From assembly GCA_035543335.1 (NCBI GenBank), contig DASZZH010000007.1, forward strand, positions 1 to 64,000: a stretch of DNA of 64,000 nt, written 5' to 3'. The notes beneath the pieces are model-generated. The model was not told the origin of the DNA, ran no database searches, and saw nothing but the letters and a program-made list of their open reading frames with translations. Below are positions 1 through 64,000 of the stretch, piece by piece. A program made the position numbers and the translations under genes. This DNA comes from Burkholderiales bacterium. Its GTDB lineage: Bacteria > Pseudomonadota > Gammaproteobacteria > Burkholderiales > JAHFRG01. Position 1 is the first letter of the stretch. The number at the start of each line of letters is the position of its first letter.

Positions 1-164
1 CCGCCCGGAAAGCCACGCCCCATCCGGGTTTGCACGAAAAATGCCCATCTGCTGCGTTGCGCTCCTCGGCATCGTAGTCCTGGCTACGACCTTCGTCGCG
101 CGCCTTGCATCTGAGCATTTTTCGTGTCAAACGCGGCTCCCGGAAGTTTTTCAACACCCTGCTA
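1..164 (-). repeat. Repeat family A, copy A1 (partial, cut by window start)
   Basis: Reverse complement of the first half of copy A2 (1986-2268). About 140 bases (1-140 against 2012-2151) match with no difference that I could see. The element ends at 164 with the family A terminal sequence AGGGTGTTGAARAACTC, and its last three bases are also the TAG stop codon of rpe. It contains the hairpin CGTAG/CTACG at 73-88. No protein is encoded. Its other end lies outside the window. Confidence 0.85.
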
Positions 165-821
165 GACCTTGGCAAGCGCGGCGCGCATGGCGGCGATGGT
201 AGCTTTGTAGTCCTTGGTGCCGTAAATCGCTGAGCCGGCGACAAAGGTGTCGGCGCCGGCGCGAGCGATTTCGGCGATGTTGTCCGTTTTCACTCCGCCG
301 TCCACTTCCAGCCAGACCTCGTGTTTGCTTTCGTTAATCATTTTTCTCACCTGGCGCAGCTTGACGAGCGCTTCGGGAATGAATTTCTGCCCGCCGAAAC
401 CGGGATTCACCGACATGATGAGCACTAAATCCAGCTTGTCGAGCACATGGTTGAGATAATGCAAAGGTGTCGCAGGATTGAACACCAGCCCGGCCTTGCA
501 GCCCTGCTCGTGGATTAAGCCGATGGTGCGGTCAATATGCTCGGACGCCTCCGGGTGGAAGGAAATGATGTTCGCGCCGGCCTTGGCGAAATCGGGAACG
601 ATGCGATCCACCGGCTTCACCATCAGATGCACGTCGATGGTGGCTTTGGTGAGCGGACGAATCGCTTCGCACACTAGCGGGCCGATGGTGAGGTTGGGCA
701 CGTAATGGTTGTCCATCACGTCGAAGTGAATCATGTCCGCGCCGGCGGCAATCACATTCACCACTTCCTCGCCGAGTTTGGCGAAGTTCGCGGAAAGTAT
801 GCTGGGAGCGATTCGATACAT
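162..821 (-). CDS. rpe: Ribulose-phosphate 3-epimerase
   Basis: Interconverts ribulose 5-phosphate and xylulose 5-phosphate in the cytosolic pentose phosphate pathway. The 219-residue product has the family signatures along a TIM barrel: [15 protein letters not shown] at the N terminus, [12 protein letters not shown] with the metal and catalytic Asp, [17 protein letters not shown] and EVDGGVK near the C terminus. The ATG at 821 is chosen over a TTG at 848 because AGGACGG lies just upstream of it and the family begins at this point. The stop codon lies inside the terminus of a family A repeat, so the end of the gene abuts the repeat without any spacer. apaG is divergent. Confidence 0.96.
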
Positions 822-917
822 GGCCGCCCGTCCTGAAAATTTACTCAAAGGCGCATTTTACCTTTTATCGCTTGCGGCACATAGCCTTTTGGGCAAGGCT
901 TGGCTTACAATAACACC

Positions 918-1301
918 ATGGGCGAGAGTAAAAAGTACGAAATCACGGTCAACGCGCGCATCACTTTCATTTCAGATCAGTCCGACGTGGAAAACGGCCG
1001 CTTCGTCTTCGCCTACAACATCACCATTACCAACACCGGCAGTGTTGCCGCGCAACTCATCAGCCGGCACTGGATCATTACCGACGCGGAAAACCATGTT
1101 CAGGAAGTGCGCGGCCTGGGGGTGGTGGGCGAACAGCCGTTCCTGAAGCCCAACGAAAGCTTTGAATACACCAGCGGCACGGCGATTGCGACACCGGTGG
1201 GCACAATGAAAGGCAGCTACCAGATGGTCGCCGAGGACGGAGTGAACTTCGATGCGCCGATTCCTGAATTTGCGTTGAGCATCCCGCGCGTGCTGCATTA
1301 G
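918..1301 (+). CDS. apaG: ApaG family protein (DUF525)
   Basis: A 127-residue ApaG-type protein with an immunoglobulin-like beta fold, the family's usual length. Recognisable stretches are the N-terminal YEITVNARI, the central RHWIITDAENHVQEV and GLGVVGEQPFLKPNESFEYTS, and the GTMKGSYQMV segment. The family is loosely linked to divalent cation efflux and stress, and its biochemical role is not firmly known. ATG 918 is taken as the start because it matches the usual N terminus; an in-frame TTG lies at 900. It is divergent from rpe, with a spacing of about 95 bases in which both promoters must lie. Confidence 0.93.
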   Translation: MGESKKYEITVNARITFISDQSDVENGRFVFAYNITITNTGSVAAQLISRHWIITDAENHVQEVRGLGVVGEQPFLKPNESFEYTSGTAIATPVGTMKGSYQMVAEDGVNFDAPIPEFALSIPRVLH

Positions 1302-1367
1302 ACGGTTCCGGGTTCGGCGTTCAACGTCCCGATTAAACCCTGAACGCGAAACGCGGAATACGGAATC

Positions 1368-1964
1368 ATGTCTTTACAATTCAACTACACGCTGCTCGCG
1401 CCTTTCTACGATGCTTTTATTCGCGCTGTATTTTCCGACATCCGCGCGCAAAGCCTCAAGCAGCTGCCGAGAGAAGGCGATCTCAAGATCCTAATTAACG
1501 GCATCGGTACCGGCCTTGACCTGCCTTATCTGCCGCAGAATCATCATTACGTGGGCCTGGATTTGACTGCCGCCATGTTGCGACGCGCCAAGCGGCGCGG
1601 CGGCGGCCCGAGAATGACCTGCGTTCAGGGCAACAGCTTGAAATTACCTTTTGCAAACAACATATTTGACCAGGCTGTGTTGCATCTGATTTTGGCAGTA
1701 GTGCCCGACCCAGTACAGTGCCTTAAGGAAACGGCGCGCGTGGTGAAATCCGGCGGCAGCATTTTGATACTCGACAAATTCCTGCGCAGAGGCGAACGTT
1801 CTTATCTGCGGCGCGCATTGAATCCGCTCGCCGCGCGCATCGCCACGCGGCTGGATGTAGTATTTGAAGACGTACTGGAAAATGTGCCGGGGTTGAAAGT
1901 TGAAAGCGACGTGCCGGTGCTGGCAAGCGGCTGGTTCAGAAATATCAGGCTGGTTAAAACCTGA
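1368..1964 (+). CDS. Class I SAM-dependent methyltransferase
   Basis: A 198-residue protein of the UbiE/phospholipid N-methyltransferase type. Motif I is LINGIGTGLDLPYL (about residues 42-55), followed by an acidic loop YVGLDLTAAML that would bind the ribose of S-adenosylmethionine, then QGNSLKLPF and a post-motif III segment VVKSGGSILILDKF. No membrane segment is evident. The substrate cannot be named from sequence; phospholipid or quinone precursors are possibilities by family resemblance only. The gene follows apaG after 66 bases on the same strand and is followed within 22 bases by repeat copy A2. Confidence 0.85.
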   Translation: MSLQFNYTLLAPFYDAFIRAVFSDIRAQSLKQLPREGDLKILINGIGTGLDLPYLPQNHHYVGLDLTAAMLRRAKRRGGGPRMTCVQGNSLKLPFANNIFDQAVLHLILAVVPDPVQCLKETARVVKSGGSILILDKFLRRGERSYLRRALNPLAARIATRLDVVFEDVLENVPGLKVESDVPVLASGWFRNIRLVKT

Positions 1965-1985
1965 ACTATGGCTGTGCACTGAGGG

Positions 1986-2268
1986 TTAGCAGGGTGTTGA
2001 AAAACTCTCCTGGAGCCGCGTTTGACACGAAAAATGCTCAGATGCAAGGCGCGCGACGAAGGTCGTAGCCAGGACTACGATGCCGAGGAGCGCAACGCAG
2101 CAGATGGGCATTTTTCGTGCAAACCCGGATGGGGCGTGGCTTTCCGGGCGGTCTGCTTTGTCGCTCGCCTTGCGAATATGCAACGGCTATTCGACGCGGC
2201 TCGCTTCGCGCATCCCATCCCGGAAAGCCGACGCCGCGGCCCCATGGAGTTCTTCAACACCCTGTTAA
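1986..2268 (+). repeat. Repeat family A, copy A2 (complete, 283 bp)
   Basis: Bounded by imperfect terminal inverted repeats of about 22 bp at 1986-2007 and 2247-2268, sharing AGGGTGTTGAARAACTC. Inside are a hairpin CGTAG/CTACG (2064-2079) nested next to CGAC/GTCG, and a module reading GGGCGGTCTGCTTTGTCGCT that recurs in copy B2. It lies between convergent genes (the methyltransferase and mshN). I see no credible ORF and no obvious target-site duplication. The terminal sequence suggests a non-autonomous insertion-sequence derivative (inference). Confidence 0.85.
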
Positions 2269-2331
2269 ATGCAGCAACCGGCCGGTCAGCTACCAGTAAA
2301 AACAATCCCGGCCAAGCTGACTGCTGATAGT

Positions 2332-3372
2332 TTATTTAACTTGCTTCAAGCGCTGCTCGACATACGCCTGCAACTCCGGATTGAGCGCGCCTGAAACCAT
2401 GGCCTGCTGAAAAGCGTCCCGCGCCTCGGGCAGGCGCTGCAAAGCCTGCAGGGAAATTCCCAGCCCCATATACCACACGCCGGCGGGTTTCAGTTGCAAC
2501 GCGGCTTGATATTGCTCCACCGCTTCACCATGCCGTGACTTACGCTGCAGCAGGGCGGCAAGGAAGGCGCGGTAATCCGCGTTCTGGGCGGCATGAGGCA
2601 GCGTTTTCTGCAAGGTTTCCAGGGCAGCTTGCGATTCGCCCTTCTCCACCTGGATGCGCGCGAGCATCATCGAAAATCCCGCTTGTCCGGACTCCTGATC
2701 GAGTCCTTCACGCAACAGATTTTCCGCATCATTTGCGCGCTTCTCCTGCAGCAACAAGACCGTCAGCGCCAGCCGCGCGGCGGCGTAGTTGGAGTTGAGG
2801 CGCAAGGCTTGCCGGAAACTTTCCTCCGCCACTTGAATTTTGCCCTGCTGCAAGTGCGCCAGTGCCTTGCGGTATTCATTCTCAGCCTGCTGCTGCGGCG
2901 TTTCCTGCCGCATCTGTTTGTTGATCGCCGCTACGCTCGCCGGTGCGGGTTTTGACTTGGCTTTGACGGGAGGTTCATTGGCCGGTTTGGCCGCCGGTTT
3001 ATCCGGCACCAGCGGTTCAGGTTCAGGAGGAGGGTTGTTGAGTTCCAAGCTCAGGCGCGAAGCGAGTTTAAACAGAGGTTCAGCGACCACCAGATCTTCC
3101 ACCACCGTTTTCTCCTCGGTTGCAAGCTTGGCCGGAGGCGCAGCGGGTACAGGTACAGGCGCGTTAGCGATGGCTGGCGTGGGCTCTTCCTCGCGAAGCA
3201 CCTGCCAGGCGAAAATCCCACCCACCAGGACCAACAAGACGAGTAACACCGCCCAGCGCGGACGCATCGAGCTTAGCGTCGGGGGCAAGGCGCGGGCTTG
3301 GCTCAATACGCCATCGGGACGCGGCGCGTGCCTCTTCTCGAGATCCATCAGCATCTGGTTGATCAGGCTCAT
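2332..3372 (-). CDS. mshN: MSHA biogenesis protein MshN (TPR protein)
   Basis: A 346-residue inner-membrane protein: a short cytoplasmic N terminus (MSLINQMLMDLEKR), one transmembrane segment at about residues 40-58, a Pro/Ala/Lys-rich linker, then tetratricopeptide-like repeats from about residue 170 to the end. The start is ATG 3372, because MSLINQMLMDLE is the conserved MshN beginning and the codon overlaps the stop of mshM (ATGA), implying translational coupling. It is the last gene of the mshI-N block. The TPR part probably scaffolds pilus assembly proteins (family inference). Confidence 0.88.
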   Translation of the reverse strand: MSLINQMLMDLEKRHAPRPDGVLSQARALPPTLSSMRPRWAVLLVLLVLVGGIFAWQVLREEEPTPAIANAPVPVPAAPPAKLATEEKTVVEDLVVAEPLFKLASRLSLELNNPPPEPEPLVPDKPAAKPANEPPVKAKSKPAPASVAAINKQMRQETPQQQAENEYRKALAHLQQGKIQVAEESFRQALRLNSNYAAARLALTVLLLQEKRANDAENLLREGLDQESGQAGFSMMLARIQVEKGESQAALETLQKTLPHAAQNADYRAFLAALLQRKSRHGEAVEQYQAALQLKPAGVWYMGLGISLQALQRLPEARDAFQQAMVSGALNPELQAYVEQRLKQVK

Positions 3373-4262
3373 TGCAGGAACTTCCAGGCGAAGCCGCCCA
3401 CCGAAATCAGCAGCATGGCAAACGCAAACCACCAGCCGGGATAGACGCTGGATTTCACCGAAGGCGTGTCGGCTGCGGCAACGCGCACGTGGTATGGCAG
3501 CACCTGGTGCTTGCCCTCGCCGTAGACCAGCAGCAACGTCTTGTGCGCAAGGATGTTGACCAGCCTGGGTATGCCACCGCTCAGCCGGTGCATCAGCCTG
3601 ACCGCAGGCGCGGTGAATACGCGGCTTCCGCGACAGCCCGCAATGTTCAAGCGATGTGTCAGATAGTGGCCTAGCTCGTTCTTGGCCAGCGCGCCGAGAT
3701 GATACTGAAAAGTGATGCGCTGGCGCAGTTGGCGCACCGAGGGTTGCGCGAGTTTTTTATCGAGCTCCGGCTGGCCGAACAGCACCACTTGCACCAGCTT
3801 TCTTTTTTCCGTTTCCAAGTTGGTCAAAAGCCGCAGTGCCTCCAGGCTTTCCAGAGGCATCGTCTGCGCTTCGTCCAGGCAAATCACCGCCTGTTTCCCC
3901 CGCCGCGCAAAGCCCAGCAAAGCCAGGGTCAGTGACTTGAGCAGCTGATGCTGGTCGGCGTTTTTGTCGAGAAGTACGCGCAGTTCATCGGCCAGCGCGA
4001 GCAAAAGCGAGCGCGGATCGAGGTAGGGATTGGGAATATAGGCGGAAACGCAGGAATCGCCCAACATGGCAAGAAAGCGCCGGCACAGCAGCGTCTTGCC
4101 GGTTCCCACCTCGCCGGTGATTTTCATGAAACCCTCGCCGCTTTTCACCGCAACCAGCAACGTATTGAGCGCCTCCTGGTGCGCGGTGCAGGCGAAAACG
4201 AAGCTGGTGTCGGGAGTGAGGCCGAAAGGCGGTTCGCGCAAGCCAAAGTGGGCTCGGTACAT
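3369..4262 (-). CDS. mshM: MSHA biogenesis ATPase MshM (ExeA/GspA-like AAA)
   Basis: A 297-residue AAA-type ATPase. The N terminus MYRAHFGLREPPFGLTPD is typical of the ExeA/GspA group. Walker A is GEVGTGKT (residues 50-57) and Walker B is VICLDEAQ. One hydrophobic segment near the C terminus (WWFAFAMLLISVGGFAW) should anchor it in the inner membrane. ExeA-like proteins help insert secretins through peptidoglycan, which fits its place directly after the secretin gene mshL. The stop overlaps the mshN start by four bases. Confidence 0.9.
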   Translation of the reverse strand: MYRAHFGLREPPFGLTPDTSFVFACTAHQEALNTLLVAVKSGEGFMKITGEVGTGKTLLCRRFLAMLGDSCVSAYIPNPYLDPRSLLLALADELRVLLDKNADQHQLLKSLTLALLGFARRGKQAVICLDEAQTMPLESLEALRLLTNLETEKRKLVQVVLFGQPELDKKLAQPSVRQLRQRITFQYHLGALAKNELGHYLTHRLNIAGCRGSRVFTAPAVRLMHRLSGGIPRLVNILAHKTLLLVYGEGKHQVLPYHVRVAAADTPSVKSSVYPGWWFAFAMLLISVGGFAWKFLQ

Positions 4263-4350
4263 ATTTCAGTTCCTGGTTCCGGGTTCAGAGTTCATGATTC
4301 CGATCATTTCAGATTATGAACTATAAACCATACTCGAAGTCATGCAGCCG

Positions 4351-6132
4351 CTATTTTGGAATGCTGGTGTCGCTCCTGGCTTCAGGTGCGGGACCGCGCT
4401 TCAGGCCTTGTATGCGCTCGCGCGACTCCAGGATATTCTGCTGCCAGTCCTTGTCGCTCTGAATTACCGTCGCTTTGAGCAAAATTACCAGCTCTCTTTT
4501 TTGCGAGACCTTGTTGTTCTCCCTGAACAGATTCCCGGCAACCGGGAGATCTCCCAACCCGGGAATTTGAGAGCGGTCCGTCGTTTGGGATTGCGTAATC
4601 AGCCCGCCTATGGCGACAATCTGGCCGTCCTGCGCGCGAATCACACTGTCGGTTTCCTGAATGGCGCTTCTCGGCACCGGTATGTTTATTGACCCCAAAG
4701 TTCCTCCCAGTGAAATGTTCCTTTCTACTTGCCGCACATCGCTGACTGACGGATGGATATGCAAAATAATATTGTTGTCTTCGTCAATCCGTGGCGTAAC
4801 ATCCAGCGCGATGCCGGAGAAAAACGACTGAAAGGTAACGGTCGGAGTGGTGGTAGTGGCGGTACCCGTGGTGGTGGTTGTGCTTACATTGGTTACAAAC
4901 AACTCGTCCTGTCCGACTTTCAGCACCGCTTTCTGGTTATTCAATGTAGCAATGCGCGGGCTGGACAACACGTGTACATTACCCTGGGTTTCCAGAAAGC
5001 TGATCAGGGCGGCAAAATTGCTGGTCTGGAACGCCAGTCCAAATAGCGCGCCTGCTGCCCCTGCGGCGCTTGCAATATTGGTTCCCGGGGCTGAGATAAT
5101 GGGTGTGCCGGCTATCGTGACATTGGCAAGCGATCCAGCACTCAATCCACCGGTTGGGCTGGTGGTCGTTCCGCCTGTCAAGGTACCGGTCGTGCTTAAT
5201 GCTGTTCCCGGAGTAAGCTGTCCGACCGATCCCCGGCTATTGTTGGCACTCCTGAAAGCAGACCAATTGATGCCCGACTGGAACCCGTCGTTAAGCTGGA
5301 CCTCAAGAATTTTAGCTTCGAGTATGACCTGCCTTTCTACACTTACCTGCGCCGCTTTAAGATAGGCGGCAACATCGCGCAATTCCGCAGGCAGTGCACG
5401 CACCACCACAACACCGGACTGCGGGCTCACCACCACGTTGCGGCCTTCCGCGTTTCCTATGATGGCAGTGAGCGCTTTGGTCAGCTCCTCCCAGAAGTCA
5501 GTACTGGACGTCGTGGTGATTTTACTGCTTTCCACTCCAACGCCTCTGCCGCCAGCGCCAGTCGTGGTCACAAAGGGAGTGACTGTCGCCCCGCCCGCGC
5601 CAGTATTGGTAATCGCGCCTGAGGAGGTCACGCGAATTTCGGAACTGCCCTTGCGCTGGCCTTCAAGGTAATTCACCTGAAACACGCGCGTCTGCAGGGT
5701 CAATGACTGGATAAAAATCCGCGTGCCGTCCACTTTGTACTCATAGCCGTAGAGCTCGCGTATGGCATCCAGCGCCTCGAATACGGTAACGTCTTTGAGA
5801 CTGACCGAAATGGGCTCTCTGACTCCGGGATGCACCAGCATGCTGTAAGGGGTGTCGGAAACCACCGCGAGGAACACTTGATTGGCGGGCGCGTTGTTCA
5901 CCACCAGATCAAACCGCGTCTCGGCGGCCTGGCCCTCGGGTTTCGGCAGCTCCACCGTGAGCGGAGGAAGTAAAGCCCTGCTCACCGCCTCGGGCTGCGC
6001 GGGTTCGGGCCTTTTTTCAACAGCTTTGTCGAGCTCGGCATTGATCTGATCGGCGGTCGTATCGTAACGCGCCGTATGGGTAGCACACCCTGTCAGGCCC
6101 ACCATCAACAAGATTAGGAACATTCTTCTCAT
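4351..6132 (-). CDS. mshL: MSHA secretin MshL
   Basis: A 593-residue outer-membrane secretin that forms the pilus pore. It has a lipoprotein signal with the lipobox LTGC (Cys16), a secretin/STN-type N-terminal domain with NAPANQVFLAVV, a Gly/Thr/Ala-rich insert, and the C-terminal secretin core with VLSSPRIATLNNQKAVLKVG, VTPRIDEDNNIILHI and GGLITQS followed by PGLGDLPVAGNLFR. The length is normal. It sits one base after mshK on the same strand; 88 bases separate it from mshM. Confidence 0.93.
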   Translation of the reverse strand: MRRMFLILLMVGLTGCATHTARYDTTADQINAELDKAVEKRPEPAQPEAVSRALLPPLTVELPKPEGQAAETRFDLVVNNAPANQVFLAVVSDTPYSMLVHPGVREPISVSLKDVTVFEALDAIRELYGYEYKVDGTRIFIQSLTLQTRVFQVNYLEGQRKGSSEIRVTSSGAITNTGAGGATVTPFVTTTGAGGRGVGVESSKITTTSSTDFWEELTKALTAIIGNAEGRNVVVSPQSGVVVVRALPAELRDVAAYLKAAQVSVERQVILEAKILEVQLNDGFQSGINWSAFRSANNSRGSVGQLTPGTALSTTGTLTGGTTTSPTGGLSAGSLANVTIAGTPIISAPGTNIASAAGAAGALFGLAFQTSNFAALISFLETQGNVHVLSSPRIATLNNQKAVLKVGQDELFVTNVSTTTTTGTATTTTPTVTFQSFFSGIALDVTPRIDEDNNIILHIHPSVSDVRQVERNISLGGTLGSINIPVPRSAIQETDSVIRAQDGQIVAIGGLITQSQTTDRSQIPGLGDLPVAGNLFRENNKVSQKRELVILLKATVIQSDKDWQQNILESRERIQGLKRGPAPEARSDTSIPK

Positions 6133-6133
6133 A

Positions 6134-6571
6134 TCATTCCGCCCCGTGGCTTACGCCACCGCGGCGGGTTTTCTTTTCCGTCACCGCGCCGGCGTGGTCG
6201 GTCTTCTTCTCGACTTCCGGAAAAAGTCGCAGCGTCTGCAGATTGCCGCCGTGATTCAGCACCACCTCGCTTTCGCTGATCCGTATCACTGTCGCTGCGC
6301 CGTACTTCCCGCCCAGCCTGACGGTCTCTCCGCTGATGATCGCAGTTTTACGCCCAGGCGATATCAGCACCGATTGCAGCACCGGACCGCTCGACGCGAC
6401 GGCGGCCCCAAGCGTCAGTGCTCCGGGGGGCGGCCGCGTGGGATCCGGCAAATTTTCAGCGCAAACGGATTGCGCCATTACCGCAATCACCAACGCGCAA
6501 GCGCTGCGTCGCAGAGGCAATGAGTCGTGTCGCCATGTTGTATAACTTTTTCTCGTTTTCCACCCTATCAT
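6134..6571 (-). CDS. mshK: MSHA biogenesis protein MshK (PilP-like)
   Basis: A 145-residue periplasmic protein. After a hydrophobic signal-like stretch (about residues 22-38) comes LPDPTRPP, a motif typical of MshK/PilP/GspC-like proteins, then a small beta domain with VLISPGRKTAIISGETVRLGGKYG. Expected to link the inner-membrane platform to the secretin MshL (family knowledge). The start ATG at 6571 lies one base past the mshJ stop codon, which supports coupled translation; a later in-frame start nearer the signal peptide cannot be excluded. Confidence 0.82.
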   Translation of the reverse strand: MIGWKTRKSYTTWRHDSLPLRRSACALVIAVMAQSVCAENLPDPTRPPPGALTLGAAVASSGPVLQSVLISPGRKTAIISGETVRLGGKYGAATVIRISESEVVLNHGGNLQTLRLFPEVEKKTDHAGAVTEKKTRRGGVSHGAE

Positions 6572-6572
6572 T

Positions 6573-7220
6573 TCACACCACCAGCCATGCCCTGTCCAAA
6601 CTCAAAGTATAAAGCGTCAGCGTCAGCCTGGAGATGGGATACTCCTCCACGTTCAACGCCGCCTTGCCCCAGAACATCTGCGACGGCAGCTTTTCCAACT
6701 GCGCTACATAATCCAAAAGATCCAGATACCTGCCGGCGACGGTGATCTCGACGCCGTGCATGAATATTTGCCGGTCGGTCTGCTCCTGCTTCCCGGTGAT
6801 CGTGCTTACCGGCAGCGTTTCCAGCGACATGAGCTGCAGCCTGGCGTTGCGGTTCAACATGTCTTCCACTAGCCCGGCCATTTTGTCCGGCGGGATCAGG
6901 TGCTGCTGCTTGCCCTGCAGGAACGCCTCGAGCTGCGCTAGCTGCCGCCCAAGCGATTCGAGCTTGGCGCGGTTCACCGCATCCGGATCGGTCGAACGTG
7001 CCTCCACCATCGCCTGAATCTGCGCCTGAATTCCTCGGATCTGATTCTGCTGCTGGATGATTTGCTGGGACAGCAGTTTCTGCCCGGTGAGCAGCGGGTC
7101 AAGAAACGCGGTGTTGATAAGCGTCACCAAAATGAGCGCCGCCATGGCGAAAATCAGCGCCCGCTGGCGCAGGCTCATGTCATCGATCTTGTTCGCCAGC
7201 TTTTTCCAGTCGAACTTCAT
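6573..7220 (-). CDS. mshJ: MSHA biogenesis protein MshJ (PilO/GspM-like)
   Basis: A 215-residue bitopic membrane protein. A short cytoplasmic end (MKFDWKKLANKIDDMSLRQR) is followed by a transmembrane segment at about 22-42, a Gln-rich coiled coil (about 50-105), and a periplasmic ferredoxin-like domain with the FMHGVEITVAGRYLDLLDYVAQLE segment characteristic of the PilO/MshJ group (split here as two adjacent motifs FMHGVEI and LDLLDYVAQLE). It overlaps the upstream pilN-like gene by four bases. Confidence 0.87.
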   Translation of the reverse strand: MKFDWKKLANKIDDMSLRQRALIFAMAALILVTLINTAFLDPLLTGQKLLSQQIIQQQNQIRGIQAQIQAMVEARSTDPDAVNRAKLESLGRQLAQLEAFLQGKQQHLIPPDKMAGLVEDMLNRNARLQLMSLETLPVSTITGKQEQTDRQIFMHGVEITVAGRYLDLLDYVAQLEKLPSQMFWGKAALNVEEYPISRLTLTLYTLSLDRAWLVV

Positions 7221-7849
7221 TTGGTTTTTTCCGGCTCCACCGATTGCAGGTTGAATTCGAGATAGCCGGCTCGCGCCACCGGCTTAGTCCCGCTTTTCTG
7301 TTGCGGCCGGTTGATCTGCAAAAACGCGAATTGCCGTCCCTTCATTACCGGCTCGCGGTTGAGCCGCTGCACGTAAAGAGGCACCAGTTCCGGGCGCAGC
7401 ACCCCGCCCTTCAGCACCATTTCGTTGCCAGCGCCGCTGATGCTGAAGCCCGTCAGCCACCAGCCTTGAATCGATTGCCGGGCAATCGCGCGCATATATT
7501 CCGAATAGCCGTCGGTATTGCCGATCACGCCGTTTTTGATCGCCGCCACGACCTCCTGGCGCGACTGGACCTGTGCTTCCAGCTTTTTGATTTGCTCGTC
7601 AAGCGCGGCGCTTTTTTGCGCCGGGGAAAATTCGCTGCTGAATTTCGTAAGCCGAGCCTGCTCGTTTACAGATTGCTTCTCGGTGTCAGCAGCCTGCGTG
7701 CTCAACGAGCGGGTCTCAAACAGCAAATACCCATAGAACAAAAGCGAGCCAAGCAAAATCAGCCCCAGCGCCTGCAGCATGGTCATCGCGGAGAAATACT
7801 TTTTCTGCTTCAGAAAAATCGGGCTGAATAGGTTGATCTGCTGGCTCAC
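7217..7849 (-). CDS. MSHA PilN-like assembly protein (MshI2 type)
   Basis: A 210-residue bitopic protein: cytoplasmic SQQINLFSP (the PilN INLLP-like signature that docks on a PilM-like partner), one transmembrane helix at about residues 23-46, a coiled coil, and a periplasmic domain. It directly follows mshI (PilM-like) with a four-base overlap and precedes mshJ (PilO-like), so the trio reproduces the PilM-N-O inner-membrane alignment complex. The family call is confident; the exact msh name varies among genomes. Confidence 0.87.
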   Translation of the reverse strand: MSQQINLFSPIFLKQKKYFSAMTMLQALGLILLGSLLFYGYLLFETRSLSTQAADTEKQSVNEQARLTKFSSEFSPAQKSAALDEQIKKLEAQVQSRQEVVAAIKNGVIGNTDGYSEYMRAIARQSIQGWWLTGFSISGAGNEMVLKGGVLRPELVPLYVQRLNREPVMKGRQFAFLQINRPQQKSGTKPVARAGYLEFNLQSVEPEKTK

Positions 7850-8823
7850 AGCGTTTTTACCTCGTGGCGCAGCGCGGCCCCTAGCGCGTAAAACAAGCGC
7901 GCCTGCTCAGCCGCATCTTTGAGCGCGGGAGCGGGACCGCAATCAATTATCTGGGAGAGGTTGAGTGCCTCCACCGTGACATCGAGCTTTGCGGCAAGCT
8001 TCTCCTGCAAACCCGTCTCCTCGGGCAGGGGCGCAAGAAGCAGCTTGTCCAGCGTGATGTGGCTGTCTCCAGCGCGCCGAGTACGCCGACCCCAGCTTTG
8101 GTCGAAATAATCGAAAGAGCGCTGCAATTCCAACACCAGGCGCTCGAGGTTTCGCTCGCGCAAGGCATTATCGGCATCGCTGAGCTGGCCGAAGGCGACA
8201 TCTATGCGCCTAGACAAATAAAGCTCACCGCCGTGGGTGAAGGTAAGCAAGCCACTAGCGTCGTCGAAGGAAAGCATGGCAAGACCCTTGCCTTCGTGCT
8301 CGCACAGCGCCGCGATGTTGCGCTGGGCCATTTCCGGAATGTCCACCACTGAAAGCGGAATCCCCGCCTCTTCGAAAAGCGATACGCGTTTTTGAATCAC
8401 GCCGTTCGGCGCGGCAACCGCATATATCGGATGGCTGCGCGAGTCCGTATGTTTATGTTTGTCAGTGGGTATGCCAAGGACGTCCACCATCGCGTCGTCA
8501 ACGTGGTAATTGAGCATGTCCTTGATGCGCCAGCGAATCGCGGCCTTGAGCTCCTCCCGCGGCACGCTTGGCGCCTCGACCTGCAGCATCTGATACTCGT
8601 CGGCGCCGAGCAAAGTCGTGCAGCTGTATTGCTCGAGGCGCTTTTCCTTCCTCAATTTTTCCAGCGCCACGGAGTCGGCCGCGTCCAAGGGATGAAACTC
8701 GCAACACAAAACGAGCGGCTTGTCGGAAACGGTGCGAAAGATGTGTGCAAGATTCACCCCTCGCCGGTTGATTTCCAGCGCGAACCAACCCGGTTCTTGT
8801 CTCATTTTACTAAAAAACCTCAT
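7846..8823 (-). CDS. mshI: MSHA biogenesis protein MshI (PilM-like)
   Basis: A 325-residue cytoplasmic protein of the PilM/actin-like ATPase fold expected to bind the N-terminal tail of the PilN-like protein. Seen are EPGWFALEINRRGVNLAHI, LGADEYQMLQVEAPSVP, KAAIRWRIKDMLNYHVDD (a PilM/MshI signature) and LSVVDIPEMAQRNI. It is the first gene of the second MSHA gene block and is preceded by roughly 600 bases without a convincing gene. I could not identify its promoter. Confidence 0.88.
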   Translation of the reverse strand: MRFFSKMRQEPGWFALEINRRGVNLAHIFRTVSDKPLVLCCEFHPLDAADSVALEKLRKEKRLEQYSCTTLLGADEYQMLQVEAPSVPREELKAAIRWRIKDMLNYHVDDAMVDVLGIPTDKHKHTDSRSHPIYAVAAPNGVIQKRVSLFEEAGIPLSVVDIPEMAQRNIAALCEHEGKGLAMLSFDDASGLLTFTHGGELYLSRRIDVAFGQLSDADNALRERNLERLVLELQRSFDYFDQSWGRRTRRAGDSHITLDKLLLAPLPEETGLQEKLAAKLDVTVEALNLSQIIDCGPAPALKDAAEQARLFYALGAALRHEVKTL

Positions 8824-9419
8824 TCGCCGTCGCCCCGAAGCAAATGTTGGTTTGAAGTTACATCAATAATCACTCAAGTATTGCGGTCAATAACGTTCTC
8901 CTTGGGTAGCCGGTCGGTTCGGCCGCTTGTCGGCTAAACCGGCTCTATCCGGTCACACCTGTGCTTAATCATCATGGTTCCGCCTTCTCGGATCTTCATT
9001 TTTTTGCATCTTGCCAGACAGCCGTAGAAACCACAATACATGGTATCCCGGCCGGCCGGAAGTGACTAATTGTAGTGCGCCGCTTGTAAATAGGCAATGC
9101 CTCTCAAAAGGGCGCCAAAGCGGCAATCTCCCCAAGTCCTAAACGGGGTGAGTCAGGTTTGCTTTTCTGGGATGACGGGCAATTTTGGTGACCCCTGCCG
9201 AAGTTGCAATATATGAAGTGAAGCGAACAGCGGCTTGCGGTTTTTCAATCTTCTTGCTGAACGCATCGGCTGCAAATTCAGCATCCCGCTTATCTACAAG
9301 ACGGCTGGAGGGTTAGTTTGGTAGCGGCGCGGAAGCGGTACTGTAAATCTCGCCACAACCAAGTATGTGGCTAAATTTAGGCGTGCTCCTCGGTTAGGTT
9401 ACCCATGCCGCAATCATCA
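8824..9419. other. Intergenic stretch without a recognisable gene
   Basis: About 600 bases upstream of mshI. No ORF with family resemblance is seen on either strand. On the plus strand around 9092-9160 there are short stems (CGC/GCG, and CCCC paired with GGGG around a loop containing CCTAAA) that look structured but do not match a riboswitch that I can name. The promoter of the mshI-N block must lie here or further upstream. Confidence 0.5.
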
Positions 9420-9800
9420 CTACGGGTAGATCTCCCGCCGGTCGATGAGATTGACCACATTGGTAAATTGCACCCCAAACCAGGCCACCGTGGGTTGAGT
9501 AACGAGATTACCCGTCCGAGTCAATTGCAGATTGGTGGTTGAGGTAAATGCATCCGCCCAAGACGTGTCACCGAGGTCATTAGTCATCGTCGTGCTCGCC
9601 GGATTGTCGCTCACCGAAAGAATAGGGGCACTTCTGTTGATCATTATGGCAGGGGAAAGAGTGACGTTCATGGTCGCGGTTCCCGTTGCTGGCGCTGTGA
9701 TATTGGTCGGGGCGCGCTTCTCTCCCGATCCGCCGCCAGCCCCTGCGCATCGGGCGCTTGCAGCGAGTGAAATTCGCGGTGTAGTGGGTGAAATTCGCAA
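9420..9800 (-). CDS. Orphan ORF downstream of mshQ, possibly a gene fragment
   Basis: A 126-codon reading frame of uncertain reality. The first 30 residues are low-complexity and overlap a palindromic region. From about residue 31 the composition (Thr/Asn/Ser-rich, with TGTATMNVTLSP and TVAWFGVQFTNVVNLIDRR) resembles the end of a secreted beta-rich surface protein. It has no clear ribosome binding site and no start matching a family. It may be the 3' remnant of an adhesin-like gene. I do not recognise a domain. Confidence 0.3.
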   Translation of the reverse strand: MRISPTTPRISLAASARCAGAGGGSGEKRAPTNITAPATGTATMNVTLSPAIMINRSAPILSVSDNPASTTMTNDLGDTSWADAFTSTTNLQLTRTGNLVTQPTVAWFGVQFTNVVNLIDRREIYP

Positions 9801-9850
9801 CGCAGTACTTCAGGCCGCCCCGCGGCGATACGCCTGCGCGAAATTCACCC
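9786..9850. repeat. Inverted repeat (REP-like hairpin) between mshQ and the orphan ORF
   Basis: GGGTGAAATTCGC at 9786-9798 pairs with GCGAAATTCACCC at 9838-9850 with one mismatch in 13; GCAG/CTGC just inside can extend the stem. A third copy of the core, GTGAAATTCGC, lies at 9767-9777. The spacer is GC-rich. It may be a repetitive extragenic palindrome or a 3' mRNA-end structure of mshQ. Confidence 0.6.
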
Positions 9851-9943
9851 CTTTGCCCGTCGCACACAAGGCGAGCCAAACCGATTCCTGCTGTGCTTTA
9901 CTAAAAAGCCCCGAAAGATATCGGTCTCTGCGCGGATTCAGTG

Positions 9944-12400
9944 CTAGAAATTCTCTCTTCGGTAGATAAACCTGTTGGTGTTTTGGTTGAGACCAAAACC
10001 TGCGCGCGCGCTGGGGTCGCGGTTGTAGTTGGTACCTGACCATACACCTTGCAAATAAGTTTTGTTTGCCGGTGTGGTGGCCACGCAAGTCGTATCTCCT
10101 CCCGCGCCTGCGTCCAGATCCACGCATAAATCCACGCTGCCGGTTGCGGCAGGCGAGGGTTTGGTCAGTTTCAGGTTGCCCGCCCCGGAACTGAACGTTC
10201 CACTGATACTGACATGAGATTGGCCCATGTTGGTGGCACTAAGACCGCCTTGGTAATTGCTCAACACAACATTGGCAGCTGCAATCGAAGTACAGTTATC
10301 CAGGGTATTGGTGACAAAGTCCGTCCCATTCCAGTATTCAGCAAGGAGGGGCACGGGCAAATCCAGCAGTTCCGATCCCAAGGCGTTGCCCAGCCGCAGC
10401 CTTCCGAAGCGCATTGGCTTGCCGGAACTGAAAGCGATGCCGTTGCCGGCGGTCGCCGTCCCGAAACTCGCCGGATTGCTCGCCAAAATGACACCGTCGG
10501 CGTCTATCACGTTGATCGCGAGGCTGATATCGGCGTTGTACGGCGAAGCTGGAGCCGTCGGCGTGGTACGTGTAAAGAACAGCCCGGTGCCAGAGCTGAA
10601 GGTGAGCGTTCCCACTCCCGCACCAGTCGAGACAATCACCGGGTCGGTGCCCGGCAGGCCGCTCGTGTTGAGTGTGCCGCTCGCCGCAGTGTAGGCCTTG
10701 CCGGTGAGACTCGCATTGGTGATCTGCCACAGCGCGCCGGTGTAGCGGGTGGTCGTGCCGTTCGTGAAGTTCTGCGCGGTGACCGTGATCACCGGCTGCG
10801 TCGTGTAGCTGAAGGGCTGGCCGATATAGGTGAAGGAGCCGCAGGCGGTGCCGAATACCGGTGTGTTAAGCGAGACCGCGAAGTGATCGGGCGCAAAGCG
10901 GCCGACGTTGATGACGGCGGAGGTGATGTTGCGCTCGGCGGTCGTGGACCCGTCGGCTGCATCCACGTTCGAGAAAGTCGAGTCAACGAGCTGCAAGGCG
11001 AACGAGCCGACGTCGCCATAGGTGGCGACGTTCGAGGTTAACACCCCTGCCGCAAAGCTCGCGCCCAGCGTGAACGTGCCGAACGTCGCGGTGCAGGCAG
11101 TGCCTGCGCAGGCCGTCAGCGTAGGCGTTGGCGTACCGGCATAGTTGGTCGTCGTCGCCGGCGTGCCGGCCGCATTCACCGCGGTCGCCCGGACCGTGAA
11201 CGGCCGTCCCGCCTTATGCGTCACGCCACCGGGGACGGCGACGGTGTTGAGCGTTCGCACCGTGCCGGCGGTTTGCCAATCGGTGTCGGTCACGCTGTAG
11301 CTGGCGAACGTATTGGGGCGAATCGCGAAGTTGTCGGTTGAACAACCGGTAACAGTGGGCGCGCCCGCCGGGAAAGTGATGCGCAGCCGCGCCTCGGGGT
11401 AGGAATTGGCCTGTGTGAAGCTGATGGTCTTGCGTCCGTTGTCGCCGGCGACAAACGTTGGATCGGGCGAGAGCGTCTGAATCACCGTCCAGGTCGGCCG
11501 GCAGTTGTTGGCATCGAGCGCGCCGGAATTGTTGCTCGCGTCGAGCACCTCGACCCGCACCGTGCCGGTGAAAGTCGTCGCGATCGCGGTTTTCGCTGCA
11601 TTCAACGCAATCATGTCGAGACTCACGGTGGCGCCGGCAATCTTGGTCTTGATTACACCGGTGATGGCACCTGCAGCGGTCGAGGTTTCATACGCATTGA
11701 AGCCGCCGATCGTGGTGGCGCCGACGGCGGCTTTCACCGATACGGCCCCGTAGGCCCAGTTGTCGCTGGTGAACGTCCACGTCGTCGTCACAGTGGCGGC
11801 ACCGGCCGCCGTGCTTCCGCCGCCGAAGTTCCCACCCGCACCCGCGTTTAGATTCCATCTCTGGGTCTGCGAGCCACCCGGCGTGATGCTGACGCAGCCG
11901 TTGTCGCATTGGAGCGTGTCAATCACCAGCTCGCCGGTCGCGCTCGTCACCGTCAGCGAGGCTGGGGAGGTCGTCCCGATTGCCGAGACGAACGTGCCTG
12001 TCGGCGTCGTCTGATTGGCCCCCGTGAACGAGACGGACCCGCCCACAAAGCCTTGAGTCGGGGCGGCTGTCAAGGTGACGGTAACAGTCTGAGCGCCAGT
12101 CGGAGGGTTCACCAGACTAAACATCGCCATTCGGCTGTCGGCCGCCGTAAACTGGGACCCGACCAACGTCATCGAGGTCCCGCCATAGGTGGCAGTGGCC
12201 GTCGCGCTGGGGGATATATACGAGACTCCTACGATGACGACTCGGTTGGCTCCAGAGGCCGTGTGCGTCCACGAAAACGTCGTCGAGGAGGCGGCAGACG
12301 AGGTGCTCGCTGCTGCGTCGAAAGCGACGGCGGCCCCGGCCACGGCCGGCAAGCCAAGGATCAGGACGACAAAAGCCAGTACAGTGCAAATTATTTTCAT
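9944..12400 (-). CDS. mshQ: MshQ-like large secreted protein (DUF6701 C terminus)
   Basis: From ATG 12400 the product is 818 residues with a classical signal peptide (MKIICTVLAFVVLILG then PAVAGA). The N-terminal third is a beta-sandwich-type adhesin domain with ANRVVIVGVSYIS and TYGGTSMTLVG. The middle is Thr/Ala-rich. The C-terminal part is the MshQ/DUF6701 region with FGRLRLGNALGSELLDLPVP and the ending DPSARAGFG...RFIYRRENF. An in-frame ATG at 12583 overlaps the mshP stop (ATGA) and would add 61 residues with a second hydrophobic stretch; which start is used is unresolved. It probably sits on or near the pilus as a tip or surface component (inference). Confidence 0.85.
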   Translation of the reverse strand: MKIICTVLAFVVLILGLPAVAGAAVAFDAAASTSSAASSTTFSWTHTASGANRVVIVGVSYISPSATATATYGGTSMTLVGSQFTAADSRMAMFSLVNPPTGAQTVTVTLTAAPTQGFVGGSVSFTGANQTTPTGTFVSAIGTTSPASLTVTSATGELVIDTLQCDNGCVSITPGGSQTQRWNLNAGAGGNFGGGSTAAGAATVTTTWTFTSDNWAYGAVSVKAAVGATTIGGFNAYETSTAAGAITGVIKTKIAGATVSLDMIALNAAKTAIATTFTGTVRVEVLDASNNSGALDANNCRPTWTVIQTLSPDPTFVAGDNGRKTISFTQANSYPEARLRITFPAGAPTVTGCSTDNFAIRPNTFASYSVTDTDWQTAGTVRTLNTVAVPGGVTHKAGRPFTVRATAVNAAGTPATTTNYAGTPTPTLTACAGTACTATFGTFTLGASFAAGVLTSNVATYGDVGSFALQLVDSTFSNVDAADGSTTAERNITSAVINVGRFAPDHFAVSLNTPVFGTACGSFTYIGQPFSYTTQPVITVTAQNFTNGTTTRYTGALWQITNASLTGKAYTAASGTLNTSGLPGTDPVIVSTGAGVGTLTFSSGTGLFFTRTTPTAPASPYNADISLAINVIDADGVILASNPASFGTATAGNGIAFSSGKPMRFGRLRLGNALGSELLDLPVPLLAEYWNGTDFVTNTLDNCTSIAAANVVLSNYQGGLSATNMGQSHVSISGTFSSGAGNLKLTKPSPAATGSVDLCVDLDAGAGGDTTCVATTPANKTYLQGVWSGTNYNRDPSARAGFGLNQNTNRFIYRRENF

Positions 12401-12579
12401 GAAGGCCAAACCAAAATCGTTTCTACTACGGCCCGGAACGCTTACCACGGCAGCGGTCTTGGGGTAAACGCCGCATGACCAGAAGATTCCGACCGCGGCA
12501 ATTAAGAAAACGAGCAGGCGCGCCAGAGCGACACGCGGTGTGCACGAGAAACCGAATAAATGTGGTGTCGGACTGATGG

Positions 12580-13026
12580 TCATCTGCTTAGGGTCGCTTG
12601 CAATTGCCGTTCCACCCGGTCTAAGGTAGCCACCGTTCCCTGTGCCGCGGTAGAAGTGATTTGGAAAATCAGCACAGTTACCCCGCCTTCATTCTGGGTG
12701 GTGGTGCTGCAATCCACGGTGGTGGTGAAACCGGACAGCGTCCCGCCCATACCGGTCAGCGTTTGCGTGGTCGGCCCCGGGTTGCAGGCGGCGGCAAACG
12801 CCCCGCCGGTATTAATCAGCACCTGATAAGTTCCCCATTCGATACCCGAGCGCGCCGCCTGATACGCTCTTGAACCCTGCACATCCAGCGCTGAACTAGT
12901 TTGCTGCACGCCCGCGATGGTCAAGATAAAGGCGCCCAGCGAGGCCAGAATCACCAGCAGAAAAATCGCCGTGACCAGCGAGAAACCGGAGTAGCGCTTG
13001 ACGGATTCATGGCACATTGCTGACAT
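12580..13026 (-). CDS. mshP: MSHA minor pilin-like protein MshP
   Basis: A 148-residue prepilin-like protein. The type III leader ends with RYSG before FSLVTAIFLLVILASLGAF. Position +5 is Thr rather than the usual Glu, as in tip-located GspK-type pseudopilins. The C-terminal domain has two Cys residues about 30 apart that could form a disulfide. It overlaps the end of mshO by 20 bases, and a start three codons later would shorten this. Cleavage would need a prepilin peptidase, which is not encoded in this window. Confidence 0.84.
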   Translation of the reverse strand: MSAMCHESVKRYSGFSLVTAIFLLVILASLGAFILTIAGVQQTSSALDVQGSRAYQAARSGIEWGTYQVLINTGGAFAAACNPGPTTQTLTGMGGTLSGFTTTVDCSTTTQNEGGVTVLIFQITSTAAQGTVATLDRVERQLQATLSR

Positions 13027-13939
13027 GCACCGCCTCGTAAAGACTCACGGTTTCGTTTTGTCCCTGGCTGCTCACCTCGGTGACGCTGAGGCTCATCGAG
13101 ACCAGCCCATCTCGCTGCGCCACAGCTGCAGCGTTGTAAGTAAAGGTGCAGGCGTTGACGTTGCTCGCAAGCAAATTATTTGCCGGCGCCGTGGACAAGG
13201 GCGCAGCGGCCGCATTGTTGGGTTGCGCCACCTGTATGGTATAACCCGAATAGCGCCGCAAGGTGCCGGCGGCCGGATCACATACATAACTCACCGGGCC
13301 GGTAATGACGACGAAACGATTTCCAGGCGAGGACAGCCTGAAGGTCTGGGCATTGAAAGCGATTCGGTCTTCGTTGCCGCTCGTGGAGGTGCTGCTGATC
13401 AAGCTTTTGTTAGTATTGGGTGATTCGTAGGCGCTGGCACCGGGGATGCCCAGGTTAAAAACCACCACAAAATCAGTGTTGACGATTTGCGCGCGGTTAG
13501 GAATGTTTCCCAGCGTCTTGAAGCATGTGTCGGTCAGCACGCTGGGCGATGCGTAAAAACTCAGGATGTCGTTGTCGGTCACCCGCGTATCGTCGCTGGG
13601 GCAGACCGGCGCGGTGGCGCCACCACTATGAGCACTGGCGCGATAGCGGCCGCCAGTGCGCACTTGCAGGAATTCGAGAAAAAACACGCTGCCCACATTG
13701 GTCACCCGCACGCTGTTCGGCAAAGCATCATGCAGATCGCGCCCGATGCGGCGCAATGCGGTGTCGGCAATGTCCACCAGCTCCGCGCGCCGCGCGGTGT
13801 CCACATAGCCTGTCACCGGCGCGCTGATAAACCGGGCGACCGCGGCGGCGACGATGCCGGTGACGGCAATCACCACCACCGCCTCCACGAGAGTGAAGCC
13901 TGCTTCAAGAACTTGCCGATGATTCTTCATATTCGTCAA
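13007..13939 (-). CDS. mshO: MSHA minor pilin MshO
   Basis: A 310-residue prepilin: leader MTNMKNHRQVLEAG, then FTLVEAVVVIAVTGIVAAAVARF with Glu at +5, and a large globular domain with RRAELVDIADTALRRIGRDLHDALPNSVRV typical of MshO/GspJ-like minor pilins. Several Cys residues occur in the periplasmic part. The ATG overlaps the mshD stop by four bases. It forms with mshC, mshD and mshP the minor pilin set thought to prime pilus assembly. Confidence 0.9.
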   Translation of the reverse strand: MTNMKNHRQVLEAGFTLVEAVVVIAVTGIVAAAVARFISAPVTGYVDTARRAELVDIADTALRRIGRDLHDALPNSVRVTNVGSVFFLEFLQVRTGGRYRASAHSGGATAPVCPSDDTRVTDNDILSFYASPSVLTDTCFKTLGNIPNRAQIVNTDFVVVFNLGIPGASAYESPNTNKSLISSTSTSGNEDRIAFNAQTFRLSSPGNRFVVITGPVSYVCDPAAGTLRRYSGYTIQVAQPNNAAAAPLSTAPANNLLASNVNACTFTYNAAAVAQRDGLVSMSLSVTEVSSQGQNETVSLYEAVHVSNVP

Positions 13940-14532
13940 GTCGTATTCGGCGCATAGCGGGTGCGGTAGCCGTCGAGGGTAACTGTGGTGTTCAGCCCGG
14001 TCACGGTCACGGTGATGCGCAGGGATTCTGTTGCTGGAATGGCTGCTCCTCCCGTTCCCGGTGATTCCTGCACCACGCTTACTTGAGCACGGTATGCGCC
14101 AAGACCCGGGACGAGGCTGCTGGTAATATCGCGTATGCCGCTGGGTGATGCGGTATTGGTATCGAAGCCGCCGTAGTCGCCCACATTATTAAACGGGGTA
14201 GTCGAAGAATAACGGGTTTCGGTGCCAGGTGTCGGGCTGGTGCCTTCGGGAGTAGCGCAACTTGCGGGGCTGGTGGCAGTCGTGACAGCCGGGTCAGTCG
14301 GATCACAAAATGTAAACGGCATTAATTCGACTTCTTCCAGCAGTGATTCGGCAATCGCCAGCGCCTGCTTGCGTACCACAGGGTCGGCGCTGGTCCGGAT
14401 GCTGCGGTTTAACACCAGCAATATGCCGGCAATGCCCACGCTGACAATCACAATAAACATGATGAGCTCGACCAGTGTCAAACCGCCCTGGCGCGAAAAC
14501 CAAGATTTGTAAATACCGCCCTTAGTGCACAT
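13936..14532 (-). CDS. mshD: MSHA minor pilin MshD
   Basis: Starting at ATG 14532 gives 198 residues with a short leader ending RQGG and the hydrophobic helix LTLVELIMFIVIVSVGIAG carrying Glu at +5. The globular part contains a Cys pair flanking a Thr-rich loop (FCDPTDP and PASCATP). The reading frame extends upstream to 14778, but those 82 residues are Arg-rich read-through antisense to mshC and were discarded. The chosen start overlaps mshC by 11 bases. Confidence 0.87.
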   Translation of the reverse strand: MCTKGGIYKSWFSRQGGLTLVELIMFIVIVSVGIAGILLVLNRSIRTSADPVVRKQALAIAESLLEEVELMPFTFCDPTDPAVTTATSPASCATPEGTSPTPGTETRYSSTTPFNNVGDYGGFDTNTASPSGIRDITSSLVPGLGAYRAQVSVVQESPGTGGAAIPATESLRITVTVTGLNTTVTLDGYRTRYAPNTT

Positions 14533-14959
14533 AGCCAGTCCCGCTTTCAACGGTGATGGTGCGGCTCGAAACCGTGATCGTCGTCGTTGCCCCCGCACTG
14601 CCGAGCGCGACGAAAGTAATCGTAGTTGAGGGGCTGAGCGTGACCCCGCTCGGGCCGGTGATGGTAAACGGCGAGCCGCCAACCGGACTAGGTAGCGCGG
14701 TATCGCACGCCGAGCCCGAACCGGCTGCTGAAGCGTAAGTGAGATTAATCGAGGGCGGCGCAATATTGACGCAAACATTGCGCCTCAAGGCAATCGCCGA
14801 CTTTTGCGCATAGCGCGTAATGGCCAGGGTCTGGTCATAGAAACCCCGGTCGCTGTACACCTGCTGCGTGAAAAAGCGCGGGGCCGCGATGGCTGCAAGG
14901 ATGCCCACGATAATCAGTGTGGTAATCAGCTCCACCAGAGTAAAACCCGAATGGTTCAT
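14522..14959 (-). CDS. mshC: MSHA minor pilin MshC
   Basis: A 145-residue prepilin with a very short leader (MNHSG) and helix FTLVELITTLIIVGILAAIAAPRFF, Glu at +5. MshC-like DRGFYDQTLAITRYAQKSAIALRRNVCV follows (about residues 37-64, written here in two halves DRGFYDQTLAI and TRYAQKSAIALRRNVC), then a beta-rich C-terminal domain. It follows mshA after 165 bases, a gap that may reduce expression relative to the major pilin. Confidence 0.89.
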   Translation of the reverse strand: MNHSGFTLVELITTLIIVGILAAIAAPRFFTQQVYSDRGFYDQTLAITRYAQKSAIALRRNVCVNIAPPSINLTYASAAGSGSACDTALPSPVGGSPFTITGPSGVTLSPSTTITFVALGSAGATTTITVSSRTITVESGTGYVH

Positions 14960-15124
14960 GTTTAAGCTCGCAGCATTCTCCCGTAAGCCAATCCACGAAA
15001 AACTAGCCCATTAAAAAAACAGGGTGGGAAGCCGCAGTACGCGCCATACCCACCCCATTTACCTAACAGGCCTGCTACGCCGGCCTTTGTCAGTCGTTTT
15101 TAAGTAAACACTTTGCGAAAATCA

Positions 15125-15574
15125 TTAACAATTGGCAGCTATTATTCCAGTCGTGTTAATGACCGGCGGAGCGGTGGCGGTAGCGGCCGTGTAAGTCACA
15201 TTGCAGGTCGCATGGCCGGCGTCGGCTGCCACAGTGTAGGGGGCAGCCCCGCTAGCACTGAAATCGGTTGAAGTCGACTGGATGTTGGCTGCAACCCCAA
15301 TACCCGCGCTATTATCAGTCGGGTAACCGTTCAGCATGGTTACGACAGAGCCTTCCATGGTAACCGATGCGTTTGAGGCCAGTCCAGACACCAGTTGCTG
15401 CGCATGGGCCAAGGCACCCCCGGAAGCCAGCGCTCCTGCAGCGCCTTTTACTTTGGCTTGCCGCGCATCTGACGTTATGTTGATAAATCTCGGCAGGGCG
15501 GTCGCCGCCAAAATGCCGAGAATAGTGATGACCACTACCAGCTCGATAAGAGTAAAACCTGATTGCTTCTTCAT
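15125..15574 (-). CDS. mshA: MSHA major pilin MshA
   Basis: The structural subunit of the pilus, 149 residues from ATG 15574. Leader MKKQSG, then [20 protein letters not shown] with Glu at +5, then [24 protein letters not shown], the MshA signature. Two Cys near the C terminus (in HATCNVTY and the final AANC) should form the disulfide loop. AAGGAGT lies 6 bases upstream of this ATG, which decides the start over the longer frame beginning at 15730. It is preceded by a probable sigma-54 promoter and two identical hairpins. Confidence 0.94.
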
Positions 15575-15591
15575 GATGACTCCTTCGTTTT

Positions 15592-15627
15592 GGGGCCGCA
15601 GCCCCGTTATGTAGGGGCCGCAGCCCC
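15592..15627 (-). promoter_or_regulatory. Twin identical hairpins in the mshA leader
   Basis: The 14-base palindrome-like unit GGGGCTGCGGCCCC (minus-strand reading) occurs twice, at 15592-15605 and 15614-15627, separated by 8 bases. Each can fold into a tight stem. The nearer one ends about 10 bases before the Shine-Dalgarno sequence of mshA. Possible roles are mRNA stabilisation of an abundant transcript or control of translation. No known riboswitch is recognised. Confidence 0.55.
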
Positions 15628-15718
15628 AGCCGGCCCGCCGGTGCAAATGGCTACAGCCTTTTGCAGTTCCCCAGAAGACCCCTTTGCACGGCCTGATGGC
15701 CGCGCCAAACCAGACTTC

Positions 15719-15734
15719 CGCAAGTCTCATGCCA
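15719..15734 (-). promoter_or_regulatory. Probable sigma-54 promoter of mshA
   Basis: Minus-strand reading TGGCAT, five bases, TTGCG closely fits the -24/-12 consensus TGGCAC-N5-TTGCW. It lies directly behind the stop codon of the upstream gene and would give a leader of about 135 bases. Pilin genes of type IV pili are often sigma-54 dependent (established for PilA systems), which supports the assignment. No sigma-54 or activator gene is present in the window. Confidence 0.65.
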
Positions 15735-16352
15735 CTATAACAACACTTTCCACAAAAAAGCTATGGCATATGCACTACCCACAGTGATTATCACCCCCAG
15801 AATGCGCGCGTTCCGCGCCACCCAGGCATCGGTGTCATAACGTGCTGTATCAAGGACTTGTAATCGCTTTTCGGTCGCGTACCAACTATTCAACTTTTGC
15901 TCGAAGTTCCTGAGCAGGCTCGGCCTGATGATTAAAAACCCCCCTATGACAACGGCGCAGACCCCCGCCAGAAAGAGGACGACCACCAAGGCGTCCATCA
16001 GCCAGGCAGCGGCGTGAATATTCATGCCGCGCGCAAAGAAGCTCACCGCCGCTTTCTTGCTGAAGGAAAAAGTCAGGACATAAAGGATGTACGCCCCGCT
16101 CGCCAGAACCAGGAAACCGAATAGCCGGTGGTGGCGGTACAGGGCATGCTCAATGTGATGCAGATTGTCCAGGGCTAAAGTGAACTTCTCGGTTCCAAAC
16201 CATTTGTTGAAATACTGATTAAGCCGAATAATGGCTTGCGGTTGCACCAGCAGCCACACGCCAATCACGAGGCTCACCACGCAGCCGGCCGCAAGAAAAA
16301 TCAAAAAGGCCTGCCGCAGCGCTTCTTCGATAATCCGGATCACCGTTTGCAT
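15735..16352 (-). CDS. Unknown membrane protein with internal duplication, inside MSHA locus
   Basis: A 205-residue protein that I do not recognise. It has four predicted membrane segments arranged as two similar halves. Each half has a long hydrophobic helix ending in a PQAIIRLNQ-like or PSLLRNFEQ-like segment, then KWFGTEK or SWYATEK, an amphipathic stretch, and a second helix ([12 protein letters not shown] and [12 protein letters not shown]). It lies between mshB and mshA, 18 bases after the mshB stop, so it is probably co-transcribed with the assembly genes and may act in pilus assembly or stability (inference). Confidence 0.75.
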
Positions 16353-16370
16353 AAGCCTAACCTCCTTTCT

Positions 16371-16901
16371 TTAACCCGCTTTCCAGGTGTAAGGCTCGAC
16401 CAACTGAAAAACCACCCCGCCCAATTCTTTCTTGTCCGGGGCCACGGAAACGCCCGACTCATCATTGTAGAGCAGCGTAACACGGTAGCGCACGCGTTTT
16501 AGCCCTCCCTTTCCCGGAACGAAATGCTCGCCCCTTTCAACCAGGTAAACCAGCTCGTGGGTTTTGAGGTCGTAATACCAGTTTCCCGCCGGCACTTCGC
16601 CCGGTTTGGGCTCGTAGTATTCGCCAAGGTAATTTTGCGGTTTTTCGGCAAGCCAGTTCATCGGATTGTCCTTAACCAACCCGGTCATTTCATTCACCCT
16701 GCCCTTGACGAGGTAGCTCGCGACCCTGAGGTGCAAGGCGCTGCGTATCACGCCCGCGGTCTGCTCCATTGCGGTTTTTTCCGCAAGCTCCTGGTACAGG
16801 GGAACGCGGCTCAACAGCACGGTGATCAGAAGGCTGAGAACGATGATGACGATAATCAGCTCAAACAGAGTGAAGCCGTGTTGATTAGCGTTTTGCGTCA
16901 T
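16371..16901 (-). CDS. mshB: MSHA pilin-like protein MshB
   Basis: A 176-residue prepilin from ATG 16901: leader MTQNANQHG, helix FTLFELIIVIIVLSLLITVLL with Glu at +5, then a compact globular domain with DNPMNWLAEKPQNYLGEYY and GNWYYDLKTHELVYLVER. This tryptophan-rich middle is usual for MshB-type minor pilins. The frame is open to 16952, but the extra 17 residues precede the leader and have no homologous look. A gap of 100 bases separates it from mshG. Confidence 0.82.
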   Translation of the reverse strand: MTQNANQHGFTLFELIIVIIVLSLLITVLLSRVPLYQELAEKTAMEQTAGVIRSALHLRVASYLVKGRVNEMTGLVKDNPMNWLAEKPQNYLGEYYEPKPGEVPAGNWYYDLKTHELVYLVERGEHFVPGKGGLKRVRYRVTLLYNDESGVSVAPDKKELGGVVFQLVEPYTWKAG

Positions 16902-17001
16902 AACGTTTTTTGTCAGTAACTGCCGTTCTGCGTCAGTCCAACATGCTGCCAAAAAATCGTTACTTTTGCCATTAAGTACGTCGCTAGAATAGTCAGGATA
17001 A

Positions 17002-18228
17002 CTACTTAATCACCGCCTTGCCCAAATCCCAGATGGGCAGGAATACGCCTAGCGCCAGTATCAGGACCATGAAGCCGAGGCAAATTATCAGCACCGGCTC
17101 GATTTGCTCGCTCAAAGTCCTGACCTCGTATTCGACCTCGCGCTGGTACATGTCCGCGACCTCCTGCATAAGGTCGTCCAGCTCGCCGGTCTCCTCCCCC
17201 ACCGCAATCATCTGGTGCACCACCGGCGTGAACACGCCGGTCGTCACCGCGGTGCGCAGCAGGCTCTCGCCGCGCTCAACGCCGTCGCGCATCTGCTCGA
17301 TGCGGGTTCCGATGTAATCGTTTTCCACGACCTGTGCCACTACGCTCAAGGCCTGCACCGCGGGCACGCCGCTCTTGAACGCCAGCGCGAAACTGCGCGC
17401 AAAGCGCGCAAGCGTCGCTTTCAGGATGATTTTGCCGGCAATCGGAATCCGCAGCTTGAACCGGTCCCACTGGTATTTGCCGTCTCGCGTCGCCACATAC
17501 AACCTGAAACCTATCACCGCCCCCGCCACGATAATCAGCAATAAGGGCCAATAGCGCACCGTGAATTCGGAAAAACCGATCAGCACTTGCGTGAGAAACG
17601 GCAGTTCGGTGTGGAATCCCTTGTACACTTTAGCGAAAGCCGGGATCACAAACAGGTTGATTATCACCAGCGCGACCGCCATGGCGGCAAGCACGAACAG
17701 CGGGTAGCGAAGAGCCGAGCGTATCCGCACGCGCATCTCCCGTTCGAATTCCAGGTGGTGGAAAAGCCGCAGGAAAATCTCCTCCAGCGAGCCGGTGATT
17801 TCGCCCACCCGCACCATGCTCACGTAAAAAGGCGAAAAGACCTTGGGGTGGCGCAGCAGCGCAACGCTCAACTCGCGGCCGCTGTCCAGGCTTTCGCGCA
17901 GTTCCTGAATCATGGCGGCGAACGCGCGGTTGGCGGTGGATTCCTGCAGTCCGGTGAGCGCCCTCAAAATCGGCACTCCGGCTTTGAGCAGGGTGTACAT
18001 CTGGCGGCTGAACAGCAGCACATCGACGAGCAACACCTTGTCGGTTGCAATACGCGACAGCCAGCCGCGGATTTCCTTGGGCGCCAACTCGCCAGCCGGG
18101 TGAATCTCCACCGGCGTAATCCCGGTGTTGAAGAGCTGGTCGGCAAGCGCGCCGCTGTCCGCACCCTCCAGCCTGCCCTGCACCAGCTCGCCGCGCGCGT
18201 TGCGTCCACGGTAGGCAAAATAAGGCAT
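17002..18228 (-). CDS. mshG: MSHA inner-membrane platform protein MshG
   Basis: A 408-residue GspF/PilC-family protein with the N-terminal PYFAYRGRNARGELVQG, two T2SSF domains (about 70-190 and 270-395), and three membrane helices (about 165-195, 225-245 and 375-400). Conserved FSRQMYTLLKAGVPILRAL and GEETGELDDLM are visible. It is the polytopic platform on which the ATPase MshE acts. It lies three bases behind mshE, so the two should be translated together. Confidence 0.94.
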   Translation of the reverse strand: MPYFAYRGRNARGELVQGRLEGADSGALADQLFNTGITPVEIHPAGELAPKEIRGWLSRIATDKVLLVDVLLFSRQMYTLLKAGVPILRALTGLQESTANRAFAAMIQELRESLDSGRELSVALLRHPKVFSPFYVSMVRVGEITGSLEEIFLRLFHHLEFEREMRVRIRSALRYPLFVLAAMAVALVIINLFVIPAFAKVYKGFHTELPFLTQVLIGFSEFTVRYWPLLLIIVAGAVIGFRLYVATRDGKYQWDRFKLRIPIAGKIILKATLARFARSFALAFKSGVPAVQALSVVAQVVENDYIGTRIEQMRDGVERGESLLRTAVTTGVFTPVVHQMIAVGEETGELDDLMQEVADMYQREVEYEVRTLSEQIEPVLIICLGFMVLILALGVFLPIWDLGKAVIK

Positions 18229-18231
18229 GGG

Positions 18232-19935
18232 TCAGTCTTCCAATTGGGTCGTGATGCGCATTACTTCCGCCACAGTGGTCCGGCACTCGGTCACCAGTTG
18301 CAGGGCGTGATGGCGCAGGGTTCTGCCGCTCAACTGCTGGTGCGCGGTCTGGATGAAGTGCGCGGGATCATCGCGGCCCGCCGCCTCGACCAGCGGCCCC
18401 GTCATCTCGAGCATTTCGTAAACCGCGGTCCGTCCCTGATAGCCGGAACCATTGCAATGCGTGCAGCCGCGGCCGTGCATGAACTTGCGTTGCACCAGTT
18501 TGTCGCCCAATTCGTGCACCAGCCACGATATCTCGTGCGAATCGGGCACATAAAGCTCAGCGCAGCTTTCGCAAATCACCCGCACCAGACGCTGCGCCAG
18601 CACCGCCTGCAGCGAAGTCGCCACCATGTAGCGCGGCGCGCCCATATCAATCAGGCGAATCGGCGTGTTCGCCGCGTCCCTGGTATGCAGGGTGGAAAAC
18701 ACCATGTGTCCGGTAATCGCCGCGCGCAGGCCGATTTGCACGGTTTCCTGGTCGCGCATTTCGCCCACCAGGATGATGTCGGGGTCATGGCGCAGGCTCG
18801 AACGGAGAATTCGTGAAAAAGTAAGGTCGATTTTTTCATTGACCTGGGTTTGGTTTATGCCGGGAAGCCGGTATTCAACCGGATCCTCCACGGTGATGAT
18901 TTTCTTGTCGGGGGTATTGACTTCGGCGAGTGCCGCATAAAGCGTAGTGGTCTTGCCGCTGCCGGTCGGACCGGTGACCAGGATCATGCCGGTGGTCCGG
19001 TGGATGAGGTCGCGGAATTTGGTGAGCATGTCCTTGGGCATGCCGAGGAGATCCAGGCCGAGCAACCCGCTGCTTTGGTCGAGCAGCCGCATCGACACCG
19101 ACTCGCCGTATTGCGTTGGCATGGTGGACATGCGCACGTCTATCGGCACGTTGCGCACCTTCACGTTGAAGCGGCCGTCCTGCGGCAGGCGTTTTTCCGC
19201 GATGTCGAGACCGGACATGAGCTTCAAGCGCAGCACCAGCGCCGGCACAATTTTGACGTCGGCTTCGGTCTGGGTGTGCAGCACGCCATCAATCCGGAAG
19301 CGGATTTTCAGGCTTCTCTCCTGCGGTTCGATATGGATGTCCGAGGCATTAATCTGGGTCGCGTCCTCAAACACTGATTGCAGGAGCTTCACCACCGGCG
19401 CCTCCTCGGCCCCGAGGGCCGCTCCCAGCACGCCGAAATCAATGTAGGTGTCGCCGAGATCCTGCTCCAGCTCGCGCGCCAGGCCGCTGATTTCCTCGGT
19501 GCGGCGGTAAATCCGGTCTATGGTTCCGAGCAACAGGCTCTCGGTGACCACCGCGAGCTCGATCTCGCGTTTCAGGATGCGCGAGATTTCATCGTAAGCA
19601 ATGAGATCGGTCGGGTCCACCATGCCGACCAGATACGTGGACTTGCGTTCTTCCAGAACCAACGCACGGTAGCGGCGCGCCTGTGCCTCAGGCAGCTTGT
19701 GTATGGTATCGGCGCTGACGTTGTAGTACTTGAGGTTGATGTAGGGAATATTAAGCTGCTTGGCGAGCGCTTCGGAAATCTGCTCTTCGGTGATGAAGCC
19801 ATTTTCGAAAAGTACGCGTCCCAGCTTGCGCCCGCTGCGTTTTTGCTGTTCGAGCGCAAGTTTCAGCTGCTCCTGCGAAATCAGCTTTTGCAGCACCAGG
19901 ATTTCACCCAAACGGATTCTTTCCGGTCTGGCCAT
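18232..19935 (-). CDS. mshE: MSHA extension ATPase MshE with c-di-GMP-binding MshEN domain
   Basis: A 567-residue GspE/PilB-type hexameric ATPase powering pilus extension. The N terminus has two tandem 24-residue MshEN units, beginning with RLGEILVLQKLI (from residue 8) and KLGRVLFENGFITE (from residue 37), the pattern shown to bind cyclic di-GMP in MshE. Walker A GPTGSGKT is at 322-329, Walker B near 384-393, and a CESC plus CTHC zinc site lies in the C-terminal third. ATG 19935 is chosen because GGAGAG lies 5 bases upstream; an ATG at 19956 has none. Confidence 0.95.
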   Translation of the reverse strand: MARPERIRLGEILVLQKLISQEQLKLALEQQKRSGRKLGRVLFENGFITEEQISEALAKQLNIPYINLKYYNVSADTIHKLPEAQARRYRALVLEERKSTYLVGMVDPTDLIAYDEISRILKREIELAVVTESLLLGTIDRIYRRTEEISGLARELEQDLGDTYIDFGVLGAALGAEEAPVVKLLQSVFEDATQINASDIHIEPQERSLKIRFRIDGVLHTQTEADVKIVPALVLRLKLMSGLDIAEKRLPQDGRFNVKVRNVPIDVRMSTMPTQYGESVSMRLLDQSSGLLGLDLLGMPKDMLTKFRDLIHRTTGMILVTGPTGSGKTTTLYAALAEVNTPDKKIITVEDPVEYRLPGINQTQVNEKIDLTFSRILRSSLRHDPDIILVGEMRDQETVQIGLRAAITGHMVFSTLHTRDAANTPIRLIDMGAPRYMVATSLQAVLAQRLVRVICESCAELYVPDSHEISWLVHELGDKLVQRKFMHGRGCTHCNGSGYQGRTAVYEMLEMTGPLVEAAGRDDPAHFIQTAHQQLSGRTLRHHALQLVTECRTTVAEVMRITTQLED

Positions 19936-20027
19936 ACTCTCTCCAAATGACATCAACAGCGTTTTGCGGCAAGCATGCGGCGTGCTAGCGCTAACTTAGT
20001 CTTTTTTGCCTTATGATACAAGCTCAA

Positions 20028-20255
20028 GGAACTTCTGATTATGTCCTACACGTGCGTGACGATGCGCTTTCCGGCTGTCGGTTGCAAAGCGAGGAGCGCC
20101 GTTGGGCCGTTCCCCAATAAGCGACGAGCGACTAAGCCCGGCGGCCGGGCGCCCCGGGCTCGCGTTACTAACTCGGTAGCGCCACGTCTTCGCGCCTTGC
20201 ATGCGGCCGCTCCTCGCCCGCAACGCGTCACGCGGAGGACTTAATCAGAGGTTCC
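20028..20255 (-). repeat. Repeat family B, copy B1 (228 bp)
   Basis: Bounded by 19-base terminal inverted repeats: a variant end at 20028-20046 and the consensus GGAACCTCTGATTAAGTCC (minus-strand reading) at 20237-20255. Read on the minus strand it starts with the TCCGCG...GCGTTGC module shared with B2 and B3. It lies between divergent mshE and trmL and ends two bases before the trmL ATG, so the AGAGG inside its terminus is the likely Shine-Dalgarno of trmL. No ORF, no transposase. Confidence 0.85.
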
Positions 20256-20257
20256 CT

Positions 20258-20717
20258 ATGTTCAACCTGTTCCTGTTCGAACCGGAAATTCCCCCCAATA
20301 CCGGAAACATTATCCGTCTGTGCGCGAATACCGGGGTATCTCTGCATCTGGTGAAGCCCTTGGGGTCCAGGCTGAATCATCGGCAGTTGCAGCGCGCCGG
20401 GCTGGATTACCACGAGTTTGCCAGCATCAAGCTCCACGAAAATTGGGAATGCTGCAGGGAATTTTTCTCCGGGCGCCGGGCATTCGCCGTCTCCACCCGC
20501 GGCAAGCAACGCTACGATGCGCTTTCGTACAAACCAGATGATGGTCTTCGGCTCCGAAACACGCGGCCTGCCGCAATCCATGCTGGAAAGCTTTGCGGAA
20601 CAAAACCGCATTCGGCTACCCATGTTGCCGCAAAGCAGAAGCCTGAATCTCGCCAACGTCGCCGCAATAATAATTTACGAAGCATGGCGCCAAAACGGAT
20701 TCAAAGGTGGAAAATAA
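20258..20717 (+). pseudogene. trmL: tRNA (cytidine/uridine-2'-O-)-methyltransferase TrmL, frameshifted
   Basis: TrmL methylates the wobble ribose of tRNA-Leu. The first 90 or so codons read EPEIPPNTGNIIRLCANTG and RAGLDYHEF (SPOUT family motif). At about 20537-20545 the frame must advance by one base to continue into VFGSETRGLPQSML, MLPQSRSLNLANVA and IIYEAWRQ, the knot-forming motifs 2 and 3. The corrected product is about 152 residues, normal for TrmL. Without correction the protein is truncated before its SAM-binding knot. It could be a real pseudogene or one extra base called in the sequence. It is convergent with gpsA. Confidence 0.85.
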
Positions 20718-20788
20718 ACCAGCTATCGGCAATCAGCAGTCAGCCATCAGCTTTGGTCAGTGTCGGTTTTCACTGAATTTGCTGGTCG

Positions 20789-21772
20789 CTAAAATTCCGC
20801 CTTGGGATCGCGATTGAGAAGTTCCTGCAGCGCCGCCATGGCTGGAACATTCTCGTAAAGCACTTGGTTTACGGCGCGGGTAATCGGCATGTCCACGCCC
20901 ACCTTTCCGGCGAGCTGCAGCACCTCGCGCGCGGTAGGCACGCCTTCCGCCACATGACCGAGTTGAGCCAATATGGCCGGCAAGGATTTTCCCGCTGCCA
21001 GCATCATTCCGACTTGGCGATTGCGTGAAAGATCACCGGTGCAGGTGAGAATCAAATCGCCCGCACCGGCCAAACCCATAAACGTTTCCGGCTTTCCGCC
21101 CAGCTTCAGTCCCAGGCGCGTGATTTCCGCGAGCCCGCGGGTGATCAGCGCCGCCCGGGCGTTGTTGCCCAGACCCATGCCATCGCATATTCCTGCTGCA
21201 ATCGCCATGACGTTTTTTACCGCGCCTCCGACGGCCACGCCGATCACGTCATCGCTCGAATAAACCCGCAGCATTTGGCTGTGCAGCTCCTTGGCGGCGG
21301 ACTGGGCAAACGCGCCGTCGTTGGAAGCCAGCGTTAGCGCCGCGGGCAGGCCTTGCGCCACTTCCTGGGCGAAACTGGGCCCGGACAAAATCGCGCAAGG
21401 CGTGCCGGCAGCCAGTTCCTGCACGGCCACCTGGTGGGGAAGGTTCGGGCTTCCCGGCTCAAAACCTTTGCAGGCTAAAATCACCGAAACAGGTTTTGCG
21501 CTCGCGCTGATTTCCTTGAGCGTCTGCCGCAAGCCTTGCGTGGGCACTACTACAATTGCAAGTTCAGCCTGGGCCAGCGCGTCTTCCACGTTTGCATGAA
21601 GTTGAACGGAGGCGGGCAAGGAAAAATTCGGGAGAAAGCGCGAGCTGCGGTTCGCTTGCATTTCTGCAAGCTGATCGGGGTCCCACACCCACAGAACCGT
21701 CTGATGGCGCTGTGACAGAACGATCGCGAGTGCGGTGCCCCAGGCGCCGGCGCCCAGAATCGCGAGTTTCAT
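20789..21772 (-). CDS. gpsA: Glycerol-3-phosphate dehydrogenase [NAD(P)+]
   Basis: Reduces dihydroxyacetone phosphate to sn-glycerol 3-phosphate for phospholipid synthesis. The 327-residue cytosolic enzyme has the nucleotide-binding GAGAWGTALA at the N terminus, ACKGFEPGS, LSGPSFAQEVAQGLPAAL, VGGAVKNVMAIAAGICDGMGLGNNARAALITRG (active-site Lys in GAVKN) and GLAGAGDLILTCTG. The start ATG 21772 overlaps the stop of the SH3 gene. The order grxC-secB-(SH3)-gpsA matches the proteobacterial pattern. Confidence 0.96.
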   Translation of the reverse strand: MKLAILGAGAWGTALAIVLSQRHQTVLWVWDPDQLAEMQANRSSRFLPNFSLPASVQLHANVEDALAQAELAIVVVPTQGLRQTLKEISASAKPVSVILACKGFEPGSPNLPHQVAVQELAAGTPCAILSGPSFAQEVAQGLPAALTLASNDGAFAQSAAKELHSQMLRVYSSDDVIGVAVGGAVKNVMAIAAGICDGMGLGNNARAALITRGLAEITRLGLKLGGKPETFMGLAGAGDLILTCTGDLSRNRQVGMMLAAGKSLPAILAQLGHVAEGVPTAREVLQLAGKVGVDMPITRAVNQVLYENVPAMAALQELLNRDPKAEF

Positions 21773-22215
21773 CCGCCCCACACCTGGCTTATGCGCACAT
21801 AGCCGGTCTGCCCATCGCGGTGCCGCACCCTGATCCAGCCGGGCGCCGAAAATTCCAGCAATTCCAGCAGCACGGATTGTTCCGCCTGAAACACGGGTGG
21901 CGAATTGTCTTCCGGCGCCTGGCGGATATCAGCGAGTTGCGCCGTGACCAGCACCGTGCGCTTTTCACTCAAGTATTTTTTCTCCACCCAGGCCAGTTCA
22001 CCGGTTGCGTCGCGCACTTTTATCCAATTTTCCAGCTTCACCACCACTTCCAGCGGATAATCGCGGCCAAGAAGATAGAGCTGTCGGGCTTTAAGCGACG
22101 GCGCGTCGTATAGCACCGCCACATTTTCCACAACCGAGCGGAATTCCGCCGCCTGCAGCGGGACCGCGAAAAGCAAAGGCGCGAGCAAGCAAAAATGCAT
22201 CTTGCGAAAAATCAA
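21769..22215 (-). CDS. Secreted SH3-domain protein
   Basis: A 148-residue protein with a signal peptide (MHFCLLAPLLFAVPLQAAEF) and two bacterial SH3-like halves: VENVAVLYDAPSLKARQLYLLG...WIKVRDATGELAWVEKKYL and ADIRQAPEDNSPPVFQAEQSVLLELLE...GWIRVRHRDGQTGYVRISQVWG (ends quoted only in short pieces). Such domains usually bind peptidoglycan peptides. Probably periplasmic. It is inserted between secB and gpsA with four-base overlaps on both sides, so it belongs to this operon. Exact function unknown. Confidence 0.83.
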   Translation of the reverse strand: MIFRKMHFCLLAPLLFAVPLQAAEFRSVVENVAVLYDAPSLKARQLYLLGRDYPLEVVVKLENWIKVRDATGELAWVEKKYLSEKRTVLVTAQLADIRQAPEDNSPPVFQAEQSVLLELLEFSAPGWIRVRHRDGQTGYVRISQVWGG

Positions 22216-22667
22216 TGGGCAGTCTCCGTGCTGGGTTGCGACTGCTGCTTGCGATGCTGATACAGCGCTTCGAAATTCACCGGATTGAGAATCACCGGCG
22301 GAAAACCGGCGCGGCTCACCACGTCGGAAATCACTTCGCGCACATAAGGGTAAAGAATATTCGGACAGGCGATCCCCAGAATCGGCTCGATTTCCTGCTG
22401 CGCCACATTGCGGATGTGAAAGATTCCAGCCTGCGCCGCCTCGATCAGGAACAGGGTTTTGTCCTTGAGCTTGGCGGTGATAGTAACCGTCAGCACCACT
22501 TCAAATACGCCCTCATCAACCGGCGTGCCCTCGGTGTGGAGCTGCACATCCACCTGCGGCGCCTCGCGCTCCAGAAAAATGCGCGGCGCGTTGGGGATTT
22601 CGAGAGAAAGGTCCTTGACGTAGAGCTTCTCGATGGAAAAAACCGCCTGCTGTTTTTCTTCGCTCAT
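22212..22667 (-). CDS. secB: Protein-export chaperone SecB
   Basis: Cytosolic tetrameric chaperone that keeps preproteins unfolded and hands them to SecA. At 151 residues it has normal length. Typical segments are FSIEKLYVKDLSLEIPNAP (N-terminal strand), EVVLTVTITAKL, AGIFHIRN and the helix CPNILYPYVREVISDVVSRAGFPP with NPVNFEALY. It is translationally coupled to the SH3 gene and follows grxC after 23 bases. Confidence 0.96.
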   Translation of the reverse strand: MSEEKQQAVFSIEKLYVKDLSLEIPNAPRIFLEREAPQVDVQLHTEGTPVDEGVFEVVLTVTITAKLKDKTLFLIEAAQAGIFHIRNVAQQEIEPILGIACPNILYPYVREVISDVVSRAGFPPVILNPVNFEALYQHRKQQSQPSTETAH

Positions 22668-22690
22668 TTAGATAATTCCGGGAATAAAAA

Positions 22691-22957
22691 TCAGGTTTTG
22701 CCGCCGGACAGCAGCGCGTCGAGCTTGCCGGCGTGATCCAGCGCTGCCAGGTCTTCGTACCCGCCGACATGCTGCTCGCCGATGTAAATCTGTGGTACGG
22801 TGCGCCGTCCAGTCTTCTGCATCATTTCCACGCGTTTTTCCGGCTCCAGATCGACACGAACTTTGTTGATTTCTGATACACCCTTGGCGCGCAGCAAACG
22901 TTCCGCCATCATGCAATACGGACACACACCGGTCGCGTACATCCGGACCAGGGGCAT
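22691..22957 (-). CDS. grxC: Glutaredoxin 3
   Basis: An 88-residue thiol-disulfide oxidoreductase with active site CPYC (Cys12, Cys15), the TVPQIYIG cis-proline segment and the glutathione-binding GGYEDLAAL. Length and order (rhodanese, grxC, secB) match the classical cluster. The gene starts directly after the rhodanese stop codon with no spacer, implying coupled translation. Confidence 0.95.
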   Translation of the reverse strand: MPLVRMYATGVCPYCMMAERLLRAKGVSEINKVRVDLEPEKRVEMMQKTGRRTVPQIYIGEQHVGGYEDLAALDHAGKLDALLSGGKT

Positions 22958-23383
22958 TTAGGAACCTTTTTCCAGCGGCAGGTTTGCCTGCTCCCAGGAC
23001 ACGAGGCCGCCTTTCAGCTTGAACACTTCCTTGAAACCGTTCTTGCGCAGTATGCCACACACCTTGCCTGATATCGCGCCGTTGCCGCAGCTCACCAGCA
23101 CTGGCCGCGTCTTGAACTTCTCAAGTTCACGCAAGCTCTCGTTCAGGCGCGAAAGCGGAATGTGCCTGGCATGGGGGATATGCCCGGCCGCGAATTCGCC
23201 GCGTTCGCGCACATCCAGCACCAGCGCGTCGCGACGGTTGATGAGCTGCACCGCTTCCAGGGTGCCGAGTTCCGGACCGCCGCCGCCGAAACCGCGGCTG
23301 AGATACGGCCAAATCAGCATGCCGCCGCTGGCCACCGCGAGCAGGATAAGCCAGAAGTTATTTTGCACGAACTGCAATTCCAA
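22958..23383 (-). CDS. Membrane-anchored rhodanese-like protein (YibN type)
   Basis: A 141-residue protein with an N-terminal transmembrane helix (residues 9-25) and one rhodanese domain. LVLDVRERGEFAAGHIPHARHIPLS is the substrate-proximal half (two adjacent motifs LDVRERGEF and GHIPHARHIPLS), and Cys98 in VSCGNGAISGK is the likely sulfur-carrying residue. The loop differs from the common CxxGxR pattern, so the sulfur acceptor is uncertain. It overlaps the end of the upstream ligase gene by 26 bases. Confidence 0.85.
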   Translation of the reverse strand: MELQFVQNNFWLILLAVASGGMLIWPYLSRGFGGGGPELGTLEAVQLINRRDALVLDVRERGEFAAGHIPHARHIPLSRLNESLRELEKFKTRPVLVSCGNGAISGKVCGILRKNGFKEVFKLKGGLVSWEQANLPLEKGS

Positions 23384-25139
23384 ACTCCTTGAGTTTCTGG
23401 TTAGCTAATTCTAGCAGAGGCTCAAATTCCGCAGGGTGTTTGGCGAAGCGGTCCATTACTTTCGTGAAGTTTTCGAGTTCCCCCGGATAAGCAATGGCGG
23501 CTTGCTCGAGCTGTATCTTTGCTGCCTGCGCTTCACCGTTTAGCGCAAGCAAAATCGCCTGCTGAAAAACCACATCGCTGACCGGAGCAAAATGCATCAC
23601 CCGGCTGTTCAATTCAAGCTTGTCTGAGAGGTTATCCTTGTTGAGGACAATGGTGCCGGTATAAGCCAGCTCTATGTAAGGCGCGAGCAGCGAAGTGCGG
23701 TGAATTCGCAGCAAATCCTGGTTGAGCTGCTCGAGTCCTGCCGCATCCAGGTTTTCTAGGCCCTGGGCATAGAGCGCCCCCTCCAGGTCGTGGTAACTGT
23801 AAATCAGCGAGGCTGCCGATAACCATCCTAAAGCCAGCATCAAGGCAAAACTGATTCTGCCCACGCGTTGCAGCTCCAAGCGGAAGAAACGCGTTTCTCC
23901 TAGGCCCAGCAACAGCGCGGCTATGCCGAGAAAATGCGAATGCCATAACGGAAATTCAAGCATGCTGTGAATGCCGATGATGGCCAGCAACCCCAGCAGC
24001 CACCAGAGGTGGATATCGAAAGCCATGCGCCTCAACCCGTGCAGCCACATCACCACACCCCCCACTACCACCAGAGCACCGACTAGTCCGGTTTCGGCCA
24101 GCAATTGCATGACGATATTGTGCGCATGATTGTACAAGCCGCCGATGCCGGAGCTTTTGAACAATACCCCATACTCGAAATGCTGCCAGGCAAACTGGCC
24201 CCATCCCACACCCAGCAGCGGAGACTGCAAAAACATAAACCACGCTTCGTGCCACAGCTCAAGGCGGATGCCACCAACAGCGAGCTCGAATAGTCTTTGC
24301 GTGGGGGTTATTGCGGGTACCGGCGCGGCAAACCAGGGTAATTGCGCCACCCATTCCATCAAAGCGAAACCAGGAATCAACAGAATACTGGCTATCAGCA
24401 GTGCGACGTTATTTTGATTGCGCCGATACCACCATACCGACAGCGCCAGCAGCACAAAAAGATAAAGCCAGGCGCTGCGCGAACCGCTCAAGGCCAGACC
24501 AAATAGGAATACTACCGCCAATCCCGCAGCGGCGGCCCACGCCAGCCTGCGGGTTGTGGAGAGAAACAGCAGCGAAGCCAAAGCCAGGCAGGTATAGTCG
24601 GCGAAATGATTCGGTTGCGCCAGATTGCCATAAACCGCATTAGAAGTTTTTACCGCGATCAGCGGATCAAGAAAGGTATGAATCTGATAGTGCTGCAGCA
24701 AGGCCGCAATGGCGCTCAATACTCCGCCTGCAACAAGACACCAGGCAAGCGTGGTGCTGAGTGTGGCCAATCCAATTTCTCGTCGCAGAATATTTCCGAG
24801 CAATATCAGAAAGGCCGCCCACAGCAGGTAAAGCAACGCCAGCAATGCCTGCTCCGGATAGACTATTCTGTCGAGCGCCCATTGCACCAGCAGCACCGCG
24901 CAAAGTATGAACGGCACCAGACCAAAACCAGGAAGCTCCAGATTTTTCCAGTCATGCCGTTTGCTCAACAGTAAAAACAGCGCTGCAAGTCCAAGCGCAA
25001 AAGCCAGCCACTCGCTGTAGAAGAGGGAAAGCGGGTAAAAATGGCGCGGCTGAAGGAAAGGCAACACCCACATGAGTCCGACGAGGGCAAGGCTGATGTG
25101 AGAAAAGCCCGGAAAAGTCGCGGAACGATTTGTTGTCAA
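23358..25139 (-). CDS. PglL/Wzy-family O-antigen ligase or O-oligosaccharyltransferase
   Basis: A 593-residue polytopic inner-membrane protein with about ten or more helices followed by a soluble C-terminal domain. Signature pieces are YGNLAQPNHFADY, LSGSRSAWLYL and GLYNHAHNIVMQLLAETG in the large periplasmic loop, typical of the Wzy_C/PglL group. Proteins of this group transfer lipid-linked glycans to pilin (PglL/TfpO) or to lipid A core (WaaL). The first is plausible here because the MSHA locus is 4 kb away, but that is inference. It is divergent from gpmA. Confidence 0.8.
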   Translation of the reverse strand: MTTNRSATFPGFSHISLALVGLMWVLPFLQPRHFYPLSLFYSEWLAFALGLAALFLLLSKRHDWKNLELPGFGLVPFILCAVLLVQWALDRIVYPEQALLALLYLLWAAFLILLGNILRREIGLATLSTTLAWCLVAGGVLSAIAALLQHYQIHTFLDPLIAVKTSNAVYGNLAQPNHFADYTCLALASLLFLSTTRRLAWAAAAGLAVVFLFGLALSGSRSAWLYLFVLLALSVWWYRRNQNNVALLIASILLIPGFALMEWVAQLPWFAAPVPAITPTQRLFELAVGGIRLELWHEAWFMFLQSPLLGVGWGQFAWQHFEYGVLFKSSGIGGLYNHAHNIVMQLLAETGLVGALVVVGGVVMWLHGLRRMAFDIHLWWLLGLLAIIGIHSMLEFPLWHSHFLGIAALLLGLGETRFFRLELQRVGRISFALMLALGWLSAASLIYSYHDLEGALYAQGLENLDAAGLEQLNQDLLRIHRTSLLAPYIELAYTGTIVLNKDNLSDKLELNSRVMHFAPVSDVVFQQAILLALNGEAQAAKIQLEQAAIAYPGELENFTKVMDRFAKHPAEFEPLLELANQKLKEFGIAVRAK

Positions 25140-25203
25140 GAGGTGTCGGCAGGGAAAAACTATAAGATAATACTGTATTCCAACCTACCGCAGGCCGATT
25201 GTA

Positions 25204-25953
25204 ATGAAAAAACTCGTACTGCTGCGCCACGGCGAAAGCACCTGGAACAAGGAAAACCGCTTTACCGGCTGGACCGACGTCGAATTGTCGGAAAAGGGTT
25301 TGGAGGAAGCGCAAGCCGTCGGACAAATTCTCAGGCAAAACGGTTTTGCCTTCGATGTTGCCTACACCTCGCTGCTCAAGCGGGCGATTAAAACCCTGTG
25401 GCTCATGCTTGAGGCAATGGAACTGATGTGGATTCCCATACATCATTCCTGGCGGCTTAATGAACGACATTACGGCGCCTTGCAGGGCTTGAACAAGGGC
25501 GAAACCGCGGCCAAATTTGGCGAGAAGCAGGTTCTGGTGTGGCGCCGGAGCTACGCTGTGCCTCCTCCTGCCCTCGACAAGTCCGACCCCCGTTATCCGG
25601 GACACGACGCAAAATATAAAAATCTTGCCGAAAAAGAGCTTCCCCTTACCGAGTGTCTGAGAGATACGGTAAATCGCTTTCTGCCCTACTGGAACGAAAC
25701 CATTGCTCCGGCGGTGAAAGCGGGGAGAAAAGTCATCATCGTCGCGCACGGCAATTCGCTGCGCGCGCTGGTTAAGTATCTCGACAACGTTTCCGACGAG
25801 GAAATCGTCGAACTCAACATCCCGACCGGGATTCCTCTGGTCTATGAACTCGACGACCGCCTGCGGCCGCTCAAAAGTTACTATTTGGGGGATCAGGAAA
25901 GAATAAAACAGGCGAGCCAGGCGGTCGCCGACCAGGGCAAAGCCCGGGCGTGA
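25204..25953 (+). CDS. gpmA: 2,3-bisphosphoglycerate-dependent phosphoglycerate mutase
   Basis: Converts 3- and 2-phosphoglycerate in glycolysis and gluconeogenesis. The 249-residue enzyme has the phosphohistidine motif LLRHGES (His9), [39 protein letters not shown] and the second active-site His in [14 protein letters not shown]. The last four bases overlap the next gene (envC-like), so these are in one transcript. The 64-base gap to the divergent ligase gene must hold both promoters. Confidence 0.97.
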
Positions 25954-27140
25954 AACGCTGCTGGATTTGCGCAAGCTGCTTCCTGCTCGTGTTTGCACCG
26001 GCTTTCCCTCTTGATGCCGCCCCTCCCAAGGAAGAGCTCAAAAAGGAAGAGCTCAAACAACTGCGCGGGCGCATCGAAGCGCTGCAACAGGAGCTGGCGA
26101 GCGCGGAAGACGAAAAATCCGAGGCGGCCGATGCGTTGAAGGAATCCGAGCGCGCCATTTCCGAGGCCAATCGCAAGCTGTATGAGTTAAGCCGCCAGCA
26201 GCGTGAAATAAATTCCGCACTGGCCACGCTGCAAACACAAAGCCGGCAGACTGAAAGCAGCTTGCGCAATCAGCAAACGCTTTTGGAAAAACTGCTTTAC
26301 CAGGCTTACATCGGGCAGCAGCCGGATTACCTTGCTCTGCTTCTAAACGGCCAGGACCCCGACCGGCTGGCGCGGCAGCTCCATTACTACAGCTACATTT
26401 CCCGCGCGCGCGCCGATTTAATCGCCAGGCTGCGGGGCAATCTCAACCAGCTCGCCACCCTCTCCACCCAAACTAGGGAAAAAAGCGACGAGCTCAAGGC
26501 CATCCAACGGGAACATGCGGCGCAGAAGCGGCAATTGGAAAAGGAAAATGCGGAACATCAGCGCGTGCTGGCCAGACTTTCCCAGCAAATCACCAAGCAA
26601 CGGCACGAGATCGGCACGCTTCAGCGCAACGAGAAACGCCTGACCCGGCTCATCGAGAGGCTGGCGAAAATCCTTTCGGAAAAAAAAGCACCCTCCAGAC
26701 TCAGCAACAGCCGGCTTCCCGACTCCTCGCTCGATACCAGTCCTTTCCAGCAACTTAAGGGCAAGCTGAATTTGCCGGTCAAAGGGGAACTCGCCAATCG
26801 TTTCGGCAGTCCACGTTCTGACAGCGGGCTTACCTGGAAAGGGCTGTTCATCCTCTCCCCCGGTGGGCAGGAAGTGAAAGCCGTCGCCGCCGGGCGGGTA
26901 GTGTACGCCGACTGGCTGCGCGGATTCGGCAACCTGATCATCCTCGACCATGGCGCGGGCTACATGAGCCTCTACGGCAATAACGAAACCCTATACAAGC
27001 AGGTGGGCGACGAAATCCACGGCGGAGACACCATCGCGGCGGTCGGAAACAGCGGCGGCAATCCCGATTCCGGTTTATACTTTGAGATGCGGTACCAGGG
27101 CAAACCATTCGACCCCCTGGCCTGGGTCACCGTCAAATAG
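25950..27140 (+). CDS. envC: EnvC-like murein hydrolase activator (degenerate LytM/M23)
   Basis: A 396-residue periplasmic protein starting at GTG 25950. A signal peptide is followed by a long Gln/Glu-rich coiled coil (about 30-125 and 165-245) and a C-terminal LytM domain. The metal-binding His of active M23 peptidases are absent: [12 protein letters not shown] replaces the HxxxD region, and [10 protein letters not shown] replaces the HLHFE motif. This degeneracy is diagnostic of EnvC, which activates cell-wall amidases at the septum rather than cutting peptidoglycan. It lies between gpmA and ctpA, a common proteobacterial order. Confidence 0.9.
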
Positions 27141-27178
27141 GCAAACAGGTCACTGGAAAGCAGCACGAGGAGATCTAA

Positions 27179-28573
27179 ATGCGGGACAAATTACAGCAGC
27201 TCGGCCTGGTAATACTGGGCGCCTTGCTGGGCGTGGCTTTGAGCCTTAACTTCTCCGCGGTGGCGCAGAAAGAAGCCGCCACGCCGCTGCCGGTCGAGGA
27301 GTTGCGAGCCTTCACCGAAGTGTTCGGCCGCATCAAGAACGACTACGTCGAGCCGGTGGATGACAAGAAGCTCATCACCGAGGCCATCAACGGCATGCTG
27401 ACCGGCCTTGACCCGCATTCGGCGTATCTCGATGCCGATGCCTTCAAGGAACTGCAAGTCGGAACCCAGGGCGAATTCGGCGGTTTGGGGATAGAAGTCA
27501 GCATGGAAGACGGTTTTGTAAAAGTGGTTTCCCCGATTGAAGATACCCCTGCTTACACTGCCGGGCTCAGGAGCGGCGACCTCATCATCAAGCTCGACGA
27601 CACTGCGGTAAGAGGCATGACCCTCAACGATGCAGTGAAGCGCATGCGCGGCAAGCCCAATACGCAAATTACGCTCACCGTGGTGCGCAAGGGCGAGTCC
27701 AAGCCGCTGGTGTTTACGCTGACACGCGCCGTCATCAAGGTGCAAAGCGTCAAATCCAAGATGTTCGAGCCTGGCTACGGCTACATCCGCATCACCCAGT
27801 TCCAGGAGCACACCGGCGAGACGCTGGTTAAGGCAATCAACGATTTATACAAGCCCGGCACATTGAAAGGCCTGGTTCTGGATTTGCGCAACGACCCAGG
27901 CGGGCTGCTCAACAGCGCCGTCGCCGTGTCCGCCGCGTTCCTGCAACCCAATGCGCTGGTGGTTTACACCGAAGGCCGCTCCGATGACGCGAAGATGCGG
28001 CTTTCCGCCATCCCGGAAAATTACCTGCGCGGCAATTTCAAGGAAGATTACCTGAAAAAACTGCCACCGGCGGTAAAGAGCGTGCCGCTGGTCGTGCTGG
28101 TAAACAGCGGCTCGGCCTCGGCTTCCGAAATCGTCGCCGGCGCGCTGCAGGACCACAAGCGCGCCATCATCATGGGCACGCAAAGCTTCGGCAAGGGCTC
28201 GGTGCAAACCATCCTGCCGCTCGGCAACAACACGGCGATTAAGCTCACCACGGCGCGCTATTACACGCCAAATGGCCGTTCAATCCAGGTCAAGGGCATC
28301 GTGCCGGACATCGTGGTGGAAGAAGCCACGGTGAATGGTGTCGAACCGGGCCCGCGGCTGCGCGAAGCGGATTTGGAGCGGCATCTTTCCAACGATACGC
28401 AGCCGGAAGAGAAATCCGCTCCACCAAAGCCCACGCCGCCCAAGCTGAACCCCAAACCCAAAGGCGAAGAAGGCAAGGTCGAGCTTCCGGAATTCGGCGG
28501 AAAAAACGATTACCAGCTGAACCAGGCGGTCAACCTGCTCAAAGGCCTGCAAATCCTGCAAGGGCAAAAATAA
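27179..28573 (+). CDS. ctpA: Carboxy-terminal processing protease (S41)
   Basis: A 464-residue periplasmic serine protease: N-terminal membrane anchor or signal (LVILGALLGVALSL), a PDZ domain (about 95-165) with GGLGIEV and AGLRSGDLIIKL, and an S41 catalytic domain with the Ser in VNSGSASASEIVAGALQD and the Lys in GTQSFGKGSVQT. The C-terminal tail is Pro/Lys-rich and variable. GAGGAGATC lies 5 bases upstream of ATG 27179. Such proteases regulate peptidoglycan hydrolases or trim secreted proteins. Confidence 0.94.
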   Translation: MRDKLQQLGLVILGALLGVALSLNFSAVAQKEAATPLPVEELRAFTEVFGRIKNDYVEPVDDKKLITEAINGMLTGLDPHSAYLDADAFKELQVGTQGEFGGLGIEVSMEDGFVKVVSPIEDTPAYTAGLRSGDLIIKLDDTAVRGMTLNDAVKRMRGKPNTQITLTVVRKGESKPLVFTLTRAVIKVQSVKSKMFEPGYGYIRITQFQEHTGETLVKAINDLYKPGTLKGLVLDLRNDPGGLLNSAVAVSAAFLQPNALVVYTEGRSDDAKMRLSAIPENYLRGNFKEDYLKKLPPAVKSVPLVVLVNSGSASASEIVAGALQDHKRAIIMGTQSFGKGSVQTILPLGNNTAIKLTTARYYTPNGRSIQVKGIVPDIVVEEATVNGVEPGPRLREADLERHLSNDTQPEEKSAPPKPTPPKLNPKPKGEEGKVELPEFGGKNDYQLNQAVNLLKGLQILQGQK

Positions 28574-28608
28574 GTTCTTGCAGGTTTGCCGCTCGACCCG
28601 GCTTTGCC

Positions 28609-29376
28609 ATGAATGATAACCAGTTAATCAGGTATAGCCGGCATATTCTGCTGCCGCAAATCGGCATTGAAGGCCAGGAAAAGCTGCTTCACTCGCATGC
28701 GCTGATTATCGGCGCAGGCGGTCTGGGCTCTCCTGCCGCGCTTTATCTCGCGGCGAGCGGGGTCGGCAAAATCACCATCTGCGATGGCGAAAAGGTGGAT
28801 CTCACCAACCTGCAACGGCAAATCGTCCACCACACACTTTCTGTTGGCACACCCAAAACCCAATCCGCGCGCAACACGCTTGGACTCATCAATCCCGAAG
28901 TAACCGTGGTCGAGGTTTCCAAGCGCGTAACCCGCGAAGACATCCTTGATTTGGTAAGGAACGCCGATGTGGTGCTCGATGCCAGCGACAACTTCGCCAC
29001 CCGCCATGCAGTGAACCGCGCCTGCGTCGCGCACCGCAAGCCTTTGGTTTCAGGCGCCGGCGTGCGCTTCGACGGCCAAGTCGCGGTGTTCGATTTGCGG
29101 GAAACTTCAAGCCCCTGCTACCACTGCCTGTTCCCCGAAGCAGGCGAAGTCGAGGAAACGCGCTGCGCGGTGATGGGCGTGTTCGCGCCGTTAACCGGCA
29201 TCATCGGCACCATTCAGGCGGCGGAAGCGCTGAAGCTATTGACCGGTGCGGGCGAAACGCTGAATGGGAGATTGCTTTTGGTTGATGCGCTTTCGATGGA
29301 ATGGCGCTCGATCAAACTCGCCAAAGACCCGCAGTGCACCGTGTGCGACAGAAAGGCGCAGGCGGTGAATGCTTAG
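28609..29376 (+). CDS. moeB: MoeB/ThiF-family sulfur-carrier adenylyltransferase
   Basis: Adenylates the C-terminal glycine of a ubiquitin-like sulfur carrier (MoaD or ThiS). The 255-residue protein has the ATP-binding GAGGLG (35-40), CDGEKVDLTNLQRQ, the DASDNFATRHAVN segment, zinc Cys pairs at 170/173 and 243/246, and Cys186 in the conserved TRCAVMGVFAPL loop. No rhodanese domain is fused. MoeB and ThiF cannot be separated with certainty by sequence alone. It follows ctpA after 35 bases and is convergent with the carbonic anhydrase. Confidence 0.9.
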   Translation: MNDNQLIRYSRHILLPQIGIEGQEKLLHSHALIIGAGGLGSPAALYLAASGVGKITICDGEKVDLTNLQRQIVHHTLSVGTPKTQSARNTLGLINPEVTVVEVSKRVTREDILDLVRNADVVLDASDNFATRHAVNRACVAHRKPLVSGAGVRFDGQVAVFDLRETSSPCYHCLFPEAGEVEETRCAVMGVFAPLTGIIGTIQAAEALKLLTGAGETLNGRLLLVDALSMEWRSIKLAKDPQCTVCDRKAQAVNA

Positions 29377-29398
29377 CAGCCAGTCAGGCCGCGGCAAA

Positions 29399-30043
29399 TC
29401 ATGACAAAGCGGAAATCGCCGCCTGGTAGGCCGCGGCGGTCTCATGCGTTCCACTAACCGTGATTTCCATGTCGCGCAGCTGCCCGTTCTCCAGCCCGTA
29501 AATCCAGCCGTGAATCGCCAGCTCCTGCCCGCGCTCCCATGCGTCGCGCGCAATCGTAGTCTGGCAGACGTTGGCCACCTGCTCAATGACGTTCAGCTCG
29601 CACAGCCGGTCGCAGCGCCTGGAATCGTCGGGCATCCCAGCCAATAACGCCTCGTGCTTCTGGCGCACATCCTGCACGTGGCGCAGCCAGTTATCAATCA
29701 AGCCCAGGCGGGTGAAGGAAAACGCGGCTTTAACACCGCTGCAACCGTAGTGCCCGCAGACGATAATGTGGCGCACCTTGAGCACATCTACCGCGAACTG
29801 CATCACCGAGAGACAGTTGAGGTCGGTGTGCACCACTATGTTAGCCACGTTGCGGTGAACGAACAGCTCGCCCGGCGGGAGCCCGACAATCTGGTTGGCG
29901 GGCACCCGGCTATCGGAGCAGCCAATCCACAAATAGGCGGGCGACTGCTGGTGCGAGAGCTTGAGAAAAAAATCCGGATCCTGCTGCCGAATGCGGTCAG
30001 CCCATGCTCGATTGTTTTTGAGCAGTTGTTTGAGGGATTGCAT
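29399..30043 (-). CDS. can: Beta-class carbonic anhydrase
   Basis: Interconverts CO2 and bicarbonate, supplying bicarbonate for carboxylations such as fatty acid synthesis. The 214-residue protein has all zinc and active-site residues: Cys42, Asp44 and Arg46 in GCSDSRVPAN, and His98 and Cys101 in CGHYGCSG. FVHRNVANIV and LAIHGWIYGLENG are also typical. The length fits the bacterial Can type. A monocistronic unit is likely, since both neighbours are separated or convergent. Confidence 0.95.
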   Translation of the reverse strand: MQSLKQLLKNNRAWADRIRQQDPDFFLKLSHQQSPAYLWIGCSDSRVPANQIVGLPPGELFVHRNVANIVVHTDLNCLSVMQFAVDVLKVRHIIVCGHYGCSGVKAAFSFTRLGLIDNWLRHVQDVRQKHEALLAGMPDDSRRCDRLCELNVIEQVANVCQTTIARDAWERGQELAIHGWIYGLENGQLRDMEITVSGTHETAAAYQAAISALS

Positions 30044-30167
30044 ATTTAAGTTGTGTTCGGCGGCCTAACGCCCTGCTTGCTGCGCTTTCAAAGAAATGGC
30101 GCTCAATTAAATTCGGTAAGAACCCGCCGTGCCCTGCTTGAGGCGCGAAAGCGCAAGTGTTAAATAC

Positions 30168-30746
30168 TTAACCTCTTATCAACTCCCGCCACTGCCCGGC
30201 CCAGTGCTCCATCGGTTCGCGCTTGAAACCGCTCTTGGCGTATTGGTGCCAGCGGCCGGTGACGAAGCACATTAAAAGATTGGCCTGCGCCGCCGTGTCC
30301 AGATCGGCAGGAATTTCATTGCGGCTCGCGGCAAAGCGCAGCGCCTGGCGCAGCGAGGCTTCGAGCCGGTCGTGCAATTGATTGATGCGGGTTTGCAGCC
30401 GTTCATTCTCATTCACCAGCGCATCGCCTATCAGCACGCGGGTCATCCCCGGATTTTTCTCGGCGAAACCCAAAAGCATCGAGAGCATCGCTTCCAGCTG
30501 CTTCAAGCCGCTTTGTTCGTCCGAGGTGATTTTGTTAATCAGCCCAAACAGCGATTCTTCGACGAATTCAATCAGCCCCTCGAACATCTGCGCCTTGCTG
30601 GCGAAATGGCGATAAAGCGCCGCTTCGGAAATGTCGAGTTTCGCCGCCAGCGCCGCGGTAGTTATTTTCTCCGCACGAGGGTTTTGCAGCATTTGCGCGA
30701 GCGTCTGCAAAATCTGCATCTTGCGCTCGCCTTTCTTAGCCGCCAT
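30168..30746 (-). CDS. slmA: Nucleoid occlusion factor SlmA (TetR family)
   Basis: A 192-residue DNA-binding protein that blocks FtsZ ring assembly over the nucleoid. The N-terminal helix-turn-helix (about 10-58) contains ITTAALAAKLDISEAALYRHFASKAQMFEGLI (recognition helix ISEAALYRHF). The C-terminal helical domain has FVTGRWHQYAKSGFKREP, as in SlmA. The family normally binds sites excluded from the terminus region, so its location about 12 kb from dif is a curiosity. Repeat copy B2 lies just upstream of its start. Confidence 0.9.
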   Translation of the reverse strand: MAAKKGERKMQILQTLAQMLQNPRAEKITTAALAAKLDISEAALYRHFASKAQMFEGLIEFVEESLFGLINKITSDEQSGLKQLEAMLSMLLGFAEKNPGMTRVLIGDALVNENERLQTRINQLHDRLEASLRQALRFAASRNEIPADLDTAAQANLLMCFVTGRWHQYAKSGFKREPMEHWAGQWRELIRG

Positions 30747-30764
30747 TGCTCTGCCTCAGATCAA

Positions 30765-31259
30765 GGAACCTCTGATTAAGTCCTCCGCGAATTGCGTTGC
30801 CGGCAAAATGCGGATGGATGCAAGGCGCGCGACGAAGGTCGTACTCGAAGTACGACACCGAGGAGGGCCCGCGCAGCGTCCGCACCTGCGAAGCTGTGCA
30901 GTGAAGCGGGCCAGCGCTCGCCTTCGCGGTCGCACGTGCCGAGGCTCCACGCTCCGGCGAGCACGACGCAGACACCGCATTTTACCGCAACCCGGATGGG
31001 ACGGCTGCCGCGACACGGTGAGCGAAGCTTGGGGTGCGGGAGCGGCAGCATGGGCGCCCCCGTTTAACAGTGATTCTTGCGGCAGCTTGCGCCCCTGCCC
31101 GCACCACGCTGCGCGAGACTGAGTCCGGGGCGCTTGTCCGGGCGGTCTGCTTTGTCGCTCGGCTTGCCAAGGGGGTCTGGCCATTGGCTGCGCCTCGCTT
31201 CGCGCATCCCCTTCCGGAAAGCCGCCGTCGCAACCACGTGGGACTTAATCAGAGGTTCC
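30765..31259 (+). repeat. Repeat family B, copy B2 (495 bp, longest copy)
   Basis: Perfect 19-base terminal inverted repeats GGAACCTCTGATTAAGTCC at 30765-30783 and 31241-31259. After the left end comes the TCCGCG...GCGTTGC module shared with B1 and B3, then GATGCAAGGCGCGCGACGAA shared with family A, and the hairpin CGTACT/AGTACG (30840-30854). The right part shares GGGCGGTCTGCTTTGTCGCT and TTCCGGAAAGCCG with family A. It lies between maf (stop 6 bases away) and slmA, on whose transcript it would lie if the two are co-transcribed. No convincing ORF. Confidence 0.87.
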
Positions 31260-31264
31260 TAAGC

Positions 31265-31876
31265 CTAGAGGACCTCGAAGCCTTCGTTTTTCAACATGTC
31301 CACCAGTGCGATCAGTGGCAAGCCTACCAATGAAGAGGGGTCGTCGCCCCGCATGCTTTGGAGGAGCGCGACGCCCAAGCCTTCGGTTTTGGCGCTGCCT
31401 GTGCAATGGTAGGGCTGTTCCCTGGCCAGATAGCCGGCAATCTGCGCATCGCTGTAATCGCGCAGCCTGACCTGGTAAGGCACAACCCGAGTTTGCAGGT
31501 TTCCGGTTCGAGCATTAAGCAGACATATGGCAGTGTGAAACATCACGGTCTTGCCGCGCATGAATTGTAATTGCTTCAACGCATTATCATGGGTGTGTGG
31601 TTTGCCCAGCAGCGTGCCGTCCAGGGCTGCGACCTGGTCGCAGCCAATGATGAGCGCTTGCGGGTATAGGTTTTTCACCGCCAGGGCTTTAGCTTGGGCT
31701 AGACGAGCGGCGGTTTGTTCGGGCCGCTCGCCCGGCAAGGGCGATTCATCAACGTTGGGAGCGGCGGCGGAGAAGGGGAGTTGCAGGCGCTCTAACAGCT
31801 CGCGGCGATAAATAGAAGTCGAAGCTAAAACCAGCTGTGGAGAGCTCAAATTTTTCTCGTAAGTTTTTGACACCAA
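31265..31876 (-). CDS. Maf-like nucleotide pyrophosphatase (YceF type)
   Basis: A 203-residue Maf/HAM1-fold house-cleaning enzyme that hydrolyses modified nucleotides; the YceF subgroup prefers 7-methyl-GTP. Visible motifs are LVLASTSIYRRELLERLQLPF, NVDESPLPGERPEQTAARLA, IIGCDQVAALDGTLLGKP and the C-terminal SLVGLPLIALVDMLKN. The start is not firm: TTG 31876 or the adjacent GTG 31873. It is divergent from yceD, the usual arrangement at the head of the rpmF-plsX-fab operon. Confidence 0.92.
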   Translation of the reverse strand: MVSKTYEKNLSSPQLVLASTSIYRRELLERLQLPFSAAAPNVDESPLPGERPEQTAARLAQAKALAVKNLYPQALIIGCDQVAALDGTLLGKPHTHDNALKQLQFMRGKTVMFHTAICLLNARTGNLQTRVVPYQVRLRDYSDAQIAGYLAREQPYHCTGSAKTEGLGVALLQSMRGDDPSSLVGLPLIALVDMLKNEGFEVL

Positions 31877-31904
31877 ACTGCAAAAATAATATCATGCGCG
31901 CCTT

Positions 31905-32411
31905 ATGCCTGAACAGGTCGCTGTCGACAGCCTGACATTTGCCCGCGGCGCGGAAGCTCTGCGTGGTAAAATACCCGTCGCCGACTTGCTGCGTTTGCGC
32001 ACCTATTTATATTCTACGGAAGGTGTCATCGAATACGAGTTGCGCGGCACGGTAAATTCCCGGGGCAAGCCGCAATTGCATCTAGCAATTCAAGGCAGGA
32101 TTTGTCTCAAATGCCAACGCTGCCTGGGCGAGCTGGCGCAGGATGTGGATCGGGTTTGCGATCTGCTGCTGATCGAAAACCAAAATGATTTTTCCGAAGT
32201 TACGGAAGAAGACGAAACCGTAGACTGCATCCCGGCGGAAACGGAGCTGGATGTGCTGGCCTTGCTCGAGGAAGAAATCATATTGGGGTTGCCGCTTTCT
32301 CCGAGGCATGACACGGCGGCATGTCGAATCAGTGAAGAGTATGATGGCAGCCGGGCCGGCCGCACGGCTTTTGCGCCGCTCGCGGCGCTGAAAAATCGGA
32401 ACACTGAATAG
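31905..32411 (+). CDS. yceD: YceD/DUF177 family protein
   Basis: A 168-residue protein with the DUF177 zinc-like motif CLKCQRCLGEL near the middle (about 67-77), an acidic stretch EVTEEDETVDCIP, and LDVLALLEEEIILGLPLSPRH. It is linked to 23S rRNA accumulation in E. coli (family knowledge). It lies 9 bases upstream of rpmF, as in most proteobacteria, and heads the plus-strand fatty-acid operon. Confidence 0.92.
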   Translation: MPEQVAVDSLTFARGAEALRGKIPVADLLRLRTYLYSTEGVIEYELRGTVNSRGKPQLHLAIQGRICLKCQRCLGELAQDVDRVCDLLLIENQNDFSEVTEEDETVDCIPAETELDVLALLEEEIILGLPLSPRHDTAACRISEEYDGSRAGRTAFAPLAALKNRNTE

Positions 32412-32420
32412 GAGTTTGTC

Positions 32421-32600
32421 ATGGCAGTTCAGCAAAACAAGAAATCCCCGTCGAAGCGCGGCATGCACCGTGCGCATGATTTTCTGACCAACCCGCCGCT
32501 GGCAGTCGAGCCCACCACCGGCGAAGTCCATTTGCGCCACCACATCAGCCCTAACGGCTATTACCGTGGCAAGAAAGTAACTCGCGGCAGGGGCGAATAG
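32421..32600 (+). CDS. rpmF: 50S ribosomal protein L32
   Basis: A 59-residue basic protein translated from ATG 32421 to TAG 32598-32600. It begins [20 protein letters not shown] and ends with [13 protein letters not shown], matching bacterial L32 without the zinc Cys pairs found in some lineages. AGGAG lies 6 bases upstream. The position between yceD and plsX is highly conserved. Confidence 0.97.
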
Positions 32601-32633
32601 TCGCCAAACCGGGCGACCCCTGCCTGCACGGGA

Positions 32634-33650
32634 ATGGATATCACGGTAGCCATCGATTGCATGGGCGGTGACCACGGCCCGCAGGTTACGGTGCCGGCAG
32701 CGGTAAAATTCCAGCAACGCAATCCCGATACGCAAATCGTCCTGGTCGGCCTGCGCGACGTCATCGAACCGGAGTTGCGTGCCATGCGCGCCGAAACCGG
32801 TCCACGGCTGCGCGTGCATCACGCCAGCGAAATAGTGACCATGGATGAACAACCGGTCCTCGCCCTGCGTGGCAAAAAAGATTCCTCGATGCGCGTGGCG
32901 ATCAATCTGGTGAAAAACGGCGAAGCCCAAGCCGGTGTCAGCGCCGGTAACACCGGCGCGCTCATGGCCATTTCCTGTTTTGTGCTGAAAACCCTGCCGG
33001 GCATCGAACGCCCCGCCATTGCCACCGCATTGCCCAGTTTGCGCGGTCAAACTTATGTCCTGGATCTGGGCGCCAACGCCGACTGTACCCCGGAACACCT
33101 GCTGCAGTTCGCCATCATGGGCGCCACCCTGGTTTCCGCGGTGGAGCACAACGAACGTCCGAGCATCGGCCTGCTCAATATCGGCGAGGAAGAAATCAAG
33201 GGCAACAAAGTGGTGAAACGGGCGGCGGAACTGCTGCGCGCAAGTGGGCTCAATTTCTACGGCAATGTCGAGGGCGACGATATTTTTAAAGGCACCACCG
33301 ATGTCGTAGTGTGCGACGGTTTTGTCGGCAACGTGGCGTTGAAGACTTCCGAAGGCATGGCGCAGATGCTGGGGACCTTCCTGCGCGAGGAATTCGAGAG
33401 CAGCCTTTTGACCAGGATAAGCGCCTGGTTCGCCATGCCGGCGCTCAAAGCCTACAGGCACCGGGTTGATTACCGCCGCTACAACGGCGCGAGTCTGCTC
33501 GGTTTGCGCGGCGTAGTGATAAAAAGCCATGGGTCAGCGGATAGCTTTGCTTTTGGCTTTGCCATCCGGCGCGCAGTGGAGGAGGTGCAAAACGGCGTCC
33601 TGCGTCGCATCAGCGAGCGCATGGCGCCGATTCACCCGGAGCCGGTTTGA
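32634..33650 (+). CDS. plsX: Phosphate acyltransferase PlsX
   Basis: Makes acyl-phosphate from acyl-ACP for phospholipid synthesis at the cytoplasmic membrane surface. The 338-residue protein has [11 protein letters not shown] at the N terminus, [58 protein letters not shown] and the C-terminal [14 protein letters not shown]. Length is as usual. Its TGA overlaps the ATG of fabH. Confidence 0.97.
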
Positions 33651-34606
33651 TGTACTCGCGCATTGTCGGCAGCGGCAGCTACCTGCCGCAAAAAATCCTC
33701 ACCAACCGCGACCTTGAAACCATGGTGGATACCTCGGATGAGTGGATTTTCACCCGAACCGGTATTCGTCAGCGCCATATCGCGGCAGACAACGAAAACG
33801 CGAGTGATCTGGCGCTTAACGCCAGCAAGAAAGCGATGCAAGCGGCGGCAGTGAAAGCGGGCGATATCGACTTGATCATCGTCGCCACCACCACACCGGA
33901 CATGATTTTTCCCAGCACCGCCTGCATCCTGCAGTCCAAGCTCGGCATCAAGAACTGCCCGGCTTTCGATGTGCAGGCGGTGTGCAGCGGTTTTGTGTAT
34001 GCCTTGGCCACCGCCGACCTGTTTATTCGCTCGGGCAAGAACCGTTGTGCTTTGGTCGTGGGGACTGAAATTTATTCACGCATTCTGAACTGGAATGACC
34101 GCGCCACTTGCGTGCTGTTCGGCGATGGCGCGGGCGCGGTTATCGTAAAAGCCGGCGAAACGCCTGGAATCCTCTCCACCCATTTGCATGCGGACGGCAG
34201 CTACCACAAAGCCCTGGCTGTTCCGGGCAGCGTGTGCGGCGGAAAGGTGACGGGCAATCCGCAGGTGGTGATGGAAGGCAATGCGGTGTTCAAGTTTGCA
34301 GTGAAGGTAATGGAAGAAATGGTGGATGAGGCCCTCGCCGCCAACAAGTTGCAACAAAGCGATATCCAGTGGCTGATTCCGCACCAGGCAAATATCCGCA
34401 TCATTCAGGCAGCCGCCAGGAAACTGGGTTTAGGCATGGATCGGGTGGTAGTGACGATAGATCGCCACGCCAACACTTCCGCTGCCTCGATTCCGCTGGC
34501 TTTGGACGACGCGGTGCAGGATGGCCGTATCAAGCGTGGCGAGCTGATTCTCATGGAAGGCGTGGGCGGGGGATTTACCTGGGGCTCGGTTCTGTTGCGC
34601 TGGTAA
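33650..34606 (+). CDS. fabH: 3-oxoacyl-ACP synthase III (FabH)
   Basis: Condenses acetyl-CoA with malonyl-ACP to initiate fatty acid elongation. From ATG 33650 the enzyme has 318 residues with catalytic Cys112 in DVQAVCSGF, His in [12 protein letters not shown] and Asn in [13 protein letters not shown]. The N-terminal GSGSYLP and [15 protein letters not shown] are typical. It is translationally coupled to plsX through a shared A in TGATG. Confidence 0.97.
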
Positions 34607-34616
34607 TTAAATAAAC

Positions 34617-35546
34617 ATGAAATTCGCATTCGTCTTCCCCGGCCAAGGCTCGCAGTCGGTTGGCATGATGCGCGGCTTTGCCGATTTACCCGTGGTACGC
34701 CAGACCTTTGATGAGGCTTCAGGCATTCTCAATCAGGATTTGTGGACGCTAGTGGAAAACGGGCCGGAAACGGCATTGAGCCAGACGGTCAATACCCAAC
34801 CGGTGATGCTGATTGCCGGCATCGCAGTTTATCGCGCCTGGCGAAAGCTGGGCGGCGCAGCGCCCCACTTGCTGGCCGGCCATAGCTTGGCGGAATATAC
34901 TGCCCTGGTCGCGGGCGGAGCGCTGGATTTCGCCGAAGCGTTGCCGCTGGTGCGATTCCGGGCGGAAACCATGCAGCAAGCCGTACCCGAGGGAATGGGG
35001 GGAATCGCCGCAATACTCGGCCTGGATGAAATAAAGATTAAGGAAATCTGCTTGGAAGCGGCGCAGGGCGAAGTCCTGGAGGCGGTGAATTTCAATTCGC
35101 CGGGCCAGATTGTGGTCGCCGGGCATAGAACAGCGGTGCTGCGCGGCATGGAGCTGGCCAAGACCAAAGGCGCAAAGCGCGCCATCATGCTGCCGATGAG
35201 CGCGCCTTCGCATTGTTCGCTGATGCGCGGAGCGGCGGTAAAGCTGAAAGAACGTTTGCAATCAGCGGCAATCAAGCCACCCCAAATCCCGGTAGTGCAT
35301 AATGTGGACGTGAGCGAACATGCGGAGCCCGACGCGATCAAGGAAGCGCTGGTACGACAACTGTATAATCCAGTGCGCTGGGTGGAAACCATCCGGGCTT
35401 TGGCGCAAAGAGGCGTAACGCATGTCGCGGAATGCGCGCCGGGCGGAGTGCTGGCCGGCCTCAACAAGCGAATTGCTCCCGCTCAGGAAGTATTTGCGTT
35501 CAACGATGGGGCGGCGCTCAAGCAGGCGTTGGCGGTACTGGCCTGA
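34617..35546 (+). CDS. fabD: Malonyl-CoA-ACP transacylase
   Basis: Loads malonate onto acyl carrier protein. The 309-residue enzyme carries FPGQGSQSVGM, QPVMLIAGIA, the nucleophile Ser90 in LAGHSLAEYTALV, and the second active-site His in MLPMSAPSHCSLM. It lies 10 bases after fabH and 24 bases before fabG in the same operon. Confidence 0.97.
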   Translation: MKFAFVFPGQGSQSVGMMRGFADLPVVRQTFDEASGILNQDLWTLVENGPETALSQTVNTQPVMLIAGIAVYRAWRKLGGAAPHLLAGHSLAEYTALVAGGALDFAEALPLVRFRAETMQQAVPEGMGGIAAILGLDEIKIKEICLEAAQGEVLEAVNFNSPGQIVVAGHRTAVLRGMELAKTKGAKRAIMLPMSAPSHCSLMRGAAVKLKERLQSAAIKPPQIPVVHNVDVSEHAEPDAIKEALVRQLYNPVRWVETIRALAQRGVTHVAECAPGGVLAGLNKRIAPAQEVFAFNDGAALKQALAVLA

Positions 35547-35570
35547 CTTTTTCACGACAACTCACAAAAA

Positions 35571-36311
35571 ATGCTGGAAAACCAAATTGCTTTAGTCACA
35601 GGCGCGAGCCGCGGGATCGGGCAGGGCATTACTTTGGAACTGGGCAAACAGGGCGCAACCGTGATTGGCACCGCGACCACGGATAACGGCGCGCTGGCCA
35701 TCAGCGCCTATCTGGCGAAGGCGGGGATCAAGGGCGCCGGAATGGCGCTCAATGTCAATGACGGCGAAGCGATTGAACACCTGCTCGAGGACCTCCAGAA
35801 CCGCCATGGCGCGATCTCGATTCTGGTCAATAATGCCGGCATTACCCGCGACAATCTGCTGCTGCGCATGAAGGACGAGGAGTGGGACGACATCATGTCG
35901 ACCAACCTGAAATCGGTATTCAGGCTATGTCGCGCATTATTGCGCCCCATGGTAAAAGTACGCTACGGTCGCATTATCAACATTACTTCCATTTCCGGGG
36001 AAATCGGCAATCCCGGTCAAGCCAATTACGCCGCGGCCAAGGCCGGAATCGCAGGGTTCAGTAAGTCACTGGCACGCGAAGTAGCGAGCCGCAATATCAC
36101 GGTTAATTGCGTCGCGCCCGGCTTTATCGACACCGACATGACCCGGGCGCTCGACGAAGCGCAACGGCAGGCGCTGCTGCAGCATGTGCCGATGGGGCGA
36201 CTGGGGCGGGTCGAAGAAGTTGCCGTAGCTGTGGCTTTCCTGGCTTCAAATGGCGCCGGTTACATTACCGGCTGCACCCTGCAGGTGAACGGCGGGATGT
36301 ACATGAATTAG
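35571..36311 (+). CDS. fabG: 3-oxoacyl-ACP reductase
   Basis: NADPH-dependent reductase of the fatty acid elongation cycle, 246 residues, short-chain dehydrogenase fold. Seen are the cofactor motif TGASRGIGQGI, NNAGITRDNLLLRM, the catalytic Ser in NITSISGEIGNPGQ, and Tyr/Lys in NYAAAKAG, plus the C-terminal GYITGCTLQVNGGMYMN typical of FabG. It contains a KOPS-like octamer GGGCAGGG at 35619 pointing toward dif. Confidence 0.97.
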   Translation: MLENQIALVTGASRGIGQGITLELGKQGATVIGTATTDNGALAISAYLAKAGIKGAGMALNVNDGEAIEHLLEDLQNRHGAISILVNNAGITRDNLLLRMKDEEWDDIMSTNLKSVFRLCRALLRPMVKVRYGRIINITSISGEIGNPGQANYAAAKAGIAGFSKSLAREVASRNITVNCVAPGFIDTDMTRALDEAQRQALLQHVPMGRLGRVEEVAVAVAFLASNGAGYITGCTLQVNGGMYMN

Positions 36312-36329
36312 ACAGCGACCATTGCGATT

Positions 36330-36356
36330 TTGTAATCAGGGTAAATTTGGTAGAAT
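36330..36356 (+). promoter_or_regulatory. Possible promoter of acpP
   Basis: TTGTAA (36330-36335), a 15-base spacer, and TGGTAGAAT with -10 hexamer TAGAAT (36351-36356) and an extended -10 TG. The short spacer weakens the -35 call; an extended -10 promoter does not require it. The 110-base gap before acpP and the need for abundant carrier protein make an internal promoter likely. Confidence 0.4.
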
Positions 36357-36421
36357 AGTCGAATTTGCTGCAGCCCAAGATTGAATTGCTTTGACCACCA
36401 CGGAACCAGAAAGGGATTTAG

Positions 36422-36658
36422 ATGGAAAACATAGAGCCACGCGTAAAAAAGATTGTTGCTGAACAACTCGGCGTCAACGAGGGCGAAGTCAAGAACGAAT
36501 CTTCGTTTGTGGACGATCTGGGCGCGGATTCGCTAGACACAGTTGAGCTGGTGATGGCGCTGGAAGAGGAGTTTGAGTGCGAGATTCCCGACGAAGAGGC
36601 GGAAAAAATCTCCACCGTGCAGCAAGCCATTGACTACATCAAAACCCACCTAAACTGA
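36422..36658 (+). CDS. acpP: Acyl carrier protein
   Basis: A 78-residue acidic four-helix protein that carries growing acyl chains on a phosphopantetheine arm attached at Ser37 in the motif [10 protein letters not shown]. The ending [13 protein letters not shown] is typical. The holo form needs AcpS, whose gene is at 49.1-49.5 kb in this window. It lies between fabG and fabF in the usual order. Confidence 0.98.
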
Positions 36659-36695
36659 TTCCCCCGCGTTTTAACCCTTCGCACCTGGAGTAATC

Positions 36696-37934
36696 TTGTC
36701 CAGACGCAGAGTCGTCATTACTGGCCTCGGTATCGTGTCACCGGTCGGTATTGGCGTCGCTGAAGCGTGGCAAAACATCGTCGCGGGGGAACCGGGCATC
36801 ACCCGAATCACCCGCTTCGACGCCTCAGGCTTTGCTTCGCAGATTGCCGGCGAGGTAAAAGGTTTCAATCCCGAGAACTATCTTTCAGCGAAAGATGCCC
36901 GCCGCATGGATACGTTCATTCACTACGGGATGGCCGCGGCCATTGAAGCGATCAAAGATTCGGGAATCGAAATCACGCCGCAGAACGCCGAGCGCATCGG
37001 CGTCAACATCGGGTCGGGCATCGGGGGCTTGCCAATCATCGAGGAAACCCACAACGCCTTCCTCAAGGGCGGGCCGCGCAAAATTTCACCGTTCTTCATC
37101 CCCATGACCATCATCAATATGATTTCGGGCAACCTCTCCATTCTGTATGGATTGAAAGGCCCAAATCTGGCGATGGTCACCGCCTGCACCACGGCCACGC
37201 ATTGCATCGGCGATTCGGGGCGGCTCATCGAATACGGCGACGCGGACGTGATGGTAGCCGGCGGCTCCGAATCCACTTTGACGCCGCTGGCCATAGGCGG
37301 CTTCTCTTCCGCCCGTGCGCTGTCCACGCGCAACGACGATCCGGCCACCGCCAGCCGGCCGTGGGACGTAGGGCGCGACGGTTTTGTGCTCGGCGAAGGG
37401 GCGGGGGTGCTGGTGCTCGAGGAAATGAAGCATGCTCAAAAACGCGGCGCGCGTATTTACGCCGAGCTTGCCGGTTTTGGCATGAGCGCCGACGCCCACC
37501 ATATGACTGCACCCTGTGAAGACGGCGAAGGCGCGGCGCGCTGCATGGCGAATGCCTTGCGCAACGCCAGACTCAACCCGGATCAGGTGGATTATGTCAA
37601 CGCCCACGGCACTTCAACGCCGCTGGGCGATATTGCCGAAACCGTGGCGGTCAAGCGCTGTTTTGCCGATCACGCAAAAAAAATCGCAGTCAGTTCCACC
37701 AAATCCATGACCGGGCACCTGCTTGGCGCGGCGGGAGGGGTGGAAGCGGTATTTTCAACGTTGAGCATTCATCACCAGATCGCCCCTCCCACCATCAACC
37801 TCTTCGAGCAGGATCCGCAGTGTGATCTCGATTACGTGCCGAACACCGCGCGCAACATGAAAATCAGGGCGGCCCTGTCCAATTCGTTTGGTTTCGGCGG
37901 CACCAACGGCACGCTGGTTTTTACCAAGGCTTGA
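36696..37934 (+). CDS. fabF: 3-oxoacyl-ACP synthase II (FabF)
   Basis: Elongating condensing enzyme, 412 residues. Catalytic Cys164 lies in [10 protein letters not shown], the two His in [11 protein letters not shown] and [12 protein letters not shown], and the C-terminal [15 protein letters not shown] is present. The start codon is TTG at 36696, supported by GGAG seven bases upstream and by the family N terminus [17 protein letters not shown]. It follows acpP after 37 bases. Confidence 0.97.
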
Positions 37935-38020
37935 TACGGCGGCGCCTTTTCCTTTTTCGGCAACCGGGTTAAATTAGTTTCATTTATTACGGCTTTTTGC
38001 GTGCTGCCGGTGAGTTCAAA

Positions 38021-38833
38021 ATGATTCTAGTCAACGGCGTTCAAACCGACTCGTTAAGCGTGCACGACCGCGGCTTGATGTACGGTGACGGCGTGTTCCG
38101 CACCCTGCGTGTAAGCCACGGCGTAGCGCTGTGCTGGCAACGCCATTACCGCAAACTGCTGGCGGACTGTGCGGCGCTCAACATTAATTGCCCTTCCATC
38201 GCGGTTTTAAGCATGGAAGTGGAAGCGGTTACAAAAGCCAATCCTGAATGCGTCGTCAAAATCATCATCACCCGTGGTGCCGGAACGCGGGGTTATCGTG
38301 TCGCGCCTGGCGCCACACCCAACCGGGTCGTTATGTCGAGCCCGCTTCCCGACTATCCGGCAAGTCACTACGAGCAAGGTGTGAAGGTGCGGATCTGTGA
38401 TTTAAGATTGGGACTGCAACCGCGGCTTGCCGGGATCAAGCATCTCAACCGGCTGGAAAACGTATTGGCTCGCCAGGAATGGAACGACGAAGCCATTGCC
38501 GAAGGACTGCTGCTCGATGGTGAAGGCCATGTCATCTGCGGTACCATGACCAACCTGTTCACGCTGAAAGGCGCCGAGCTATGCACACCGGATCTGTCCC
38601 GCTGCGGGCTGGCCGGAGTGCAGCGCGAGCGCGTTCTGGAGCGGGCGGGCAAAGCAGGCATTGCCTGCAAAGTCAGAGCTATTTCCTTGCCTGAGCTCCT
38701 GCGAGCGGATGAAGCATTTCTGACCAACAGCGTAATCGGCGTGTGGCAGATCAGGGAAATCGGAGAGAAACGCTGGGAACCAGGCTGTTTTGCTCCCATG
38801 GTCCGCGACTGGCTTGACCGCGATTGTGACTAA
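38021..38833 (+). CDS. pabC: Aminodeoxychorismate lyase
   Basis: PLP-dependent enzyme releasing p-aminobenzoate for folate synthesis, 270 residues from ATG 38021. Fold-type IV motifs are DRGLMYGDGVFRTLRV, the PLP Lys in LAGIKHLNRLENVLARQE, and GTMTNLFTL. The upstream extension to 37997 has no family resemblance. It overlaps mltG by eight bases; the pair pabC-mltG is conserved in proteobacteria. Confidence 0.94.
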   Translation: MILVNGVQTDSLSVHDRGLMYGDGVFRTLRVSHGVALCWQRHYRKLLADCAALNINCPSIAVLSMEVEAVTKANPECVVKIIITRGAGTRGYRVAPGATPNRVVMSSPLPDYPASHYEQGVKVRICDLRLGLQPRLAGIKHLNRLENVLARQEWNDEAIAEGLLLDGEGHVICGTMTNLFTLKGAELCTPDLSRCGLAGVQRERVLERAGKAGIACKVRAISLPELLRADEAFLTNSVIGVWQIREIGEKRWEPGCFAPMVRDWLDRDCD

Positions 38834-39836
38834 ACGCGCCATCCGGATTCTGGGTTTTCTTCTCGTTGCGCTTTTGGCCGGAGCAGCGGGCTGGCTGGCT
38901 TACTATGCCAACACGCCGTTGCAATTATCAAATACCCCGGTCGAATTCAGTTTGAAACCCGGCAGCAGCCTGAGGAGCGCGGCAAAACAACTCACCGAAA
39001 TCGGCGTACTGCCTGAGCCGTGGAACTTTGTGGCGCTGGGAAGAACCTTGGGCAAGGCCGGGCAAATCAAGGCCGGCAACTATGAGCTGAAAGGCGAGTT
39101 AAGCCCTTATTCCTTGCTCATTAAGCTCACCGAGGGCGATTTTACGCAGAAGGAAATCACCTTTATCGAAGGTTGGACTTTCAGTAAAGCGCGCCAGACG
39201 CTCAACAACCACCCGAGTATCCGTCATGACACCGTTAAGATGAGCGAGAAAGAAATACTCGAGAGCATCGGCGCGACGGAAGAGTCCACCGAAGGTTTGC
39301 TTTTCCCCGACACTTATCATTTCAGCGAGGGCGTAAGCGATGCTACCATCCTCAAGCGGGCTTATCAGACCATGAAATCCAATATCAGTACCGCCTGGGC
39401 TGGGCGCGCGCCGAACCTGCCTTTCGCCAATCCCTACGAGGCATTGATTCTTGCCTCCATCGTCGAAAAGGAAACCGGCCAGGCGACCGAGCGGCGCATG
39501 GTCGCAGTGGTTCTGATAAACCGGCTGCGGCTCGGCATGAAATTGCAGGCCGATCCTACGGTAATTTACGGGATAGGCGAGAGCTTTGACGGCAATATAC
39601 GCAAGCGCAATTTGGAAACGGATACGATTTACAACACCTACACTCGAATTGGATTACCGCCGACGCCGATTGCCATGCCCGGGCTGGCCTCGATTCAGGC
39701 GACACTTAATCCGGCAAACAGCAAAGCGCTATATTTCGTCGCGCGCGGCGACGGCACGTCGTATTTTTCTGATACGCTGGAAGAACATAACCGCGCCGTG
39801 ACAAAATACCAGAAAAGCGGGCGGCGCAAACCTTGA
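38826..39836 (+). CDS. mltG: Endolytic murein transglycosylase MltG (YceG-like)
   Basis: Cleaves nascent glycan strands and is thought to terminate peptidoglycan polymerisation. A start at GTG 38826 gives 336 residues: one N-terminal transmembrane segment ([21 protein letters not shown], about 5-25), a LysM-like subdomain, and the catalytic domain with Glu in [43 protein letters not shown] and a C-terminal LYFVARGDG. Coupled to pabC and followed 13 bases later by tmk. Confidence 0.94.
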
Positions 39837-39849
39837 ACGGGAGCAGGCT

Positions 39850-40479
39850 TTGGCGGCAAAACCGAAAAGCAAAGGTAAATTCATCACGCTTGAAGGTATA
39901 GACGGCGCGGGCAAAAGCACGCATTTGCCGTGGATTGCGGAGCAACTGCGCGCGCGCCAGCTTGAGGTGGTGGTGACGCGCGAGCCTGGCGGGACGTCGC
40001 TAGGTGAAAAACTCCGGGTAATCCTGCTCGGCCAAACCATGCACCCGGAAACCGAGGCATTGCTCATGTTTACCGCGCGCCGCGAGCACCTGGATAAAAT
40101 AATTCTTCCGGCCTTGGCGCGCGGTGCCTGGGTGGTTTCCGACCGCTTTGCCGACGCCAGCTTCGCCTACCAGGGCGGGGGCAGGGGAGTGGCCGTAGAG
40201 AAACTGGAAATTCTGGAAAAATGGGTACAGCAGGGCTTGCAGCCGGAACTCACGCTGTTGTTTGATGTGCCGCCCGCTGTCGGCAAAAAGCGGCTGGTAA
40301 ATAATCCTGGACTGGACCGCTTTGAGCAGGAGCAGGAAATGTTTTTCGAGAAGGTGCGCAAAGCTTATTTGCAGCGGGCCAGGCGCCACCCTGAACGCCT
40401 GCACGTAATCGACGCCACGCAGGGCCTGTCAGCCATTAGGAAACAACTTGAAGTAATTATTATAACATGCTGTTTTTGA
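39850..40479 (+). CDS. tmk: Thymidylate kinase
   Basis: Phosphorylates dTMP to dTDP. The 209-residue P-loop kinase has [14 protein letters not shown] (Walker A), the DR-like [14 protein letters not shown], and [17 protein letters not shown]. The start is TTG 39850 preceded by GGGAG; no better ATG exists before the P-loop. It overlaps holB by 13 bases. A GGGCAGGG octamer at 40179 inside the gene points toward dif. Confidence 0.96.
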
Positions 40480-41483
40480 GTAAATATATTTGGCATAAAC
40501 CAGTGTGGGACGCGCTTGTTTCCCGCAGCCAAGGCTGGCCGAACGCAGTCCTTATAAAAGGCAGGAAAGGCATCGGCAAGCTCGCCTTCGCGCAAGCGCT
40601 TTCACAGTATCTGCTGTGCGAAGCGCGAGAGCCTCTGGCTGCTTGCGGCAAATGCCAAAGCTGTCTGTGGTTTGCTGGCGCCAATCATCCAGACTTCCGC
40701 CTGCTCGAACCCGCCGCATACAGCGCGGCCGCCGGCGAGGAAGAAGCCGAAGAGAAAAAATCCGAGAAAGCGGCCAATCAAATCAGCGTCGAGCAAATCC
40801 GTGCACTCGATGATTTCGTCAATCTCACCAGCCACCGCAACGGCTACAAGGTCATTCTGATTCACCCTGCGGAGGCGATGAATCCGCATGCCGCCAATGC
40901 GCTTCTCAAGACTCTGGAAGAGCCGCCGGGGAACACCGTTTTCGTCCTGGTTTCCCACGCGCCGCAGCGCCTGTTGCCGACCATCATCAGCCGCTGCCGC
41001 GGCATTCCACTGCCGGTCCCCGCCGCCGCTGTTTCATTGCAGTGGCTGCAAGGGGAGGGCGTCGCCCATCCGGAAATCGCGCTGGCGCAGGCAGGCTACG
41101 CGCCGCTTGCCGCACTGGAAGTTAAAGAGGAGGAAAAACAAATCCAGCGCCGCGATTTTCTCGAACGCCTCGGCGCAGCCGTTCCGAATCCGCTGGCATT
41201 GGCCGAAAGCGCATTGCAATACCCGCTTCCTGACGTGGTGAATTGGCTGCAAAAATGGGTTTGCGACCTCGCTTACTGCAAATTCACCGGTAAAATCCGT
41301 TATCATTTAGACTTTGCGGACAAGCTGGAGCGCCTTGCCGAAAAAGCGGACGCCCTCGGACTCATGCGATATTACCGCGAACTCCTGATCGCGCAGCGCG
41401 CCGTGCGGCACCCGCTTAACCCCAAGCTGGTATTGGAGCAGCTTGCATTGTCTTATTATTGCTTGGTGCTGAAAAATGAGTGA
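40467..41483 (+). CDS. holB: DNA polymerase III delta-prime subunit
   Basis: Clamp-loader subunit, 338 residues. The Walker-like loop GRKGIGK is degenerate as expected for delta-prime, a zinc module with CGKCQSC follows at about residues 60-66, then the AAA segments [28 protein letters not shown] (pieces [11 protein letters not shown] and LLKTLEEPP) and [12 protein letters not shown]. An acidic Lys/Glu-rich insert (about 90-105) is unusual but not disruptive. It lies between tmk and a pilZ gene, the standard order. Confidence 0.95.
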
Positions 41484-41844
41484 TGCCCCCAAACTGCTAG
41501 CCGCCTCGCGGCCAGGCGTGTTGTCGCTGAACATCCGCGAGAAGTCGGCGCTCTATGCCTCCTACATGCCGGGTTTGAAAAACGGCGGCATCTTCATTCC
41601 CACCAGCAAGCCTTACCGTGTCGGCGATGAAGTGTTCATGCTGTTAAGCTTAATGAATGACCCCAACAAACTGCCGGTGGTGGGCAAGGTGGTATGGATT
41701 ACGCCTTCCGGCGCCCAAGGTAACAAGACGCAGGGGATAGGCGTGCAATTCAACAACGATGCAAGCGGCATTGCGGCGCGCACCAAGATAGAAGGGCTGT
41801 TGGGCGACTACCTGCAATCCAGCCGGCCGACGCACACCATGTAA
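41476..41844 (+). CDS. PilZ-domain protein (atypical, c-di-GMP motif lacking)
   Basis: A 122-residue PilZ fold protein with NGGIFIPTSKPYRVGDEVFMLL, KVVWITPSGAQGNKTQGIGVQF (quoted in pieces VGKVVWITP and GIGVQF) and few other features. The RxxxR motif that binds c-di-GMP in classical PilZ proteins is not seen, as in the PilZ proteins next to holB in pseudomonads that support type IV pilus function without binding the nucleotide. It overlaps holB by eight bases. Confidence 0.9.
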   Translation: MSDAPKLLAASRPGVLSLNIREKSALYASYMPGLKNGGIFIPTSKPYRVGDEVFMLLSLMNDPNKLPVVGKVVWITPSGAQGNKTQGIGVQFNNDASGIAARTKIEGLLGDYLQSSRPTHTM

Positions 41845-41867
41845 CCCGGGCTCGCCCGGCTTCTGGC

Positions 41868-42632
41868 ATGTTTGTCGATTCCCACTGCCACATCAATTTT
41901 CCTGAGCTCGCGGACAACGTTCCCGGAGTGCTGGCGAAAATGCGCGAGAACCGGGTGAGCCACGCGCTCTGCGTCAGCGTCAATTTCCCCGAATTTCCCC
42001 AGGTGCGCGCGCTCGCCGAGCAATATCCCAACATCTACGCTTCCGTAGGAGTGCATCCGGATTACGAGGAAGAAGGGGAGGTAACGATCGACGAACTGCT
42101 CAAGCGCGCCGACCATCCTAAAATTATAGCCGTCGGCGAAACCGGGCTTGACTATTACCGCCTGAAAGGCAATCTGGAATGGCAGAAGCGGCGCTTCCGC
42201 AGCCACATCCGTGCCGCCAAGGCCTGCTGCAAGCCACTTATCATCCACACCCGTGAAGCGGCGGCGGATACTTTAAGCATTATGCAAGAAGAGGGCGCGT
42301 CCGAAATCGGAGGTGTCATGCACTGCTTCACCGAAAGCTGGGAAATGGCGCAAGCCGCCATGGCGATGAATTTTTATATTTCCTTTTCCGGCATCGTGAC
42401 GTTCAAGAATGCAGTTGCATTGAGGCAAGTCGCCACGCAAGTGCCGCTTGAACGCATGCTGATTGAAACCGACTCTCCCTTTCTGGCGCCGGTACCGTAC
42501 CGTGGCAAAACCAACCAGCCTGCCTTTGTCCGCCATGTCGCCGAGGAAATCGCCAGGTTGCGCAACATCCCGCTCGAAGACGTTGCCAGCGCCACCACAC
42601 AGAACTTTTTCAGGCTTTTCAGACTTCAGTAA
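41868..42632 (+). CDS. tatD: TatD-family metal-dependent hydrolase
   Basis: A 254-residue TIM-barrel DNase/hydrolase (YcfH-like). Metal ligands appear in DSHCHINF, VGETGLDYYR, LIIHTREA, GGVMHCFTESW and LIETDSPFLAPVPYRGKTN. It closes the plus-strand operon: 67 bases after its stop is the dif site, and beyond it all genes for 3.6 kb are on the minus strand. I see no strong intrinsic terminator, only paired TTGGGCCCA palindromes at 42641 and 42679. Confidence 0.95.
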   Translation: MFVDSHCHINFPELADNVPGVLAKMRENRVSHALCVSVNFPEFPQVRALAEQYPNIYASVGVHPDYEEEGEVTIDELLKRADHPKIIAVGETGLDYYRLKGNLEWQKRRFRSHIRAAKACCKPLIIHTREAAADTLSIMQEEGASEIGGVMHCFTESWEMAQAAMAMNFYISFSGIVTFKNAVALRQVATQVPLERMLIETDSPFLAPVPYRGKTNQPAFVRHVAEEIARLRNIPLEDVASATTQNFFRLFRLQ

Positions 42633-42699
42633 GTAGGGTTTTGGGCCCATGGTTGCCTCCAAAAGAAATATAAAATGGTTGGGCCCAATGCTATCAATA

Positions 42700-42727
42700 A
42701 CTTCGTATAATGTATATTATGTTAAAT
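42700..42727 (+). other. dif: dif site (XerC/XerD recombination site, replication terminus)
   Basis: Twenty-eight bases arranged as XerC arm ACTTCGTATAA, six-base spacer TGTATA and XerD arm TTATGTTAAAT. The spacer and XerD arm are identical to E. coli dif, and the XerC arm fits the more variable proteobacterial consensus. Gene orientation flips here from plus (31.9-42.6 kb) to minus (42.8-46.4 kb and most of 47-59 kb), as expected at a terminus where two replication forks meet. It lies in an AT-rich 187-base gap. Confidence 0.92.
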
Positions 42728-42819
42728 TAAAGTAATACATTAGGTTTAACTAATATACGCTTTAACTCAATTCGTTTTTTTGTTGTATTGCAATAGGGGA
42801 AGAACACGAGTTTACTAGG

Positions 42820-42911
42820 TGGTGCCCGGAGCCGGAATCGAACCGGCACGGGCTGGATTAGAGCCCGAGGGATTTTAAGTCCCTTGTGTCTACCAATTCC
42901 ACCATCCGGGC
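42820..42911 (-). tRNA. tRNA-Leu (anticodon UAA), CCA encoded
   Basis: On the minus strand the 92-base sequence has a 7-bp acceptor stem GCCCGGA/TCCGGGC with an A discriminator and encoded CCA. The D-arm contains GGTAGAC, the anticodon loop ACTTAAAATCC holds TAA, a long class II variable arm GGGCTCT...CCC follows, and the T-loop is GGTTCGATTCC. It is the last of three tRNAs in the order Gly-Cys-Leu behind pgsA, the same order as glyW-cysT-leuZ in E. coli. Confidence 0.97.
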
Positions 42912-42940
42912 GCAGGACAGTTCGGGCGGTTCTTGTATCT

Positions 42941-43014
42941 TGGAGGCGGGGGTCGGAATCGAACCGGCGTACACGGCTTTGCAGGCCGCTGCATGACCAC
43001 TCTGCCACCCCGCC
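42941..43014 (-). tRNA. tRNA-Cys (anticodon GCA), CCA encoded
   Basis: Seventy-four bases on the minus strand with acceptor stem GGCGGGG/CCCCGCC (U discriminator), an anticodon arm with CTGCAAA containing GCA, T-loop GGTTCGATTCC and a 3' CCA. It is 29 bases from tRNA-Leu and 70 bases from tRNA-Gly. Probably co-transcribed. Confidence 0.97.
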
Positions 43015-43084
43015 GTTTTTACGGGTCATTAAAACTAAACAGGGAAAACGAAATATTGATTCATTGGTTCGTTTTCCCCGGAAT

Positions 43085-43160
43085 TGGAGCGGGAAACGAG
43101 GTTCGAACTCGCGACCTCAACCTTGGCAAGGTTGCGCTCTACCAACTGAGCTATTCCCGC
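43085..43160 (-). tRNA. tRNA-Gly (anticodon GCC), CCA encoded
   Basis: Seventy-six bases on the minus strand: acceptor GCGGGAA/TTCCCGC with U discriminator, D-arm AGCTCAGTTGGTAGAGC, anticodon loop CTTGCCAAG with GCC, T-arm GAGTTCGAACCTC and encoded CCA. It follows pgsA by 50 bases as in the enterobacterial uvrC-pgsA-glyW operon. Confidence 0.97.
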
Positions 43161-43210
43161 AAAAAACAGAGTGTGCATTATAGGAGTCTGGTCACTAAAG
43201 TCAAGGTTAC

Positions 43211-43783
43211 TCACGCGCGTTTCAACGCCTGCGGCATGGCTTTTTTCAGATAGTAGGCCATTGACCACAAAGTCAAAATCGCCGCAATGTAAATGCACCA
43301 GGTGCCGATTAGCTGGGCGTTCAGCATCCATGGCAAAGTATCGTGATAAAGCAGCAGCAAAATTGCCGCCATTTGCGAAATCGTTTTGATTTTGCCGAAA
43401 AAGGACACCGCCACGCTCTTGGCGGCGCCGATTTTCGCCATCCATTCGCGCAGCGCCGAAACCGCAATCTCACGGCCGATGATGATGAAAGCGATCAGCG
43501 CATCAACGCGACCAAGGTTGACCAGGATAATCAACGCGGCCACCACCATTAGCTTATCGGCGACCGGGTCGAGGAACGCACCAAAAGCCGAGGTTTGGTT
43601 GAGCGTGCGCGCGAGATAGCCGTCGAGCCAGTCGCTGATCGCGGCTACGGCAAAAATCGCTGTTGCCAGCAGGTTTTTATAATGCATGGCCAGCACGGCA
43701 TCGGAGAGATAGAAGATTCCGACAAACAGCGGAATCAGAAGAATACGCAGCCAAGTGATGAGATTGGGTATGTTGAATGGCAT
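43211..43783 (-). CDS. pgsA: CDP-diacylglycerol-glycerol-3-phosphate 3-phosphatidyltransferase
   Basis: Catalyses the committed step of phosphatidylglycerol synthesis in the inner membrane. The 190-residue protein has about five membrane segments and the CDP-alcohol phosphotransferase signature in SDWLDGYLAR followed by GAFLDPVADKLMV, giving the DGxxAR-x8-GxxxDxxxD pattern. It lies 11 bases downstream of uvrC and upstream of three tRNA genes. Confidence 0.96.
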   Translation of the reverse strand: MPFNIPNLITWLRILLIPLFVGIFYLSDAVLAMHYKNLLATAIFAVAAISDWLDGYLARTLNQTSAFGAFLDPVADKLMVVAALIILVNLGRVDALIAFIIIGREIAVSALREWMAKIGAAKSVAVSFFGKIKTISQMAAILLLLYHDTLPWMLNAQLIGTWCIYIAAILTLWSMAYYLKKAMPQALKRA

Positions 43784-43794
43784 GGGGTGCGCTA

Positions 43795-45585
43795 CTAATG
43801 CAGCTCGCGGTAGATTATTTCGGCCAATTTGCGACTGATGCCCTCCACCATCGCGAGGTCGTCCACACTCGCCGCAAGCACCCCTTTGAGGCCGCCAAAC
43901 CGCGACAGCAGTTTTTGCCGGCGCTTCGCGCCCACGCCGCCGATTTTTTCCAGTGAGGACGTGACGCGCGTCTTGGCGCGCCTGGCGCGGTGGCCTTGAA
44001 TCGCGAAGCGGTGCGCTTCGTCGCGGATTTGCTGAATCAGATGCAAACCGATGTTATCCGGAGCCAATTGTAGCGGGTTTTTATCCCCGGGAAAAATGAG
44101 TTGTTCCAGCCCGGGTTTGCGCTCCGCACCCTTGGCCACGCCGACAAGATAAACGTCATTGAGCCCGAGCTCGGCGAAGATTTCCTGGGCAACGCTCACC
44201 TGTCCCTTGCCGCCGTCCACCAAGATCAAATCCGGAACCCTGCCCTCCCCTGCGGAAATTTTTCGGTAGCGGCGCGTCAGCACATTGCGCAGGGCGGCGA
44301 AATCATCGCCTGGCGTTATGCCCTCGACGTTATAACGCCGGTATTCCCCGGATTGCATGGCGAGATTGTCGAACACCACGCAAGCACCCAAGGTGGCTTC
44401 GCCCATGGTATGACTGATATCGAAGCATTCGATGCGTTGCACGCTGGAAGGCAGATCCAAGGCTTGCTGCAGTGCCTGCATCCGCGCTTCCTGGCTCGCC
44501 TGGCTTTGGTATTTCTGTTCAAGCATAAGGGTTGCGTTCTTGACCGCCATATTGAGCCAGACGCGGCGCTCGCCTGTCGTCCGCGTCACCACCTGAGTCT
44601 TGCGTTTGCCCAACAGCACCCCGAGCGCGTCGCGATCAACCGGCTGATTGATCACTATCGTATCCGGGAGTGGACGATAAAGATAATGTTGCGCCAGAAA
44701 CGCCTCCAGCGCCGCCTGCGGCTCATAACCCTCGGCGTTTTGCGGAAAGAAGCTTTTGTCGCCAAGATGCCGGCCGCCTCTTACCATCACCAGATTCACG
44801 CACAGAATTCCGCCGCGGGAAACGCAGGCAATCACGTCCGCGTCCGCGCTGCTGGCGCTGCTTACGAATTGCTTTTCCTGGACTTTGCGTAACGACTGCA
44901 TCTGGTCACGGTAAAGCGCGGCGGTTTCATAGTTCAGCGCGTTCGCGGCTTCCTGCATTTTCTGGCCGAGAATACGCAGTACTTCGTTTTGCTTGCCGTC
45001 GAGAAATAACGCGGCATTGGCCACATCCGCTCGGTAACTTTGTTCCTTGACCAGGCCTACGCATGGCGCGGTGCAGCGTTTGATTTGGTGCAGCAGGCAG
45101 GGGCGCGAGCGATTATTGAACACGCTGTCTTCACAAGTACGGATGCGGAATACCTTCTGCAGCAACTGAATGCTTTCCCTCACCGCCCAGGCATTCGGGT
45201 AGGGACCAAAGTAACGGTTTTTCTTGTCGAGCGCGCCACGGTGAAAGCCCAGGCGTGGATAACGGTGCTCGGTGAGGATAATGTACGGATATGATTTATC
45301 GTCACGAAACAATATGTTGTAGCGTGGAGTTAAACTTTTAATTAAATTGTTTTCTAAGAGCAGCGCTTCGCCTTCGGAACGGGTGACCGTGGTTTCGACT
45401 TGAGTGACTTGCGCCATCATCAGCCGGGTGCGTGGCGATTGCAGGTTTTTCCGGAAGTAGGAGGAAACGCGCTGGTTAAGGTCGCGCGCCTTGCCGACAT
45501 AAATCACCTCTCCAGCCGCGTTGAGCATGCGATACACCCCGGGCAGATTGGGCAGCCCGGCGATGACTTCTTTGGGATTGAGCAC
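43795..45585 (-). CDS. uvrC: UvrABC excinuclease subunit C
   Basis: Makes both incisions in nucleotide excision repair. The 596-residue protein has the GIY-YIG nuclease (GVYRMLNAAGEVIYVGKA, about 15-32), a Cys-containing central region (CEDSVFNNRSRPCLLHQIKRCTAPC in pieces RPCLLHQIKRC and TAPCVG), a UVR segment near 205-240, the RNase H-like domain with ECFDISHTMGE and LVDGGKGQ, and C-terminal helix-hairpin-helix motifs (IGGVGAKRRQKLL, FGGLKGVLAAS). Length is normal. Confidence 0.97.
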   Translation of the reverse strand: MLNPKEVIAGLPNLPGVYRMLNAAGEVIYVGKARDLNQRVSSYFRKNLQSPRTRLMMAQVTQVETTVTRSEGEALLLENNLIKSLTPRYNILFRDDKSYPYIILTEHRYPRLGFHRGALDKKNRYFGPYPNAWAVRESIQLLQKVFRIRTCEDSVFNNRSRPCLLHQIKRCTAPCVGLVKEQSYRADVANAALFLDGKQNEVLRILGQKMQEAANALNYETAALYRDQMQSLRKVQEKQFVSSASSADADVIACVSRGGILCVNLVMVRGGRHLGDKSFFPQNAEGYEPQAALEAFLAQHYLYRPLPDTIVINQPVDRDALGVLLGKRKTQVVTRTTGERRVWLNMAVKNATLMLEQKYQSQASQEARMQALQQALDLPSSVQRIECFDISHTMGEATLGACVVFDNLAMQSGEYRRYNVEGITPGDDFAALRNVLTRRYRKISAGEGRVPDLILVDGGKGQVSVAQEIFAELGLNDVYLVGVAKGAERKPGLEQLIFPGDKNPLQLAPDNIGLHLIQQIRDEAHRFAIQGHRARRAKTRVTSSLEKIGGVGAKRRQKLLSRFGGLKGVLAASVDDLAMVEGISRKLAEIIYRELH

Positions 45586-45599
45586 GGCTGCCTAAAGCG

Positions 45600-45782
45600 T
45601 CATTCGTCGAGAAGCTTTCCGCCAACCGCCCAGTTCTCGCCGGCCAGCTTGTCGAAGGTGACGTGAGTGCAGGATTTGAGTTTGTGCGCGATGCGCTCGA
45701 GAATCTCGGTGATTTCCTCGGCGATCTTGCGCTTTTGTTCTCGAGTCAGAGTTCCAACCAAGCGGACATTCACGTAGGGCAC
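45600..45782 (-). CDS. 4-oxalocrotonate tautomerase-family small enzyme
   Basis: A 60-residue protein with the family's catalytic Pro directly after Met (MPYVNVRLVG) and Arg residues in the following strand and helix (TREQKRKIAEEITEI). The C-terminal HVTFDKLAGENWAVGGKLL is typical. Such proteins are hexameric tautomerases; the natural substrate is unknown. It overlaps the end of the uracil-DNA glycosylase gene by 13 bases. Confidence 0.88.
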   Translation of the reverse strand: MPYVNVRLVGTLTREQKRKIAEEITEILERIAHKLKSCTHVTFDKLAGENWAVGGKLLDE

Positions 45783-46431
45783 CAGACTTCCTTTTGCTTG
45801 CGCAGCTGTTGAGAAATGCGGGCGAACACCACCTCGAACATCTGCGGGGTAAGGCGCTTTGTCTGAGTATTATAACGGCTGCAATGGAAGCTATCGTATA
45901 AGGTGAGCCCGTTGCCAAGTTTATGCTCTGCACCGTGGGCAAAAGGAAAATCTCTCGCCTTCAACAATAACGACATGAGCACCGCCTGGTGTGCAATTCT
46001 TCCCAAAGCCAGGATAGCCGTATTCTCATTTAGAGCTTTAATCTCATGCTTTAAATACTTATTACAATTAACAATTTCTTCCGGGTTTGGTTTATTGGCT
46101 GGGGGTACGCATTTGACGGCATTGGTAATCCTGCAGCCGATGAGCTGCAAACCGTCCTTGCGGCTCTTCGATTCAACCAGGCTGGCAAAACCGAAACGAT
46201 GGAGCGTCCGATAAAGCAAAATCCCAGCGTGGTCTCCGGTAAACGGCCGCCCGGTACGATTGGCTCCGTGCAATCCGGGCGCCAGGCCGACGATGAGCAG
46301 CCCGGGTTTGGCGTCGCCAAACGCTGCCACCGGCTTAGCGTAATAGTCCGGATGCTCGCGGCGGATGCACTCCAGAAACCGGACAAGCGCAGGCAATCCG
46401 TGCAGTTAGTGGAAAATACCGCATGCGGCAA
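45770..46431 (-). pseudogene. Family 5 uracil-DNA glycosylase (UDGb), one-base frameshift near the N terminus
   Basis: Removes uracil (and hypoxanthine) from DNA. The main frame has GLAPGLHGANRTGRPFTGDHAG (pieces IVGLAPGLHG and NRTGRPFTGD), TNAVKCVPPANKPNPEE and DSFHCSRYN, diagnostic of family 5 iron-sulfur UDGs. The first two cluster Cys, NCTDC, lie in another frame that starts at TTG 46431 behind AGGAGGG. Inserting one C at about 46393 joins NCTDC to PALVRFLECIRRE. In the uncorrected frame, a TAA blocks extension beyond about 46405. Either a sequencing error in a CC run or a genuine mutation. Corrected length is about 220 residues. Confidence 0.8.
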
Positions 46432-46492
46432 TTCTTTTCTTCCCTCCTCTATAGTAAAATCGCGCTCTTTGCTAAGGGTAACGCGACCCGCT

Positions 46493-47059
46493 ATGGCCAA
46501 AGTTCTCGCAACCGAAATCCGAGCCGGCAACCTGATTGAATTCGAAAAACGCATATGGCGCGTCCTCAAATGTTACCATGTCCACGTCGGCGGGCGCGGC
46601 GGCGCCTTCATGCAGGTGGAGATGAAAGATATTGAAGCCGGCACCAAGCTCAACCAGCGCTTCCGCACCGAGGAAAAAGTGGAGCGCGCATTTGTCGAAA
46701 GCCGGGACATGGAGTACCTGTATAACGACGGCAGCAGCTACGTGTTCATGGACAAGAAAACCTACGAGCAATTCAACCTCTCGGTGGAGTTCCTTGAAGG
46801 GCAGGTGGAGTATTTGCTGCCCAATACCGATGTCCAATTGAATTTTCACAATGGCAGGGTCATTGGGATGCAACTGCCGGCCAGTGTAGTGCTCACCATT
46901 ACCCAGACTGAACCGAATCTCAAAGGCGCGACGGCAACGAGTTCCTATAAGCCGGCCAAAACAGAGACCGGGTTGACGGTGATGGTGCCGCCATTTGTGC
47001 TGCAAGGGGAAAAAATCAAGGTGAGTACCGATTCCGGGGAATACATTGAAAGAGTCTAA
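46493..47059 (+). CDS. efp: Elongation factor P, alphaproteobacteria-like, Arg at the modification site
   Basis: Relieves ribosome stalling at polyproline. The 188-residue three-domain protein starts at ATG 46493 (MAKVLATEIRAGNLIEF). The tip loop is HVGGRGGAF with Arg35 aligned to the modified Lys34 of E. coli EF-P. Downstream text such as MQVEMKDIEAGTKLNQRF and ATATSSYKPAKTE is closer to alphaproteobacterial EF-P than to the EarP-type of Pseudomonas and Neisseria. No earP, epmA or epmB gene is nearby. Upstream frame to 46199 is antisense to the UDG gene and was discarded. Confidence 0.95.
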   Translation: MAKVLATEIRAGNLIEFEKRIWRVLKCYHVHVGGRGGAFMQVEMKDIEAGTKLNQRFRTEEKVERAFVESRDMEYLYNDGSSYVFMDKKTYEQFNLSVEFLEGQVEYLLPNTDVQLNFHNGRVIGMQLPASVVLTITQTEPNLKGATATSSYKPAKTETGLTVMVPPFVLQGEKIKVSTDSGEYIERV

Positions 47060-47085
47060 GGCTTCCCCGGCCTGCCGGTTGCTCA

Positions 47086-47110
47086 AGCCGCGCTCTGCCG
47101 GCTTTTATTT
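47086..47110 (+). terminator. Probable rho-independent terminator of efp
   Basis: Stem AGCCG (47086-47090) and CGGCT (47099-47103) around an eight-base loop, followed by TTTTATTT. The stem is short, so strength is uncertain. It overlaps the 3' end of the convergent CDF transporter gene. Confidence 0.45.
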
Positions 47111-48028
47111 CTTGGGGTAAATGCGGATCGAGCCGGGGTAACGCTTTTCGGGGGTTTGCGGCTCTTCCGGCTGCAGCGTCACATGGTCGATGCCGAATTG
47201 CCGGTGCAGCATGACTTGAGCCGCCTCGAGCACTTTCGGCCAGGCGGCAAGTACGGGCACTTCCAGATGGGCCGACAATGCCACCTTGCCCGAGGCCAAA
47301 GTCCAGATGTGCAGGTCATGCACCGAACGTATGCCTTCGATGTGCGTCATTTCCCGCCCCACCGCCTCGATTTGCAAGTTGAGTGGCACGCCTTCCATCA
47401 GCACATGCAGCGCTTCGCGCAAAAGGTTGAGCGTGGAAAAGAGGATCAGCCCCGCTACCACCAGAGACAGGATCGGATCGATCGGCAGCCAGCCGGTAAA
47501 GTAAATCACTGCGCCGGCGAGCAGCGCCGCCACCGAACCGAGCAGATCGCCCATCACATGCAGCAACGCCGCGCGCGCATTGAGTGTTTGCTCGCCATGA
47601 CTCAGTAGAAAAATAACCAGAATATTGGCGGCCAATCCCGCGCCCGCAATCACCATGACCGCTGCGCCCGACACCGGTTGCGGTTCGCGCAGTCTGGCTA
47701 CCGCTTCGACCACGATGAACAGAATGATGAGCAACATCATGAGGCCGTTTAACAGCGCGGCGATGACTTCCGCGCGCAGCAGGCCGTAGGTATGGCGCCG
47801 GGTAGGCGGATGTTTGGTTACCCAACCGGCAAAAGCGGTGAGTCCCAGCGCCACGCAGTCGGAAAACATGTGGCCCGCGTCGCTTAATAATGCCAGCGAA
47901 CCCGACCACCACCCGCCAATGGCTTCCACCCCGGCAAAACTGAGTGTGATCAGCAGCGCCCAGTGAACACGGCTAGGTGTTTCTCCGTGATGGGAATAGG
48001 TGCGGAAGCGCAGATCAGGCGCGGCCAT
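47105..48028 (-). CDS. Cation diffusion facilitator (CzcD-like)
   Basis: A 307-residue inner-membrane metal/proton antiporter. ATG 48028 is chosen for its AAAGGAAT upstream. Six membrane segments are predicted; metal-binding residues are in LLSDAGHMFSDCVAL (helix 2) and LHVMGDLLGSV (helix 5), the HxxxD pair of zinc-type CDFs. A cytoplasmic ferredoxin-like domain with SVHDLHIWTLASGKVALSAHL (pieces VHDLHIWTL and SAHL) ends the protein. The metal is probably zinc, cobalt or cadmium (inference). Overlaps nagZ by 14 bases. Confidence 0.9.
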   Translation of the reverse strand: MAAPDLRFRTYSHHGETPSRVHWALLITLSFAGVEAIGGWWSGSLALLSDAGHMFSDCVALGLTAFAGWVTKHPPTRRHTYGLLRAEVIAALLNGLMMLLIILFIVVEAVARLREPQPVSGAAVMVIAGAGLAANILVIFLLSHGEQTLNARAALLHVMGDLLGSVAALLAGAVIYFTGWLPIDPILSLVVAGLILFSTLNLLREALHVLMEGVPLNLQIEAVGREMTHIEGIRSVHDLHIWTLASGKVALSAHLEVPVLAAWPKVLEAAQVMLHRQFGIDHVTLQPEEPQTPEKRYPGSIRIYPKK

Positions 48029-49085
48029 CGGTATTCCTTTCCAAAGCCAGATCGCCGCTGGCAAACCCGATGCTCGCGACTTCGTGCACCGCTTTCACGT
48101 AAAAAGAATCCTCGCGCAGGCGGGTGAGCGACGCGGGGTGCGGCCTGCCATGCAACTGCGCCAGCCGGGCCAGGCTCACCGCCGGCATAGGCCAGCGCAA
48201 GCCGGAAAGCAGCTTGCCGGCTGCCGCCGTGTCATTGCATGCCAGCACCATGTCGCAGCCGGCATGCAAGGCCGCTTGCGCGCGCTCAATGACGCCACCG
48301 GCGACACGGGCACCTTCCATGCTTAAATCATCGCTGAACACCGTGCCTTCAAACCCAAGCCTTTTGCACAGGATGTCCTTGAGCCAGACGCTGGAGAAGC
48401 CCGCCGGCTGCAGGTCTACCTTGGGATAAATAACATGCGCCGGCATTACCGCGCTCAAGCCCAGGCTTATCATTCGGGCAAAAGGCACGAGGTCCAGCAT
48501 CTCGATGTCCTCAAAGCTGCGCTCATCCACCGGCACTTCAAGATGCGAATCGGCGGCAATATAGCCGTGGCCGGGAAAATGCTTGCCCACAGCGCCCATG
48601 CCGCTCTGTTTCAAGCCCAGCATCAACTCATGCCCGAGTTCGGCTATCGCTTGCGGATCGCTGTGGAAAGCGCGATCGCCGATAATGGTGCTCGCGCCAT
48701 GATCCACGTCGAGCACCGGGGTAAAGCTCAAATCTACCCCGCAGGCGCGAAGTTCCGCGGCGAGAACCAACCCGGTCATGCGCGCGAGGCTCTTCGCCTG
48801 ATACGAATGGGCGTCCCAGATTTTCCCCAGCTCGCGCATCGCCGGAATGCGGGTAAAGCCTTCGCGGAAACGCTGCACCCTGCCCCCTTCATGGTCCACC
48901 GCGATGAGGAGTTGCGGGTTGCGCAGCGCATGGATTGCCGAGGTGAGTTCGAGCAGTTGCTGCGGTGACTGGTAGTTGCGGGAAAAGAGAATGACGCCGC
49001 CGGTTAGAGGATGCAGCAGCCGCTCGCTGTCTTCAGGCGCAAGCTCTGGTCCGGCGATATCGAGCATCAGCGGCCCCAACGGCAT
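48015..49085 (-). CDS. nagZ: Beta-N-acetylhexosaminidase NagZ
   Basis: Cytosolic glycoside hydrolase of family 3 that removes N-acetylglucosamine from recycled muropeptides. The 356-residue protein has LMLDIAGPELAPED, GGVILFSRNY, IAVDHEGGRVQRF, GKHFPGHG with the catalytic His, and the nucleophile Asp in VFSDDLSMEGA. ATG 49085 is used because MPLGPLMLDI is the usual beginning. It follows acpS on the minus strand. Confidence 0.95.
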   Translation of the reverse strand: MPLGPLMLDIAGPELAPEDSERLLHPLTGGVILFSRNYQSPQQLLELTSAIHALRNPQLLIAVDHEGGRVQRFREGFTRIPAMRELGKIWDAHSYQAKSLARMTGLVLAAELRACGVDLSFTPVLDVDHGASTIIGDRAFHSDPQAIAELGHELMLGLKQSGMGAVGKHFPGHGYIAADSHLEVPVDERSFEDIEMLDLVPFARMISLGLSAVMPAHVIYPKVDLQPAGFSSVWLKDILCKRLGFEGTVFSDDLSMEGARVAGGVIERAQAALHAGCDMVLACNDTAAAGKLLSGLRWPMPAVSLARLAQLHGRPHPASLTRLREDSFYVKAVHEVASIGFASGDLALERNTDGRA

Positions 49086-49099
49086 GGATCTTGCGCTTT

Positions 49100-49480
49100 T
49101 CACGGGCACTCCAGCACCACCACCGCGCAAGCTAGGCCTTTCTCGTCGCTCAGGCTCAGGTGATGACGCACGATGTTGCGCTCCCGCAAATACAGTTCGA
49201 GCGCAGGATGGAACCGCAATTCGGGTTTGCCCAGGCCGTCATGGGTCACGCTGATTTGGCTTAAGATCACCGGATAGCGAAAACCGCTGCCCACTGCCTT
49301 GGCAAACGCCTCTTTCGCGGCAAAACTTTTGGCAATGAATGCGGCGGCATGACGCGCAGAAGCGTAGTCCTCCCGCTCGTTGCGAGTCAGCACTCTTTTG
49401 GCGAAACGCTCGCCGTATTTTGCCAGCAGCCGGGCAACCCGGTTGACTTCGACAAGGTCGGTGCCTATGCCGTAAATCAC
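49100..49480 (-). CDS. acpS: Holo-[acyl-carrier-protein] synthase
   Basis: Transfers phosphopantetheine from CoA to Ser37 of acyl carrier protein. The 126-residue enzyme has [13 protein letters not shown] with the magnesium Asp and [15 protein letters not shown] with the conserved Glu/Lys. The C-terminal [19 protein letters not shown] is typical. It overlaps pdxJ by four bases, a conserved gene pair. Confidence 0.96.
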
Positions 49481-50202
49481 CGCGCCGCCTTGCGCATGAT
49501 GCTTTTCATTTCCCGCACCGCCTGCGGCCAGCCGACAAACAATGCATGGGCGACGATGGCATGGCCGATATTGAGCTCATTGATGTGGTGAATGGCGGCG
49601 ATTTTTTGCACATTGCGATAATGAAGACCGTGGCCGGCGTTGACTTGCAGGCCTAGCTTGTGCCCATAGACCACCGCCACGCGGATTTTTTTCAACTCCC
49701 GGTTCTGCGCACCGAGGCTGGGCGCATCCGCATAATGGCCGGTGTGAATTTCCACATCTGGCGCGCCGGTCTCCTTCGCAGCTTCCAGTTGTTTGCAATC
49801 CGGGTTGATGAAAAGCGAAACGCGTACTCCGGCTTCCGCGAGCAGCATGCAGGCGTGCTTGATGCGCTTGAAATGCCCGACCACGTCCAACCCGCCTTCG
49901 GTGGTGAGTTCCAGCCGTCGTTCCGGTACCAGGCAGGCGTGCTGGGGGCGGATGCGCAGCGCAATCTGCAACATCTCTCGGGCGGCGGCGAGTTCGAGGT
50001 TCATGGGCACGCGTAACCTGCGGCGCAGCAGGGTTACATCGCCGTCCTGAATATGCCGGCGGTCTTCGCGCAAATGTAGGGTAATCGTGTCGGCGCCCGC
50101 TTTTTCCGCCAGCAGCGCGGCCTCTATCGGATCGGGATAAGGCGTGCCGCGCACCTGGCGCAGCGTCGCCACGTGATCGATGTTTACTCCCAGCCGTATC
50201 AT
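49477..50202 (-). CDS. pdxJ: Pyridoxine 5'-phosphate synthase
   Basis: Final ring-closing step of DXP-dependent vitamin B6 synthesis. The 241-residue TIM-barrel enzyme has [36 protein letters not shown] with the active-site His/Glu region, ADVVTLVPE-like [18 protein letters not shown], and GHGLHYRNV near the C terminus (long motifs are given as their first parts). Its start is 55 bases downstream of recO. Confidence 0.96.
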
Positions 50203-50257
50203 GTTTCTGATTTGATTAAAAGGACAAATTATATCCGCAATAACCGCGGCCAGGCGT

Positions 50258-50983
50258 TTAAAGCTGTTGTAAATCCTTGAGCAGCTGACGGGTGTGGAGC
50301 ACCTGGTTACCGAGATAATGGCTGAGAATAAGCCGCATCAGCGCTTTGCTCTCCTGCTGGGTATTGGGGTCGCTGTAGTCATCGTTCGCTAAGTCCAACA
50401 AGGTTTTTCCCAGGATATGCATTGCGCCCGGCTCGGTGTTTGAGGCGACTGGGCCGCGTTCGATGACGTAGGAGTAAAGAAGTTCAGGCTGCACCGGTTT
50501 GCTGCTATGCGGGTCGCGCTCCAGCGTCAACGCATAACCCAGTTCCTTGAGCAGACGGATTTCAAAGCGGCGCAAGGCCGTGGCGGGGTCGTTTTGTGCA
50601 GCGAGAACCAGCAGCGTGTGCTGGTAATGCGCGAACAACTGTTCGTGAGGATCGTCGCGCGGCAAAAGCTTCATTATCAGCTCGTTCAAATAAAAACCGC
50701 AAAGCAAGCTCCTGCCTTGAAGCAGGGGCGTTCTCCCCTGCCATTCCGCGCGGTGCAGCGTGCGCAATTCCGATTTTCCGGACCAGCCGACCAGCAGCGG
50801 CTGGAAAGCCTGCAGCACTCCTCGCAACGCGGATCTCGGCCGGCGCACACCGCGCGCGACCACCGCCAGCCGGCCGAAGTTTTGCGTGAATAATTCGGTT
50901 ACCAGGCTGGTTTCACGGAACGGGTAGCCGTGCAGTAGAAATGCAGGCTGATTGTCTTGTTTAAACTTGTCCTGCGCGCTCAT
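50258..50983 (-). CDS. recO: DNA repair protein RecO
   Basis: Loads RecA onto SSB-covered DNA with RecR. The 241-residue protein has an N-terminal OB fold ([26 protein letters not shown], key part [12 protein letters not shown], then [14 protein letters not shown]) and a helical C-terminal domain with [28 protein letters not shown]. The family zinc-finger Cys residues are not apparent, as in many proteobacterial RecO. It lies between era and pdxJ, the standard order. Confidence 0.94.
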
Positions 50984-51000
50984 GGGTTCCCCGGTAATGC

Positions 51001-51897
51001 CTATTCATAGCCCAGTTTTTTCAGCGCTTGCGCATCATCGGCCCAGCCGCTTTTCACTTTGACCCATACCTGTAAAAATACCTTGCCGCCAAAAAGCTTT
51101 TCCATGTCTTTGCGCGCCCGCGTGGCGATGGTCTTGAGTTTTTCCCCTTTAGCACCGATCAGGATGGCCTTTTGCCCCGGTTTGTCGACGATGATCGAAG
51201 CCTGAATGCGGCGCAATCCGCGCTCCATCTTGAATTCATCCACGGTTACGCTGACGGCGTAAGGCACCTCTTCTCCGGACAGCTGGAAAATTTTCTCGCG
51301 CAGCTCTTCCGCCGCCAGGAAGCGCTCGTTGCGGTCGGTGATGGCGTCTTCCGGATAAAGCGCCGGGTTCTCCGGCAGCAAACCGCGAACGGTTTCAAGA
51401 AGTTCTGCAAGTTGCGTACCTTTCTGCGCGCTGACGGGAACGATGCCGGCAAAGCTAAATTCTTTCGAAATTTTTTGGATAAGCGGCAGCAGTTCGGTTT
51501 TGCTTTCAAGGCGGTCGATTTTGTTCATGACCAGCACCACCGGGCGTTCGGGCAGGAGCTCCAGCACTTCCCGGTCGCGGTTGTTGTACCTCATGGCCTC
51601 GATCACAAACAACACCGCATCCGCCGCATCCAGGCTTTGTACGACGCTGCGGTTCAGAATCCGGTTGAGCGCGCCGCCGTGCCGGGTCTGGAAGCCGGGT
51701 GTGTCGACAAAGATATATTGCGCATCCTCGCGAGTGAGGATGCCGGTGATGCGATGCCGCGTGGTTTGGGGTTTGCGCGAAGTGATGCTGATTTTTTGCC
51801 CGATGAGCCGGTTAAGTAAAGTGGATTTGCCGACGTTGGGGCGTCCGACAACGGCAATCAGCCCGGAGCGATAGCGGGTATGGATTGAGCCCGGCAT
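51001..51897 (-). CDS. era: GTPase Era
   Basis: Ribosome-assembly GTPase that binds the 3' end of 16S rRNA. The 298-residue protein has G1 [11 protein letters not shown]3 VDTPGFQ, G4 MNKIDRL and G5 VSAQKG, followed by a KH domain with [29 protein letters not shown] (core [10 protein letters not shown]). Three bases separate it from rnc, so the rnc-era pair is coupled as in E. coli. Confidence 0.97.
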
Positions 51898-51900
51898 GAG

Positions 51901-52572
51901 TCAGGCGCCGGCGGCAAGCTGATAGGCCTGCCTTGCCGCATCCTGTTCGGCATTGCGCCGACTGGTGCCGGTCCCGAAAGAACGAATATTAAGCTCCGCA
52001 ACCAAGCATTCCACTCGGAATTGCTGCTGGTGGGCTTCGCCTGCGGTGGCAACCACGCTGTATTGGGGCAACGCCATTTTGCGGCTTTGCAGAAATTCCT
52101 GAAGCAGGGTTTTGGGATCTTTGCCGGGATTTTTAGGGTCGATGTCCTGCAACAACGTGGCGTACAGGTTTTGGACCACCTGCCCGGCCTGGTCGAACCC
52201 GCCATCGAGAAAGACCGCGGCAATCATGGCTTCGAGCGTATCGGCCAGAATGGAGGGGCGGCGGAAGCCGCCGCTTTTGAGCTCGCCTTCACCGAGCAGC
52301 ACTTCATCGCCCAAGTTCAGCTTTTGCGCGAGCTCGAACAGGGTTTGCTGGTTGACCAGATTGGCGCGCAGTCTCGAAAGCTCGCCTTCGCTTAAAGCTG
52401 GGAAACGCCGGAACAGGGCATGCGCAATAACGCAATTTAATATGCTGTCGCCCAGAAACTCTAAACGTTCGTTGTGAGGCGAGCCGAAGCTGCGGTGCGT
52501 CAAGGACTGCCGCAGAAGCTCGGGTTGACGAAACGAATAGCCAAGTTTACGGCAAACGTTTTCGATATCCAT
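51901..52572 (-). CDS. rnc: Ribonuclease III
   Basis: Double-strand RNA endonuclease for rRNA and mRNA processing, 223 residues. The catalytic signature is [13 protein letters not shown] with Glu and Asp, plus [16 protein letters not shown] with the second Glu/Asp pair. A double-strand RNA-binding domain occupies about 155-221 ([41 protein letters not shown]). It is followed by era and preceded by a DUF4845 gene. Confidence 0.97.
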
Positions 52573-52590
52573 TATGCCGGGTATAGCCCC

Positions 52591-52953
52591 CTACTTGCGT
52601 TTGCCTGTAGAGGCTTGAAACTCGATGTACACGCTGATATTGGCGAACAGGGGGATCTTTTGCGCATAATTGGCGAGCACCACGGCTTGATTGCCTTCCT
52701 TGTCGATTTCTAGGTCTTGACCGGTAATGACGGTAATGTTGTCAATCGCTGCACGTTTGTCGAACGAGCTCCGGATCTCCTTGGGTGTTGTAGTTTGCAT
52801 ATCCAGGTCACGGGCCATGCCGCTGAGAGCTCTCTGTATCGAAAAATATTCCAGGTAAGCGGGCAGCACTTTGAAAGCAAGCAGTGCTACAAACACCGAA
52901 GCGACCGCCAGGAACAAAAAACCCGTCATGGAAAGGCCACGTTGTCGTTTCAT
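52591..52953 (-). CDS. DUF4845 small membrane protein
   Basis: A 120-residue protein with one N-terminal membrane segment (GFLFLAVASVFVALLAFKVLP, about 11-31 and shown in part) and a periplasmic part with KEIRSSFDKRAAIDNIT and IPLFANISVYIEF. The family is found between lepB and rnc in beta- and gammaproteobacteria; its function is unknown. The MKRQRGLSMTGF beginning resembles a pilin-like leader but has no Glu at +5. Confidence 0.88.
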   Translation of the reverse strand: MKRQRGLSMTGFLFLAVASVFVALLAFKVLPAYLEYFSIQRALSGMARDLDMQTTTPKEIRSSFDKRAAIDNITVITGQDLEIDKEGNQAVVLANYAQKIPLFANISVYIEFQASTGKRK

Positions 52954-52961
52954 ATCACCCT

Positions 52962-53765
52962 CTATTCGATGGATTGGCCGATGCGCTTCAAGTTATCAAA
53001 ATTCCACCATATCATAAATGCCTTGCCGACGATGTTTCCCTGCGGCACAAAACCCCAATAACGGCTGTCGCTGCTGCTGTCTCGGTTGTCGCCGAGCATG
53101 AAATAATGGCCTGCCGGAACCGTGCAGGCAAAGCCTTCTTCATTGTAGACGCAATTTTCGCGAAACGGGAATGGCCGCACGCCTCCCGTCTGCACCGCCG
53201 GCGCCTCTTTCTGGACGAGTATGGTATGCCTATGCCCGCCCAGGTTCTCGGTAAAACGTTTCGTGGTAATGAAGTTCAGCCCGGACTCGACATAATTATA
53301 CTCGCCGGAAGGCGTAATCTTGATCTCCTCTCCGCTGATCCATAAACGCTTATTGCGGTAGACCACCTGGTCGCCGGGCAGGCCCACCACCCGCTTGATG
53401 TAATCCAGTGACGGGTTTCCCGGGTAGTGGAACACCATGACTTCACCACGCCTGGGTTCGTCGATGTCAATGATCTTGGCGTTGAGGATGGGCAGCCGGA
53501 TGCCATAGGCGAATTTGTTGACCAGAATGAAATCCCCCACCAGCAGGGTCGGGATCATCGAGCCGGAAGGTATCTTGAACGGTTCAACCAGAAAGGAACG
53601 CAGTAAAAAAACCACCAGAATTACCGGAAAAAAACTCTTGGGGTATTCCACCCACCAGGGTTCGGCGCGATCGGGCCGGCGCCGATTTTTCAGCCAGAGG
53701 CGATCGAGCAGTGCAATGCCGCCGGTGCCTACCAGTAATATGAACATGACCAGGGCGAAATTCAT
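52962..53765 (-). CDS. lepB: Signal peptidase I
   Basis: Cleaves signal peptides at the periplasmic face of the inner membrane. The 267-residue protein has two N-terminal membrane helices (about 3-22 and 45-60), nucleophile Ser69 in KIPSGSMIPTL, the general-base Lys in DYIKRVVGLPGD, and GDNRDSSSDSRYWGFVP. It follows lepA by three bases, the usual lepA-lepB pair. Confidence 0.97.
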   Translation of the reverse strand: MNFALVMFILLVGTGGIALLDRLWLKNRRRPDRAEPWWVEYPKSFFPVILVVFLLRSFLVEPFKIPSGSMIPTLLVGDFILVNKFAYGIRLPILNAKIIDIDEPRRGEVMVFHYPGNPSLDYIKRVVGLPGDQVVYRNKRLWISGEEIKITPSGEYNYVESGLNFITTKRFTENLGGHRHTILVQKEAPAVQTGGVRPFPFRENCVYNEEGFACTVPAGHYFMLGDNRDSSSDSRYWGFVPQGNIVGKAFMIWWNFDNLKRIGQSIE

Positions 53766-53768
53766 GGG

Positions 53769-55562
53769 TTATTTACTTTCTACCCGCAAAATTGCGAGAA
53801 AGGCCTCCTGCGGGATTTCCACGTTACCGACCTTCTTCATGCGCTTTTTGCCGGCTTTTTGTTTTTCCAGCAGTTTCTTTTTGCGCGTGATGTCACCGCC
53901 GTAGCATTTCGCCAGCACGTTCTTACGCATCGCCTTGATGGTTTCCCGCGCGATTATGTGCGAGCCGATGGCGGCTTGCACCGCGACGTCGAACATTTGC
54001 CGCGGAATGAGCTCACGCATTTTTATCGCTAGTTCGCGCCCGCGGTACTGGCTGTTGGCGCGGTGAATGATCAGCGAGAGCGCATCTACCTTGTCTCCGT
54101 TGATCAGAACATCGAGTTTGACCAAATCGGCGGCGCGATATGCCTTGAATTCGTAATCGAGCGACGCATAACCGCGGCTCACCGATTTCAGTCTGTCGAA
54201 AAAATCCATCACCACTTCATTCAGTGGCAGCTCGTAGGTGAGCAGCACCTGCCGTCCCATGTATTGCATGTTTTTCTGCACGCCGCGCTTCTCGATGCAC
54301 AAGGTAATCACCGGCCCCACGTAATCCTGCGGGACCAGGATGGTGGCCGTGATGATGGGCTCGCGGACTTCCTCGATTTTAGACGGGTCGGGCATTTTGG
54401 ACGGGTTTTCAATTTCCAGCACCTCACCGTTGCGCAGCAATACCTGATACACCACGGTGGGTGCGGTGGTAATCAGGTTCATGCCGTATTCGCGCTCCAA
54501 CCGCTCCTGTACGATTTCCAGGTGCAGCAAGCCGAGAAACCCGCAACGGAAGCCGAAACCCAGGGCCTGAGACGTTTCCGGTTCGTAGTGCAGCGAGGCG
54601 TCGTTGAGCTTGAGTTTTTCCAGCGCGTCGCGCAGCGCGTCGTACTGGTTGGAATCCACCGGGTACAGGCCGGCGAACACCTGAGGTTTGATTTCCTTGA
54701 AGCCGGGCAGCGCGGCCGGAGCCGGGTTGACGGCCAGTGTGAGGGTGTCACCCACCTTGGCGGCCCTAAGTTCCTTGATGCCTGCAATCACAAACCCGAC
54801 CTCGCCCGCCGATAGCGAATCCTTGGTTTTCGGTTTCGGCGTGAACACTCCGACCTCCTCGCAAAGATAAGTCGCCTGGTTTGACATTAAAAGAACCTTG
54901 TCCTTTGGCTTTAGAGCGCCGTCCACCACCCGCACCAGCATGACCACTCCGACATAATTGTCAAACCAGGAATCGATAATCAGCGCCTTGAGTGGGGAGT
55001 CCAATTTACCTTTGGGCGGCGGGATGCGCTGGATAACCGATTCGAGAATTTCTTCCACTCCCAGTCCGGTTTTGGCGCTGACGCGCAGCGCTCCCTTGGC
55101 GGGAATGCCGATGATGTCCTCGATTTCGGCGATGACGCGTTCGGGGTCGGCGGAAGGCAAATCCATCTTGTTTAACACCGGAACCACCTCCACGCCCTGC
55201 TCCAATGCCGTATAGCAGTTGGCCACGGTTTGCGCCTCCACGCCCTGTGAGACGTCCACCACCAGCAGCGCGCCTTCGCAAGCGGCGAGCGAACGCGACA
55301 CCTCATAGGAAAAATCCACATGGCCCGGGGTGTCGATCAGATTGAGAAGATAGTTCTGACCGTCGCGCGCCTTGTAATTGAGGGCGGCAGTTTGCGCCTT
55401 GATGGTGATGCCGCGTTCGCGCTCGAGGTCCATCGAATCCAGCACCTGTTCTTCCATTTCACGCTCGCTCAAACCACCGCAGATTTGAATGAAGCGGTCC
55501 GCCAGCGTGGATTTCCCGTGGTCGATGTGCGCGATGATGGAAAAATTGCGGATAAGATTCAT
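53769..55562 (-). CDS. lepA: Elongation factor 4
   Basis: Ribosome-associated translational GTPase implicated in back-translocation and ribosome biogenesis. The 597-residue protein has G1 [25 protein letters not shown]3 DTPGHVDF, G4 NKMDLPSA, the EF-G-like domains, and the LepA-specific C-terminal end with [27 protein letters not shown] (core [14 protein letters not shown]). The terminator at 55568-55593 separates it from the upstream thioredoxin-fold gene, so it has its own promoter or receives read-through. Confidence 0.98.
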
Positions 55563-55567
55563 GCATC

Positions 55568-55593
55568 AAAAAAAAGGGCACCATCGTGCCCTT
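55568..55593 (-). terminator. Rho-independent terminator upstream of lepA
   Basis: On the minus strand a perfect 8-bp stem AAGGGCAC/GTGCCCTT with a four-base loop is followed by a run of eight T. It ends the sigma-E module transcript (rpoE-rseA-rseB-degP-glutaredoxin-like) six bases before the lepA ATG. So close to a start codon, it could also act as an attenuator or give partial read-through. Confidence 0.8.
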
Positions 55594-55627
55594 GCCTTAT
55601 GTAAACCAAGTGAAATTTTAACGGATT

Positions 55628-55897
55628 TTAGGCTTGCCGTGTGGCCGCCATTAAACGCGCATTCAGCGCCTCCGGGTCGAAGCGGTAATGGCAGACTTCT
55701 ACACCGTCCAGAAGCAGCACCGGAACCCGCTCGCCGTAACGCTCCTCGAGCGCGGCATCACGGTCAACATCAACGATTTCAAGATTGAAATAGCCGCGTT
55801 GGGCCTGCAGCTCGCGTAGCGCGGCGATCATGTTTTCGCATAGGTGGCAGTATTCTCTGGAGAGTACCGTCAGCTTGAGCTGGTATTCAGTTGCCAT
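55628..55897 (-). CDS. Glutaredoxin-like protein (DUF836 type)
   Basis: An 89-residue thioredoxin-fold protein from ATG 55896/55897 with the active site YCHLC (residues about 16-20), a cis-Pro segment RVPVLLLDGVEVCHYRFD and no other domain. The family occurs next to degP/lepA in many betaproteobacteria. Its redox partner is unknown. It overlaps the 3' end of degP by 11 bases; the longer frame from GTG 55930 is antisense-free but lacks homology. Confidence 0.85.
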   Translation of the reverse strand: MATEYQLKLTVLSREYCHLCENMIAALRELQAQRGYFNLEIVDVDRDAALEERYGERVPVLLLDGVEVCHYRFDPEALNARLMAATRQA

Positions 55898-57263
55898 TGA
55901 TGCGCAGCGGGATGTAAAGCGCGTTGTCACCCCGCCGGATCAAAAGGGCCACGCTGCGCCCTTTCTCATATTTGCTCAACAACTGATTGAAGTGCTCGAC
56001 CGACTTCACATCCTGGTTGTTTACAGCAAGGATAATGTCGCCGCGGCGGATGCCGGCGCGCGTAGCCGCACCCTGCACGTCTTCCACCAGCACGCCGCTT
56101 TTGATGCCAAGCTCGCTCCTCTGGTCGGGAGTCAGGTTGTCCAACAGCATGCCATAACGGGTATCCGGCTCTTTGCCATACTTGCCCGAGCGCTGCGCCG
56201 TTTTGTCGTCGGAGGGGATTTCGCCGACCATAAGGCCGATGTCCTTAGCCGCACCTTTGCGCCAGACTTGCAGGGTGACTTTCGAACCTGGTTTGGTGGC
56301 GCCGACGATGCGCGGCAAATCCGCAGAGTTATTCACCATCTTGCCATCGAACTTAAGGATAACGTCGCTCGGCTCAAGACCGGCCTTGTCGGCAGGGCCG
56401 CCTTTTTCCACCGAATTAATCAACGCCCCCATCGGTTTCGAAAGACCGAACGACTCGGCAAGCTCCTTGGTCACTTCTTGGATGACCACGCCGATGCGGC
56501 CGCGGCTGACTTTGCCGGTGGTGCGCAGCTGATCCGCGACTTCCATCGCCACGTCAATCGGGATCGCGAACGAAAGTCCCATGAATCCTCCGGTGCGGCT
56601 GTAAATTTGCGAATTGATCCCGACCACTTCGCCTTTAAGGTTGAACAGTGGCCCGCCCGAATTGCCCGGATTGATCGCCACATCGGTTTGAATGAAAGGT
56701 ACGAAATTTTCCTGCGGCAGCGAACGTCCTTTGGCGCTGACGATGCCGGCGGTCACGCTGTTTTCAAAGCCGAACGGCGAACCGATGGCGACCACCCATT
56801 CGCCTACTTTCAGTTTGTTGGGATCGCCCAACGTCACCTTGGGCAAGCCGGCGGCGTCGATCTTGATGAGCGCCACGTCGGTGCGTTTGTCGCTGCCGAT
56901 GACCTTGGCTTTGAACTCGCGCTTGTCGGTGAGCTTGACGGTAATCTCGTCGGCGCCGTCCACCACATGGGCATTGGTGAGAACGTACCCGTCCGTGTTG
57001 ATGATGAACCCCGAGCCCAGTGACCTGGACTCGAATTCGCGCGGCATGGGTGGCGCAAAGCGGCGGAAGAATTCATAAAAAGGGTCATCCTCGGAAAATG
57101 GAAGTTGCGGGACACCCTGGCTGCGCACGGTCTGCGTGGTGCTGACGTTCACCACCGCCAGCCCCTGCTTTTCCGCCAGATCGGTAAAATCCGGCAGTTC
57201 TTTGGCAAAACCCGAAACGGCAAACGAAAACATTAAGGCAAATGCCCAAAGCAGTTTTTTCAT
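55887..57263 (-). CDS. degP: Periplasmic serine protease DegP/MucD
   Basis: A 458-residue HtrA-family protease and chaperone. A signal peptide (LLWAFALMFSFAVSGFA) is followed by the trypsin-like domain with His in LTNAHVVDGA, Asp in RTDVALIKI and Ser in INPGNSGGPLF, then two PDZ domains (about 265-350 with GALINSVEKGGPADKAG, and 370-455 with GVLVEDVQGAATRAG). It follows rseB after 98 bases in the sigma-E module, so it is probably a sigma-E target. Confidence 0.96.
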   Translation of the reverse strand: MKKLLWAFALMFSFAVSGFAKELPDFTDLAEKQGLAVVNVSTTQTVRSQGVPQLPFSEDDPFYEFFRRFAPPMPREFESRSLGSGFIINTDGYVLTNAHVVDGADEITVKLTDKREFKAKVIGSDKRTDVALIKIDAAGLPKVTLGDPNKLKVGEWVVAIGSPFGFENSVTAGIVSAKGRSLPQENFVPFIQTDVAINPGNSGGPLFNLKGEVVGINSQIYSRTGGFMGLSFAIPIDVAMEVADQLRTTGKVSRGRIGVVIQEVTKELAESFGLSKPMGALINSVEKGGPADKAGLEPSDVILKFDGKMVNNSADLPRIVGATKPGSKVTLQVWRKGAAKDIGLMVGEIPSDDKTAQRSGKYGKEPDTRYGMLLDNLTPDQRSELGIKSGVLVEDVQGAATRAGIRRGDIILAVNNQDVKSVEHFNQLLSKYEKGRSVALLIRRGDNALYIPLRINGN

Positions 57264-57361
57264 TGATTTACTTCCTTTGTTTCACTTGAAAATGTGATGG
57301 CTCAAACCGTAATTAAAGGATTAGCTAAGGAGCGAGAAAAGCGGTGGTCAAAGGGAGTTTT

Positions 57362-58327
57362 TTATTTCCCGGAGTAGTAAACGGAGTTGCCGATCTCCAT
57401 CACGGTAATCGGTGGCGTCTCTCCCAGCACCGTAATCTGGAAGTCGGCAACCGGTTTGGTGTAGACATTAAGCGCGCCGCGCTTTTGCAGGCCGTTCATG
57501 GGTTTGGTCTTGGAGCCCAGCGGTTCGATAAATACCGACACCGCAGCCAGGCCATCAGAATAGACGATATGCGAAATCGGCGCCGGCTTGCCGCTGATTA
57601 CACGCCGGGTTTCCATGATTTTCTTGAAGCCGGCCAGCGGGTGCCTGATGGCCCAGCCGGTTGACGTGGAGAACGGCTCGGCCTGCGCCGCGTGGTCGTA
57701 ACGCCATTCCGGGGTGTTGGCCGAAAATCGGGGTTTGAGCATTTCCTTGTCGATCGGCCCGCCAATGGAAAGCTGGGTAAAGGCAAATTGCTCGACGACT
57801 TCGTTATTTTCATCCAGCATGCTGGCTTTGAGCAGCAGCCCGGAATTTATTTCGGCCCAAAACTTGTGGCCGTAGCGCAGGCCGTCCCTGGGTTCCAGTA
57901 TTAGCGCCTGGCAGTCAAATCCGGCAATCCGCTCATGCCCGCCCATTTTGATAAGGTAACTTTCGCTCAGGTTGTTGAGCTGCTCGGGGAGCAGCGCCGG
58001 GAAGGATTTTGTTCGGCGGGTGCGTTTTTCCACCATCACCGTTTTGCTCTCCGGCAAATAACAACGCACTTCATCGTTGCTGCGGATGATTTCACGCGGC
58101 AGGCCATCGAGGATCTCCAGTTTTTCCTGCTCCCCGGAGCCGTCCACGGCGTGTACGATACGCGAGGTTTCAACGTGGTTGCCGTATTGGTAAACGAAGG
58201 TGCCGCTGTAATTGAGTTCTCGTGCGGCGGAAGCGATTTTTTGCAGCCAGGCGAGCGCCTCGTCAGGCGCCGTGTCCGCAAGCAGCGCCGCGGGCCAGAG
58301 CAGCAAGGCAAACAATACCGCTCTCAT
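57362..58327 (-). CDS. rseB: Sigma-E factor regulator RseB/MucB
   Basis: Periplasmic lipoprotein-fold sensor that protects RseA from proteolysis. From ATG 58327 the protein has 321 residues with a signal peptide (VLFALLLWPAALLA), the large N-terminal domain (NYSGTFVYQYGNHVETSRIVHAVDG, short core GTFVYQYGN, through WAEINSGLLLKASML), and the C-terminal domain with GWAIRHPLAGFKKI and YSDGLAAVSVFIEP. The start overlaps the rseA stop (ATGA). The frame upstream to 58549 is antisense read-through. Confidence 0.94.
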   Translation of the reverse strand: MRAVLFALLLWPAALLADTAPDEALAWLQKIASAARELNYSGTFVYQYGNHVETSRIVHAVDGSGEQEKLEILDGLPREIIRSNDEVRCYLPESKTVMVEKRTRRTKSFPALLPEQLNNLSESYLIKMGGHERIAGFDCQALILEPRDGLRYGHKFWAEINSGLLLKASMLDENNEVVEQFAFTQLSIGGPIDKEMLKPRFSANTPEWRYDHAAQAEPFSTSTGWAIRHPLAGFKKIMETRRVISGKPAPISHIVYSDGLAAVSVFIEPLGSKTKPMNGLQKRGALNVYTKPVADFQITVLGETPPITVMEIGNSVYYSGK

Positions 58328-58842
58328 CGGCTCGCTTCCCTGCCTTCGCCGGATACCGTCCTGGCGTAAGAAACCACGCCTTGCATGGTGGTGCTGGGTG
58401 AAAATTCCTGATGGGCAAGGAGATATTCGTTGACATTGCTGTTGAAGGGATATCGCGGCAGGCTGGCGAGCATGGCTTGGGCGCTGGTGGGTTGCGTGGC
58501 GGCGAGGTTTTCCTTGGGCTTGTCCGTATAGTTCTGAAGCACCACCCATCCGACCATGGCTACTGCGGCGAGCGAAGCGGCGACAGACAGGGCGGCGAAT
58601 TTGACTTTCTGCGCCAGCGTCCGGCGCGGCGCCAGGATGGCGGGCTCATGCCCCAGTTTTTCGCTCAGGCGCTCACTGAGGGCGGGAAGCAGGGTGGCGT
58701 TCTGGCGCAGCGTGTCGCCGATAAGGTGATAATCGGCCCAAGCGTTTTTGAGGTTTTCCTCATGCTTGAGCCTGGCAATCACCGCCATGGCGGTATCTGG
58801 GTCCAGCTCGCCATCCATCAATCCCGAAATATCTTGTTTCAT
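58324..58842 (-). CDS. rseA: Anti-sigma-E factor RseA
   Basis: Inner-membrane anti-sigma factor, 172 residues from ATG 58842 (GAGGTGGTGACC upstream). The N-terminal cytoplasmic domain KQDISGLMDGELDPDTA...ALSERLSEKL binds sigma-E, one transmembrane helix lies at about residues 79-98 (FAALSVAASLAAVAMVGWVV), and a periplasmic tail follows. DegS- and RseP-type proteases, needed to degrade it, are not in the window. Confidence 0.94.
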   Translation of the reverse strand: MKQDISGLMDGELDPDTAMAVIARLKHEENLKNAWADYHLIGDTLRQNATLLPALSERLSEKLGHEPAILAPRRTLAQKVKFAALSVAASLAAVAMVGWVVLQNYTDKPKENLAATQPTSAQAMLASLPRYPFNSNVNEYLLAHQEFSPSTTMQGVVSYARTVSGEGREASR

Positions 58843-58844
58843 GG

Positions 58845-59444
58845 TCACCACCTCTTGTCCTTGCTGGTGCCCAGCATCGGCCGCAGTTTTTCCGCTATGG
58901 CTTCGCGCGCCCGGAAAATCCGGGAGCGCACCGTGCCGATGGGGCAATTCATGATTGTTGCTATGTCCTCGTAGCTCAAACCTTCAATTTCCCGCAACGT
59001 GATCGCCGTCCTCAGTTCCTCAGGCAACTCCAGGAGCGTCTGGTTCACTGTCTTGCCGATTTCCTTGCTCATCAGCTCGTTCTCAGGGGTGTTAATGTCC
59101 CTGAGCTGATCGCCGTCCTCGAAGGTTTCGGCCTCCTCGCTGTCGAACCCGGTGGTGGTCGGCGCCCGCCGTCTCATCGCTACCAGGTAGTTCTTGGCGG
59201 TGTTAATCCCAATCCGGTACAGCCAGGTGTAAAAAGCGCTGTCGCCCCGGAACGCCGGCAAAGCGCGGTAGGCTTTGATAAACGCCTCCTGCGTGACGTC
59301 CTCGACTTCAGCGGCGTCGCGTATGAAGCGGGACAACAACCGCGCCAGTTTTCGCTGGTATTTGACCACCAGCAACTCAAAGGCATGCTTGTCCCCGTGC
59401 TGTGCGCGTTCGACCAGCTGCTGGTCGACTTCACGATCACCCAT
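58845..59444 (-). CDS. rpoE: RNA polymerase sigma-E factor
   Basis: ECF sigma factor for envelope stress, 199 residues. Region 2 has YQRKLARLLSRFIRD, VEDVTQEAFIKAYRALPAF and WLYRIGINTAKNYL (split motifs of the -10-binding domain). Region 4 has ELPEELRTAITLREIEGLSYEDIA and CPIGTVRSRIFRAREAI. ATG 59444 is chosen; TTG 59450 is an alternative. It heads the rpoE-rseA-rseB-degP operon and is divergent from nadB, the same arrangement as in E. coli. No clear sigma-E promoter was recognised. Confidence 0.97.
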   Translation of the reverse strand: MGDREVDQQLVERAQHGDKHAFELLVVKYQRKLARLLSRFIRDAAEVEDVTQEAFIKAYRALPAFRGDSAFYTWLYRIGINTAKNYLVAMRRRAPTTTGFDSEEAETFEDGDQLRDINTPENELMSKEIGKTVNQTLLELPEELRTAITLREIEGLSYEDIATIMNCPIGTVRSRIFRAREAIAEKLRPMLGTSKDKRW

Positions 59445-59624
59445 GTGCAACTCTTCCCTGAATTTCGCTTGTTATTGTTGCAGTCGGCTACCCATTCAAG
59501 TTATCCCCGGCAGCGCGCTAGTATAACCTTTCGGTTCGCACTCAGGAAACGCACACACGGCGTACAGCGCTAAAGACAGCGGCTTAAGGCATTAGTTCAG
59601 TTCTGACCAGGGTTATTCCGGTGG

Positions 59625-61289
59625 ATGAGACTGCGTGGCCCAATCTTGCTCTGCTATAGTAATGTTTTAGCCTCGCGGGACGAAAAATTGCGGCGTTTTG
59701 ACGTACTGATCATCGGCAGCGGGCTGGCCGGTCTGACGGTGGCGCTCAACCTGGCCGACCGTAAAAAGGTCGGGCTGGTTACCAAAAAAGCGCTGATCGA
59801 CGGCGCCAGCAGCTGGGCACAAGGCGGCATTGCCGCGGTATTGGGCGATGATGATTCGATTGCCGCGCATATCCAGGACACCCTCGTCGCCGGCGCCGGG
59901 CTTTGCGATGAGGCCGCCACGCGCTACGTGGTCGAACATGGCCGCGAAAGCATACAGTGGTTGATTAACCAGGGCGTTCCCTTCACCCGCGACGAAGAAA
60001 GTGAAATGGGTTATCACCTCACCCGTGAAGGCGGCCACAGCCATCGCCGGGTGATCCACGCTGCGGATGCAACCGGGCGCGCGGTACAAACCACGCTGGA
60101 AGCCAAAATCAATGCGCACCCCGATATCACCGTGCTGGAACATCATATCGCGGTGGATTTGATTACCGGCAGGAAGCTTGGGTTACCCGATAACCGCTGT
60201 TACGGCATATACGTGCTGGACGGCGTGGCCGACCACGTTGAAACCATTGCTGCAGACCACACCGTACTGGCTACCGGCGGCGCGGGCAAGGTTTATCTTT
60301 ACACCACCAATCCCGACACCGCCGCCGGCGACGGCATCGCCATGGGCTGGCGCGCCGGCTGCCGGGTGGCGAACATGGAATTCATCCAGTTCCATCCCAC
60401 CTGTCTTTACCACCCTCATGCCAAATCGTTCCTGATTTCCGAGGCGGTGCGCGGCGAAGGCGGACTCCTGCGTTTGCCTGACGGGACGCGCTTCATGCCG
60501 GAGCATGACCAGCGCGCGGAACTCGCGCCGCGCGACATCGTGGCGCGCGCCATCGACTTCGAAATGAAAAAGCGTGGCCTGGATTGCGTCTATCTGGATA
60601 TTTCCCACAAGCCATCGGATTTTATTCGCCAGCACTTTCCCACCATCCACGCCCGCTGTCTGGCGCTCGGCATCGATATCACCCGGCAACCGATCCCGGT
60701 GGTACCGGCGGCGCACTATACCTGCGGCGGGATTGTCACCGATTTGCAAGCGCATACCGATATTCAAGGGCTTTACGCGGTGGGCGAAACCGGGCATACC
60801 GGCTTGCATGGCGCGAACCGGCTCGCCAGCAATTCCCTTCTCGAGTGCCTGGTGTTCGGTCGCGCGGCGGCGCAGGACATTCTGCGGCAGCCAGCGGGCA
60901 GACGCATTGCGCTTCCGGCGTGGGACGAGAGCCGGGTGACAGATGCAGATGAGGAAATCGTGATTTCGCACAACTGGGATGAACTGCGCCGCTTCATGTG
61001 GGATTATGTCGGCATTGTGCGCACCAGCAAGCGCCTGGAGCGCGCGCAGCACCGCATCCGGTTGTTGCATGAGGAAATCAACGAGTACTACGCTAATTTC
61101 CGAGTGAGCAACGATCTTCTGGAATTGCGCAATCTGGTCATGACCGCGGATTTGATTGTCAGAAGCGCCCAGCTGCGCAAGGAGAGCCGCGGGCTGCATT
61201 TCAGCCGCGATTACCCTCAAGCCCTTCCCGAAGCGCGCAATACCGTTTTGCAGCTGAGAGCGGAAGCCGCCGCGTTGCCGGCTATGTAA
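59625..61289 (+). CDS. nadB: L-aspartate oxidase
   Basis: FAD enzyme converting L-aspartate to iminoaspartate in de novo NAD synthesis. The FAD-binding fingerprint [19 protein letters not shown] is near the start, followed by [58 protein letters not shown] and [21 protein letters not shown] 59625 gives 554 residues, but the usual N terminus is nearer TTG 59688 (KLRRFDVLI), so the first 21 residues are doubtful. Repeat copy B3 begins 20 bases after the stop. Confidence 0.95.
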
Positions 61290-61308
61290 TAGGCGCGAGT
61301 GGTTGCTG

Positions 61309-61638
61309 GGAACCTCTGATTAAGTCCCGCGCGGTTGCGACGGTGTTGCAATCCGGGTGCAGGGCGAGGCGTGAGGAGCGCCGTTTGGTAGAGGCCAAAC
61401 CAGCGACGAACAACAAAGCCATGTGCCCGGGCGCCCCGGACTCGGTCTCGCGCAGCGTGGTGCGGGCAGGGGCGCAGAAGGCTGCGTTCGATAGCATGGA
61501 GCGGAGCTTGTGCGGCTGCTCCCGCAAGCGGGCCTTGGGCTAACGGGTCGCAGCCGCACTACGACCTTCGGCGCGTGCCTCGCATCCATCCGCATTTTGC
61601 CAGCAACGCAATCCGCGGAGGACTTAATCAGAGGTTCC
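61309..61638 (-). repeat. Repeat family B, copy B3 (330 bp)
   Basis: Perfect 19-base terminal inverted repeats GGAACCTCTGATTAAGTCC at 61309-61327 and 61620-61638. Read on the minus strand it begins with TCCGCG...GCGTTGC, GCAAAATGCGGATGGATGC, then GAAGGTCGTA, closely following B2. A second shared block near 61425-61480 corresponds to 31085-31140 of B2. It lies between convergent nadB and the ygfX-like gene, ending three bases before the latter's stop codon. No credible ORF. Confidence 0.87.
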
Positions 61639-61641
61639 CTT

Positions 61642-62055
61642 TTATTTCCAGCGCAGCAAAATGCGGAGTTTGCGAAAATCTTCGGAGTTTATCGCGTCCG
61701 GAACAAGCACCACATGCCTCGCCAGGCGCTCGCCATTGGCTTTGAAATTCAATACCGTAAGCAGGGCGGATACATAGCTTGTAGGAAGCAGGATACAGTC
61801 TAACCGCTTGCCACTGCGTGTTTCTATCACGCAAGTGCGATCTTCTTTTATTTCCAGCGCGATGACTGAACTTGGTGCGGTAAGCCATGCATGGCGCTTG
61901 AGATAAAACACCAGACTTGTACAAAAAACCAGCGTGGCAACCAGCTTCGGCCATACCGGCAGCGACAGAACGAGGAACAACCCCACGGCAATGGCATGAA
62001 CTGCGCCAAGCCATAAAATCAGATACCTGGAAGGTTTAAGCCGGATGTCGAGCAT
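61642..62055 (-). CDS. YgfX-like small membrane protein
   Basis: A 137-residue protein from ATG 62055. Two N-terminal membrane helices (about 11-29 and 35-52, in [17 protein letters not shown] and [16 protein letters not shown]) are followed by a small beta domain and an ending [14 protein letters not shown], the pattern of the YgfX family. In enterobacteria YgfX/CptA has been described as a membrane partner of SdhE/CptB or as a toxin-like protein acting on cytoskeleton. No sdhE is adjacent here. It overlaps the end of ppsA by 20 bases. Confidence 0.65.
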
Positions 62056-64000
62056 TCTGTTTTGCGATCTCGCCGGCAAGATACAGCCAGGTTTCGACCA
62101 CCGAGTCGGGGTTCAGCGAAACGCTTTCGATGCCTTCTTCCATCAGCCAGCTTGCAAGATCCGGATGATCGGACGGGCCTTGGCCGCATATCCCCACGTA
62201 TTTTCCCGCCTTGCGGCAGGCCTGGATGGCGAGATGCAGCATTTTTTTCACCGCGGGATTGCGTTCGTCGAAAGCGCCCGCCACCAGGCTGGAATCGCGA
62301 TCCAGCCCCAGCGTAAGTTGCGTAAGATCGTTCGAGCCGATGGAAAATCCGTCGAAGTATTGCAAAAATTCGTCGGCGAGAATCGCGTTGGATGGAACCT
62401 CGCACATCATAATAACACGCAACCCGTTTACGCCCCTTTGCAGTCCGTTTTGCTTGAGCAATTCGATGGTTTGTGCTGCCTCATCCAAAGTGCGCACAAA
62501 AGGCACCATGATTTCGACGTTGGTCAACCCCATATCGTCGCGCACCCTTTTGAAAGCCCGGCATTCCAGCGCGAAGCAGTCGCGGAAGGAATCGGCGATG
62601 TAGCGCGACGCGCCGCGGAAACCGATCATCGGGTTTTCCTCATGCGGCTCGTAGCGCTGCCCGCCGATTAAGCTCGAATACTCATTGGATTTGAAATCCG
62701 ACAGGCGCACGATCACCGGCTTGGGCCAGAAAGCAGCGGCCAGCGTGGCTACGCCCTCCACGATTTTTTCCACGTAATAGCTCACCGGATCGGGATAACC
62801 CGCGCTGCGCTCCTCCACTTGGCCGCGCAATTCCGCAGGGATATCGGATAATCCAGCACCGCGCGGGGATGCACGCCGATCATGCGGGCGATGATGAATT
62901 CAAGGCGCGCCAGGCCAATGCCGGCATTGGGCAGGCGCTGGAAATCAAACGCAAGCTCGGGATTGCCCACATTCATTTTAATTTTTACCGGCAGCTTGGG
63001 CAGGGCGTCGAGCGAAAGATCCATGATTTCGATTTCAAGCATCCCTTTGTAGACATTGCCCGTGTCGCCTTCGGCGCAGGATACGGTGACCGCTTCGCCT
63101 TCCTTCACGGTGCGAGTGGCATCGCCGCAACCGACGACTGCAGGAATGCCCAGCTCGCGAGCGATGATGGCGGCGTGACAGGTGCGACCGCCGCGGTTGG
63201 TGACGATGGCGGAAGCGCGTTTCATCACTGGCTCCCAATCCGGGTCGGTCATGTCGGTGACCAGCACATCGCCCGGCTGCAGGTGTGACATTTCTGACGC
63301 GTCCATAATCAGCCGTACCGGGCCGCTGCCGATTTTCTGGCCGATGGCGCGGCCGCTGGCCAGGATTTCTGAACGTTGCTTTAAGCGATAGCGTCGCAAA
63401 ATCTCGACCCGCCCTCGCGATTTCACCGTTTCCGGGCGCGCCTGAAGAATGTAAAGCTTGCCATCCACGCCATCGCGCCCCCATTCGATGTCCATCGACC
63501 GCTTATAGTGCTGCTCGATTATAAGCGCGTAGCGGGCGAGTTCCTCCACTTCAGCATCGCTGATGGAAAAACTAGAGCGCTCTTGAGGGATGACCTCCAG
63601 GGTTTTGACCGAGTGTCCAGCTTCCTGGCGCTCGGCAAGCACCATTTTGATGGCCTTGGCGCCGAGGTTTCTGCGGATGATGGCCGGACGGTTTTGTCTT
63701 AACCCGGCTTTATAAACGTAGAATTCGTCGGGATTGACCGCGCCCTGCACCACGGTTTCGCCCAGGCCGTAGGCAGAGGTGATGAATACCACCTGGTCGA
63801 AACCGGATTCGGTATCGAGGGTAAACATCACCCCGCTCGCGCCCAGGTCGCTCCTCACCATGCGTTGCACCCCGGCGGAAAGCGCGATTTCGGAATGGGC
63901 AAAACCCTGGTGCGCGCGATAGGAAATGGCGCGGTCATTGTAAAGCGAAGCAAAGACATGATTGATGGCGGCCAGCAGGTTTTCCTCGCCGTGGATGTTG
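62036..64000 (-). pseudogene. ppsA: Phosphoenolpyruvate synthase, 3' part, one-base frameshift
   Basis: Makes phosphoenolpyruvate from pyruvate and ATP. The gene runs off the right edge of the window; the visible part is the C-terminal two thirds. The phosphorylated His is in [21 protein letters not shown]; the ATP-grasp end has [16 protein letters not shown] and [13 protein letters not shown]; the PEP-binding barrel has [15 protein letters not shown] and [16 protein letters not shown]. The frame breaks at about 62845: VLDYP must jump to [20 protein letters not shown] (upstream residues out of frame). One extra G there restores it. Sequencing error or true pseudogene. Confidence 0.88.

Follow-up and report, generated by a model that had tools for sequence, protein, structure and literature searches.

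A single-copy dif site and probable replication terminus beside a MITE-associated polarity break in a Burkholderiales bacterium

Positions 42700-42727 (plus strand) of a 64,000-nucleotide contig stretch from a Burkholderiales bacterium, referred to here as the window, are a genuine, ordinary, single-copy dif, the standard chromosome-dimer resolution site. Together with XerC, XerD and FtsK encoded elsewhere in the same genome, it very probably (probability about 0.96) represents the standard chromosomal dimer-resolution system of this bacterium and a marker of its terminus, and the conflicting polarity signals to the left of 31 kb would then not reflect a displaced dif. Judging from gene order, we take the host to be betaproteobacterial.

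Results

Sequence, position and uniqueness of the dif site

The site reads ACTTCGTATAATGTATATTATGTTAAAT and consists of the XerC arm ACTTCGTATAA (42700-42710), the hexamer TGTATA (42711-42716) and the XerD arm TTATGTTAAAT (42717-42727). It is identical to E. coli dif at 24 of 28 positions, including the complete hexamer and XerD arm, which confirms the identification made in a preliminary description based on the letters of the window. The site is low in G+C (5 of 28 bases) and intergenic, lying between the tatD stop codon (42632) on the left and tRNA-Leu (42820) on the right, and zero dif matches are expected by chance in shuffled window sequence. The genome totals 2,246,682 bases on 41 contigs and, allowing up to three mismatches, contains no other match, three short contigs (C4, C5 and C37) being represented by N in the sequence scanned; the preliminary description had predicted that a second dif would not be found.

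At the same tolerance, 102 of 200 genomes from its order carry a dif match, and 100 of these 102 carry exactly one. Other members of the order share the 26-base core, and the exact 31-mer starting at 42697 was found in 14 Gammaproteobacteria stretches, including Methylococcaceae, Oceanospirillales-type and Acinetobacter records. The XerC arm of E. coli, GGTGCGCATAA, differs from ACTTCGTATAA by four bases. Because the same 31-mer is shared by these 14 stretches, we regard the arm as an ordinary variant, and no functional effect of the differences is expected.

The region also resembles loxP, the target of Cre in phage P1. Positions 42697-42709 (ATAACTTCGTATA), which overlap the XerC arm, equal a loxP arm exactly, and 27 of 34 loxP positions match the dif region in reverse complement, whereas the right arm has no match; an action of Cre is not claimed. 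Although ATAACTTCGTATA belongs to a common dif variant, it connects dif and lox neatly.

Genes flanking dif

To the left, dif is preceded by tatD (41868-42632, plus strand), the last gene of a plus-strand block at 31265-42632 with the order maf (minus strand)-yceD-rpmF-plsX-fabHDG-acpP-fabF-pabC-mltG-tmk-holB-pilZ-tatD, in which rpmF and acpP were placed by the usual operon order rather than by a scan. To the right follow, all on the minus strand, tRNA-Leu(TAA), tRNA-Cys(GCA) and tRNA-Gly(GCC) (42820-43160), pgsA (43211-43783) and uvrC (43795-45585). Between 31.9 and 42.6 kb, genes are thus on the plus strand, and between 42.8 and 59.4 kb most are on the minus strand. The flip in gene direction at dif described earlier therefore stands for these two segments, but it is only local, as nearly every gene between 2.3 and 25 kb is again on the minus strand. 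Over 2-31 kb as a whole, minus-strand genes predominate and replication polarity is reversed.

Three further observations concern the outer parts of the window. An all-minus cluster resembling an MSHA-type pilus or type II secretion system (secretin, AAA, T2SSE, T2SSF, N_methyl, DUF6701) occupies 2332-19956. At the contig end, positions 1-151 and 2001-2151 form an inverted repeat of 97% identity with rpe, apaG and a methyltransferase gene between its arms. At the other side, a phosphoenolpyruvate-synthase-like gene (62036-64431, of which 64001-64431 lie beyond the window on the same contig, C7) is present as two overlapping reading frames of 264 and 549 aa, possibly due to a frameshift.

Skew and octamer polarity in the window and in relatives

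Overall GC skew in the window is -0.0105 to the left of dif and -0.007 to its right. The cumulative skew drops to a minimum at 30.7 kb, climbs until about 40.5 kb and falls slightly thereafter; a turn predicted at 42.7 kb was not observed, since the window has its minimum at 30.7 kb and shows no clear maximum at dif. When gene direction is taken into account, four-fold-site skew assigns clear right-arm polarity to 0-30.8 kb (bootstrap P(>0)=0.000) and no clear polarity to either 31-42.7 kb or 42.7-61 kb.

The window contains 13 GGGNAGGG octamers of the FtsK-orienting type, eight pointing towards dif and five away from it, no better than chance (p=0.58), so the strongly asymmetric count anticipated around dif is absent from the window as assembled. 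Those pointing towards dif include 35619-35626, 40179 and 41052 on the plus strand and, on the minus strand, two overlapping octamers at 44238-44250 together with 48878 and 61222. The list in the preliminary description lacks 16697 (minus, away), 44243 (minus, towards), 61222 (minus, towards) and 62998 (plus, away). With octamers at 8:5 and a skew without a turn, the evidence then drawn from within the window would not by itself show a terminus at dif.

As a control, we sampled ten relatives of the same order in which dif lies within a long contig, oriented each from XerC to XerD and analysed 40 kb on either side. Every one of the ten has positive skew to the left of dif and negative skew to its right, and 82 octamers point towards dif and 13 away. 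Because polarity at dif is uniform in this control, the left 31 kb of the window are the exception. In stretches of the own genome, GGGNAGGG lies on the G-rich strand at a ratio of 95:35, the values for three control octamers being 90:70, 130:100 and 131:101; this strand bias is the polarity expected for an FtsK-orienting sequence. GGGNAGGG is not over-represented in number (237 occurrences vs 283 for the mirrored pattern).

A MITE at the polarity break

The skew break at 30.7 kb coincides with an IS5-like MITE of 495 bases at 30765-31259 with ends GGAACCTCTGATTAAGTCC, where synteny with both of the congeners compared (G001 and G002) is also broken. The window holds further family members with the same ends at 20028-20255 and 61309-61638. 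Several dozen copies, falling into several size classes between about 230 and 790 bases, are present in 1.9 Mb of the own genome, and the congeners have the family too. Many copies are flanked by YTAR-like four-base repeats, as for IS5-type elements. A test of whether the MITE at 30765-31259 is a chimera of two copies gave no sign of one, as its left half, its right half and the whole element all match one full-length copy on contig C25 at about 93%.

Gene order in congeners

The region from maf to tatD (31281-42632) is collinear in G001 and G002. In both, the genes at 27.0-30.75 kb (ctpA, carbonic anhydrase, slmA) are on other contigs, the slmA-MITE-maf junction is absent, and rne shares a contig with maf, about 4 kb to its left. 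In the own genome this rne belongs to contig C3, where rluC, a HAD gene and finally a MITE cut off by the contig end lie outward of it. Contig C28 ends with argB, a nucleotidase-like reading frame and a MITE; argB and this nucleotidase gene usually neighbour slmA in bacteria of this kind. The partners expected for slmA on one side of the slmA-MITE-maf junction and for maf on the other are thus found at the ends of C28 and C3, which stop in the same repeat. The left 31 kb of the window have been juxtaposed by rearrangement or misassembly at the MITE, which accounts for the conflicting skew and octamers to the left of 31 kb, and the maf-tatD block (31265-42632) is the true left flank of dif.

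On the right, both congeners are collinear with the window between the tRNAs and about 62.1 kb and lack the 61.3-kb MITE; this copy is a plain insertion, and we rejected it as the boundary of an inverted segment on account of the collinearity across it. The collinearity stops close to the split phosphoenolpyruvate-synthase-like gene. In G001, the order dif-tRNA-Leu-pgsA-uvrC is kept, with 1.67 kb between dif and tRNA-Leu vs about 90 bases in the window. No dif was found in G002, even with a looser pattern. There, one contig match ends at tatD, and tRNA-Cys opens the next one, at the very first base of a different contig, so the site is probably missing because it falls in the contig gap between tatD and the tRNAs.

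Polarity around dif with reversed C3

Congener gene order suggests reversed C3 as the left neighbour of maf. We therefore joined reversed C3 to the window at 31.26-62.1 kb, a composite chosen after the skew conflict had been seen and in which some 1.7 kb that should separate the rne cluster from maf are unaccounted for, so that C3 and maf only presumably abut. Its cumulative skew maximum is 2.4 kb from dif, in a genome that is itself unclosed (41 contigs). Outside MITEs, its octamers favour dif at 14:2 to the left of the site and 4:1 to its right, 18:3 in total (p=0.0015). With the skew sign change and octamer counts of the ten relatives, the composite supports the earlier proposal of dif as a terminus marker. 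The site most likely marks the replication terminus here, although its position in the own genome is one that we infer.

A dif that recently moved off the terminus, with the left 31 kb correctly placed and truly belonging to the opposite arm, would agree with the right-arm polarity of 0-31 kb, with the nearly neutral 31-61 kb and with the inverted MITEs that bound the latter segment. We nevertheless consider such a dif-terminus mismatch very unlikely. The 61.3-kb insertion in otherwise collinear sequence argues that 31-61 kb did not move as one piece, the neighbours of the fab block and of the tRNA side resemble those in the congeners while the slmA-maf junction is the odd one, and reversed C3 restores normal polarity. 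Less likely still, and rejected, is the reading that an integrated element using Xer (an IMEX phage or island) left a dif-like attachment site here in place of a chromosomal dif: IMEX elements do leave dif-like sites (PMC5357621) and the spacing of dif and tRNA-Leu differs in G001, but an integrated element leaves two sites where this genome has one, and the flanks are housekeeping genes collinear with the congeners from maf to tatD and from the tRNAs to 62.1 kb.

A skew maximum near 190-200 kb on contig C25 was also rejected as a rival terminus: it has no dif, and the same contig carries dnaA together with a skew minimum at 257 kb, a distance of only about 60 kb. The sign of the skew on this contig switches from plus to minus close to 190 kb, some 65 kb short of dnaA, a polarity break that may reflect rearrangement or misassembly.

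The XerCD-FtsK machinery

The genome encodes an XerC of 305 aa on contig C28 (TIGR02224, 367.9 bits, cut-off 335.15) and an XerD of 312 aa on contig C16 (TIGR02225, 392.4 bits, cut-off 329.6), each above the cut-off of its own NCBIfam model and below that of the other's. An FtsK with a gamma domain is encoded on contig C21 (FtsK_gamma, 98.3 bits, above the Pfam cut-off).

Discussion

Proteobacterial dif sites are non-coding and low in G+C, have a conserved XerD site, occur in single copy and lie near the cumulative skew maximum, at a median distance of 7.3 kb (PMC2731167). All of these defining features are present here, save that the skew maximum is seen near dif only on the composite. The 11-6-11 layout, the hexamer, the XerD arm, the intergenic position, the single copy and the presence of XerC, XerD and the FtsK gamma domain are shared with the E. 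coli and proteobacterial dif/XerCD systems (PMC2731167), and the XerC arm is where the site departs from E. coli dif.

By analogy with the E. coli system, whose FtsK mechanism has been reviewed (PMC5357621), XerC and XerD would bind, respectively, the left and the right arms of the two dif copies on a chromosome dimer. The GGGNAGGG octamers would steer FtsK towards dif, where it would draw both copies together, and the gamma domain would activate XerD for cleavage, so that the dimer may be resolved to monomers at division.

The biology of this dif is that of the textbook, and its identification fixes the dimer-resolution site and the probable terminus for this genome. It also illustrates that a correct dif beside a repeat-mediated join can fail both skew and octamer tests, so that congener gene order is needed as a check. 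At the join at 30765-31259, a real, recent MITE-mediated rearrangement may have put DNA of reversed polarity within 12 kb of dif in this lineage, a scenario to which we give slightly less than even chances. If it is true, reversed DNA would lie close to the zone in which FtsK is steered, and nature would here have tested the tolerance of the dif region to disturbance.

Follow-up and report, generated by a model that had tools for sequence, protein, structure and literature searches.

In betaproteobacteria, an arginine at the tip of elongation factor P (EF-P) is generally taken to indicate rhamnosylation by EarP. The efp gene of a Burkholderiales bacterium (GCA_035543335.1) raises the question of how such a protein works in a genome where EarP was not found. 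The gene is encoded on the plus strand (46493..47059) of the window, by which we mean the whole stretch of 64,000 nucleotides analysed (contig DASZZH010000007.1), and its ORF translates into a complete protein of 188 aa. EF-P models recognized this protein clearly, with all three EF-P domains of Pfam present and a match of 230 bits to NCBIfam TIGR00038 (EF-P; cut-off 185.8), and it was the only EFP_N match in the whole source genome (98.5% complete). The predicted structure had a mean pLDDT of 88.9 and matched EF-Ps in the PDB with a query TM of up to 0.88; as modelled, the fold is that of an ordinary EF-P. At the loop tip, Arg35 (codon CGC, 46595..46597, plus strand) occupies the position of Lys34 in E. 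coli EF-P, as an earlier note on this DNA had claimed, and of Arg33 in E. coli EfpL. The short texts quoted in that note (GTKLNQRF, ATATSSYKPA and GEYIERV) are all present in the translation. A promoter scan 5' of efp found none. On the 3' side lies a terminator-like hairpin with a T tail (47085..47104, plus strand) of a kind no commoner than in shuffled sequence.

The tip cannot be described as a plain Lys-to-Arg exchange, because the loop is also one residue longer, a feature which the earlier note missed together with the conservation of the motif across a large clade. The beta3-Omega-beta4 loop of the window EF-P is HVHVGGRGGA (residues 29-38; 46577..46606, plus strand), with residues 29-39 reading HVHVGGRGGAF in the translation. 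In alignments with Lys-type loops (HV-KPGKGGAF, HV-TPGKGVAC) it lacked the Pro at position -2 and was longer by one residue ahead of the tip. One additional residue before the tip was likewise found relative to EarP-type loops (EYN-KSGRNAAV), and the alignment with S. aureus EF-P showed a one-residue gap at the loop. The motif HVHVGGRGGA was identical in all 92 distinct proteins of the clade (113 loci), which were encoded by 83 DNA versions and used all four CGN codons for Arg35. Such invariance of the loop despite variation in the DNA indicates strong purifying selection. The 80 named loci are the best 80 of 148 relatives and are partly motif-ascertained, as HVHVGGRGG was one of two scan patterns. 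A set of 33 genomes was gathered by whole-protein search and is free of motif selection; here the same motif occurred in 32 of 32 loops read, with the loop of the one further member (G060) unread.

This set represents 33 of 300 genomes of the order, distributed over 12 families and with 69-100% identity to the window EF-P (the match in one member, G147, is 92 residues long). Six of the 33 genomes are less than 90% complete, so that single absences among them carry little weight. The best 80 of 148 named relatives belonged to Nitrosospira, Nitrosovibrio, Nitrosomonas and many uncultured betaproteobacteria. No clade member was present among the genomes from outside the order sampled in a phylum draw of 299, where the best match was 51%, and as far as sampled the clade consists of betaproteobacteria only, with ammonia oxidisers among them. 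It is a real, conserved EF-P subfamily. We found no description of it in the literature searched; an EF-P survey that PMC11611912 cites (Brewer and Wagner) lies outside that literature and may list such loops.

A decayed or specialised EF-P that has given up normal rescue activity would fit the unusual tip, and also the domain III loop, which in many clade members reads KGATATS or similar and not GDT, a motif with a role in this EF-P loop. We consider such decay very improbable, since the protein is strongly conserved, is the sole EF-P match in 37 of the 46 genomes examined by way of the named loci, and serves a genome with an ordinary polyproline load. In 301 called ORFs from the window and 20 sampled stretches we counted 245 PP and 32 PPP motifs, a count to be read with crude ORF calling and with a comparison genome (G010) of GC 0.46 against 0.57 in the source genome. 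The source genome showed no depletion, and loss of EF-P function was rejected on this measure; the ordinary load implies an ordinary need for rescue.

The earlier note had pointed out that earP is not adjacent to efp, and EarP (PF10093) was not found elsewhere in the source genome either by a profile search in which 0 of 14 control genomes matched, a result that says little by itself. That EarP was overlooked through a weak search is ruled out by the performance of the same model in relatives, of which it matched 45 of 60, and in the order, where it matched 249 of 300 genomes. EarP was present in 2 of the 33 long-loop genomes versus 247 of the 267 others (Fisher p about 2e-26, kinship uncorrected). 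Both EarP-positive long-loop genomes (G013 and G046) encoded an additional EF-P whose loop is of EarP type; its gene adjoins earP in G046 and is located on another contig in G013. We extended these checks to 46 genomes reached through 46 of the 80 named loci (17 Nitrosospira or Nitrosovibrio, 9 Nitrosomonas and 20 uncultured; several assemblies are also in the 300-genome set). EarP was found in seven, all of them Nitrosomonas, and exactly those seven encoded a further EF-P, at a distance of about 200 bp from earP; none of the 17 Nitrosospira/Nitrosovibrio genomes had a match. A second EF-P thus lies beside earP in eight of the nine EarP-positive long-loop genomes (G013, G046 and the seven Nitrosomonas), and all six second-EF-P loops that were read (four of the seven Nitrosomonas, G013 and G046) were of EarP type. 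Of the 39 EarP-negative genomes in this set, 37 had a single EF-P match, one had an extra fragment of long-loop type and one (G607) a different paralogue.

These counts bear directly on the idea that Arg35 is rhamnosylated after all, by a divergent or unassembled EarP. The sequence GGR would be a permissible context for it: P. putida EF-P with the exchange S30G keeps 96% activity (PMC6544042) and N. meningitidis EF-P is modified within the peptide GGRSSAK (PMC4739656). Nevertheless, a model that detects EarP throughout the order does so in only two of the 33 long-loop genomes, each of which has its own EarP-type EF-P, and in no Nitrosospira or Nitrosovibrio genome, which makes this explanation a very doubtful one.

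Long-loop genomes and EarP genomes were both present in families f6, f11 and f36, and the two systems therefore appear to replace each other. EarP has been lost outside the clade as well: 20 of the 300 genomes lacked both the long-loop EF-P and EarP. Nine of them gave no EF-P match to this query, and the others were G017 with a Lys-type EF-P, eight genomes of family f41 and two of family f40.

Several other departures from the usual tip were observed in the order. All eight sampled genomes of family f41 (L144, L145, L146, L147, L148, L149, L150 and L151) had a loop of the type TVKSGTGGGAF, with neither Lys nor Arg at the tip, and EarP was not found in them; a glycine tip in EF-P is mentioned as existing in PMC11611912. 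Two f40 genomes without EarP (G041 and G085) encoded EF-Ps about 29% identical to the window EF-P. The only f40 loop read (L143:1568-2182, G041) was YSPGCLAS, in which Cys occupies the tip and Pro position -2; the sequence background is that of EarP-type proteins. In family f48 (L138, L139 and L140) the long-loop Arg EF-P was accompanied by another, divergent EF-P paralogue with the loop HAGGGQFGG or HAGSGKFGS, which is also one residue longer; EarP was absent there.

We also searched for the enzymes that modify Lys-type EF-Ps, in 49 genomes comprising the 33 of GGRG type and 16 others. EpmA (TIGR00462) gave matches in all 49 genomes, none of them over the cut-off, which two controls exceeded. 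Most of the stronger matches fell in reading frames some 500 aa long, the size that lysyl-tRNA synthetase would have. EpmB (TIGR03821) gave matches in five of the 49 genomes, again none over the cut-off, which one control exceeded. The target of YmfI of the B. subtilis type is a Lys.

The gene neighbourhood was examined for modifying enzymes of other kinds. In the window, efp is surrounded by uvrC, a gene of the uracil-DNA glycosylase (UDG) superfamily, a CDF transporter gene and a beta-N-acetylhexosaminidase gene. The UDG gene, correctly identified as the neighbour in the earlier note, is divergently oriented (45770..46396, minus strand) and matched PF03167 with 95 bits, scoring below the NCBIfam family-4 UDG cut-offs. 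A UDG-like gene lay beside efp in 77 of the 80 named loci (best 80 of 148 relatives) and was divergent upstream in 72; uvrC and other genes of a housekeeping locus were the further conserved neighbours (neighbour families were named by eye, apart from those profile-searched). A conserved modifying enzyme adjoining efp was accordingly rejected: no gene resembling one was conserved in the 80 loci, a result that applies to the locus, so that a distant unrelated enzyme would escape it. Such an enzyme, another glycosyltransferase or an arginine-modifying enzyme unrelated to EarP and encoded away from efp, is the main alternative explanation for Arg35. Tip modification is needed by most EF-Ps studied, an invariant loop could reflect recognition by an enzyme no less than contact with a tRNA, and the history of EF-P modification is one of non-orthologous replacement (beta-lysine, aminopentanol, rhamnose). 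On the other hand, earP often adjoins efp, as epmB does in E. coli, and no conserved enzyme does so in the 80 loci, and the loop is lengthened as in the unmodified EfpL. We regard this alternative as unlikely, yet of the two options named in the earlier note, an unmodified EF-P and a modification of a new kind, both stay live.

Phylogenetic analysis of 87 EF-Ps with the loop columns left out placed all long-loop Arg EF-Ps in one group (support 99/96). Its sister was the Lys-type EF-P of genome G017, a member of the same order (support 100/94), followed by Lys-type EF-Ps of other pseudomonadote classes (including rows labelled alpha and f76/f109, which we take to be Alpha- and Zetaproteobacteria), while the EarP-type proteins were placed elsewhere in the tree. 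The branches of E. coli EF-P and EfpL were long, and the grouping of the former with the EarP type was flagged as doubtful; the monophyly of the clade and the sister position of G017 concern other branches. The position of the clade within Lys-type EF-Ps agrees with the earlier remark that the sequence background is unlike that of EarP-type proteins, and from sequence comparison the Arg tip seems to have arisen from a Lys-type ancestor, independently of the EarP type. The sister protein itself (L152:1567-2172) has the loop HVKPGKGGAF and a different gene neighbourhood; EarP was not found in its genome and was present in seven other sampled genomes of its family.

The alphaproteobacterial flavour ascribed to the protein holds with respect to its Lys-type background. 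The nearest sequences outside the clade were the G017 protein (58%) and Lys-type EF-Ps of other pseudomonadote classes (44-51%), with relatives in other classes ranging over about 37-51%. These distant relatives and the Lys-type background are what could speak for an alphaproteobacterial EF-P having been acquired recently by horizontal transfer, with a chance exchange of Lys for Arg in the source genome. The clade is, however, large (33 of 300 genomes), monophyletic and confined to the order in our sample, and its neighbourhood is kept in 77 of 80 loci. The earlier note had listed horizontal transfer among its possibilities; as a recent event in the source genome it is refuted by this spread, the conserved locus and the tree, and we give it hardly any credence. 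The clade may go back to an ancient transfer at its root, which would also fit with the unrelated EarP-type EF-Ps in the remainder of the order. The protein thus groups with those of other betaproteobacteria, as an Arg type of their own, and the EarP gene elsewhere in the genome that the earlier note had named alongside such a placement was not found.

The best-supported reading of these results is that the long-loop Arg EF-P probably works unmodified, in the manner of EfpL. A Lys-type ancestral loop of the form (H)V-KPGKGG would have changed to (H)VHVGGRGG by replacement of Lys by Arg at the tip, loss of the Pro at position -2 and gain of one residue on the beta3 side. Like other EF-Ps, the protein would most likely bind in the E site of ribosomes stalled at prolines, contact the tRNA and relieve polyproline stalling, and the longer loop may do the job of tip activation unaided. 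In these bacteria it would replace the pair of EarP and EarP-type EF-P. According to PMC11611912, E. coli EfpL has extra loop residues and an Arg33 that is unmodified by mass spectrometry; the authors propose that the loop makes up for the absent modification by its greater length and describe the extension as setting EfpL apart from all other EF-Ps. Unmodified Arg32 EF-P is stated to work to some extent in Neisseria (PMC4739656), and the S4 Table legend of the same paper gives Borrelia burgdorferi as having an Arg32 EF-P and no EarP. Volkwein et al. (PMC6544042), whose work treats a switch of E. coli EF-P from lysylation to rhamnosylation, give about 20% activity for the unmodified K34R variant. 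From these reports taken together we infer a working, unmodified EF-P. The low activity of K34R shows a bare Arg on a loop of normal length to be poor and counts against this reading, as does the difference that the EfpL extension comprises two residues and a Pro at position -3, whereas the clade loop has one additional residue and no Pro.

More broadly, the clade might represent a third route to a working main EF-P, in which a Lys-type protein was freed of tip modification through a longer loop and an Arg. This route would have arisen once, and would have displaced or been displaced by the EarP system several times in betaproteobacteria, including all sampled Nitrosospira, with Nitrosomonas isolates keeping both; we are evenly divided on this wider scenario. 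The clade breaks the rule by which an Arg tip is taken for EarP rhamnosylation in betaproteobacteria, and its main EF-P also breaks the rule, as put in PMC11611912, that a loop extension is the hallmark of EfpL. It provides a natural setting in which to ask why EF-P needs modification and how this need can be dispensed with. Nitrosomonas with both EF-P types would allow a comparison within one cell, and the long-loop protein may offer a modification-free EF-P for cell-free translation.

Compared with known systems, the long-loop Arg EF-P shares with the EarP-type EF-Ps of betaproteobacteria and pseudomonads the Arg tip, the missing Pro at position -2, the fold and the order of bacteria. It differs from them in a loop one residue longer than their seven-residue loop, in its Lys-type background and position outside their clade (EarP-type EF-Ps of the order are about 25-37% identical to the window EF-P), and in its genomes, as 31 of 33 have no EarP and the other two have EarP with its own EF-P. 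The Lys-type EF-Ps (EpmA, YmfI or unmodified PGKGP types) are its nearest relatives and share the conserved H and GGAF around the loop; the clade departs from them by Arg in place of Lys, the lost Pro, the additional residue and thus a loop without PGK, and by EpmA and EpmB matches that stay below the cut-offs. The EF-P of Borrelia burgdorferi is alike, going by its description in PMC4739656, in an Arg tip without EarP. EfpL (YeiP) shares the lengthened loop, the Arg tip and independence of EarP, and in our alignment the E. coli EfpL loop (NC_000913) is extended by one residue on each side of the tip. The window EF-P scored below the cut-offs of both EfpL/YeiP models (148 of 216 bits, and 132 of 264 bits for TIGR02178) and reads V32-G33-G34-R35 where EfpL has Pro at position -3; and whereas EfpL accompanies a Lys-type EF-P as its paralogue, the long-loop Arg EF-P is usually the only EF-P of its genome.
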